From contig DRKT01000175.1 of NCBI GenBank assembly GCA_011053195.1, positions 1 through 39,471 of the forward strand: a DNA stretch of 39,471 bases, given 5' to 3'. The DNA is from Phycisphaerales bacterium (GTDB lineage Bacteria; Planctomycetota; Phycisphaerae; Phycisphaerales; UBA1924). The notes beneath the pieces are model-generated. The model saw only the letters and a list, made by a program, of their open reading frames with translations. It made no database searches and had not been told where the DNA came from. Each line of letters opens with the position of its first letter. Position 1 is the stretch's first letter. Positions 1 to 39,471 of this stretch are shown in pieces. The position numbers and the translations under genes are program-made.

Positions 1-345
1 AAGGAGCGTGCCCCCAAGGCCAAGGACGAGCGGCTCGGGTGCTGGGTGTTCTCGATGGGCAACACGAACCAGTACGCGGCGTTCTCGAACAAGGGCGATT
101 GGGTGCTGCTGACCGATCCGGACGGCCGGCTTGTGGACATCGTGTATTGGGGCTCGTTCAAGGCGGAGAGGCCGACGGGGGCGGATCTGGTTTCCGAGGA
201 AGTCGAGGGCAGATCCCGGGGCAGTGCGTGCCGATACCTGTTCGGCGGGCCGATGGTCTGGCACCACCATCTCGACGGCAAGGACATGAGCCCCGGCCGG
301 CATCCGATCCGGGCTTCGATGTCTGCGGACGACGGCGGCCGATGA
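1..345 (+). CDS. C-terminal part of a protein truncated by the window edge; possibly lamin-tail-domain-like
   Basis: Frame 1 is open from base 1 to TGA at 343-345; 'GDWVLLTDPDGRLVDIVYWG...SPGRHP' resembles the end of a lamin-tail domain. The fold assignment is weak. Confidence 0.4.
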   Translation, partial: KERAPKAKDERLGCWVFSMGNTNQYAAFSNKGDWVLLTDPDGRLVDIVYWGSFKAERPTGADLVSEEVEGRSRGSACRYLFGGPMVWHHHLDGKDMSPGRHPIRASMSADDGGR

Positions 346-390
346 CCGTCGGCGGAGCTACGATGCGCCGAACCCAAACGGAGGGCGCCC

Positions 391-930
391 ATGGCGTGGA
401 TCACCAAAGACAGCGCGGGAGCACGGATCGAGCACCGCGACGAGCCCTACCTGACGCCCGAGATGGCGGACCGGCTCCGCAACGAGATACTCCCCCGGTA
501 TGAAACCACGATGGGCGCGCTGCTGCCCGCGCTGCACGAGATCCAGCATACCTACGGCTGGATCCCGCTCCAGGCGATGCAGGAGATCGCGGCACTGCTC
601 GAGATCGAGCCGAGCCATGTGATTGACACCGTTTCATTTTATGAAGAATACTGGTCGCATCCCAAGGGCGAGCATGTCGTGGCGGTCTGCCGATCCATCG
701 CGTGCGAGTTCTGCGGCCAGTGCGAGATCACGCAGGCGTGCAAGGACCGCCTCGGGATCGACGTGGGCGAAACGACCGACGACGGGAAATTCACACTGAT
801 CGAGTTGGAGTGCCTCGGCTCGTGCGGGACAGCCCCGGCGGCGCTGATCGACGAGACGCTCCACGAGAACCTCAGGCCCGAGCAGGTCGCGGGCCTGATC
901 GACGAGGCCGAGCGCAAGGGCAGGCACTAG
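391..930 (+). CDS. nuoE: NADH-quinone oxidoreductase subunit E (24 kDa, thioredoxin-like [2Fe-2S])
   Basis: N-terminal helical 'ILPRYETTMGALLPALHEIQHTYGWIP', then the 2Fe-2S ligand pattern C-x4-C ('CRSIAC') and C-x3-C ('CLGSC'). Confidence 0.9.
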   Translation: MAWITKDSAGARIEHRDEPYLTPEMADRLRNEILPRYETTMGALLPALHEIQHTYGWIPLQAMQEIAALLEIEPSHVIDTVSFYEEYWSHPKGEHVVAVCRSIACEFCGQCEITQACKDRLGIDVGETTDDGKFTLIELECLGSCGTAPAALIDETLHENLRPEQVAGLIDEAERKGRH

Positions 931-939
931 GCTCCGGGC

Positions 940-1137
940 ATGGCCGATTCGAAGGACACCCTGGCGCGGAACATCGGGCGGTTCACGGGCGAGCTGTGGC
1001 GGGCGATCCGGTCGCCGGTGAGCGGATCGAAGCGCGAGGTCAGCCGGACCGTCGAGACGCAGCAGCGCACCACCGAATCGGGCAAGGTGACGCTCCGGCG
1101 GACAATGATCGAGGAGATCGAGGTCGACCGGTCGTAG
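940..1137 (+). CDS. Small hypothetical protein (65 aa)
   Basis: ORF directly downstream of nuoE with a 9-nt gap; amphipathic and charged; no family recognised. Confidence 0.6.
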   Translation: MADSKDTLARNIGRFTGELWRAIRSPVSGSKREVSRTVETQQRTTESGKVTLRRTMIEEIEVDRS

Positions 1138-1144
1138 ATTCATT

Positions 1145-2425
1145 TTATCGTTTGGCCATAAATGCTTCGATCTCGTCGCTTGTGCGTGGTAGCGCGGTCG
1201 AGAGGATCTCGCAGCCGGTGTCGGTGATGAGAATGTCGTCCTCGAGCCGGATGCCGAGGTTCTCGTCGGCGATGTAGATGCCGGGCTCGATGGTGATGAC
1301 CATGCCGGGGGCGAGCGGCTCGTTCATGAGGCCCGCGTCGTGGACATCGAGCCCGAGGAAGTGACCGAGGCCGTGGAAATACTGGTCGCAGTAGCCGGCG
1401 TTCTCGATGACATTCCGGGCGGCATCGCCCAGTTCGAGGAAGGTGACCCCGGGCCGGCACATATCCACCGCGACGCGCCATGCCTCATGGACGATGTCGT
1501 TGATCTCGCGCTGGCGGGGCGTGAACGTGCCGGAGACGGGGAAGGTGCGCGTGATGTCGGCGGCGTACATCTGAAACTCGGCGCCGACATCGCACAGCAC
1601 AAGCTCGCCGGCGCGCATGATGCGATCGTTGGCGGTGTAGTGCAGCACGCACGAGTTCGGGCCCGAGCCGATGATGGGCTCGTAGGCGAATCGCCTGCAG
1701 CCTCGGGTGCGGATGGCGCGCTCGAAGGTGAACAGCAGCTCGTCCTCGTTGGTGTCGGGCTGAACGGTGTGCATGGCATCGGTGAAGGCCGCTTCGGTGG
1801 CCTCGATGGCGCGGCGCATCAGGGCGAGCTCGTCGCGGTCATGGATCGAGCGCATGCGGGGCAGCAGGTCGTGCCCATCGCGGATCGTGCAGCCGAGCAC
1901 GCGCTGCGCCACTTCGCGCAGCACGGTGAGCTGCTTCGGCACGGGGCTCGTGTAGCCGGCGAACGGCCCGAGATAGACCAACTCGCGATTCTTCGAGTTC
2001 ATCAGCGCATCGTTGATGGCGCGAGGCAGGAGCGTGGTACGCTTGACCGAGGCGATCCCCGCGGCAAGCTCGCTGGCGCGCCCGAGCATCGGCCGATTGC
2101 CATGCCAGCGGTTGTCCTCGATATCCAGAGGCCTCAGAAAGAGCTGCTCCTGCCAGGCCGGGTGCTCGGGCGCCAGAACGAGCGCAGCCCCGGCCTCGTG
2201 CGCCAGTCCCGTGAGATAGTAGAAATCAAGATTCTGGCGATGACATGAATCAATCGTGTCGGCGGCAAAGACGACAGCGACACCCGAGCCCATCTGCTCC
2301 ATCAGCCGTTGACGCCGACGCTGGTAGACCTCGCGCGGGATGTCGCCGAGGGGTGTGGGGAACCCCCGGTCGTTGTCGGGGTGCGGCGTGGTGATGTCGG
2401 GCGTTTGGAGCGGGTAGCGGGGCAT
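1145..2425 (-). CDS. pepP: Xaa-Pro aminopeptidase (M24 family)
   Basis: N-terminal AMP_N-like region ('RRQRLMEQMGSGVAVVFAA') and M24 metal-site motifs ('VLCDVGAEFQMYAADITRTFPVSG', 'HGLGHFLGLDVHD', 'ITIEPGIYI'). Confidence 0.93.
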   Translation of the reverse strand: MPRYPLQTPDITTPHPDNDRGFPTPLGDIPREVYQRRRQRLMEQMGSGVAVVFAADTIDSCHRQNLDFYYLTGLAHEAGAALVLAPEHPAWQEQLFLRPLDIEDNRWHGNRPMLGRASELAAGIASVKRTTLLPRAINDALMNSKNRELVYLGPFAGYTSPVPKQLTVLREVAQRVLGCTIRDGHDLLPRMRSIHDRDELALMRRAIEATEAAFTDAMHTVQPDTNEDELLFTFERAIRTRGCRRFAYEPIIGSGPNSCVLHYTANDRIMRAGELVLCDVGAEFQMYAADITRTFPVSGTFTPRQREINDIVHEAWRVAVDMCRPGVTFLELGDAARNVIENAGYCDQYFHGLGHFLGLDVHDAGLMNEPLAPGMVITIEPGIYIADENLGIRLEDDILITDTGCEILSTALPRTSDEIEAFMAKR

Positions 2426-2490
2426 GGCCTGTGTCCTTGTCTTTGGTGCTGCGGTGGATGGTAGATCGGTTTGGGTGTCGGCGCAGCGGA

Positions 2491-2517
2491 CCGCGGCGAT
2501 CGAGAAGATCGCCGCGG
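2491..2517. repeat. Perfect 11-bp inverted repeat (ccgcggcgatc-gagaa-gatcgccgcgg)
   Basis: Both arms read directly; located between the pepP start and the nhaA stop, no T-tract. Confidence 0.8.
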
Positions 2518-2545
2518 CCGGGGGAAGATTGGGTGTCGCTCCGGT

Positions 2546-4033
2546 TTACGAAGCCTTGGCCCGGGCGATCGGCTCGTTGGTGTCCGGGCCGGTGCTCTTG
2601 TGCTGTTCGAGGAACGGGTGGAGCGGGCCGGAGCCGCTGTCCTTGTAGTTGTCCGGCGTATCGGCATCTTCCGCTGGCTTGCAGGTGGCCAGGATGCCGA
2701 GCCCGAGTATCGTGCTGACGACGGATGCCGAGAGGATGCCGAGCTTGGCGTCATCGAGATGGACGGTCGAGTTGGCAAAGGCCAGGTTCGAGATGAACAG
2801 GGCCATGGTGAACCCGATGCCCCCGAGGCAGCCGGCGCCGATGATATGTTTCCAACTGACCCCCTTGGGCAGGGCGCACATCCCGAGTTTGACACCGATG
2901 AATGACGCCAGCACGATCCCGGCGGGCTTGCCGAGGATGAGTCCGAAGAAGACGCCGAGTGTGACGGGCTCGCCGATGGCATCGCCGAGGCTCTCGCTGA
3001 GGTGCAGCCCCGCATTGGCAATGGCGAAAATCGGGATGATGGCAAAGGCGCTCCACGGCTCAAGCGCGTGCTCGATGCGGTGCAGCGGGGGGAGGACGAG
3101 CGTGATGTTTTTCTTGAGCGCAAAGGCGGCCGCTCGCTGCGCGGAGCTTTCCGCCGGCGTCGTGCCGTCGTCACCGGCCTTGTCGAAGTGGTGCAGCGCG
3201 TGGTGGCTCGCCTTGAGGAAGCGGACACGATCAACCCGGGCGCTGGCGGGGATGGTCATGGCCAGCAGGACCCCGGCGATGGTCGCATGGACGCCGCTCA
3301 TCAGGACAAAATACCAGAGGACGATGCCCGGAAGAATATAGAAAACCGGGTTGCGGAATTTGAGGAAGTTGAGCGCAAAGAGAACCCCCACGGTGATCCC
3401 CGCCATCCCGAGGTAGTTCAGGGCCAGATCGTCGGTGTAGAACAGAGCAATGACGATGAGCGCGCCGAGGTCATCGACGATGGCCAGCGAGGTGACGAAG
3501 ATCTTGAGCGAGAGCGGGGCCCGCTTGCCCAGCAGGGCCAGGATGCCAAGGGCAAAGGCGATGTCCGTTGCCATCGGGATGCCCCAACCGTGCATGGACT
3601 CAGGCGAGCCGAGGTTGATCACGGCGTAGATGGCAGCCGGGACAACCATGCCACCGATGGCGGCGAAGATCGGCAGGGCCGCCTTCTTTGGAGAGTGGAG
3701 CTCGCCGACGAGAACCTCACGCTTGATCTCCAGCCCCACCAGCAGGAAGAAGATGGCCATGATGGCGTCGTTGATGAAGTGCCCGACCGTGTGGATGGGC
3801 AGGTGCCATTTTCCAATACCCAGCGAGAACTCCATCTCGTGGAAAATGTGGTTGTAGATCCCCGAGAACTGGGAGTTGGCCCAGAACAGGGCGATGATCG
3901 TGGTGATGATGAGCATGATGCCGCCGGCGGAAGAAAGCCGGGCGTAGCGCTGGAACCCGAGCATGAGCTTTTCACTCGCATCAAGCGGGATTCCTTCGTT
4001 GGCAGTCGGGATGTGCGGGGCATCTGATGACAT
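2546..4033 (-). CDS. nhaA: Na+/H+ antiporter NhaA
   Basis: Multi-TM protein with NhaA motifs ('NDAIMAIFFLLVGLEIKREVLVGEL', 'PMATDIAFALGILALLG', 'AIVDDLGALIVIALFYT', 'GIGFTMALFISNLAF'). Start placed at MSSDAPH; the ORF track extends further upstream. Confidence 0.93.
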   Translation of the reverse strand: MSSDAPHIPTANEGIPLDASEKLMLGFQRYARLSSAGGIMLIITTIIALFWANSQFSGIYNHIFHEMEFSLGIGKWHLPIHTVGHFINDAIMAIFFLLVGLEIKREVLVGELHSPKKAALPIFAAIGGMVVPAAIYAVINLGSPESMHGWGIPMATDIAFALGILALLGKRAPLSLKIFVTSLAIVDDLGALIVIALFYTDDLALNYLGMAGITVGVLFALNFLKFRNPVFYILPGIVLWYFVLMSGVHATIAGVLLAMTIPASARVDRVRFLKASHHALHHFDKAGDDGTTPAESSAQRAAAFALKKNITLVLPPLHRIEHALEPWSAFAIIPIFAIANAGLHLSESLGDAIGEPVTLGVFFGLILGKPAGIVLASFIGVKLGMCALPKGVSWKHIIGAGCLGGIGFTMALFISNLAFANSTVHLDDAKLGILSASVVSTILGLGILATCKPAEDADTPDNYKDSGSGPLHPFLEQHKSTGPDTNEPIARAKAS

Positions 4034-4190
4034 GGCTCTTTTTCCGTACTGGGGTTCTCGATCGTTCGGACCGGCTGAAACTCCGGATTTCCGAGTGGAC
4101 ATCGGCGCATCCCGCTCCGGGGATTGACCCAAGCCGCTCGGGCGGGGAAATGATAGATCGTTTGGGTCCGGGTCGGTCCGTCTGTGCGGA

Positions 4191-6350
4191 TTAGGTGGTT
4201 TGGGACACCCCTGATCCGGGATGGCCCGTTGTCCGCAGCACGACGAGGGTGATGTCGTCGGTCTGCGGACTGGATCGACGGAACCGAACGACATCGGAAA
4301 TAATCGCCTGAGCGATGGTGTCGGCATCACTGCCGGCACCTCGGCGAATGACGTCGCGCAGGCGATCCTTGCCGTACATCTCGCCCTCCGGGTTTCTGGC
4401 CTCCCAGATGCCGTCCGTCCCGAGGACCGCCACAGCACCGGGCTCGGGAATCGGGCTGGTGTATTCGTGAAAATCCCATTCGGGCTCAACCCCGAGCGGG
4501 ATGTCGTTGCCGGCGAACTCCGTGAAGTCGTCGGACCCGGGCCGATAGACAACGGCGGCATCGTGCCCCGCGCTGACCCAGCGCATCACGCCGGCCTCGG
4601 GCTCGATGGTCAGAAAATAGAGCGTCATGAACTGACCGGGCCGGGCATCACGGGCGAGGTTGTGGTTGACCTTGTGCAAGATGGCCGGCAGCGCATCCGG
4701 GTCGTCGGCGTGGCTTCGCAGCAGGGCTCGGGCGGTCGTCATCAGCAGCGCCGCCGCGATGCCGTGACCCGTCACATCGCCAATGACAACAGCGCACCGG
4801 CTCGGCTGTTCGAGCGTGATGAAGTCGAAATAGTCGCCCCCGGTTTCATCGCAATAGATGCTCCGGGCCGCGATGTCGAATCCCGGAACCGACGGCGGCG
4901 ACTGGGGCAGCAGATTCTGCTGGACCTCTTTCGCCAGTTGCAGCGACTCGCGCACATGGATCTGGTCCTTGAGCTTGGGCACCATGTCGTTGAACGCATC
5001 GGCGAGTGTTTCGAGCTCGTCGCCGGTGTTGACCTCGGCACGCGCCTCGAGGTTGCCCTCGGCCAGTTCCGTTGCGGTCTCGGCGAGCTTCGAGATCGGG
5101 CGTGTCACGGACTTGGAGCCGTAAAACGCGGCCAGAATCGCGATCATCACGACCGCGGCACCAACACTGGCGTTGCTGGTGAGCGTCTGGTTGAAAACGC
5201 GGTACACCTCGTTCTGAACGTTGTTGGCCACCGCATCGATGGCCTCGCGCGCGATTCCGACAATGACGAACGAGTCGCTGCCGTAGAGACTCTGATACGT
5301 GACGATCCAGGGTTGGCCCGACATGGTGACATCGAGCGAACCGTCGGGGGAAGACCGCATCAACTCGACGAGGCGATCGGTCTCCTGCTCGGAATCGGTG
5401 GAGAAGCGGTCGAGCTCGATCGGCGCGAGCCACGAGCCGCCCTTGGAGGCATAGTCCGCCTTGGCGAGGACGACCGGCCCGCCGTCCTCGAGGTTGACCA
5501 GCATGATCTGGACCCGCCCGGCCAGCGCGGGGGGCAGGTCGATCTCCTCGAGCAGATCGAGCATGAGCAGGTCCACGGCCGCGACGCCGATGAGCGACCC
5601 GTCGTCCCGGCGCGCCGGGGCAGCACAGGTCATGCGCACCTGCCCGGTCGGTGCGTCCACCACGGGGACGATCCACGTCGCGGGCGATTCAGACTTGGCT
5701 GCGTTGATGAACCACGGGCGCTGACGCGCGTCGTACGCCTTCGGATAGCCGCCCTTGCCGGGCAAGGACATGAGCGTTCCGGAATTGTCCAACGCCGCGT
5801 ACTGGCTCCGGTACCGGAGGATGCTGCCGGTCTCGCTGCGCTGGGCTTTCATGAGCGGAACAAGCCCGACGAGCATCTGCTGGTCCGCCAGAACCTCGGC
5901 GGGATCGGCGCCCGGCGGCGGGACAAAGACGGGGATGTCGTTTGAATACAGAATCGGTGCGCGCGAGCCGTCGGCGTTCTGGACGAACTGGCTCTCGTCC
6001 GAAATCAGGCCCGGCGGTCGGCGTGCGGGGTCATCGAAATCTGCTGCGGTGTAGAACGTGGGCTGCTGCGGATCGCCGGTCGTCCCCTCGGCGTCGATGC
6101 GTTCGAGCTCGTTGGCCGCGGCCCGAACCGCGGATTCGGTGATGACCCGGTCACGATCCAGAATCGCAGCGTACTGCTTGACAAGCCGGATGCGCGCCTG
6201 GTCCACAATCTGCGAAACCGATTCGCGCGTGTCCGACGCCAGCCCGATACTGCAGGTTCGAAGGTTCGAGCGTGAGAGCAATCCCGTGACGATCAGCGGG
6301 AGCAGGGCGATGGTGGCGAGCAGGATGAACAGCTTGTGTCGCAGGCGCAT
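4191..6350 (-). CDS. Membrane sensor PP2C/SpoIIE-type serine phosphatase (RsbU-like) with Cache-like extracytoplasmic region and HAMP
   Basis: N-terminal TM (MRLRHKLFILLATIALLPLIVTGLL), long extracytoplasmic region, second TM, HAMP ('SVTRPISKLAETATELAEGNLEARAEV'), SpoIIE domain ('VAVVIGDVTGHGIAAALLMTTARALLR', 'GTDGIWEARNPEGEMYG', 'DDITLVVLR'). Confidence 0.9.
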   Translation of the reverse strand: MRLRHKLFILLATIALLPLIVTGLLSRSNLRTCSIGLASDTRESVSQIVDQARIRLVKQYAAILDRDRVITESAVRAAANELERIDAEGTTGDPQQPTFYTAADFDDPARRPPGLISDESQFVQNADGSRAPILYSNDIPVFVPPPGADPAEVLADQQMLVGLVPLMKAQRSETGSILRYRSQYAALDNSGTLMSLPGKGGYPKAYDARQRPWFINAAKSESPATWIVPVVDAPTGQVRMTCAAPARRDDGSLIGVAAVDLLMLDLLEEIDLPPALAGRVQIMLVNLEDGGPVVLAKADYASKGGSWLAPIELDRFSTDSEQETDRLVELMRSSPDGSLDVTMSGQPWIVTYQSLYGSDSFVIVGIAREAIDAVANNVQNEVYRVFNQTLTSNASVGAAVVMIAILAAFYGSKSVTRPISKLAETATELAEGNLEARAEVNTGDELETLADAFNDMVPKLKDQIHVRESLQLAKEVQQNLLPQSPPSVPGFDIAARSIYCDETGGDYFDFITLEQPSRCAVVIGDVTGHGIAAALLMTTARALLRSHADDPDALPAILHKVNHNLARDARPGQFMTLYFLTIEPEAGVMRWVSAGHDAAVVYRPGSDDFTEFAGNDIPLGVEPEWDFHEYTSPIPEPGAVAVLGTDGIWEARNPEGEMYGKDRLRDVIRRGAGSDADTIAQAIISDVVRFRRSSPQTDDITLVVLRTTGHPGSGVSQTT

Positions 6351-6479
6351 ATCGGGCACTCCGAAGGATTCGGGCATGGTACAACGCGGCGGAACGTGTC
6401 TGGGGGCGCAAGGGATGGGGCCGCAACCGAAAATCGGCCACGGCCCCGGGGGGGTCATTGGGTTGTTGGCGGTTTGGGA

Positions 6480-7490
6480 TCAGCCCTTGCCGCAGGCGTC
6501 GCCGCTGCAGTTCTTGCTGCACCCTTTTTGATCGGAATCCTTCGCAGCACAGGCCCCATCGCCCTCGCACGAGCCGTTCTGGGCACAGGCGCCCTTGTTG
6601 TTCTTGTTCTGCATCATGGCGCACGAGCTTCCGCCCTGACAGGCTTTTCCTTTGCCGCGGGAGCCTTGCATGCGGCACGCGCTGTCACCGGCCTTCATGG
6701 CCTTGAGCGAATCAACAATATCACCCGGCTCGGCTCGGAGTTTGTAATCGACCTCGACAAAGGCATAGCGGATCACGCCATCGGTGTCGATGACGTACGT
6801 TGCGGCCAGCGGGAGGGTTTTCGAGTCGTCACCGTTGATCTCGGCGATGTACTCGGCGAACCCCTCACCGAGCGAATCCGGGACGGTGTAGCGGATGCCG
6901 AACGCATCCGCGACGGTGTTGCCGGGGTCGCTGAGCACGGTGAAATCGAGATCGAGCTTCTCTTTGGTCGAAATCGAGTTGTCCGGTGTCTGCGGGCTGA
7001 TGGCGACGAGCTGGGCGTCGAGTTCCTTGAAGTCGTCGAGATGCTCCTGATAGGCGTGGAGCTGGATGTTGCAGAATGGGCACCACCCGCCCCGGTAGAA
7101 GGTCAGCACAACGGGGCCGGCCTCGAGCAGGTCGGAAAGCTGGACGGTTTCGCCGGTGGCGTCGGGGAGTTGGAAGTCCGGGGCGGTCTGGCCCGCGGTC
7201 AGGGCATGGTCGAGGATGCCGGTGTCTCTGATCTCGTCGAGCGCTTGCTGACGGGCATCGAGCTTGGCCTGATCCGTGCGCTCGGCAGCCATGGCGGCCA
7301 TCTCGTTGAGCTTGGTCTGCATGGGGCCGGGCTCGGCCTGGGCGTGCGGTTGCTTGCATTTGCCGCACTGGGCGTTTGCTGCCCCGACGGGAGCCGCGGA
7401 GACAAGCAGCCCGAGAGCCGCCATCTGGGCGAGTTCGACGGTGCGGTGTCCGATGGAATCGATGCCGAAACGTGCGGGTCGTGGGAGCAT
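6480..7490 (-). CDS. Exported peroxiredoxin-like (AhpC/TSA, redoxin) protein with a Cys-rich C-terminal tail
   Basis: 'VVLTFYRGGWCPFCNIQLHAYQ' redoxin active-site motif; signal-peptide-like N-terminus; tail with 9 Cys in the last ~65 residues. Confidence 0.88.
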   Translation of the reverse strand: MLPRPARFGIDSIGHRTVELAQMAALGLLVSAAPVGAANAQCGKCKQPHAQAEPGPMQTKLNEMAAMAAERTDQAKLDARQQALDEIRDTGILDHALTAGQTAPDFQLPDATGETVQLSDLLEAGPVVLTFYRGGWCPFCNIQLHAYQEHLDDFKELDAQLVAISPQTPDNSISTKEKLDLDFTVLSDPGNTVADAFGIRYTVPDSLGEGFAEYIAEINGDDSKTLPLAATYVIDTDGVIRYAFVEVDYKLRAEPGDIVDSLKAMKAGDSACRMQGSRGKGKACQGGSSCAMMQNKNNKGACAQNGSCEGDGACAAKDSDQKGCSKNCSGDACGKG

Positions 7491-7740
7491 TGGGTGTCTT
7501 CCTTTGCGTGGCTGGGGTCGTGGCGGTCGATCTGGCGCCGACACACTACCACACGCTGGCGAACCGGTCCGGAGACTGGCCTATTCCATTTCCGAGGCAG
7601 CCATGGTTTGGGATGGTACTTTGGGCAAGGGCTTGTGGTTCGGTCAGGGTGGGTACTCCCGCATAAAATAAGGGTTTGTCCGCATGTGGTGAGACGCGGG
7701 TAGAAATGTGGTTTGTGCGGTGAGCGTGCACCCCCTTGCA

Positions 7741-7756
7741 CCCCATAATTATGGGG
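7741..7756. repeat. Perfect 16-bp palindrome CCCCATAATTATGGGG
   Basis: Identical to its own reverse complement; in the intergenic region upstream of the TA pair. Confidence 0.85.
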
Positions 7757-7879
7757 GTAGTAGCCCAAACAACGCAGAATTACGGATTTTCTGGAATTCG
7801 ATAAACAAGAAATCCTGATATGTCGTATGATGGGTATGGCCTCTATATGGGTCTTGTGTGAGTCATGGAGTGTGCAGCA

Positions 7880-8176
7880 ATGGGTGGTGTTTCAGCAAAG
7901 GTGGATAAGCGCGGTCAGATCACCATTCCGGCCGAGATCCGGAAATCCCTGAAACTCGAGGACGATTCGCTGGTGATTATCGAGTTGACGGATGAAGGAA
8001 TCCTGATCAAGCCCGCGATCGTGACCCCGGTGACGCCGGAGGAATACACGCAATACCGGGTCGCCGAGTTTTTGCTCAACAATGCAGTCGGCAATGATGA
8101 TTATCAGCAGGCAAGGCAGACGGTTGAGGAAATGGGACTGGATCCGGATGAGATCGCGCATGATAAGCCATGCTAG
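7880..8176 (+). CDS. AbrB/SpoVT-type antitoxin (SpoVT-AbrB swapped-hairpin domain)
   Basis: 'SAKVDKRGQITIPAEIRKSLKLEDDSLVIIELTDEGILIKP' is a classic AbrB-domain pattern. Upstream in-frame start also at 7865. Confidence 0.9.
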   Translation: MGGVSAKVDKRGQITIPAEIRKSLKLEDDSLVIIELTDEGILIKPAIVTPVTPEEYTQYRVAEFLLNNAVGNDDYQQARQTVEEMGLDPDEIAHDKPC

Positions 8177-8188
8177 AGTTGCTGCCGC

Positions 8189-8635
8189 ATGGATCGCCTA
8201 TTCCTCGATGCCAATATTCTATTTTCGGCGGCCTATCGTGAAGACAATCTCTCGGGTCTGCGGAGGCTCTGGGACTGTGGTGCCGAGTTGATCACATCTG
8301 ATTATGCCTTTATCGAAGCAATCAGGAATTTGCGGAACAAGTCGAAGGATCTGGATTGGTCGCTCGATTTTTTATATGGGCTGATGCGGAACGTCACGCT
8401 ATGCAATGACTTGCCAAAGAATGGAATAGTGGTCTTTCAGAACAGTTTGTATACGCAGGATATTCAACTGCCGGACAAGGACTGGCCGATTCTGCTATCT
8501 GCGATTACATGCGAGGCGACGCACCTTCTGACCGGTGACAGACAGCACTTTGGTCCGTTGTTCGGCCGTGATATCATGGGTGTGCGCATTTGCCGGCCTT
8601 CGGACTACCTGTCAGCGCACGATACGCAGCAGTAG
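8189..8635 (+). CDS. PIN-domain toxin
   Basis: 'RLFLDANILFSAAYR' N-terminal PIN Asp motif, 'TSDYAFIEAIRNL', 'LPDKDWPILLSAITCEATHLLTGDRQHFGPLFG' C-terminal acidic motif; 12-nt gap from the antitoxin. Confidence 0.87.
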   Translation: MDRLFLDANILFSAAYREDNLSGLRRLWDCGAELITSDYAFIEAIRNLRNKSKDLDWSLDFLYGLMRNVTLCNDLPKNGIVVFQNSLYTQDIQLPDKDWPILLSAITCEATHLLTGDRQHFGPLFGRDIMGVRICRPSDYLSAHDTQQ

Positions 8636-8684
8636 CCCTCCGATATGCGGGTGGAATCGCAATGAACCATCACAGAATCCGGCT

Positions 8685-9785
<1,101 letters not shown>

Positions 9786-9943
9786 GATGGGGGCTCCGTT
9801 TTGGTTGTGTCCATGTTCGGATCGGCGGATTCTAGGCGCGACTGGTGGAAATGCCGGGCGATTTCTCGGCCACCGTGCGTAACGCGGGGGGAGGGGTTCC
9901 GTATCACATCCGTGGGGCCTCGAAGTGGGGCCCGGGCCTTGGG

Positions 9944-10960
9944 ATGAAGGAGTTGGTGATGCGGACGTTGGTTGGATCGGCATGTGTGGTGGCCTTGGTT
10001 TCAGGTTCGGCGCTGGCAAGCCCACCGGTGCGCAAGCACATCGACCCCGAGGCCCAGTGGGTGGTCCACCTGGATCTCGATGCCCTGAACGATTCGGAGA
10101 TCGGTTCGTGGCTGATGGAGCAGGCGGCCGAGGACAGCGACGACTTCGAGGATGTTCGCCAAGTGCTGCCCGGGTTCTGGCCCGGCCCGGATGGCGGGCT
10201 CACGGGCGTCACGCTCTATGGCCAATCGCTCGACATGGAGGAGGAGCAAGGGTGGAGCAGCTTCGCAGCGATCATCTATGGCGATGATCGGATCACGGAT
10301 TGGGGCGAGCAGCTCGAACACGCGGCGGAACAGGATGGTGCCGGCGATGCGGTGCGCCACCGCACGGTCAACGGGCACGAGTCGTGGTCGATCCCGATGG
10401 ACGATGATGCCCGGGCGTACATGGCGCTGGTCGAGCATGGCCGACGGGCCGCGTGGGTGGTGACGTTCGCCCCGGGCCAACTGAAGCACGCGCTGGGCAT
10501 TGTCGACGATGGATCGGGCGGAAGTGAATTACTCGAAGGCGGCTGGGACGACGGCGTGATCGGTTTCGCCGGCACACTGTCACTCAACAGCATCGACGAT
10601 GACGGTGGATTAACAAGGATTCTTGGTGATTCGGTGGCCTTGGCTGCCCGCGTCGGCGAGGTCGATGGCGAGGTGACACTCGAAGCCGCGATCGACACGG
10701 GCGACGAGGAAAAATCCCAAGCATTGATGGGCATCGCCAACGGGCTGGTCAGTGCCGGCGTGCTCGCATCCGGTCAAGATGAGGACCTGGACCGCCTGAT
10801 GGAGGTCATCGGCGATGTCGAGATGGATGTTGACGGCTCGCTGTTCGTGCTCTCGCTGACCCGCGATGCCGACGAAGTGATCGAGTTCCTGGAAAGCGTG
10901 GACGATGGCGAGTTGCTCGACGGTGATTTCGACGACGATGACGATTGGGACGACGACTGA
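9944..10960 (+). CDS. Exported hypothetical protein with poly-Asp C-terminus
   Basis: Signal peptide '[23 protein letters not shown]'; acidic protein ending '[13 protein letters not shown]'; good coding continuity. Confidence 0.75.
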
Positions 10961-10968
10961 ACACGACG

Positions 10969-11547
10969 ATGACCATTCGACGCGAGACGGCTGCGTCGGG
11001 GCCCGGCCCCGGCGTAGCTGTTTGTGCGCCGACAGATGCCGAGCTCGCGGTGCGGTCGGCATCGGGCGATCGGTCGGCGTTCGAGGTGTTGGTGAATCGG
11101 TGGCAGGGGCGGGTGTTTCGGTTCGTGCTCGTGCGCGTACGCGATGAGCACGATGCAGCCGAGGTGACGCAGGAGACGCTGATGCGGGCGTTCCGTTCCA
11201 TCGGCCGGTATCACTCGGGGCGGAGTTTCTCGACATGGCTCTTTGCGATTGCGCACCGGGAATCGGTCAACGTGATCCGCCGCCGGTTGCGGTCGGCGCG
11301 CGATGCGCAGCGAACGATAGAGCCGTCTGATTCGGATGGAGATGAACTGCCGGACGTGTGGGCGCTGGCCCGGCGTGTGCTGGATGACAAGGGGTTCGAG
11401 GCGGTGTGGCTTCGGTATGTCGAGGATCTCGAGGCCGGCGAGATCGCAGTGGTGATGGGCCGGTCTGCGGTCGGTGTGCGGGTGCTGCTGCACCGGGCGC
11501 GCACGAAGCTGGCGTCGGCTCTGGAAGAAACAAGCGGGGTGGCTTGA
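10969..11547 (+). CDS. RNA polymerase ECF-type sigma factor
   Basis: Region 2 'DRSAFEVLVNRWQGRVFRFVLVRVRDEHDAAEVTQETLMRAFRSIGRY...FSTWLFAIAHRESVNVIRRR' and region 4 'AVWLRYVEDLEAGEIAVVMGRSAVGVRVLLHRARTKL'. Confidence 0.92.
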   Translation: MTIRRETAASGPGPGVAVCAPTDAELAVRSASGDRSAFEVLVNRWQGRVFRFVLVRVRDEHDAAEVTQETLMRAFRSIGRYHSGRSFSTWLFAIAHRESVNVIRRRLRSARDAQRTIEPSDSDGDELPDVWALARRVLDDKGFEAVWLRYVEDLEAGEIAVVMGRSAVGVRVLLHRARTKLASALEETSGVA

Positions 11548-11996
11548 TGGGCACGAACAGACACACGGTAAATGATGTGGAGCGTCGGCTTCGGGCCGAT
11601 CAGCCGGGGCATGTCGAGCCGCCGGGCTGGGTGCGCCCGCACGTGCTCGCGGGCATCGACCGGGACACGCCCGAGGCCCGATCCATGCCGGGAGGCTGGG
11701 CTGTGCTGGTCGGGGCGCTCGGCGTGGCGGTGCTGGTGATCGGCGTGATCGGTGTGTTTCGGATGACGGGCCAATCCTCGGCAACGACGCCTCAGGCGAA
11801 AGTCCGGATCGCCTCGGCGGAAGAATTCCAGACCCCGACCGCCGGGCCGGCGATCAACCTCTCGATTCCGACGAAGGTTCTGACGCCCGGAACACTGGAG
11901 CGCGAGACGCAGCGGCTTCGGCAGGATGTCGTCCAACTCGCCGATGTGGTGCGCAAACCCATACGTCGGCTCGGAATGGGGCTGAGCCGATTCTGA
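11547..11996 (+). CDS. Single-pass membrane protein, candidate anti-sigma factor
   Basis: TGATG overlap with the ECF sigma stop; cytosolic N-terminus, one TM segment (WAVLVGALGVAVLVIGVIGVF), exported C-terminus. Confidence 0.7.
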   Translation: MGTNRHTVNDVERRLRADQPGHVEPPGWVRPHVLAGIDRDTPEARSMPGGWAVLVGALGVAVLVIGVIGVFRMTGQSSATTPQAKVRIASAEEFQTPTAGPAINLSIPTKVLTPGTLERETQRLRQDVVQLADVVRKPIRRLGMGLSRF

Positions 11997-12012
11997 GCGG
12001 ATACGCTCGGGC

Positions 12013-13104
12013 ATGGATGAGTTCGATGTGGCGGTCGTCGGGGGCGGTCCGATCGGGATCGAGATGCACGCGGCGCTGGTCGCGGCCGGCAAGCGCGTCG
12101 TGCATTTCGAGGCCGGCCGGATCGGGCACACCTTCAGCTGGTGGGCGCCCAGGACCCGGTTCTTCTCGAGCCCGGAACGGATCGCGATCTGCGGCGTACC
12201 CCTGCGCACGCCGGACCAGGGCAAGGCGTCCGCCGAGCAGTACGGCGACTACCTGCTGGCCGTCGTCGAACAGTTCGGGCTCAATATCAAAACATTCGAG
12301 CGTGTCGATCGCATCGAACGAGACAACGATGGCGGCTTCGTGCTGCACCACGCGCCAAGCCGGGTCGGGGTCGGCGGTCAGGAGATCGACGAGGAGATCG
12401 GTTTCGGCGCCGGCGAGCGCCCGGTCCGCGCCAGGCACGTGGTTCTGGCGATCGGCAACATGCACCGGCCTCGCGCGGTGGGCGTGCCGGGTGAGACGCT
12501 GGCGCACGTGAGCCATTACCTCGGGCATCCGGGCGACTACTTCGACAAGCGCGTGGTGATCGTGGGCGGGAAGAACTCGGCCGCGGAGGCGGCGATCCGA
12601 CTGTACCGGGCCGGTGCGCACGTGACGCTGAGTTATCGAGGCGATGAATTGGATGCGGGGCGGATCAAGTATTGGGTGTTGCCGGAACTCGTGTGGCTGA
12701 TCGAGAAGGGCCGGGTCGAGTTTGTACCGGAAACAAGGCCGGTGGAGATCCGACGTGATGCGATCGAGCTGGCCGGGCGAGAGGGCCGGGTTGTGCTGCC
12801 GGCGGACTTTGTGCTGCTGCTGACCGGTTATGTGCAGGACGGAACGTTGTACGACCAGTTGGGTTTGGATCGGATTGGTGAATCGCGCCGGCCGAGGCTG
12901 GACCGCGAGACGATGCAGACCAGCGTGCCGGGGATTTTCGTGGCGGGGACCGCAAGCTCGGGGAGCCAGACCCGGGCGAAGGTTTTTATCGAGAACAGCC
13001 ATGCGCACGTGGACCGGATTTGCCGGGCGATCGCGGGCGTCGGTGTGCCCTGGAAGCTCGACGAGGTGATGGAGGGGCTGGGGCAACTGGATGAGGAGAT
13101 GTGA
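12013..13104 (+). CDS. FAD/NAD(P)-binding oxidoreductase, YpdA/thioredoxin-reductase-like
   Basis: Rossmann motifs 'DVAVVGGGPIGIEMHAALVAAGKRVVHFEA' and 'VVIVGGKNSAAEAAIRLYRAGAHVTLSYRG'; 'PGIFVAGTASSGSQ'. Confidence 0.82.
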   Translation: MDEFDVAVVGGGPIGIEMHAALVAAGKRVVHFEAGRIGHTFSWWAPRTRFFSSPERIAICGVPLRTPDQGKASAEQYGDYLLAVVEQFGLNIKTFERVDRIERDNDGGFVLHHAPSRVGVGGQEIDEEIGFGAGERPVRARHVVLAIGNMHRPRAVGVPGETLAHVSHYLGHPGDYFDKRVVIVGGKNSAAEAAIRLYRAGAHVTLSYRGDELDAGRIKYWVLPELVWLIEKGRVEFVPETRPVEIRRDAIELAGREGRVVLPADFVLLLTGYVQDGTLYDQLGLDRIGESRRPRLDRETMQTSVPGIFVAGTASSGSQTRAKVFIENSHAHVDRICRAIAGVGVPWKLDEVMEGLGQLDEEM

Positions 13105-13119
13105 GCACGGCAGCCGTGT

Positions 13120-13506
13120 TCAGGGTCGGTAGGTGGTGGCGCAGCCGGGGGATTCGGTGATGCTGACCGCCGCGATTTTGGCGTGCGGTTCGAGGGCGAC
13201 GCCGAATCGGCTGTGCATCTCGTTGAAGATGTATTGGGCGATGTTCTCGGCGGTGGGGTTGAGCCCGCCGGCGGGCTGGTTGAAGGGCGCGATTTCGTTG
13301 AGGTTGGCGTTGTTGAACTCGGCGAGTATGGCGTCGAGGGATGCCTTGGCGGTGTGGAAGTCGCAGACGAGCCCGTCCTGATCGAGCCGGTCGCCCTTGA
13401 TTTCGACGGTGGCGAGGAAGTCGTGGCCGTGGAGCGTTTCTCGCTGCCCGGCGATGACCAGGGCATGGGCCGCGGAGAAGGTCGATTGCACGGTGATGGT
13501 GAACAT
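13120..13506 (-). CDS. queD: 6-carboxy-5,6,7,8-tetrahydropterin synthase
   Basis: PTPS fold motifs 'FSAAHAL', 'LHGHDFLATVEIKG', 'LVCDFHTAKASLDAIL', 'PTAENIAQYIF'. Confidence 0.88.
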   Translation of the reverse strand: MFTITVQSTFSAAHALVIAGQRETLHGHDFLATVEIKGDRLDQDGLVCDFHTAKASLDAILAEFNNANLNEIAPFNQPAGGLNPTAENIAQYIFNEMHSRFGVALEPHAKIAAVSITESPGCATTYRP

Positions 13507-13558
13507 GGAGCTAGGGTAGGGTGGGAATCGGCACCGTGGAAAAGAAAGGACGGAGCGG

Positions 13559-14965
13559 ATGGGTGAGGCGCCATTGATGGTTGGCGTGAGCGGGCTGCGG
13601 GGGATCGTGGGGCGGAGCCTGACGTCCGAGGTGGCCGTGCGGTATGCGCAGACGGTCGGCGCGTGGCTTGCAGAGCAATCGCCGGCGCCCGCGGTCGTGG
13701 TGGCCAGGGATGGTCGGGCCGGCGGCGATGCGATCTATGCCGACGCGATCGAAGGCTTGCTCGACGCGGGTGTCGATGTGTTCGAGGCGGATGTCTGCAT
13801 GACGCCAACGGTCGGGGTGATCGTTGATGAGCTGAATCTGGCCGGTGGCGTGATGGTGACGGCAAGCCATAACCCGCAGCAGTGGAACGGGCTCAAGGTG
13901 ATCCGAGGCAGCGAGGATGGTGCGTGTGCGCCAGACGCCGAGGCTGCAGCCGCGATCGTCGATCGGTTCAACAGCGGATTGTCGGCCTCGGGATCAAAAG
14001 GCAAGCCGAAGCGTCTGGACTTTGATCCGTCCGCCCGGCACACCGAGCGCGTGGTCGGGCACCTCGGTCGGCTCGGGCGATCGTTCCGGGTTGTGGTGGA
14101 TTCGGTGAACGCCTCGGGCCGGATCGCATCACCGATGCTGATGTCGGCGCTCGGGTGCGAGTTGGTTCGACACCTCGGCAGCGACGATTCGGGGATCTTT
14201 CCCCACACGCCGGAGCCGACGCGGGACAATCTGTCGGGCAAGGGCGGGCTGTGCGATGTGGTCGCGGAAATCGGGGCGGATGTCGGCTTCGCGCAGGACC
14301 CGGATGCGGATCGGCTGGCGATTGTGGATGAGAACGGGGCGTACATCGGGGAGGAGTTGACGCTGGCGCTGTGCGCGGTCTCGGTGCTCGAGGCGGTCAA
14401 GCCCGAGGCCGGGACACCGATGCTGTGTACGAATCTTTCGACCTCGCGGATGATCGACGATGTGGCGGCTCGGTACGGGGCCAAGGTCGTGCGCTCGGCT
14501 GTTGGTGAGGCGAACGTGGTCGAGGCGATGAAACGGCTCAAACGCGAGGGCAAGACGGTCGTGCTCGGGGGCGAGGGCAACGGCGGGGTGATCTGGCCGG
14601 AAGTGACGTATGTACGCGATTCGCTGTCGGCGATGGCGCTCGTGCTGTCGCTGATGGCCAGGACCGGCAAGCGTCTGAGCGATCTGGTGGCGGATGTGCC
14701 GGCGTATGCGATTGTCAAACGCAAGCAACCTCTGGCGAGGAAAGAGGATGCGGTGCCGGCGCTCGAGCGGGTGGCCTCGGCGTATGCAGACCAGCGTGTG
14801 GACCGTCAGGATGGGGTGCGGGTGGATTTCGATGCGGACCGGTCGTGGGTGCATGTCCGGGCGAGCAACACGGAGCCCATTCTGAGGCTGATCGCCGAGG
14901 CCCCGACCGCCGAGCGGGCCGAATCGCTGCTGGATGAGGTCCACCGGCTCGTGGATGCGGGCTGA
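13559..14965 (+). CDS. glmM: Phosphoglucosamine/phosphohexomutase
   Basis: 'GVSGLRGIVG', catalytic 'VMVTASHNPQQWNGLKVI', metal site 'QDPDADRLAIVDENG', 'GGEGNGGVI', 'VRASNTEPILRLIAEA'. Confidence 0.9.
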   Translation: MGEAPLMVGVSGLRGIVGRSLTSEVAVRYAQTVGAWLAEQSPAPAVVVARDGRAGGDAIYADAIEGLLDAGVDVFEADVCMTPTVGVIVDELNLAGGVMVTASHNPQQWNGLKVIRGSEDGACAPDAEAAAAIVDRFNSGLSASGSKGKPKRLDFDPSARHTERVVGHLGRLGRSFRVVVDSVNASGRIASPMLMSALGCELVRHLGSDDSGIFPHTPEPTRDNLSGKGGLCDVVAEIGADVGFAQDPDADRLAIVDENGAYIGEELTLALCAVSVLEAVKPEAGTPMLCTNLSTSRMIDDVAARYGAKVVRSAVGEANVVEAMKRLKREGKTVVLGGEGNGGVIWPEVTYVRDSLSAMALVLSLMARTGKRLSDLVADVPAYAIVKRKQPLARKEDAVPALERVASAYADQRVDRQDGVRVDFDADRSWVHVRASNTEPILRLIAEAPTAERAESLLDEVHRLVDAG

Positions 14966-14980
14966 CTATACTGGGCTTCC

Positions 14981-15232
14981 ATGAACCAGCAGCACATCGA
15001 ACCGGGACAGCGGGTGCGCATCACGCAGCAGATCCCTCGTCAGAGCGGCTCCCAGGCGGCGACCGTCGAGGGCACGGTGGTGTCGATCGGACAATCCAAG
15101 ACCGGCTCGTGGTATGCCCACGCCAAGGACCACAAGCTCTGGCTCGAACGGCTGGAACTCGAGAAAGACGACGGCGAGCGGGTGCTGCTCAATCTCGACC
15201 AATACTCGCGGATTGATGTGATCCCGGCGTAG
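14981..15232 (+). CDS. Small hypothetical protein (83 aa), beta-rich
   Basis: ORF immediately after glmM; coherent beta-strand-like sequence 'QAATVEGTVVSIGQSKTGSWYAHAKDHKLWLERLELEKDDGERVLLNLDQYSRIDVI'. Confidence 0.7.
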   Translation: MNQQHIEPGQRVRITQQIPRQSGSQAATVEGTVVSIGQSKTGSWYAHAKDHKLWLERLELEKDDGERVLLNLDQYSRIDVIPA

Positions 15233-15465
15233 GTCCGACCTTCCACAACCGGAGAAAAATCGACGGGTGCGGTTGGTGTGCGCGCACCGTCGCGGGCATG
15301 GCGGGTTGGATTCGGGATCGGCAAAGATTTTTTCATGGTGTCCGGTGAAGGAGTTGCGCGCGAGGGTGCCGCTGCGGGGATGCCGGTGTGCGCGCATGGA
15401 TGGGCGCGCGACGTTTGGGTGTGGGGACGACGAATTCGGCCCGGCAGTCAAGCGGAGGACACCAG

Positions 15466-17034
15466 ATGGCAAGCGTGGGCGGCACGGCGGAAGGGGAAGC
15501 AAGGCCGGGGGCAGCGGCGGGGCTCGACCCGGCGCTCGTGGATCATCTGATCCATGAGCACGAAACCCAGTGTTCAGAACTGAACACGTTGTGGGAATAC
15601 TACAGAAATCCGGTGCGGATCGTGCAATCGACGGGAGCGGACGGGCTGAGCCGGAGCGTGCGCCGACTGGCGCAGGAGGCCGGGCTGCCCGGGCGTGTGA
15701 CCGGCCTGCGGCGCGACGGGCTGGCCGACGATCGGCACGCCGGTCGGCGCGAGGTGGTGATCGAGAACGACATCGCTTGGCGAGTCCACACGATGATCGA
15801 CTTCCTGTTCGGGAAGCGACCGAACATCGTCAGCACCGCCGGGCAGGAGGGCCTGCGCGAGCAGATCGAGGCGTTGGTGGAGTCGGCGTGGGATGCCTCG
15901 GGCGGGCTCGAACTGATGCAGGACCTGGCGCTGCTGGGGCATGTGTTCGGGCATGTGGACCTGGTGCTTCGGGTGGATGACGAGGCGCTGACGCTTGCCG
16001 CCCGCCGGGCCGCGAGGATGCGTCAGAGCGGCGTATCGGTCCGGCAACTCCGCGGGCTGATGCGTGAGGCCGGGGCCGCCTTTCGGATCGAACCGGTCTC
16101 GCCGACGCGGGGGATTCCGATCGCGGATGCATCGGATTATCGCAAAATCTCTGGATATGTGATCCATTACGAGCGGGAGGCCAACTCGGTCGAACGGGTC
16201 GGGTTGCGGAAGAAGCTGATCGGGCGCGAGCGCGGGACGTGGGGCCGTCGGCGTCGGCATGAGTCCTACACGGAGGTGTTCGGGCCGAACGGGCACGAGC
16301 TGTGGGTCGGCGAAGAGCTCGTGGAACTCGACGATGGCGGTGTGCAATCGGGGCAGGTGCCGGTGGTGCATATCCAGAATCAGTCCCAGCCGCTGCGGTA
16401 TGAAGGGGTCGGCGAGGTCGAGCCGCTGCTGATGCTTCAGGACGAGCTGAACACGAGGCTGAGCGATCGGGCGAGCCGGGTGACGCTTCAAAGCTTCAAG
16501 ATGTACCTGGCCAAGGGGATCGACGGGTTCGAGCGTGTGCCGGTGACGCCGGGAACGGTGTGGTCGACGGACAACCCCGACGCCTCGGTCGAGGCGTTCG
16601 GCGGGGATGCGTCCAGCCCGAGCGAGGATCGGCACATCGGCGAGATCCGGCAGGCACTGGACAAGATCAGCGGCGTCCCGCCGGTCGCCAGCGGTGTGGT
16701 CGAGGCCAGAATCGGCAATCTGACCAGTGCCAACGCGCTGCGCGTCACGATGGTTGGGTTGATCAGCAAAACGAACCGCAAGCGCGTGACGTATGGGCGC
16801 GGGCTGATCGGGATCAGCTCGATGGTGATCGACGCGGCGCTGCGGAGCGGATTGATCGAGGCCGGTCTTGGAGATCGGCAGATGAAACTGGAGTGGCCGG
16901 ATCCGCTTCCGATTGATGACCAGGAATTGGCTGCATCGGCGCGGATCCGGCGCGAGCTCGGTGTGCCCGCGGATCGGGTCGCCGAGCAGCTCGGGTTCGT
17001 CCCGACGGAACTTGAAACAAAGGAGGGTGTGTGA
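15466..17034 (+). CDS. Phage portal protein (SPP1 gp6-like)
   Basis: 'DELNTRLSDRASRVTLQSFKMYLAKG', 'GEIRQALDKISGVPPVASG...LTSANALRVTMVGLISKTNRKRVTYGRGLIG' pattern typical of SPP1-type portals; SD 'ggagg' before ATG. Confidence 0.83.
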   Translation: MASVGGTAEGEARPGAAAGLDPALVDHLIHEHETQCSELNTLWEYYRNPVRIVQSTGADGLSRSVRRLAQEAGLPGRVTGLRRDGLADDRHAGRREVVIENDIAWRVHTMIDFLFGKRPNIVSTAGQEGLREQIEALVESAWDASGGLELMQDLALLGHVFGHVDLVLRVDDEALTLAARRAARMRQSGVSVRQLRGLMREAGAAFRIEPVSPTRGIPIADASDYRKISGYVIHYEREANSVERVGLRKKLIGRERGTWGRRRRHESYTEVFGPNGHELWVGEELVELDDGGVQSGQVPVVHIQNQSQPLRYEGVGEVEPLLMLQDELNTRLSDRASRVTLQSFKMYLAKGIDGFERVPVTPGTVWSTDNPDASVEAFGGDASSPSEDRHIGEIRQALDKISGVPPVASGVVEARIGNLTSANALRVTMVGLISKTNRKRVTYGRGLIGISSMVIDAALRSGLIEAGLGDRQMKLEWPDPLPIDDQELAASARIRRELGVPADRVAEQLGFVPTELETKEGV

Positions 17035-17531
17035 TGAGGGGTGTCTCAAGCGGGAACGATGGTGGCAGCGGCGGGGGAACCGGCGGGCCGGGAGATGGCG
17101 ATCGGGATCGGCCGCCGGAGACGATCAAGCCGGAGGACCGCCCCTGCGACGAGCAGGTGCAGGAGCTTCAGGCGGAGCTTGCCCAGTTGAAGGAACAGCT
17201 CGCGCAGGCGCAGTCGGCGCTGATCGAGCAGAAGCAGGCGCAGGAGCTGGAGCAGCAACTGGTCGAGGCCGGGGCGATTGATGTGGAGACGGCCAAGGTA
17301 CTCGCCGAGGCCAGGCTGCGGACGGGTGATGCAACGATCGAGGAGGTTGTTTCAGAACTCGCAGCATCGAAGAAGTTTTTGTTTCGTTCGCGGAAGAAAT
17401 CGGCCGCCGGGAGTGCAGTGTCGGGTTCGCCGAGCGCGATGAAGACACCGCTGGAGGATCTGGCGGATCAGGCGAGGCAGACGGGCGATCGGCGGGCGCT
17501 GCTGAGGTATCTGCGTCAGCGTCGCGGTTGA
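17034..17531 (+). CDS. Coiled-coil protein, candidate capsid scaffold
   Basis: Start overlaps the portal stop (GTGATG); SD 'aaaggaggg'; Q/E/A-rich heptad region 'QVQELQAELAQLKEQLAQAQSALIEQKQAQELEQQLVEAGAID' followed by a basic C-terminus; position between portal and MCP is canonical for scaffolds. Confidence 0.75.
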   Translation: MRGVSSGNDGGSGGGTGGPGDGDRDRPPETIKPEDRPCDEQVQELQAELAQLKEQLAQAQSALIEQKQAQELEQQLVEAGAIDVETAKVLAEARLRTGDATIEEVVSELAASKKFLFRSRKKSAAGSAVSGSPSAMKTPLEDLADQARQTGDRRALLRYLRQRRG

Positions 17532-17626
17532 GATTCGATTGGGATTTGTGTTTCGGGACAGGGTGAAGGTCGCGGCTCGCGGCCGGTGGTATCGGTGCGG
17601 GCTGCTTTTTTGAGGAGCAATACAGA

Positions 17627-18796
17627 ATGGCATTTACAGGGAAAGCGACATATGGGGCGGGTTCGGACCTGCCGGAGCTTGTCGAGGATGTGAGTGATGT
17701 GATCGGGATCGTGTCGCCGTTCGAGACGCCGCTGCTGAATCATCTCGGCGATCCGAAGCGGGCGGCGCAGAGCACAGTGCACGAGTGGGTCGAGGATCAG
17801 CTTCTGGCCAACGCGGATGCGATCAACCAGACGACATTCACGCCGGGGCCGACGACGGCGACCTCGATCACCGTGGACAACGGGAGCCGGTTTCAGGTCG
17901 GTGATCTTGTGCAGCCCGATGGTTCGGGCGAGGTGATCTTCGTCGCGGCGATCTCGGGCGACACGCTCTCGGTGATCCGTGGATACGGGGCGACGACGGC
18001 GGTGGCGCTGGCGGACAACATGGTGCTGAACATCCTGGGCAATGCGGCACTCGAAGGTGACGATGCGCCGGCGGCTCGGTTCACCAGCCGAACGCGGAAG
18101 CAGAACTTCACGCAGATTTTCACGGCTGCGGTCGAGGTCTCGGGCTCGATGCAGGCTTCGCGGGCGTACGGCGTCGAGGACGAGGTCGATTACCAGAAGC
18201 AGGAACGGATGCGCGAGCTGCTGCGCGATCTCGAGAACTGTGTGATCAATGGTGTCGCACCGACGACCAACCAGATCGGAAGCTCGTCGGTCCGCCGATC
18301 CATGGATGGGATCATCCCGATGATCGAGACCAACGACTTCGCACCGGGCCAGGGCGGTCTGCCCTCGGGTGGCGGCACGAACAGCGATGAGCTGACGGAA
18401 GAGCTGCTCAATGCAGCGCTGCGGTTGGTGTGGGACCAGTCCGGCGGTTCGATCGACACGATTGTGGTCGGCGGGGCGCAGAAGCGCAAGATCAACGAGT
18501 TTGCCTCGGCGAGCCGTCAGTATCTGCCCGAGGACACGGCGTATCGGGACATGATCAGCGTGTACGAGAGCGATTTCGGCGTGTGCCGGATCGTTCTGAG
18601 CCGATGGACCCCGCCGGACACGCTGCTGCTGCTTGATTCGTCGCGTCTCGAGGTGATGCCCCTGCAGGGCCGGAGCTTCCACTTCAAGCCCCTGGCGGCC
18701 TCGGGTGATGCGTTCAAGGGACAGGTGATCGGTGAATACACACTCGAGATGAAGAACGAGAACGCGCACGCGAAGCTGCAGGGCCTTGCGGTGTGA
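17627..18796 (+). CDS. Major capsid protein, SU10-type (HK97 fold)
   Basis: 'DLPELVEDVSDVIGIVSPFETPLLNHLGDPKRAAQSTVHEWVEDQL' N-terminal signature, 'KQNFTQIFTAAVEVSGSMQASRAYGVEDEVDYQKQERMRELLRDLENCVINGV', 'YESDFGVCRIVLSRW'. Confidence 0.85.
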   Translation: MAFTGKATYGAGSDLPELVEDVSDVIGIVSPFETPLLNHLGDPKRAAQSTVHEWVEDQLLANADAINQTTFTPGPTTATSITVDNGSRFQVGDLVQPDGSGEVIFVAAISGDTLSVIRGYGATTAVALADNMVLNILGNAALEGDDAPAARFTSRTRKQNFTQIFTAAVEVSGSMQASRAYGVEDEVDYQKQERMRELLRDLENCVINGVAPTTNQIGSSSVRRSMDGIIPMIETNDFAPGQGGLPSGGGTNSDELTEELLNAALRLVWDQSGGSIDTIVVGGAQKRKINEFASASRQYLPEDTAYRDMISVYESDFGVCRIVLSRWTPPDTLLLLDSSRLEVMPLQGRSFHFKPLAASGDAFKGQVIGEYTLEMKNENAHAKLQGLAV

Positions 18797-18855
18797 TCGG
18801 ACGAGCGAAGGTGTGAGGGTTGGCGTGCGGGCTATACGGGGGGCCCGGCGCCGGT

Positions 18856-18881
18856 CCGGCCGGTGCGAGAGTGCCGGCCGG
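18856..18881 (+). repeat. 11-bp hairpin with GAGA tetraloop (ccggccggtgc-gaga-gtgccggccgg)
   Basis: Arms pair fully with two G-U wobbles; intergenic between MCP and the next ORF. Confidence 0.8.
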
Positions 18882-18915
18882 GCTTTGACGGATTGGTTGC
18901 ACAAAGGAGGTCGGG

Positions 18916-19566
18916 ATGTTTGCACAGGATCGGGACCTGGTGGTGTATGAGCCGAGGCTGTTTCTTGATGTGGTCTGGCTCGGTCAGCGTCTGGCCTCGG
19001 AATCGGGCCAGGTGATCAGCAGCGTTGCGGTGGCCAGCGGGGCTTCGTTTGTCTCGCTTGGGATCATGCCGGGGCAGATCGTGAACTATGACGATGCGTC
19101 GTATGAGATCGTGCAGGTGCTCGGCGCGACGCAGCTGGGGATCTCCCGGCCGAGGGCGAGCACGAGCGACCCGGTGGTGCCAACGCCGGACTCAGCCCTG
19201 ACGACGTTCACGATTTATACATTTGCACATCAATTGGCGATCGTGCACGGGCAGATCCTGCGGATGCTCGGGATCGAGCCGGACGTTGTGGCCCAGCCGG
19301 GCGAGACGGTCATCACGGAGTCGAACATTCTGAATCCCGGCGCGCTGGTCCGGCTGGAAGCGCTCGGGGCGCTGCATCTGATTTTCTCGGCGGCGAGCGC
19401 TTCGGGTGTGGCGGGTGATGGGGGCGGGTTCGCCGAGCGGGCCGCGATGTATCGGGAACGGTTCATCGCGGAGCGGTCGCGGGTGAGCGTGCTGATCGAT
19501 GCGGATGGTGATGGCAAGGCCGAGGCGACGCGCCGGCCGAGCGTGATGCACTTTGTGCGCGGCTGA
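18916..19566 (+). CDS. Hypothetical head-completion/connector-like protein
   Basis: SD 'aaaggagg' 5' of ATG; co-directional after MCP; C-terminal 'AAMYRERFIAERSRVSVLIDADGDGKAE' is connector-like. Function inferred mainly from position. Confidence 0.65.
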   Translation: MFAQDRDLVVYEPRLFLDVVWLGQRLASESGQVISSVAVASGASFVSLGIMPGQIVNYDDASYEIVQVLGATQLGISRPRASTSDPVVPTPDSALTTFTIYTFAHQLAIVHGQILRMLGIEPDVVAQPGETVITESNILNPGALVRLEALGALHLIFSAASASGVAGDGGGFAERAAMYRERFIAERSRVSVLIDADGDGKAEATRRPSVMHFVRG

Positions 19567-19584
19567 TGTGACTGGGGGTGGATT

Positions 19585-19989
19585 GTGCTTGTGCTTGGTC
19601 CTGAATCGGTGGTGTTCGACGGTGATGCGTGGTCTGGTGTTGATCTGGTCGCGGTTGATCGGATCTCGGCGAAGGAGATCGTGGAGTATGGCGATTCCGG
19701 GCCGCAGGTGATCTTTGCGGATGTGGTGCAGAGCCGGGTGAACGTGAGGGTGGTGCTGGGGCTGGAGCGGAGCGAGCTGCTCGGGCCGGCGCCCGGGGAT
19801 GAGGGGCTGTTCGAGTTTCGCGCCGGGTTTGGTCGGACCGATGTGGGCTGGGTTCGTGTATCGATGACGGCTGTAGTGCAGCGTGTGACGCACGAGTTGA
19901 CGCCGGGCGGCGTGAAGCGCGTGGTGCAGATGGTGGCGGTGTCGTCGGACGGCGTGACGGACCCGGTGACGGTGGAGGATGTGACGTGA
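19585..19989 (+). CDS. Hypothetical phage-like structural protein (134 aa, beta-rich)
   Basis: GTG start; overlaps the next ORF by 4 nt; beta-strand-rich; part of the co-directional cassette. Confidence 0.6.
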   Translation: MLVLGPESVVFDGDAWSGVDLVAVDRISAKEIVEYGDSGPQVIFADVVQSRVNVRVVLGLERSELLGPAPGDEGLFEFRAGFGRTDVGWVRVSMTAVVQRVTHELTPGGVKRVVQMVAVSSDGVTDPVTVEDVT

Positions 19990-20369
19990 CAACGGGCAGT
20001 TCGTGGAAGGGCGTGGATCTATTCGGGTCCGGGCCACACCGGTTTTATCTTGGTCGCCGCGGGTTCTTGGTGTTGCCCGACGATTCGAGCGCGATCCCGA
20101 CGCCGAACATGGTGGACTACGGCTCGCTGGAGTGGGAGGTCGTGATCGTGGGTCGGCTGGTGTCTCCGACGGAATCGGGTTTGTGGGTGCTTCGCGATGC
20201 GATCCAGGCCTCGCTGGATGCCAAGGGGCTTGGGACACTTGTGGATCTGAATGGTCGATCGTGGACGAACCTGTTTTTTTCGCGGATCGAGTGGGCCGAG
20301 CGGACGGACCGAGGGCGGAAGGTGAGCATCGGGTACACGGCAAAGTTTCATAAATTCAATGGTGTATGA
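19986..20369 (+). CDS. Hypothetical phage-like structural (tail/connector-like) protein (127 aa)
   Basis: GTGA overlap with the upstream stop implies translational coupling; 'WVLRDAIQASLDAKGLGTLVDLNGRSWTNLFFSRIEWAERTDRGRKVSIGYTAKFHKF' reads as a small tail-type protein. Confidence 0.6.
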   Translation: MTTGSSWKGVDLFGSGPHRFYLGRRGFLVLPDDSSAIPTPNMVDYGSLEWEVVIVGRLVSPTESGLWVLRDAIQASLDAKGLGTLVDLNGRSWTNLFFSRIEWAERTDRGRKVSIGYTAKFHKFNGV

Positions 20370-20387
20370 TGAAATGACGGATGGGTG

Positions 20388-20678
20388 ATGATTGAGACGG
20401 AGTTGGCCGGTGCTGTGGCGCAGATGGGGGCGGCTGGGTTGATCGGCCTGATGTGGCTGAGCGAACGCCGGGCCGCGCACGATCGGGAGCGGCAACTCAG
20501 CGAGGTGCACGACCGGATCAAGGCGGACAAGGTGGAGCTCGGCGTGCTGCTTTCGGCGCTCGAGGCGAACACGCGGGCACTTGTGTCGCTGGAATCAGGC
20601 CAGGCAAGGCTGGTTTCGGTGATCGAGAAGATGGATCAGCGGGAGCGGTCGGCTGAGTCGGGGATTGTCAAGCCGTAG
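20388..20678 (+). CDS. Small TM + coiled-coil protein (holin- or anchor-like)
   Basis: N-terminal hydrophobic segment 'LAGAVAQMGAAGLIGLMWL', then a charged coiled-coil; final ORF of the cassette. Alternative GTG start at 20385. Confidence 0.65.
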   Translation: MIETELAGAVAQMGAAGLIGLMWLSERRAAHDRERQLSEVHDRIKADKVELGVLLSALEANTRALVSLESGQARLVSVIEKMDQRERSAESGIVKP

Positions 20679-20721
20679 TGCATGCAGGATGTCCCGGGAC
20701 TGCTTGCTTAGACTTGGCGCG

Positions 20722-21240
20722 ATGAGGTTCGGTGTTGTGTTGAGTCTGGTGCTGGGTGTGGGAGTGCTGGGCTCGTGTGCGCCGGCGGGGGGGGTGTTGC
20801 CGGAGCGGATCGAACTGGGTGAGCTTTCGGCGTTTGCGCCGGTGTCGCTTCGGATCAGCCCGCTGACCCGACTTGAGCCCGGGCTGGATGGTCGACCGGA
20901 GCTGGCGTTGTATTTTGAGTTGCAGGACCGGTGGGGGCACGGCACGAAGGCGCCGGGGGTGGCGCAGATCCAGTTGTATCGCGTCGGCGGTGTGTCGCAG
21001 GGGTTGGCGACGCTGGCGGATCGGTGGGAGGCGGATCTGACGGACCCGGATCAGAACTCGGTGCTGTTCGATGTGACGGGGATGTACCGGGTGCCGCTGG
21101 CGGGATTGCCGGGATGGCTCTCGTCGCGGGCGGATGGCACGGGCGGGTATGAGCGCGTGCGCATCCGGGTGTTCTTCCGGACGGTCGGGCCGGGGGGTGA
21201 GACGATCGACCTGCGCGACACGTTCGAGAAGGATTTTTAG
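20722..21240 (+). CDS. Lipoprotein, hypothetical
   Basis: Signal peptide with lipobox 'LGVGVLGSC'; immediately follows the capsid cassette. Confidence 0.7.
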   Translation: MRFGVVLSLVLGVGVLGSCAPAGGVLPERIELGELSAFAPVSLRISPLTRLEPGLDGRPELALYFELQDRWGHGTKAPGVAQIQLYRVGGVSQGLATLADRWEADLTDPDQNSVLFDVTGMYRVPLAGLPGWLSSRADGTGGYERVRIRVFFRTVGPGGETIDLRDTFEKDF

Positions 21241-21256
21241 GTTCGGCGTCTTGGGT

Positions 21257-22579
21257 TTATTTGTCCCTTGAGAGACCGATCTGTCGGTATTTCTCGCGGT
21301 ATTTCTCGGCGAGTTTGGATTGTTTGTTGCTGAGGTCGATCTGTCGGCCGGCGATGAATGCCATGACGGGGTTGGTGGTCATTTCCATGGGGTTGCCGTT
21401 GGTGACGATGAGGGTGGCGAGCTTGCCGGGTTCGATGGAGCCGAGCCGGTCGTCGACTTCGAGGATTCGGGCGGTGTTGATGGTGAGACCCTGCATGGCG
21501 GCGAGCGGGTCGAGCCCGAAGGCGACGGCCTTGGCTGCGTTGTAGGGGAGGTTGCGCTCGTGGGCGGTGCGGTCGGTCGAGGCCATGCACCAGAGGATGC
21601 CGAGCTGTTGGAGCTGGATGGGCAGCGTGTACGCGGCATCATGGGGCATGTCGTTTCGCTTGGGGAAGCGTTGCGTGCCGTTGAGGATGACGGGGACGTT
21701 GTTTCTGATGAGCAGATCGGCGGCGAGTGGCGCATCGTTGCCGCCGACGATGACGGGGCGCATGCCGAGATCCACGGCCCAGGTGACGGCGGCGTTGATC
21801 TGGTCAATATCATTCGCTGAAATGAAGAGCGGATGTTCGGGTTGCGAGCCGTCGGAGCCGGGGAGCACGGGCAGGAGGGCATCGAGGCGGACATCGGGCG
21901 GATTCTTGTCGGAGTCGCGGTAGCTGATGGCCTGCTGGAAGATTTCGTCGATGGCGTCGAGCCGGTCGTTGATCTGTTGTTGCTGCTTGGCGTCCGGTTC
22001 GTCGGCCCACCAGTTGTTGGAGGGCCTCATGCTGGGCCAGTTGATGGCGATGCCGGCGCTTTTGAGGATGGCCATGTCTTTCCATGTCCAGCCGTCGGCG
22101 GCCATGACGGCGGGTTGGCCGGGGATGGACCCGCCGGTGGGGAAGGCGCAGAAGGTCAGGATGCCGTTGGTCCGCGTGACGGGAATGAGCGTGGAGTCCG
22201 GGTTGATGGCGACGGCGGCCTGGACCTCCGGCGTGAACTGGCCGACCTCGTTCTGGTCGTTGGTCTGGCGCAGGGCGCCGATCTCGGAGAGCCCGAGCTG
22301 CGTGTTGGGCGCGATGAGCCCCGGGTAGACATCGAGCCCGGCGGCGTCGATGACCTTGGTGTCGGCGGTGAAGGTGTGTTCGCCCTGGCCGACGTCGGTG
22401 ATGACGCCGTGATCGAACAAGACGTAGCCCTGCTCGATGGGTTCGGAGGTCATGGGGTGGATGGTCGCGTTGATGATGGCGATGGGCGTTGTTTCGGGGG
22501 CGGCCTTCGGGGTCAGGTCCTGCGCGCCGGCGGACGAGGCGGCGAGGACGGCGGCGGCGATGATTGATTTGATGTTCAT
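21257..22579 (-). CDS. Amidohydrolase-superfamily protein, apparently missing the HxH metal motif
   Basis: C-terminal 'DPLAAMQGLTINTARILEVDDRLGSIEPGKLATLIVTNGNPME' is amidohydrolase-like; signal peptide; the strand-1 motif position reads 'YPGLIAPNTQLGLSE'. Confidence 0.82.
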   Translation of the reverse strand: MNIKSIIAAAVLAASSAGAQDLTPKAAPETTPIAIINATIHPMTSEPIEQGYVLFDHGVITDVGQGEHTFTADTKVIDAAGLDVYPGLIAPNTQLGLSEIGALRQTNDQNEVGQFTPEVQAAVAINPDSTLIPVTRTNGILTFCAFPTGGSIPGQPAVMAADGWTWKDMAILKSAGIAINWPSMRPSNNWWADEPDAKQQQQINDRLDAIDEIFQQAISYRDSDKNPPDVRLDALLPVLPGSDGSQPEHPLFISANDIDQINAAVTWAVDLGMRPVIVGGNDAPLAADLLIRNNVPVILNGTQRFPKRNDMPHDAAYTLPIQLQQLGILWCMASTDRTAHERNLPYNAAKAVAFGLDPLAAMQGLTINTARILEVDDRLGSIEPGKLATLIVTNGNPMEMTTNPVMAFIAGRQIDLSNKQSKLAEKYREKYRQIGLSRDK

Positions 22580-25500
22580 TTGTGGTCTCCGGTGTGGATG
22601 GTGCCGCAGTCGCCCGGCTTGGCTTCTTCCGGTTTGATGCCGAGGAGCCAGAGGTTCATGTTCCGTGCTTTGAGACGGGCGAGTTCGGGATGTGTGGGTT
22701 GTTCGTCGGAATCTGAATCGTCATTGTCGGCGTCTTCGTCGCTGTCATCATCGGGTTTACCGTTGATTTTGGCGATGAGTCTGGCTCGTTCGGCGGCGAT
22801 TCGGGCTCGGTGTTCGCGGTCGTGTTGGAGCGAGAAGTATTGCCGGCCGTCGATCCAGGTCTGTTCGCATTGCGAGAACGTGGACATCGGGTCGCCGGAC
22901 CAGATGGCCAGGTCGGCGTCTTTGCCGACCTCGATGGACCCGACGCGGCTTTCGATACCGAGTTGGATGGCGGGGTTGATGGTGACGAACTTGAGTGCTT
23001 CTTCGGGCGGGACGTTGCCGTACTTCATGGCCTTGGCGGCCTCGGTGTTGAGTCGGCGGACCATGTTGTCCGAGTCGGAGTTGTAGCTGACGGTGACGCC
23101 GGTTTCCCACATGATGGGTCCGCCCTGCGGGATGGCATCCTGAACCTCGACCTTGTAGGCCCACCAGTCGCTGAAGATGCTGGCGCCGCGGGAGAACTGT
23201 CTGACGGCCTCGGCGACCTTGTAGGCCTCGAGCCCGTGCTGGTACGAGCCGATCGTGAATCCAAAATCTTCAGCGATCGAGGCGAGCATGAGGATTTCAT
23301 CCTGCCGGTAGCTGTGGCAGTGGATCAGGCGATCGCCGGCGAGGATCTCGGCGAGGGTGTCGAGCTCGTAGTCCCGCCTCGGGAGCGTGTCGATCTCGGG
23401 GATGTCGCCCGTGAATGAAGCGGCGCGTTCGAGGCTGGCGGCGACGTCGCCGTCCATGCCGAAGGATTCGGGGGCTTGATCGTGATGGGCGAGCCAGGCG
23501 GTCCAGTCCTTGGCATATCGGCGTGCTGCGGTGAATCGGTCGCGCATGAGGGCATCGACACCCATGCGGGTTTGGGGGTAGCGGTCTTTCGCTTCGTTGC
23601 CCCAGTTGGCGTGGATGACGTTCTCGCCGAGGGCGAACTTGATGCCGGGCATCGCACCTTCGAGATGGGTGTCGCGTGGTCGGACAGCACCCCACCGGAC
23701 CTTTTGAATGACGTTCTGTCCGCCGATCGGGTTGGCCGAGCCGTGGAGTGTGTTGACGGTCGTCACGCCGGCGGCGAGCTGGCGGTACCAGTTGATGGAG
23801 TCGGGGTCGTTGGTGTCGCCCATTCGGACCTCGGCGGTGACGGACTGGGCGCCCTCGTTGGTGCCGAAGGTCCACGTGCCGGTGTGGCTGTGGGCATCGA
23901 CGATGCCGGGCGTGATGTGTTTGCCGGCGAGGTCGATGGTGATCCCGCCGCTGGGGAGCAAGATGGGGTTGTCAGCGCCGGCGATGGCGGCGATCCGGCC
24001 ATCCTGGATCAGCAGCGAGCCGTTCTCGATGATGCCCGCCGGACCGCTGGTCCAGATGGTGGCGTTGGTGAACAGGACGGTCTGCTGCTCGGGGATGTGC
24101 GGCTCGGCGTATGGGCCGAAGGGATAGCCCGGGAGCGTTTCGGGTGTGTCGTCCTCTTTGTCCTTGTCGTTTTTGTCCGTGTCGTTTTGCTCGTCGTCGG
24201 CTGGTTCTTCGTCCTCGGTGTCGGGCTGATCGGCGCGGCGTGTGGCGGTCCAGACGAAGGTGTCGTCGTTCGGGCTGATGCCCGAGCCCGAGATTCGGCC
24301 GCCGGAGAGGATGCCGGAGAGGATGTAGGCCCCGCCCGTGTCCGATTCGGAGTCATCGACGAGGAAGCTGATGGTGGTGTCGTCGAGGTGGACGTTTCGG
24401 GCCTCGGTTTCGGTCGGTTCTTCGTGGTCGGCATCGTCTTCGATGATGGTCACGTTCTCGCCATCGACGGTGAAGGGCATGGTGAAGAATGGGTCATTTT
24501 CCGGGCCGACGGAGAGGGTCCATGAGCCGTCGAAGGGTGTTTCCTTGTCGGGGCTGATCTCGTAGCGTGAGCCCTCGATCCAGACATCGCGGATCTCGGC
24601 ATCGTCGGCTTCGGGATCGAATAGATCACCCGAGGCGATGACCAGGTTGGCTGCGAATCCGGGTTCGATCGAGCCGAGTTGGTCTTCGACGCCGAGCAGG
24701 CGGGCTGGGGTTGAGGTGATCATGTCGAGCGCGTCGGCCGGGTCGAGGCCGTGCTCGATGGCGGTGTGGATATTGTCGAAGAAGGCGGATCGGTCACGAG
24801 ATTTGCTGGTGGTCAGTGCGACGGTGTTGCCGGCGTCGTGCATCCGGCGGACATTGGTCGGTGCCTGCTCCCAGATCATCATGGTTTCGAGTTCGACGCT
24901 CTCGGCCTTGCCGACGGTCGAGACATCGGGCTTGCGCGGGAAGCGCAGCGGGAGGATGAGGGCGTCGCCGAGTTCTGTGATGGCGTCGAGCCGGCGCAGT
25001 TCGGTGCCGGTGCCGATGAGCACGATGTCCCTTGGCTCGGCGAAGGTCGAGAGGACTTCGTCGGCCTGCATGGCTTCCTGCTCGTGGTCGAGGTTGAAGA
25101 AGATCGGGGCATCGAGGGTGGTCAGGGTGTCGATCGCGTTAATGGGCATGGATGGGTCGGCCTGACGCCGGAGGCTCTGCCACTGGGCATCGCTGATGGT
25201 TTGTCGGATCAGGGCGATGCAGCCCATCTGGCTGGTGGGTGTGGTCAGGGGCAGCCCCCAGCCGCCGCGGTAGAAGTCGTAGGTATGGAAGGCGTGGCGT
25301 CTGTAGATGCTGGGGTCCTTGGCGGAGGCGCTTTCGGGCCGTGGCGCGGTGGAGGTGACCGCGCCGAGGCCGCGCATGATGCCGCCCTTGGGCGCGATGC
25401 CGGCAGCGACGAATCCAAGCTGGCGTAGGGCTTTGCCCGTGTCATCATCGAGTCCGTCGCCTTCGAGGACATCGCGGTTTGGGGTGATGCGTTGGTTCCA

Positions 25501-25899
25501 GTGTCGGCCGGGGCGGTTGGCGTCGTGTTCCGGGGCGTCGACCTCGACCCACGGGTCGATGAAGCCGGGGTAGATGTGGGCGTCTTCGCCGAGGGTCCAG
25601 ACGCGGTAGCCGATGGTGTCGATGTCGGCCATGCGTGTGTCGGGGACGATGCGGGTGATGGTGCCCCGGTCGATGTAGATCGCGGGACCCTGCTCGGCTG
25701 GGATGGTTTCGCCCGAGGCGAGATGGACGGTGCCCCCGATGATGATGTGCTTGCCGGGGTCGGTGATGCGCGGGCCGTTCTGGGGCTCATCGAGCGGGCC
25801 GACGCTTGTGGGCTGGGCGTGGGCGAGTTGGGCGAGAACGGCAACGCAGGCAGCGAGTGCGAATCTCGCGGCCTTGGCGAGTGGTGGGGTTGTTTTCAT
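22576..25899 (-). CDS. Exported tandem (two-domain) amidohydrolase, 1107 aa
   Basis: Second half: 'ITPGIVDAHSHTG', 'RLIHCHSYRQDE', 'GSYQHGLEAYK', 'SRVGSIEVGKDADLAIWSGDPM'. First half: 'TPARLLGVEDQLGSIEPGFAANLVIASGD' but no HxH. ATGA overlap with the downstream gene. Confidence 0.85.
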   Translation of the reverse strand: MKTTPPLAKAARFALAACVAVLAQLAHAQPTSVGPLDEPQNGPRITDPGKHIIIGGTVHLASGETIPAEQGPAIYIDRGTITRIVPDTRMADIDTIGYRVWTLGEDAHIYPGFIDPWVEVDAPEHDANRPGRHWNQRITPNRDVLEGDGLDDDTGKALRQLGFVAAGIAPKGGIMRGLGAVTSTAPRPESASAKDPSIYRRHAFHTYDFYRGGWGLPLTTPTSQMGCIALIRQTISDAQWQSLRRQADPSMPINAIDTLTTLDAPIFFNLDHEQEAMQADEVLSTFAEPRDIVLIGTGTELRRLDAITELGDALILPLRFPRKPDVSTVGKAESVELETMMIWEQAPTNVRRMHDAGNTVALTTSKSRDRSAFFDNIHTAIEHGLDPADALDMITSTPARLLGVEDQLGSIEPGFAANLVIASGDLFDPEADDAEIRDVWIEGSRYEISPDKETPFDGSWTLSVGPENDPFFTMPFTVDGENVTIIEDDADHEEPTETEARNVHLDDTTISFLVDDSESDTGGAYILSGILSGGRISGSGISPNDDTFVWTATRRADQPDTEDEEPADDEQNDTDKNDKDKEDDTPETLPGYPFGPYAEPHIPEQQTVLFTNATIWTSGPAGIIENGSLLIQDGRIAAIAGADNPILLPSGGITIDLAGKHITPGIVDAHSHTGTWTFGTNEGAQSVTAEVRMGDTNDPDSINWYRQLAAGVTTVNTLHGSANPIGGQNVIQKVRWGAVRPRDTHLEGAMPGIKFALGENVIHANWGNEAKDRYPQTRMGVDALMRDRFTAARRYAKDWTAWLAHHDQAPESFGMDGDVAASLERAASFTGDIPEIDTLPRRDYELDTLAEILAGDRLIHCHSYRQDEILMLASIAEDFGFTIGSYQHGLEAYKVAEAVRQFSRGASIFSDWWAYKVEVQDAIPQGGPIMWETGVTVSYNSDSDNMVRRLNTEAAKAMKYGNVPPEEALKFVTINPAIQLGIESRVGSIEVGKDADLAIWSGDPMSTFSQCEQTWIDGRQYFSLQHDREHRARIAAERARLIAKINGKPDDDSDEDADNDDSDSDEQPTHPELARLKARNMNLWLLGIKPEEAKPGDCGTIHTGDHK

Positions 25900-25995
25900 G
25901 CGGACATGGTACAGGCTTTGCCGGGCCGTGCTGCGATCGGGGCCGATAGGATGGCCTCAAGGGTCGGCCGGCGTTCGATCCAGAGGAGATCCGTG

Positions 25996-27198
25996 ATGAA
26001 TGAAGGACCGATTCAGGGCAACGCGGTGGTTGGGCAGTCGGGCGGGCCGACGGCGGTGATCAACGCCTCGCTCGCCGGCGTGATCGAGGGGCTACAGAAC
26101 GTCGGGGCGATCGGGAAGATCCTCGGGATGCGCCACGGCGTCAACGGGCTGACACGCGACAACCTCATCGATTTATCCGATACGCCCGCCTCGATGCTCG
26201 ATGCCCTGTGCCGGACACCGGCGGCGGCCCTCGGCTCGACCCGCGACAAGCCGGACCTTGCGTACTGCCAGCGGATCTTCGAGGCGTGCCGGCGGCATGA
26301 CATCCGGTACTTCTTCTACATCGGGGGCAACGACACATCCGACGCCTGCCGGATCGTCAACGAGGTCTCCAACGAGGCCGGCTATGAGCTGCGCTGCTTC
26401 CACATCCCAAAGACCGTGGACAACGATCTGGTGATGAACGACCACACGCCGGGCTATCCGTCCGCGGCCCGGTATGTCGCCAAGGCGTGCATGGCGGACT
26501 CGTGCGACAACGCCTCGCTGCCGGGGATCAAGATCGACATCATCATGGGCCGGCACGCGGGGTTTCTGACGGCTGCCAGCGCGCTGGCCCGGCGTGATTC
26601 AGATGATGGCCCGCATTTGATTTATGTTCCGGAGGTGCCCTTCGATCTGGAGCGGTTCGTCGATGATGTCGCCAAGGTGTATGACTCGCTCGGCCGGTGC
26701 CAGGTCGCGGTCAGCGAGGGCATCCAGGACACCTCGGGCCAGGCGATCGGGGCGATGCTGATCCAGGGCGAGACCGATGCGCACGGCAACGTGCAGCTCT
26801 CGGGTTCCGGGGCGCTGGGGGATCAACTCGCGGGGATCTTGAAGGCGAAGCTGACCCCCGCGGGGGGCAAGCCGCCGAGGGTTCGCGCCGACACGCTCGG
26901 CTACATGCAGCGGTGTTTCCCCGATCCGTCGCCGGTGGATGTCTCCGAGGCCCGGGGCGTGGGGCGATTCGCGGCCGAGGTGGCCGCGAGCGGGGATGTC
27001 GATGGCTCGATCTCGATCGTGCGCACCAACGACGAGCCGTACGAGGCGGGGTTCAAGCGCATCGAGCTCAGCGATGTCGCGGCCAAGACGAAGCACATGC
27101 CCAAGGAGTTCATCAAAGGCACCAACGATGTCACGGATGAGTTCGTGGAGTATGCGATGCCTCTGGTCGGCGAGTTGCCCCGGTTCGCCAAGCTCTGA
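25996..27198 (+). CDS. 6-phosphofructokinase, probably pyrophosphate-dependent
   Basis: 'GQSGGPTAVINASLAGVI', 'FFYIGGNDTSDACRI', 'IPKTVDNDL', 'IIMGRHAGFLTAASAL'; PKTVDND is typical of PPi-type enzymes. Confidence 0.88.
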   Translation: MNEGPIQGNAVVGQSGGPTAVINASLAGVIEGLQNVGAIGKILGMRHGVNGLTRDNLIDLSDTPASMLDALCRTPAAALGSTRDKPDLAYCQRIFEACRRHDIRYFFYIGGNDTSDACRIVNEVSNEAGYELRCFHIPKTVDNDLVMNDHTPGYPSAARYVAKACMADSCDNASLPGIKIDIIMGRHAGFLTAASALARRDSDDGPHLIYVPEVPFDLERFVDDVAKVYDSLGRCQVAVSEGIQDTSGQAIGAMLIQGETDAHGNVQLSGSGALGDQLAGILKAKLTPAGGKPPRVRADTLGYMQRCFPDPSPVDVSEARGVGRFAAEVAASGDVDGSISIVRTNDEPYEAGFKRIELSDVAAKTKHMPKEFIKGTNDVTDEFVEYAMPLVGELPRFAKL

Positions 27199-27204
27199 GG
27201 CGAC

Positions 27205-27236
27205 GAAAAAACGCCCGGACGGGTATGTCCGGGCGT
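27205..27236 (-). terminator. Rho-independent-type terminator for the minus-strand DUF1579 gene
   Basis: 10-bp perfect stem acgcccggac/gtccgggcgt with a 6-nt loop; T-run on the minus strand (aaaaaa on plus). Confidence 0.8.
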
Positions 27237-27265
27237 GAGGGAATATCTGAGGGAGGTTCGCCGGG

Positions 27266-27772
27266 TCAGGCGCGTGTGTAGTGGATGTGCATGACCTTGG
27301 TTTCGCCGGCGTCGGGTGTGTCCATGAACATCTCGAGCGTGTGCTCGTTGTCGTTGATGATGGTGATGACGCTGCGCTTGGCGACCTTGTTGCCCGGCCC
27401 CATGTCCACCTTGCCCGTCATGGTCCATGAATTGGAGGCCTGATCGAACGAGCCGGATTCGAAGGACATCTGGGTGCCGGCGGTGTCGATCCAGAAGCCC
27501 TCGTATTGGTTGGTGAAGGCGTTGAACCCCACGAAGCCCCGGCCGGCGAAGTCGGGGAAGTCGGAGTTTTCGGAATCGCCGGTGTAGACCTGTTTGAGGA
27601 ATCGGCCGCCGAGGTCCATGGTGTTGACCATGGTGCCTGCGGATTGCATGGGCTCGCCCGGTCCCATCCAGAGTTGGACCTTGCTCCGCCACGTGCCGAC
27701 GAACTTTTCGAGCTGTTTGTGCTCGGCTCTCGGCTCGGCCATCATTTCGCAATCGGTGCCATCGGTGCTCAT
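27266..27772 (-). CDS. DUF1579 family protein
   Basis: 'EHKQLEKFVGTWRSKVQLWMGPGEP...GRFLKQVYTGD...GFVGFNAFTNQYEGFWIDTAGT' matches the DUF1579 pattern. Confidence 0.82.
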   Translation of the reverse strand: MSTDGTDCEMMAEPRAEHKQLEKFVGTWRSKVQLWMGPGEPMQSAGTMVNTMDLGGRFLKQVYTGDSENSDFPDFAGRGFVGFNAFTNQYEGFWIDTAGTQMSFESGSFDQASNSWTMTGKVDMGPGNKVAKRSVITIINDNEHTLEMFMDTPDAGETKVMHIHYTRA

Positions 27773-27794
27773 GGTGATCTCCTCGTGGGTTGTG

Positions 27795-28415
27795 TTATTT
27801 GCGTGTGTAGGTGATGGTGCCCGATTTTTTCCATGAGCCGTCGTCGAGCTGCTCGTAGAAGGTGTCCTGGGACATGTTGTCGTTCTCGAAGACGGAGACG
27901 ATTTTCATGGTTCCGCCGTGGCCGTTCGGACCGACGGTGATGAATTGGTCGCCGTCGATCTCGCTGGAGTTGGAGATGATGGCGGTTGACATGGAGTCCA
28001 TCCAGACGCTGACGTACTGCTGTTTGTAGTTGTCGTAGCCGTTGTATGAGATGCCGTGGAACGGGGCGCCCATGAAGTCGGGCATGTCGAAGTTGGATCG
28101 GACGAATCGGCCGTCGAGGACCCACTCGGCGGTCATGGTGCCGTCGCCCGCCATGACGGAGCCATCGGGGCCGTAGAACTCGACGTGGGCGTTCCAGTCG
28201 CCGACCAGGTTGTCGAGGTATTTGTGGTGCTCGCCGGGCTGGCCGAGCTTCATGATCTCCATCATCTCGTTCTGGTATTCGCTCATGGAATCCTGCATGG
28301 CGTCGGATTCCGGCTGGATGGCGTCGCTCCGGCTGAGCGAGGCTTGGATCAGCATTCCGCCGGCGAGGCCGGCGGCGAGCACGATGGACATTTTCGACTG
28401 CGCACAACAACTCAT
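27795..28415 (-). CDS. DUF1579 family protein, exported
   Basis: Signal peptide plus 'EHHKYLDNLVGDWNAHVEFYGPDGS...GRFVRSNF...GISYNGYDNYKQQYVSVWMDSMST'; paralogous to the adjacent gene. Confidence 0.82.
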   Translation of the reverse strand: MSCCAQSKMSIVLAAGLAGGMLIQASLSRSDAIQPESDAMQDSMSEYQNEMMEIMKLGQPGEHHKYLDNLVGDWNAHVEFYGPDGSVMAGDGTMTAEWVLDGRFVRSNFDMPDFMGAPFHGISYNGYDNYKQQYVSVWMDSMSTAIISNSSEIDGDQFITVGPNGHGGTMKIVSVFENDNMSQDTFYEQLDDGSWKKSGTITYTRK

Positions 28416-28535
28416 GTGAAACTCCTTCGTTCTTCTTCTTTGAACCAGTGTTCCCCGCCGCGCCCGTCTGACGCATCCACCACCAGGCGAGGGTTTCTCC
28501 GGGCGAGTCTACCGACATCCACGTCCGAGCGTTGC

Positions 28536-29723
28536 TCAAATGTCTGGCTTGATCGGTATTCGTTCGATAATTTTGAGCCCGAACGCCTCGATTTGGGGAT
28601 ATGCCGTTGCAGAATTACTGAGAATTTTCAAGTTGGAGAGCCCGAGTTCGCGCAGGATCTGGCTTCCGACGCCGTACTCGAGCATCTGGGGTGAGACGGA
28701 CTGGCGCGGGGTGTCGTTCTCGTTGTGGTCGAAGGGCTTGAGCAGTCGTTGTCCGAGGTCGTCGCCGACGCCGGAGGGTCTGAGGTAGACGATGGCGCCT
28801 CGGCCGGCGTTTTGGATGGCGCGCATGGAGTGTCTGAGCAGGGTGCCGGTGGGTTGGGCCTGTGGGTCGGTCGTTGCGTGGAAGATGTCGCCGAGCAGAT
28901 CGCGTCGGTGGACGCGGACGAGCGTGGGCTCATCCGTCTGGATGACGTGGCCGGCGTCGTCGAGGGCGCCGATGCCGCCGACGGTCAGGGCCAGGTGCGG
29001 GAGCTGATCGACCATGGACCGGAATGCGATGAGGTTGAAGGCGCCTTCGGGCGTGAGGATTTCGGAACCGGCGAGTGGTTCGAGCCTCTGGACGATCGGT
29101 GAGCGGGCGAGCCGGTGCTCGATGATCTGCTTGACGGAGCACATTTTGAGGTTGTGTTCTTTGATGAAGTCGGTGAGTTGGGGGAGTCTGGCCATGGAGC
29201 CGTCGGGGTTGCAGATCTCGATCCCGACGGCCGCGGGGGTGAGCCCGGCGAGTTTGCAGAGGTCGACGGAGCCCTCGGTCTGTCCGATTCGGACGAGGAC
29301 GCCGCCGTCGCGGGCGCGGAGCGGGTTGATGTGTCCGGGCCGGACGAAGTCGTCGCCGGTGGAAGCGGGGTCGAGGGCGAGTTTGATCGTTTTGGCGCGT
29401 TCCTGAGCGGAGACGCCGGTGGTGAAGCCGTGCTTGGGGTGGCCGTCGATGGAGACGGTCAGCGGCGTGCCGCGGACGGAGGTATTGATGGCGGTTTGGG
29501 GGTGGAGGTCGAGCCGGTCGCAGTCGGCCTCGGTGAGGGAGAGGAAGAGGTAGCCCCCGGCCTGTCGGACCATGAATGTGATGGCCTCGGGTGTGATGAA
29601 CTCGGCAGCCATGACGAGGTCGCCCTCGTTCTCGCGGTCTTCATCGTCGGTGAGGACGATGATCCGGCCTGCTCGGAGCTCGTCGAGGATCTCTTCGATG
29701 GGGCTGAACGGGGAAGTATTCAT
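28536..29723 (-). CDS. ribB: 3,4-dihydroxy-2-butanone-4-phosphate synthase with degenerate GTP cyclohydrolase II-like C-terminal domain
   Basis: DHBP synthase motifs 'IIVLTDDEDRENEGDLVMAAEFITPEAITFMVRQAGG', 'RARDGGVLVRIGQTEGSVDLCKLAGL', 'ICNPDGSMAR'. The C-terminal domain lacks the GCHII Cys zinc motif. Confidence 0.9.
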   Translation of the reverse strand: MNTSPFSPIEEILDELRAGRIIVLTDDEDRENEGDLVMAAEFITPEAITFMVRQAGGYLFLSLTEADCDRLDLHPQTAINTSVRGTPLTVSIDGHPKHGFTTGVSAQERAKTIKLALDPASTGDDFVRPGHINPLRARDGGVLVRIGQTEGSVDLCKLAGLTPAAVGIEICNPDGSMARLPQLTDFIKEHNLKMCSVKQIIEHRLARSPIVQRLEPLAGSEILTPEGAFNLIAFRSMVDQLPHLALTVGGIGALDDAGHVIQTDEPTLVRVHRRDLLGDIFHATTDPQAQPTGTLLRHSMRAIQNAGRGAIVYLRPSGVGDDLGQRLLKPFDHNENDTPRQSVSPQMLEYGVGSQILRELGLSNLKILSNSATAYPQIEAFGLKIIERIPIKPDI

Positions 29724-29771
29724 CGGCGATGGTAGCTGTCGGCAGGGGGGCGGGTGCTCTATGATCCGGGC

Positions 29772-30692
29772 ATGAATCCACGAATGACAATCGTTGCGGG
29801 TGTGATGGCTCTGTCGCTGGTGCCGGGTGCGGGCGCCCAATCGGGTTCGGCCCCCGCCCAGCCCGAGTCCCAGCCCGAGTCCCAGCCTGAGTCTCAGCCC
29901 GGGGCGGCCTCTCCCGCCCAGCCGGGTGCGGAGGCGCCACCGGTCGGCAAGCCCAAGAACAACACGATCGACTGGGGTCCAAGGCCGGGAATCTGGCGCG
30001 GCGAGATCGAGCTGCCCGGGGGCAAGCCCTTGTCGTTCAACTTTGTGGTTGCGTTCGATCGTGACGATGAGAAGAACCCGTTGTGGCACGTCGAGCTGCG
30101 CAACGGGACCGAGGTTGTGCCGGTGGAGTTCATCAACACGCACCCGTCGCTGACGATGGCCTTTTCGGGAACGGAGGCGAGGATCGAGGCGACCGTGGGG
30201 GGCACGAACACGGACATGAGCGGCGAATACATCTATACCAACACCAATGAGCAGGGCGAAGCGGTGGAGTTTCGCCTGCCCTTCCACGCCGACAACGATG
30301 ATCCCCGGCGTTTTGCGCCGGTGACGGGCGATGTTGAGATCGAACTCGTACCGGATTGGCTGGTGACGTTTGATGATCGTCCCTCGCCGGCGATGGGGCA
30401 CTTCGTCGTGCTGCCGGACGGGATCAACGTGTACGGCTCGGTGCGGTCGCCTGGGTTTGTGGACGAGCCGCTGGTCGGGACGTTCGAGCACGGTCGGCTT
30501 CGGTTGTCGCGCTTTACGGGAGCCGAGGGCGTGCTGTACGACGGGACGATCGAGCCGGACGGCACACTGATCGGGACGTACCGCACCCTGGCGCACCACG
30601 GCGAGGGCTTCTCGGCGACGCCGGTCGAAGATGGACAGTGGCCTGAGGGGTTGGTTCAGCAGATGGAGTCGTCGCCGAAGGGGCGTGAGTAG
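29772..30692 (+). CDS. Exported hypothetical protein with PESQ repeats
   Basis: Signal peptide 'MNPRMTIVAGVMALSLVPGAGAQ'; Pro/Gln/Ser-rich linker; beta-rich body. Alternative upstream start at 29754. Confidence 0.72.
   Translation: MNPRMTIVAGVMALSLVPGAGAQSGSAPAQPESQPESQPESQPGAASPAQPGAEAPPVGKPKNNTIDWGPRPGIWRGEIELPGGKPLSFNFVVAFDRDDEKNPLWHVELRNGTEVVPVEFINTHPSLTMAFSGTEARIEATVGGTNTDMSGEYIYTNTNEQGEAVEFRLPFHADNDDPRRFAPVTGDVEIELVPDWLVTFDDRPSPAMGHFVVLPDGINVYGSVRSPGFVDEPLVGTFEHGRLRLSRFTGAEGVLYDGTIEPDGTLIGTYRTLAHHGEGFSATPVEDGQWPEGLVQQMESSPKGRE
29859..29897 (+). repeat. Three 12-bp tandem units (cagcccgagtcc x2, cagcctgagtct)
   Basis: Read directly; encodes QPES repeats. Confidence 0.8.
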
Positions 30693-31057
30693 TGGGGCGC
30701 TACGAGGAGTTCCGGGCGTTTCGAGAGAGGCTGAACGAACGGGTGCTCTCGAACGAGCCGGGGCGGGCCGGCGCGACGCTGGTGACCCGTCGTTTTTTCA
30801 ACCTCGACACCAAGGCGTACGACGCGGGGGCGATCGATGCCAAGACCAAGGAACTGCTCGGTCTGGTCGCGTCGATGGTGCTCCGGTGCGATGACTGCAT
30901 CGCCTACCACATCGACCAGTCGTGCGCGCACGGGGCGAGCGATGAGGAGCTTTTCGAGACGTTCGATATCGCGCTGATTGTCGGCGGTTCGATCGTGATT
31001 CCGCACCTCCGGCGGGCGGTTGAGTTTCTCGATGAGTGCCGGGCGGCTCGGGGTTGA
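30692..31057 (+). CDS. Carboxymuconolactone decarboxylase/AhpD-like protein
   Basis: 'DAKTKELLGLVASMVLRCDDCIAYHIDQSCAHGASDEELFETFDIALIVGGS' with CxxC; GTG start. Confidence 0.87.
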   Translation: MGRYEEFRAFRERLNERVLSNEPGRAGATLVTRRFFNLDTKAYDAGAIDAKTKELLGLVASMVLRCDDCIAYHIDQSCAHGASDEELFETFDIALIVGGSIVIPHLRRAVEFLDECRAARG

Positions 31058-31078
31058 GGGTAATGGTGGAGGCGCAGT

Positions 31079-32353
31079 GTGTCGAAGCCTTCCGGCCGGA
31101 AATCTGAATCCTCGGCACGCGAGCGCGCGGTGGGTGTGGTTCGGGCATTGCGGGATGCCGGGCACGAGGCGATGTTCGCGGGCGGCTGCGTGCGGGATGA
31201 GTTGCTCGGGCTGCATCCGACGGATTACGACGTGGCGACCGACGCGACGCCGGAGCGGGTCGGGTCGATTTTCCGATCGACAGCGCATGTCGGGGCGCAC
31301 TTCGGTGTGGTGCTTGTGCGCTTCGGCCCAGGAGAATCGGTGGAGGTGGCGACGTTCCGGCGAGATGGGCCGTATTCGGACCGTCGGCGTCCGGACGAGG
31401 TGACGTTCGCCGATGCCGAGGCCGATGCGCACCGCCGGGACTTCACGATCAATGCGCTGTTTCTCGATCCTCTGGCGTCGGCGGATGGTCAGGATATCCG
31501 CGGGCATGTCGTGGATTATGTGGGCGGTCTGGCGGACCTGCGAGCCGGGATTGTGCGCGCGGTCGGCAAGGCACATGACCGGTTCAGTGAGGACCATCTG
31601 CGCGTGCTGCGCGCGGTGCGGTTTGCCGCGAGGCTTGGGTTTGAGATTGAGCAGGAAACCTCGGCGGCGATCCGGGGCGATGCGGCCGGGCTGGTCGGGG
31701 TCAGCCGGGAGCGGATCGGTCAGGAGGTGTGCCGGATGATGGAGGCCCCGTCTCGCGCGGTCGCGGCCGGTCTTCTTGATGCGCACGGGCTGGATGTGCC
31801 TGTTCTTGGAAAATCTGGCAAGAGTGAATATACACGGCTGGCCGGGATCTCCGGTGATGCGGGGGTTGATGTGGCGCTGGCGGCGTGGCTGATCGACCGC
31901 GAGGGCCTCGGGGCGTCGGCGCTGACGCTCCGCCGGTCGCTGTGCCTGTCCAACGCGGTGTACCGCTCGGTCGAATCGATCCTGGCCGGCGTGCCCCGGC
32001 TCCGGCATGACTGGGAGAACCTGGGCATCGCCGATCAGAAAAGGCTGGCTTCGTCGGACTGGTTCGCCAAGGCGGTGATGATCCTTCGAGCCGAGCGTCC
32101 GGAGCAGGCCCGAGCCATCGAGACGAGGGTCCGGGAACTGGAATCGACCCCGGGCGGGTTGCACCCACCCCCCTTGCTTGAGGGGGATCGGTTGATCGGG
32201 TTGGGCTACCGGGCCGGGCCGGCGTTCGGGACGGTGCTCCGGGCGGTGTACGACGCCCAGTTGGCGGGTGAGATCACCGATTCCAGCGAGGCAGAGGCCC
32301 TGGCTCGGCGACTCATGGAGAGATTGGAACCGGAAGGCCGCCGGGGCGTCTAA
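31079..32353 (+). CDS. cca: CCA tRNA nucleotidyltransferase/poly(A) polymerase family protein
   Basis: 'EAMFAGGCVRDELLGLHPTDYDVATDATPERV', 'RRDFTINALFLDPL', 'DHLRVLRAVRFAARLGFEIE'; GTG start. Confidence 0.88.
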   Translation: MSKPSGRKSESSARERAVGVVRALRDAGHEAMFAGGCVRDELLGLHPTDYDVATDATPERVGSIFRSTAHVGAHFGVVLVRFGPGESVEVATFRRDGPYSDRRRPDEVTFADAEADAHRRDFTINALFLDPLASADGQDIRGHVVDYVGGLADLRAGIVRAVGKAHDRFSEDHLRVLRAVRFAARLGFEIEQETSAAIRGDAAGLVGVSRERIGQEVCRMMEAPSRAVAAGLLDAHGLDVPVLGKSGKSEYTRLAGISGDAGVDVALAAWLIDREGLGASALTLRRSLCLSNAVYRSVESILAGVPRLRHDWENLGIADQKRLASSDWFAKAVMILRAERPEQARAIETRVRELESTPGGLHPPPLLEGDRLIGLGYRAGPAFGTVLRAVYDAQLAGEITDSSEAEALARRLMERLEPEGRRGV

Positions 32354-32545
32354 AGAGGAGTGGCCCGGGGTTCGTGTTCGGCAACCGGTCAGAAGATCGG
32401 TATTTGTGTGGGTTCTGGGACATGTGGCCGGCTTCATCTGGTAGAATGGAGCGGAGAAAATGGGAGTGGTGGTGCGTCGTCCGGTGATTGGCGGCGTATA
32501 TGCATTGATGCCGGTGCGCCCTGATGGCAGCCCGCGTGAGGAACA

Positions 32546-34075
32546 ATGATGATGCGACAGAATCAGCGGAGCCGGTTCTTGCCGGTGCGACTTTCGGCGG
32601 CTCTTGTATGCGCAGCCGGTCTTGTGATGGGCTCGGCCCAGGCGGCGGAGTTTTCAACCGGAATCGAATGCGCGATCGCCGAGGGCCCGACGCACGAGAT
32701 CCTGCTGACCAACGGGCAGACCGTCAAGGTCTCGATCGTCAAGGAATCGCCGAGGGAGGTCGAGGTGATGGTCTACGTCGGCAACCTCTCGGCGCCGCGG
32801 ACGTACCAGCGCTCGGAGATCATCTCAATTACGGAGCTCTCGCACAGCCCGTCGGCGGAAGATGACGGGGCGGAGGCTTCGGATGAGTCGGCGGTCACGA
32901 TGACGCGGGTGTCGAGCTCTGACGCGGACATCCCGGCCGATGCGGTCAAGGTCTTTGTGATCGAGCTGAAGGGGAAGTTCGGGTTTGATGTTTCGGTGAC
33001 GCCCGTGCGCAAGGCGATGGACCGCGCCCGCGAGCTCGGCGCGGATGTCGTGATTGTCAAGTGCAACAACGACTGGAAGACGCTCGAGGGGTTCACCGAC
33101 GAGAAGACGGACGACGAGGGCAAGTTCGAGGAGTATCGCTTTGCCGAGGCCATCGCGCCGGTGTTCACGACGGACACGATCACGAAGTGGGAGAAGGAGC
33201 CACAGGTCGTGTTCTGGGTTGAGCGGGCGATGAGCGGCATGGCGTTCCTGCCGATGGTCAAGCCCGACATCTACTTCACGAGTGATGGCCGAATGGGCGG
33301 CGTGGGGGATCTCGACAGCCTGTTCGACGGCGTGGGCGATGAGGTTGTGCGCGACAAGCAGAAGTCGCTCCGGCTCGGGCATGTCGAGGGCATGGCGATC
33401 GAGGGCGGGCACGATCCGAAACTGATCCGTGCGATGACGAGGAAGAGCTATGTGCTGAGCTATCGGATCGTCGGCGGCGAGCCGGAGTATCTCGAGGGCG
33501 AGGCGCCGGGTTGGGAGCTGCTGACCGATGATGGCAAAGATGAGAACGCCGACACGGATCGGGACCTGGTCCGCGGGCTGGGCAACGATGCGCTGACATT
33601 CACCGCGGATCTGGCCAAGAAGCTCGGGGTTTCCAAGGGGACCGCCGACACGTTGGATGATCTGCTCTTCGAGATGGGCATCGACGATCGCGCCTACATC
33701 CTCGACGACAGCGACGAGGACGGGCTCTCCGACAAGGGCCAGCGGGAGCTGGAGGACTGGTCGCAGGGCATCGCGCGGGCGCAGCAGAAACTGCGCCGGC
33801 TCCAGTTCGACATTGCCAATGTCGAGGTCCGCCCGCAGCGCAACGACCCCGACGGCTCCAAGGCGCGCAACAGCGCCCGGGGCAAGCGGCTCCGTCTGAT
33901 CAATGAGGCCATCGGGTTGCTCAACCGGTACGGCGAGGTGCTCGACCCTGGTGAACAGCTCCGTGTTCAGCTCGAGCTCCAGAAACAGCAGATCGAGAAC
34001 GAGAAAAGGTTGGAGCGCACCCGTCGTGGTGGCGGAGGCCGGCGGGGGCGCAGCGGTGGCGGCGGTGGCGGCTGA
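32546..34075 (+). CDS. Exported ClpP/crotonase-fold protein, NfeD/S49-like, with Gly/Arg-rich C-terminus
   Basis: Signal peptide; small beta domain 'LTNGQTVKVSIVKESPREVEVMVYVG'; ClpP-like region 'KVFVIELKGKFGFDVSVTPVRKAMDRARELGADVVIVKCN'; ends GGGGRRGRSGGGGGG. Confidence 0.65.
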   Translation: MMMRQNQRSRFLPVRLSAALVCAAGLVMGSAQAAEFSTGIECAIAEGPTHEILLTNGQTVKVSIVKESPREVEVMVYVGNLSAPRTYQRSEIISITELSHSPSAEDDGAEASDESAVTMTRVSSSDADIPADAVKVFVIELKGKFGFDVSVTPVRKAMDRARELGADVVIVKCNNDWKTLEGFTDEKTDDEGKFEEYRFAEAIAPVFTTDTITKWEKEPQVVFWVERAMSGMAFLPMVKPDIYFTSDGRMGGVGDLDSLFDGVGDEVVRDKQKSLRLGHVEGMAIEGGHDPKLIRAMTRKSYVLSYRIVGGEPEYLEGEAPGWELLTDDGKDENADTDRDLVRGLGNDALTFTADLAKKLGVSKGTADTLDDLLFEMGIDDRAYILDDSDEDGLSDKGQRELEDWSQGIARAQQKLRRLQFDIANVEVRPQRNDPDGSKARNSARGKRLRLINEAIGLLNRYGEVLDPGEQLRVQLELQKQQIENEKRLERTRRGGGGRRGRSGGGGGG

Positions 34076-34119
34076 GCGCACGGAAACAGACGGGTCACAG
34101 GATTGAGTGAGGATTGGAT

Positions 34120-35370
34120 ATGAAATTGAAATCGTATATCACATTGGCGTTGCTGACGCTGCTCATGGTGTTCACGGCGCTGCCGAGTCTGGCGGCGACA
34201 TTCGAGCCCAAACCGGACACGGTGAAACTCAAGGACGGCCGAGAGCTGCATGGCACGATCGTCAAGGAGAAGGATGGATACATCTGGATCGACCTTGGAG
34301 TGGGCAATCCGATGTTCCTCTCGCCGGACAAGATCGAGGAGATCATCCGCGAGTCGGACACACCGATTCCCACGGAGGTGGTGAAGGATGATGACAAGGG
34401 CGATCAGGCGTGGGAGCGCGTGCCGGGCGTGACGCGGGCCGCGGTGATCACGGCCGAGGGGATGGTCGGGATGCAGATGGCGGCCAAGCCGCTGCACGAG
34501 GCTGTCGAGCTGCTCAAAGAGGAGGGCATCGACCTTGTCGTCTTCAAGGTCAACTCGGGTGGCGGGTATCTGATCGAAATCCAGCAGATCTCGGATGTTC
34601 TGGAAAATGAGTTCAAGCCGAACTTCCGGACCATCGCCTGGATCGACAGCGCGATTTCGGCAGCGGCGATGTCGACGCTGACGCTTGACAACATCTATTT
34701 CATGCCGAGGGGCAATTTCGGGGCCGCCACGGGCTGGTCGGGCAATCTCGTCGCGGTCAAGGGCCGGGCGCTTGAGGATGTCTACTACAAGATGGAGAAG
34801 ATCTCCCGGCGCGGGCATCATCCTCCCGAGGTCATCAAGGCGATGCAGCACAACAAGGAGTTGTCCTATGACGTTGACGAGGAGACGGGTGAGGTGAAGT
34901 TCTACCAGAACCTTTCGGGTGAGTACATCCTCAACGACGGGACGGACATCCTGACGTTCAACTCGCAGTCGGCACAGGCGTGCGGGTTCAGCGCCGGTAC
35001 CGCGGGGACGCTTGAAGAACTGACCGCGCTGCTCGAGCCGAGCATCGGTGAGATCGAGTGGGTCGGTGAAAAGGTGTCGGGCGTGCCGTACCCGGTGTGC
35101 AAGGCCGAGCAGCACCAGCTCGATTGGCGCAAAGAGGTCGATTTTCAGGAGAAGCGTTTCGGCGAGATCCGGGCGAAGTACATGATGGAGATCCAGAACG
35201 CGCAGAGTGTGGATGTCGCCAGCCGGGGCGGGTTCCTGCGTCGGGCCGAGGGGTATCTGGCTCGCATCAAGCAGATGGTCAAGATCAACCCGAACTTCGG
35301 GCTGTTCCAGGCGCCGAAGGAGTGGATCCTTCAGCAGGAGGAACTGATCCGGGAGCTCCGCCGGCGTTGA
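34120..35370 (+). CDS. Exported NfeD-like ClpP-fold serine protease-related protein
   Basis: 'RAAVITAEGMVGMQMAAKPLHEAVELLKEEGIDLVVFKVNSGGGYLIEIQQISDVL...IAWIDSAISAAAMSTLTLDNIYFMPRGNFGAATG' matches NfeD/SppA-like architecture. Confidence 0.78.
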   Translation: MKLKSYITLALLTLLMVFTALPSLAATFEPKPDTVKLKDGRELHGTIVKEKDGYIWIDLGVGNPMFLSPDKIEEIIRESDTPIPTEVVKDDDKGDQAWERVPGVTRAAVITAEGMVGMQMAAKPLHEAVELLKEEGIDLVVFKVNSGGGYLIEIQQISDVLENEFKPNFRTIAWIDSAISAAAMSTLTLDNIYFMPRGNFGAATGWSGNLVAVKGRALEDVYYKMEKISRRGHHPPEVIKAMQHNKELSYDVDEETGEVKFYQNLSGEYILNDGTDILTFNSQSAQACGFSAGTAGTLEELTALLEPSIGEIEWVGEKVSGVPYPVCKAEQHQLDWRKEVDFQEKRFGEIRAKYMMEIQNAQSVDVASRGGFLRRAEGYLARIKQMVKINPNFGLFQAPKEWILQQEELIRELRRR

Positions 35371-35391
35371 TGTTTCGATGACTCGATCCTT

Positions 35392-35426
35392 CACCGGCCG
35401 GGGCCGATTGCCCGGCCGGTGTTTTT
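35392..35426 (+). terminator. Rho-independent terminator
   Basis: 11-bp perfect stem caccggccggg/cccggccggtg, 8-nt loop, followed by TTTTT; just after the stop at 35370. Confidence 0.88.
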
Positions 35427-35466
35427 GTGCGCATATGATGCCGGGCGCAACGAAAGGAACCCCACG

Positions 35467-37221
35467 ATGCCGACCGTTCCAACCGACTTTGTCCCGGCCG
35501 ATATTGATGCGACGGACTTTGCCCAGCTTGAACCTCTGTTTCAGGAGTTGCTCGATCGGGAGATCGGGTCGGCCTCGGAGCTTGAGCATTGGCTTGTGGA
35601 CCGGAGCGAGCTTGAGGCGGCGTTCTCCGAGGCGCAGGCGCTGCTGTTTATCGCGATGACGTGCAATACGGATGATGCGTCGGCATCGAAGGCGTATGAG
35701 TCGTTTGTTGAGAATGTGCCGCCGAAGGTGAAGCCTCTGGTGTTCAGGCTTGACCGGAAACAAAAGGAACTCGCCGAGCGGTTCGCGCTCGATGAGCACC
35801 GCTACGGCGTGCTGAACCGGGACACCGCGGCCAATGTGGATCTCTTTCGCAAGGAGAATGTGCCGATCGAGACGGCGCTCTCGAAGCTCGTGCAGAAATA
35901 TGACACGCTCTGCGGCGCGATGACGGTCGAGTTTGACGGGCAGGAGCGGACGCTGCCACAGATGGGCGTGTATCAGGAGTCGACGGACCGGCCGGTGCGC
36001 GAGCGGGCGTGGCGTGCGGTGGCGTCGCGTCGGCTTCAGGACGCCGAGGCGATCAACGAGATCTACGACGAGATGATCCGTCGGCGCGATGAGTTGGCGC
36101 GCAATGCGGGCTTTGACAATTTTACGGGCTACACGTTCAAGGCGATGCACCGCTTCGACTACTCACCGAAGGAGTGCTTCGACTTTCACGAGGCGTGCGA
36201 GAAGATCGTCGTGCCGTTTGCGAGAAGGCTTGACGAGCAGCGTCGCGAGCGTTTGGGGGTTGAAGTGCTCAGGCCTTGGGATATGGCTGTGGATGAGCGC
36301 GGTCGTCCGCCGCTCAGGCCGTTTGACGGGGGTGCCGATCTGATCTCGAAGACACGGGCGGCGTTCTCGGCGCTGGACCCGAGGCTTTCGGCGATGTTTG
36401 AGCGACTCGGCGACGGTTCGGGCCGAGTTACCCCGGACAACGCGATGGATCCACCGTCGCTGGATCTTGACAGCCGAAAGGGTAAGGCGCCGGGCGGGTA
36501 TCAGTACATGCGGGATCGTTCACGGATGCCGTTTATTTTTATGAATGCCGCCGGATTGCATCGTGATCTGGAGACGATGGTGCACGAGGCGGGCCATGCC
36601 TTTCACAGCATGCTGTGTGTCGATGAGCCGCTGGTGCATTACCGCGAGAGCCCGATCGAGTTCGCCGAGGTGGCGAGTATGTCGATGGAGTTGCTGACGA
36701 TGCGGCAATGGGGCGAGAAGGATTCGTTCTATGGGTCCAGCCCGGAGGATCATGCCCGGGCGATGCGCATCCAACTCGAGACATCCATCACGTTCCTGCC
36801 CTGGATGGCGACGATCGATGCGTTCCAGCACTGGGTGTATGCCAATGCGAACCACACGCGGGATGAGCGCACCGCGCAGTGGCTCGAGCTCGACGAGCGG
36901 TTCGGCAAGGGGTTCAGTTGGGAGGGGCTCGATGCCGAGCGGGCGCACAGCTGGCAGCGTCAGGGGCATCTTTTCGGGCATCCGTTTTACTACATCGAAT
37001 ACGGGATCGCGCAGTTGGGTTCGCTCCAGCTCTGGATTCGTTCGCTGGACGAGGGGCCGGCGGTGGCGATCGACGCGTACATGGATGCGTTGAGGCTCGG
37101 CGGGAGTCGGCCGCTGCCGGAACTCTTCGCAGCGGCCGGTCTGGAGTTTGATTTCGGGCCGGCGATCGTCGAACGGCTTGTCTCTCGTGTGGAAGATGAA
37201 CTCTCCAAGCTGCCCGATTGA
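35467..37221 (+). CDS. M3-family oligoendopeptidase F-like metallopeptidase
   Basis: 'MVHEAGHAFHSMLC' HExxH with downstream Glu 'ESPIEFAEVASMSMELL'; 'HPFYYIEYGIAQLGSLQLW'. Confidence 0.92.
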   Translation: MPTVPTDFVPADIDATDFAQLEPLFQELLDREIGSASELEHWLVDRSELEAAFSEAQALLFIAMTCNTDDASASKAYESFVENVPPKVKPLVFRLDRKQKELAERFALDEHRYGVLNRDTAANVDLFRKENVPIETALSKLVQKYDTLCGAMTVEFDGQERTLPQMGVYQESTDRPVRERAWRAVASRRLQDAEAINEIYDEMIRRRDELARNAGFDNFTGYTFKAMHRFDYSPKECFDFHEACEKIVVPFARRLDEQRRERLGVEVLRPWDMAVDERGRPPLRPFDGGADLISKTRAAFSALDPRLSAMFERLGDGSGRVTPDNAMDPPSLDLDSRKGKAPGGYQYMRDRSRMPFIFMNAAGLHRDLETMVHEAGHAFHSMLCVDEPLVHYRESPIEFAEVASMSMELLTMRQWGEKDSFYGSSPEDHARAMRIQLETSITFLPWMATIDAFQHWVYANANHTRDERTAQWLELDERFGKGFSWEGLDAERAHSWQRQGHLFGHPFYYIEYGIAQLGSLQLWIRSLDEGPAVAIDAYMDALRLGGSRPLPELFAAAGLEFDFGPAIVERLVSRVEDELSKLPD

Positions 37222-37238
37222 TCAGATGAGGTGATTCG

Positions 37239-38741
37239 ATGGCGGAGCCAATGCCGGCCGGGCCGGGGCATATGAGTCCGGAGGCGTTCCGGCGCATCGG
37301 GTATCGCGCGGTTGATCGGATCGCGGCGTACATGGAACAACTCGATGGGCTGGCTCCGATGCCGAAGACGGCCCCGGGTGAGGTCATGGCGAGGGTTCCG
37401 GAGTGTGCGGCCGATCCGCCGGGGGATGTGGATGAATGGGACAGCATATTTGAGGATCTCGAACAGTTCATCGAACCGAACCTGATGCATTGGCAGTCGC
37501 CGGGGTTTTTCGGGTATTTCCCGTGCAATTCGAGCGGACCGGCGATCATCGGTGAACTGCTGAGTGCCGGCTACGGTCAGCAGGGGATGCTCTGGCAGAC
37601 GTCGCCCGCATCGAACGAGCTCGAGCGGGCGCTGCTCGATCAGATGGCGCGGGCCTGCGGTTTGCCGGACCGGTTTGTTTCCACATCACCAAACGGGGGC
37701 GGGTGTATTCAGGGAACGGCGAGCGAATCGACGCTGGTGGCGATGGTCGCCGGTCGTCGGCGGGTGGTGGATCAGGGCGCCGATCCGGCGCGTGTGACGG
37801 TGTACGCCTCGAAAGAGACGCACAGCTCGTTCGTCAAGGCGGCGATGATCTCGGGATTGGCGATCTCGCCGGCGGATGAGCGCCGGGTTCGGCTGATCGC
37901 GGTTGACTCGACGGGCGCGATGGATGCCCTGGCTCTGCGTGAAGCCATTGTCCGCGACATGGATGCGGGGTGCACGCCGGCGATGGTGACGGCCACGCTC
38001 GGGACGACGGGCACCACCGCGATCGACCCGCTCGATGCGATCGGCCGGGTGATTGAGGAAACGGGGGCTGCGTCACGCGGGTGCTGGCTGCATGTCGATG
38101 CGGCGCACGCCGGGGCGATGCTGGTGTGCCCGGAACACCGGGGCATGCTGGCGGGGATCGAGCGCGTCGATTCGTTCTGTTTCAATCCACACAAATGGCT
38201 CTTGGTGAACTTTGACTGCAACCTGTTCTGGACCGCAGACCGCGGGGCCCTGGTGAACAGCCTCTCGGTGACGCCCGAGTATCTGCGCAATGAGGCGAGC
38301 GAGGGCGGCGAGGTCTTTGATTATCGCGATTGGTCGGTGCCTCTGGGCCGACGGTTCCGCTCGCTCAAGCTCTGGCTCGTGCTTCGGCACTACGGGCTTG
38401 CGGGTTTGCGGGCGCACATTCGCGGTCATCTTCGATTGGCGGCATTGTTCGAGGGTTGGGTGCGGTCTGATGAGCGGTTTGAGGTGCTCTCGCCGAGGAG
38501 GATGAATCTGGTGTGTCTGGCGCTCAAGGCCGGGGATGCGCCGACGCGCGAGCTGATGGATCGGGTCAACCGGTCGGGGCGGATCGTTGTGACGCATACT
38601 GTGATTTCGACCGAGGCCGGCCCACGATTGGCGATCCGTGTGGCGATCGGGGCGACGACGACCGAGCAGCGCCATGTCCGGGAGGCGTGGGCGAAGTTTG
38701 CCGAGGTCGCCGATGATCTTGTCGGCGGTGTAGGCTCATGA
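37239..38741 (+). CDS. PLP-dependent decarboxylase (aromatic-L-amino-acid decarboxylase-like, group II)
   Basis: 'HWQSPGFFGYFPCNSSGPAIIGELLSAGYGQQGMLWQTSPASNELE', 'LHVDAAHAGAMLVCPEHRG', PLP-lysine 'SFCFNPHKWLLVNFDC'. Confidence 0.92.
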   Translation: MAEPMPAGPGHMSPEAFRRIGYRAVDRIAAYMEQLDGLAPMPKTAPGEVMARVPECAADPPGDVDEWDSIFEDLEQFIEPNLMHWQSPGFFGYFPCNSSGPAIIGELLSAGYGQQGMLWQTSPASNELERALLDQMARACGLPDRFVSTSPNGGGCIQGTASESTLVAMVAGRRRVVDQGADPARVTVYASKETHSSFVKAAMISGLAISPADERRVRLIAVDSTGAMDALALREAIVRDMDAGCTPAMVTATLGTTGTTAIDPLDAIGRVIEETGAASRGCWLHVDAAHAGAMLVCPEHRGMLAGIERVDSFCFNPHKWLLVNFDCNLFWTADRGALVNSLSVTPEYLRNEASEGGEVFDYRDWSVPLGRRFRSLKLWLVLRHYGLAGLRAHIRGHLRLAALFEGWVRSDERFEVLSPRRMNLVCLALKAGDAPTRELMDRVNRSGRIVVTHTVISTEAGPRLAIRVAIGATTTEQRHVREAWAKFAEVADDLVGGVGS

Positions 38742-39394
38742 TGATGTGGATTCGACTGATCGGTGTTGGTGTGATCTCGGCTCTGGTGTCGGGGTGCGTT
38801 TCGACGCGTCCGGTTGCGGACGTGGGGAGGTCCGGGTCGAATCGATTTGCGATCCCGGCGGGGTCGTACGCGGATGCCTTTTCGGCGACGCGCGAGGTGC
38901 TGCTCGGGCTCGGGCTGACGCTGGATCGGATCGACGCGCGCATGGGTGTGCTGACGACGAAGCCGAACGAGTCCGGCGGGCTGGCGACACCCTGGGACCG
39001 GGTGCAGAGCGATCTCCGGGGTGAGATCGCGGACGCTGCCCATCCGCAGCGTCGGGTGGTGCGAGTTCGGTTTGTGCCGAGGTCGGAAGTTGATGTGCTG
39101 CCGAGCGATGCGCCGGGGTTGCAGATCGCGGGCGGGCCGCTGCCTGAGTCTTTGGTGGCTCGTTCCGAGCGTGAGGATCTTGTGGGTCTTGTGCGTGTGA
39201 CGATCGAGCGGGAGTATGAGCCGTACTGGCGACCCTCGGCTGTGGATTCCGGTCGATCGAGTCATGCCCGGGATCCATCGCTTCGTTCGCGGGGGATGTC
39301 CCGTTCGTTTGCGGTGCCGGTGGTGCGTGATGCGAAGCTGGAGCAGCGGATCGCGTCGGAGGTCGTCCGAGCACTGGACAGGCTGCCCGGCTGA
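38738..39394 (+). CDS. Lipoprotein, hypothetical
   Basis: Lipobox 'ALVSGC'; start overlaps the preceding stop (ATGA). Confidence 0.7.
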   Translation: MMMWIRLIGVGVISALVSGCVSTRPVADVGRSGSNRFAIPAGSYADAFSATREVLLGLGLTLDRIDARMGVLTTKPNESGGLATPWDRVQSDLRGEIADAAHPQRRVVRVRFVPRSEVDVLPSDAPGLQIAGGPLPESLVARSEREDLVGLVRVTIEREYEPYWRPSAVDSGRSSHARDPSLRSRGMSRSFAVPVVRDAKLEQRIASEVVRALDRLPG

Positions 39395-39407
39395 TCCGGG
39401 CGCATGG

Positions 39408-39470
39408 TCAGGTCTGGTTTCGGTTGATGGGGATGCTGGCGCCGGGTTTGGATTCGATCTGTCCCTCGGC
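39408..39470 (-). CDS. C-terminal end of a minus-strand protein cut by the window edge
   Basis: Minus frame reads ...AEGQIESKPGASIPINRNQT-stop; short, so weak evidence. Confidence 0.35.
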   Translation of the reverse strand, partial: AEGQIESKPGASIPINRNQT

Positions 39471-39471
39471 G

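Follow-up and report, generated by a model that had tools for sequence, protein, structure and literature searches.

Organization of the head cassette

Why would the chromosome of a Phycisphaerales bacterium keep an intact set of phage head genes among its housekeeping genes? The window, by which we mean the whole stretch of 39,471 nucleotides analysed here (contig DRKT01000175.1 of assembly GCA_011053195.1), carries at 15466-20678 of the forward strand seven intact, co-directional ORFs, which encode in order a portal, a scaffold, a major capsid protein (MCP), proteins of 216, 134 and 127 aa, and a 97-aa protein with a transmembrane (TM) segment and a coiled coil (Table 1). The portal gene starts with ATG, preceded by the Shine-Dalgarno sequence GGAGGA, and overlaps of 4 bp join the portal to the scaffold gene and the 134-aa to the 127-aa ORF. 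Both this layout and a host-like base composition had been predicted from the letters of the window, and both were borne out, the former by the ORF positions and the matches to PF05133, PF17236 and the phrog families, the latter by a GC content of 0.644 for the cassette and 0.639 for the window. The unit that is conserved comprises the cassette, the lipoprotein gene behind it and the upstream promoter region, whose repeated sites were aligned in five genomes and whose pattern was then searched genome-wide. The u83 ORF, possibly a host gene, is found near the cassette in genomes of families f1 (that of the window) and f5, either upstream or downstream.

Table 1. Features of the head locus, in coordinates of the window
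Feature	Position	Strand	Evidence or conservation
u83, conserved 83-aa ORF	14981..15232	+	kept in 14/30 loci
Head-operon promoter region	15233..15465	+	repeated TTGNGCG ... TGTGCGCNC sites, one pair at 15354-15395
Portal protein, SPP1 gp6-like	15466..17034	+	PF05133 1.8e-12; phrog_104 1.1e-18
Coiled-coil scaffolding protein	17031..17531	+	phrog_194 9e-8; PF06810 8e-7, under its cut-off
MCP, SU10 type	17627..18796	+	PF17236 SU10_MCP 8.6e-92; phrog_1328 1e-80
216-aa conserved protein	18916..19566	+	kept in 29/30 loci; without family match
134-aa all-beta protein, predicted tail-tube fold	19585..19989	+	AF2 pLDDT 81
127-aa protein, predicted baseplate/distal-tail or tail-terminator-like fold	19986..20369	+	AF2 pLDDT 80
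97-aa protein, N-terminal TM and coiled coil, holin/spanin-like	20385..20678	+	kept in 25/30 loci
Lipoprotein (lipobox LGSC), end of operon	20737..21240	+	kept in 16/30 loci

The structural comparison proposed along with the original prediction succeeded for the MCP, which matched the PDB entries 9ny2 and 7z45, and returned nothing for the portal in an HMM search of the PDB. The three small ORFs, which had been described as connector- or tail-like, fared differently. The model of the 134-aa protein folds like a tail tube, its best Foldseek matches being phage or diffocin tail-tube/collar proteins (prob 1.00, TM 0.5-0.6, E ~2e-3), and the model of the 127-aa protein bears a weak likeness to baseplate and terminator folds, its top match being the baseplate chain of a phage (E 3e-4, TM <0.55). 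The 216-aa protein, for which an HMM search of the PDB gave calcium-binding noise and no phage matches, may be a head-tail adaptor, a role suggested by its place in the gene order. The 97-aa protein weakly matched phrog_89 (Rz-like spanin, 0.003) and phrog_1625 (0.008), and our guess for the lipoprotein is a role in lysis or at the outer membrane. As anticipated, neither a terminase nor an integrase was found in the window region, and nor was a tRNA; the 7-8 genes of the cassette include no protease and no tape measure.

The terminase lies in a separate operon with a predicted self-cleaving repressor

The original prediction proposed a capsid-only or split GTA-like system, and the finding of a terminase elsewhere in the genome supports the split. 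A single-copy TerL, whose tree follows that of rpoB, is encoded on a different contig of the same MAG (L092:12155-13630), so that capsid-only does not hold for the genome as a whole. TerL belongs to a conserved operon, which has a palindromic operator and also encodes a CI/LexA-type (S24) repressor, an HTH protein, an ABC ATPase and a GNAT protein; families f4-f6 add a ParB-like protein. Whether the lineage of the window has a separate TerS is uncertain. As far as its residues tell, the repressor has what LexA/CI-type self-cleavage takes, an intact Ala-Gly site and Ser-Lys dyad, and A159-G160, S198 and K236 do not vary among 8 aligned sequences drawn from several families. The operator dyad, of the type GTTCA-N8-TGAAC, occurs in exact form at five terminase loci, and all the head loci compared lack it. 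Since a search near the head operon gave nothing beyond chance, one simple operator does not govern both loci.

The separation of the two loci recurs in other genomes. In the sister genomes G001 and G002 the head and terminase genes share one contig, with MCP at 255520 and TerL at 201087 in the former, and MCP at 401434 and TerL at 342634 in the latter, a distance of 53-58 kb; in the closed genomes G184 and G338 the loci are 980 kb and 167 kb apart. Moreover, the two genes occur together. Among 294 Planctomycetota genomes 38 carry both, 4 and 5 carry one of the two and 247 carry neither (Fisher p 1e-37, on counts that are not phylogenetically independent). Among 61 relatives, TerL occurs without MCP in five, including G036 with a broken portal and G056 with a portal fragment, and MCP without TerL in four; these mismatches stem partly from incomplete assemblies. 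Note that outside the class TerL matches at the C-terminal nuclease region only (29-39% identity), which makes orthology there less certain.

With the terminase in place, one could still ask whether the cassette makes an encapsulin-like nanocompartment derived from a phage capsid protein, as a shell protein of HK97 fold within a chromosomal operon might suggest. A portal, a scaffold, a tail-tube-like protein and a terminase do not fit such a compartment, no cargo enzyme is linked to the locus, and we consider this explanation almost certainly wrong.

A mobile origin deserves more attention: a capsid-carrying island of the cf-PICI kind, or an active prophage split in two, would account for a minimal head set combined with the CI-like repressor typical of temperate phages and satellites, and both the repressor and its operator are phage-like. 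However, neither locus has integrase or replication genes, and no att repeats flank them; integrase and mobile distribution characterize the cf-PICIs, while here each genome holds a single copy, in conserved positions, at loci up to 980 kb apart and with gene trees that match rpoB. True integrative elements insert into these genes instead. A mobile satellite or split prophage is thus very improbable.

The system is vertically inherited under purifying selection

The MCP is present in 49 of the 61 relatives, mostly in single copy and with 60-85% identity, and TerL in 50 (47-73%). MCP identity tracks kinship, from 83-85% within the genus through 60-72% in the family, 60-66% in the order and 54-62% in the class to mostly 46-55% in the phylum. 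In the synteny comparison proposed with the original prediction, the seven-gene order was found again in dozens of further genomes, far above chance, and the cassette adjoins glmM in families f1, f5, f6 and f9, and argS in f30; family f2 has no part of the system. The MCP tree shares 13 of 23 splits with the rpoB tree and the TerL tree 12 of 23, shuffled trees sharing 0.3 on average and 4 at most; the few supported conflicts make some horizontal exchange possible. The dN/dS values are 0.10-0.13 for MCP, 0.17-0.22 for the portal, 0.29-0.45 for the scaffold, 0.18-0.21 for the lipoprotein, 0.12-0.18 for TerL and 0.18 for the repressor, with the host gene pfk (0.14-0.16) as comparison. The cassette is therefore under purifying selection and vertically inherited in conserved positions.

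These results bear on the idea that the cassette is a decaying prophage remnant whose head genes survived by chance. A locus without integrase or a full tail set would look like this, and some relatives are indeed decaying: in G045 the MCP is deleted after codon 50 and TerL has a stop, the only other TerL that looks broken being that of G008 (frameshift), and a few more distant genomes have frameshifts or deletions. Against this, the ORFs are intact in nearly all relatives, with dN/dS of 0.1-0.2 over a dS of ~1, the trees resemble that of rpoB, and neighbours and order are conserved across families. In the lineage of the window, att sites and a neighbouring prophage are absent, dN/dS is nowhere near 1 and relatives of the same genus are free of frameshifts, so the genes are maintained, as had been supposed from their intactness, and survival by chance is highly unlikely. 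TerL had also appeared in several pieces in G044, G048 and G053; we rejected these as breaks because they are single ORFs with insertions.

Several marks of a gene transfer agent (GTA) are found here in the genes: viral head, portal and terminase genes in the chromosome, inherited vertically under purifying selection, free of integrase and replication genes and at loci too far apart to move as one unit. Such an agent would also fill its particles mostly with random host DNA and deliver it to recipients. The cassette is, quite probably, the head operon of an ancient GTA-like DNA-packaging particle that was domesticated and is passed on vertically, with its genes divided among two or more loci of the chromosome.

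Tail genes differ between families

The window's family is reduced to two tail-like proteins, and family f4 is without even those. A tape measure, a receptor-binding protein and an endolysin were not detectable in the window's lineage, and a 534-aa hub query taken from the tail genes of f5 found no match in f1 or f4 genomes. This poverty would suit a domesticated capsid, possibly tailless, with a use other than transfer, such as DNA storage, kin killing or the delivery of proteins or signals. However, the sister families f5, f6 and f9 retain collar, hub and adhesin-like genes, and TerL and the portal are kept under selection, which makes DNA packaging almost certain. We judge a non-transfer capsid unlikely, albeit the most credible of the alternatives.

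Proposed mechanism and relation to known systems

For the GTA-like particle we propose the following working scheme. The CI/LexA-type repressor would silence the HTH-ABC ATPase-GNAT-TerL operon from its GTTCA-N8-TGAAC-type operator until DNA damage leads to its self-cleavage, as the intact A-G, Ser and Lys residues suggest; the system is probably under SOS control. The head operon would be turned on from its own promoter, in which the TGTGCGC sites recur, with the HTH protein as a possible activator. A prohead would then be assembled from portal, scaffold and SU10-type capsid protein and packed by TerL, presumably with host DNA, given that the structural genes lie too far apart for co-packaging; for the same reason, self-transfer in one particle is very unlikely. 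Chemical modification of the packaged DNA may fall to the ABC-GNAT pair, since such pairs are predicted DNA-base modification systems (PMC7824862); the pair here is likewise adjacent and beside a terminase, in this case within a chromosomal terminase operon, and its function is a predicted one. Finally, a minimal tail of tube ring and distal ring, the holin-like protein and the lipoprotein may serve closure and release.

RcGTA is inherited vertically across a whole order under purifying selection, with parts at several loci (PMC11841831). Our system shares with RcGTA (Rhodogtaviriformidae) the virus-derived head and terminase genes, the mode of inheritance, the selection and the several loci. 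It differs in that the terminase has its own repressor-controlled operon outside the head cluster, in the predicted DNA-modification genes and in the far fewer tail genes of the window's family; the terminase, protease and tape measure that belong to an RcGTA-like cluster are absent from the 7-8-gene cassette. The capsid proteins differ as well: that of RcGTA is of the Phage_capsid (PF05065) type, whereas PF17236 is the sole Pfam match of the SU10-type MCP. Domestication was apparently independent of that of RcGTA.

With phage SU10 and other PF17236 phages the system shares the capsid protein family and probably the head architecture; these phages, however, have replication genes and linked terminases, and the closest cultured-phage proteins reach 32% identity for MCP and 24% for TerL. 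VSH-1 of Brachyspira is induced by DNA damage. In the account of PMC11841831 that cites Stanton 2009, VSH-1/BhGTA is a divided-genome GTA outside the Alphaproteobacteria. The likeness to VSH-1/BhGTA (Brachygtaviriformidae), a divided genome in a non-alphaproteobacterial host, is one of description; the phylum is another one, and VSH-1 is described from Brachyspira only, while the present system is class-wide.

A bolder version is quite possible, and we put it forward tentatively: a class-wide, possibly phylum-old, SOS-triggered GTA of the Planctomycetota, domesticated apart from all known GTAs, which would keep its motor and DNA-modification module under a self-cleaving repressor and its shell elsewhere, and from which the window's family would have lost the greater part of the tail, and a sister family apparently every known tail gene, so that DNA-filled particles would work with a minimal tail or none. 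The review literature holds that new GTAs cannot be discovered by homology. Few lineages have confirmed GTAs, our literature search found no report of a planctomycete GTA, and this system would add one. If true, it bears on gene exchange among planctomycetes and on the long upkeep of costly DNA-shuttling particles.

Two minor observations were also made. In G001 and G004 the head-promoter pattern has a third site, upstream of a gene for a 361-aa AAA ATPase; as reversed-pattern controls gave 0-2 matches per genome, this site is only a lead. Genuine integrative elements insert into genes of the system, and mobile elements that land in its capsid and portal genes would add an angle of conflict.

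A capsid cassette and an unlinked terminase operon

The ORFs originally described in the cassette were confirmed, and portal, scaffold and MCP have family matches (see the table). The window is contig C175 of the source MAG, which is 2.75 Mb long and 96% complete, in 257 contigs. Structure prediction, using alignments of 11 orthologues, suggested that the 134-aa protein is all-beta (pLDDT 81), and the solved folds nearest to its model were phage tail-tube and collar proteins (E ~2e-3, prob 1.00, TM 0.5-0.6). The 127-aa model (pLDDT 80) showed a weaker likeness to baseplate and terminator chains. The 97-aa protein combines a single TM helix with a coiled coil, and its matches, of spanin and bacteriocin type, are weak. 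The last gene of the operon encodes a lipoprotein; the upstream flanking gene was named glmM from its sequence. An 83-aa protein accompanies the cassette in many genomes, mostly upstream, and downstream in loci L035 and L041.

The cassette had been proposed to be a capsid-only or split GTA-like system, and a search for TerL in the rest of the genome had been suggested. A profile search located TerL on another contig of this MAG, C218 (Terminase_6C, 5e-8; phrog_2, 2e-15); by eye, its Walker A motif (RGGGKT) and its nuclease motif (DHAADALRY) are intact. Most of 20 loci keep the surrounding operon: a divergent repressor, an HTH protein, an ABC ATPase, a GNAT-fold protein and TerL. The repressor is of the XRE-HTH/Peptidase S24 type and its Ala-Gly, Ser and Lys are invariant. 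Of the loci compared, five (L092, L094, L095, L107, L108) carry TGTTC-N10-GAACA in the shared intergenic region and no others do; variant dyads occur elsewhere. DNA-base modification has been predicted for a GNAT-coupled ABC ATPase (PMC7824862).

The best explanation for the cassette and the terminase operon is a split, GTA-like system: a particle that packages DNA, has been domesticated and is under a predicted DNA-damage switch. The system would work like a GTA, with putative gene transfer. Membership of the RcGTA family was ruled out by the different capsid family and gene set. Our literature search found no report of a planctomycete GTA; the planctomycete entry in a 2021 study is a prophage TerL alone (PMC7947584).

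Families f4, f5 and f6 have two more genes between GNAT and TerL, one for a ParB-like protein and one for a protein of ~140-170 aa that is a candidate small terminase by position. In some genomes of f1, the family of the window, small ORFs (62-111 aa) immediately precede TerL; these resemble shortened f4-f6 small proteins and are candidate reduced small terminases. In two same-genus genomes, the head-operon promoter pattern also lies directly upstream of an unlinked gene for a 361-aa AAA_25 (RepA/DnaB-like) ATPase, which may belong to the regulon as its third locus.

Features of the cassette, the terminase loci and the inserted elements
Feature	Location	Remarks
83-aa protein	window 14981-15232	
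Portal	within 15466-20678	first of cassette; PF05133, phrog_104
Scaffold	after portal	phrog_194
MCP, SU10-type	after scaffold	PF17236, 8.6e-92
Proteins of 216, 134, 127, 97 aa	in that order after MCP	
TerL	L092:12155-13630	contig C218
ORFs of 62-111 aa	L102:8708-8896; L105:9054-9284; L108:10431-10766	f1
Promoter pattern and AAA_25 ATPase	L184:7421-8630; L185:5433-6643	361 aa
Truncated MCP, G045	L058:9094-9246	lost beyond codon 50
TerL with stop, G045	L101:9227-10669	
~11-kb elements	L055:3880-14780; L054 about 6660-17550, minus strand; L191	large serine recombinase
~24-kb element	G346:1-25640 (IMG/VR); L374:1-507, L375	tyrosine integrase; splits portal gene
41-kb phage	G345 (IMG/VR); L372/L373	own Phage_capsid_3 MCP, TerL, integrase
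GTA-type MCP of the phage	G345 32983-34143	complete, 60%

Distribution, linkage and selection

MCP was present in 49 of 61 relatives, mostly as a single copy; MCP, portal and TerL were all absent from f2 when searched for among these relatives. Across the phylum, 42 of 294 Planctomycetota genomes carry MCP, including same-class genomes of f7, f8 and f9 (54-62% identity) and those of a further family, f30, from another planctomycete group (50-55%). The nearest deposited phage MCP has 32% identity, and only two IMG/VR contigs (G345, G346) have an MCP above 38%. In several f1, f5, f6 and f9 genomes, glmM is a near neighbour of the cassette. In f30 the related head-tail cassette adjoins argS in 6/6 loci read (L245, L246, L249, L254, L255, L256), and includes a lipoprotein, a small TM protein and tail-like genes of about 436, 377 and roughly 1000 aa.

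Gene order from portal to membrane protein is kept in f1, f4, f5 and f6, with tail genes gained or lost. In f5, f6 and f9, collar-like, adhesin-like and hub-like genes follow the connector genes; f1 keeps the tube-like and distal-like proteins alone, and in f4 the membrane protein directly follows the 216-aa protein. Either the f1/f4 tail genes have moved to a third locus, which we did not find, or these particles are tailless or nearly so.

In the same-genus genomes G001 and G002, MCP and TerL share a contig, at distances of 53 and 58 kb, which removes the worry of misbinning. They are ~8.5 kb apart in G044 (f5), with a few host genes between, and ~167 and ~980 kb apart in the single-contig genomes G338 and G184. 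Among the 294 genomes, which are not phylogenetically independent, 38 have both, 4 MCP alone, 5 TerL alone and 247 neither; in genomes outside the class, TerL is mostly matched over the nuclease half alone (29-39%). In the relative G045 both genes are damaged and portal and scaffold remain, as if the two unlinked genes had decayed together.

The proposal that the genes are maintained agreed with their dN/dS (Nei-Gojobori, same-genus pairs, dS about 0.8-1.8): 0.10-0.13 for MCP, 0.17-0.22 for portal, 0.19-0.23, 0.13-0.28 and 0.33-0.37 for the 216-, 127- and 134-aa proteins, and 0.29-0.45 for scaffold, compared to 0.14-0.16 for host pfk and 0.23-0.27 for glmM. The rpoB tree shared 13/23 splits with the MCP tree and 12/23 with that of the unlinked TerL (26 shared genomes), compared to a mean of 0.3 and a maximum of 4 after label shuffling. 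Since a few conflicts are supported, some exchange is possible.

Cassette genes as landing sites

The cassette genes serve other mobile elements as landing sites. In the related genomes G006 and G021, and probably in G008, serine-recombinase elements interrupt the MCP gene near codon 60. The ~11-kb elements encode an AAA ATPase or primase-like protein and a Mu gpT-like capsid protein of their own; the one in L055 also encodes a DNA methylase. The G006 and G021 elements have similar ends (TCCCGTCTGAC ... GTCAGACGGGTA), and G008 has the same 3' junction, so that the MCP gene has repeatedly served as attB. The element in the portal gene of G346 has a 15-bp repeat, GGCAGTGTTTGAGGC, at 429 and 24530. 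Finally, the extra MCP of the G345 phage, which lies beside the phage's own capsid gene and adjoins a scaffold fragment (found in L292), is perhaps a hijack or decoy.
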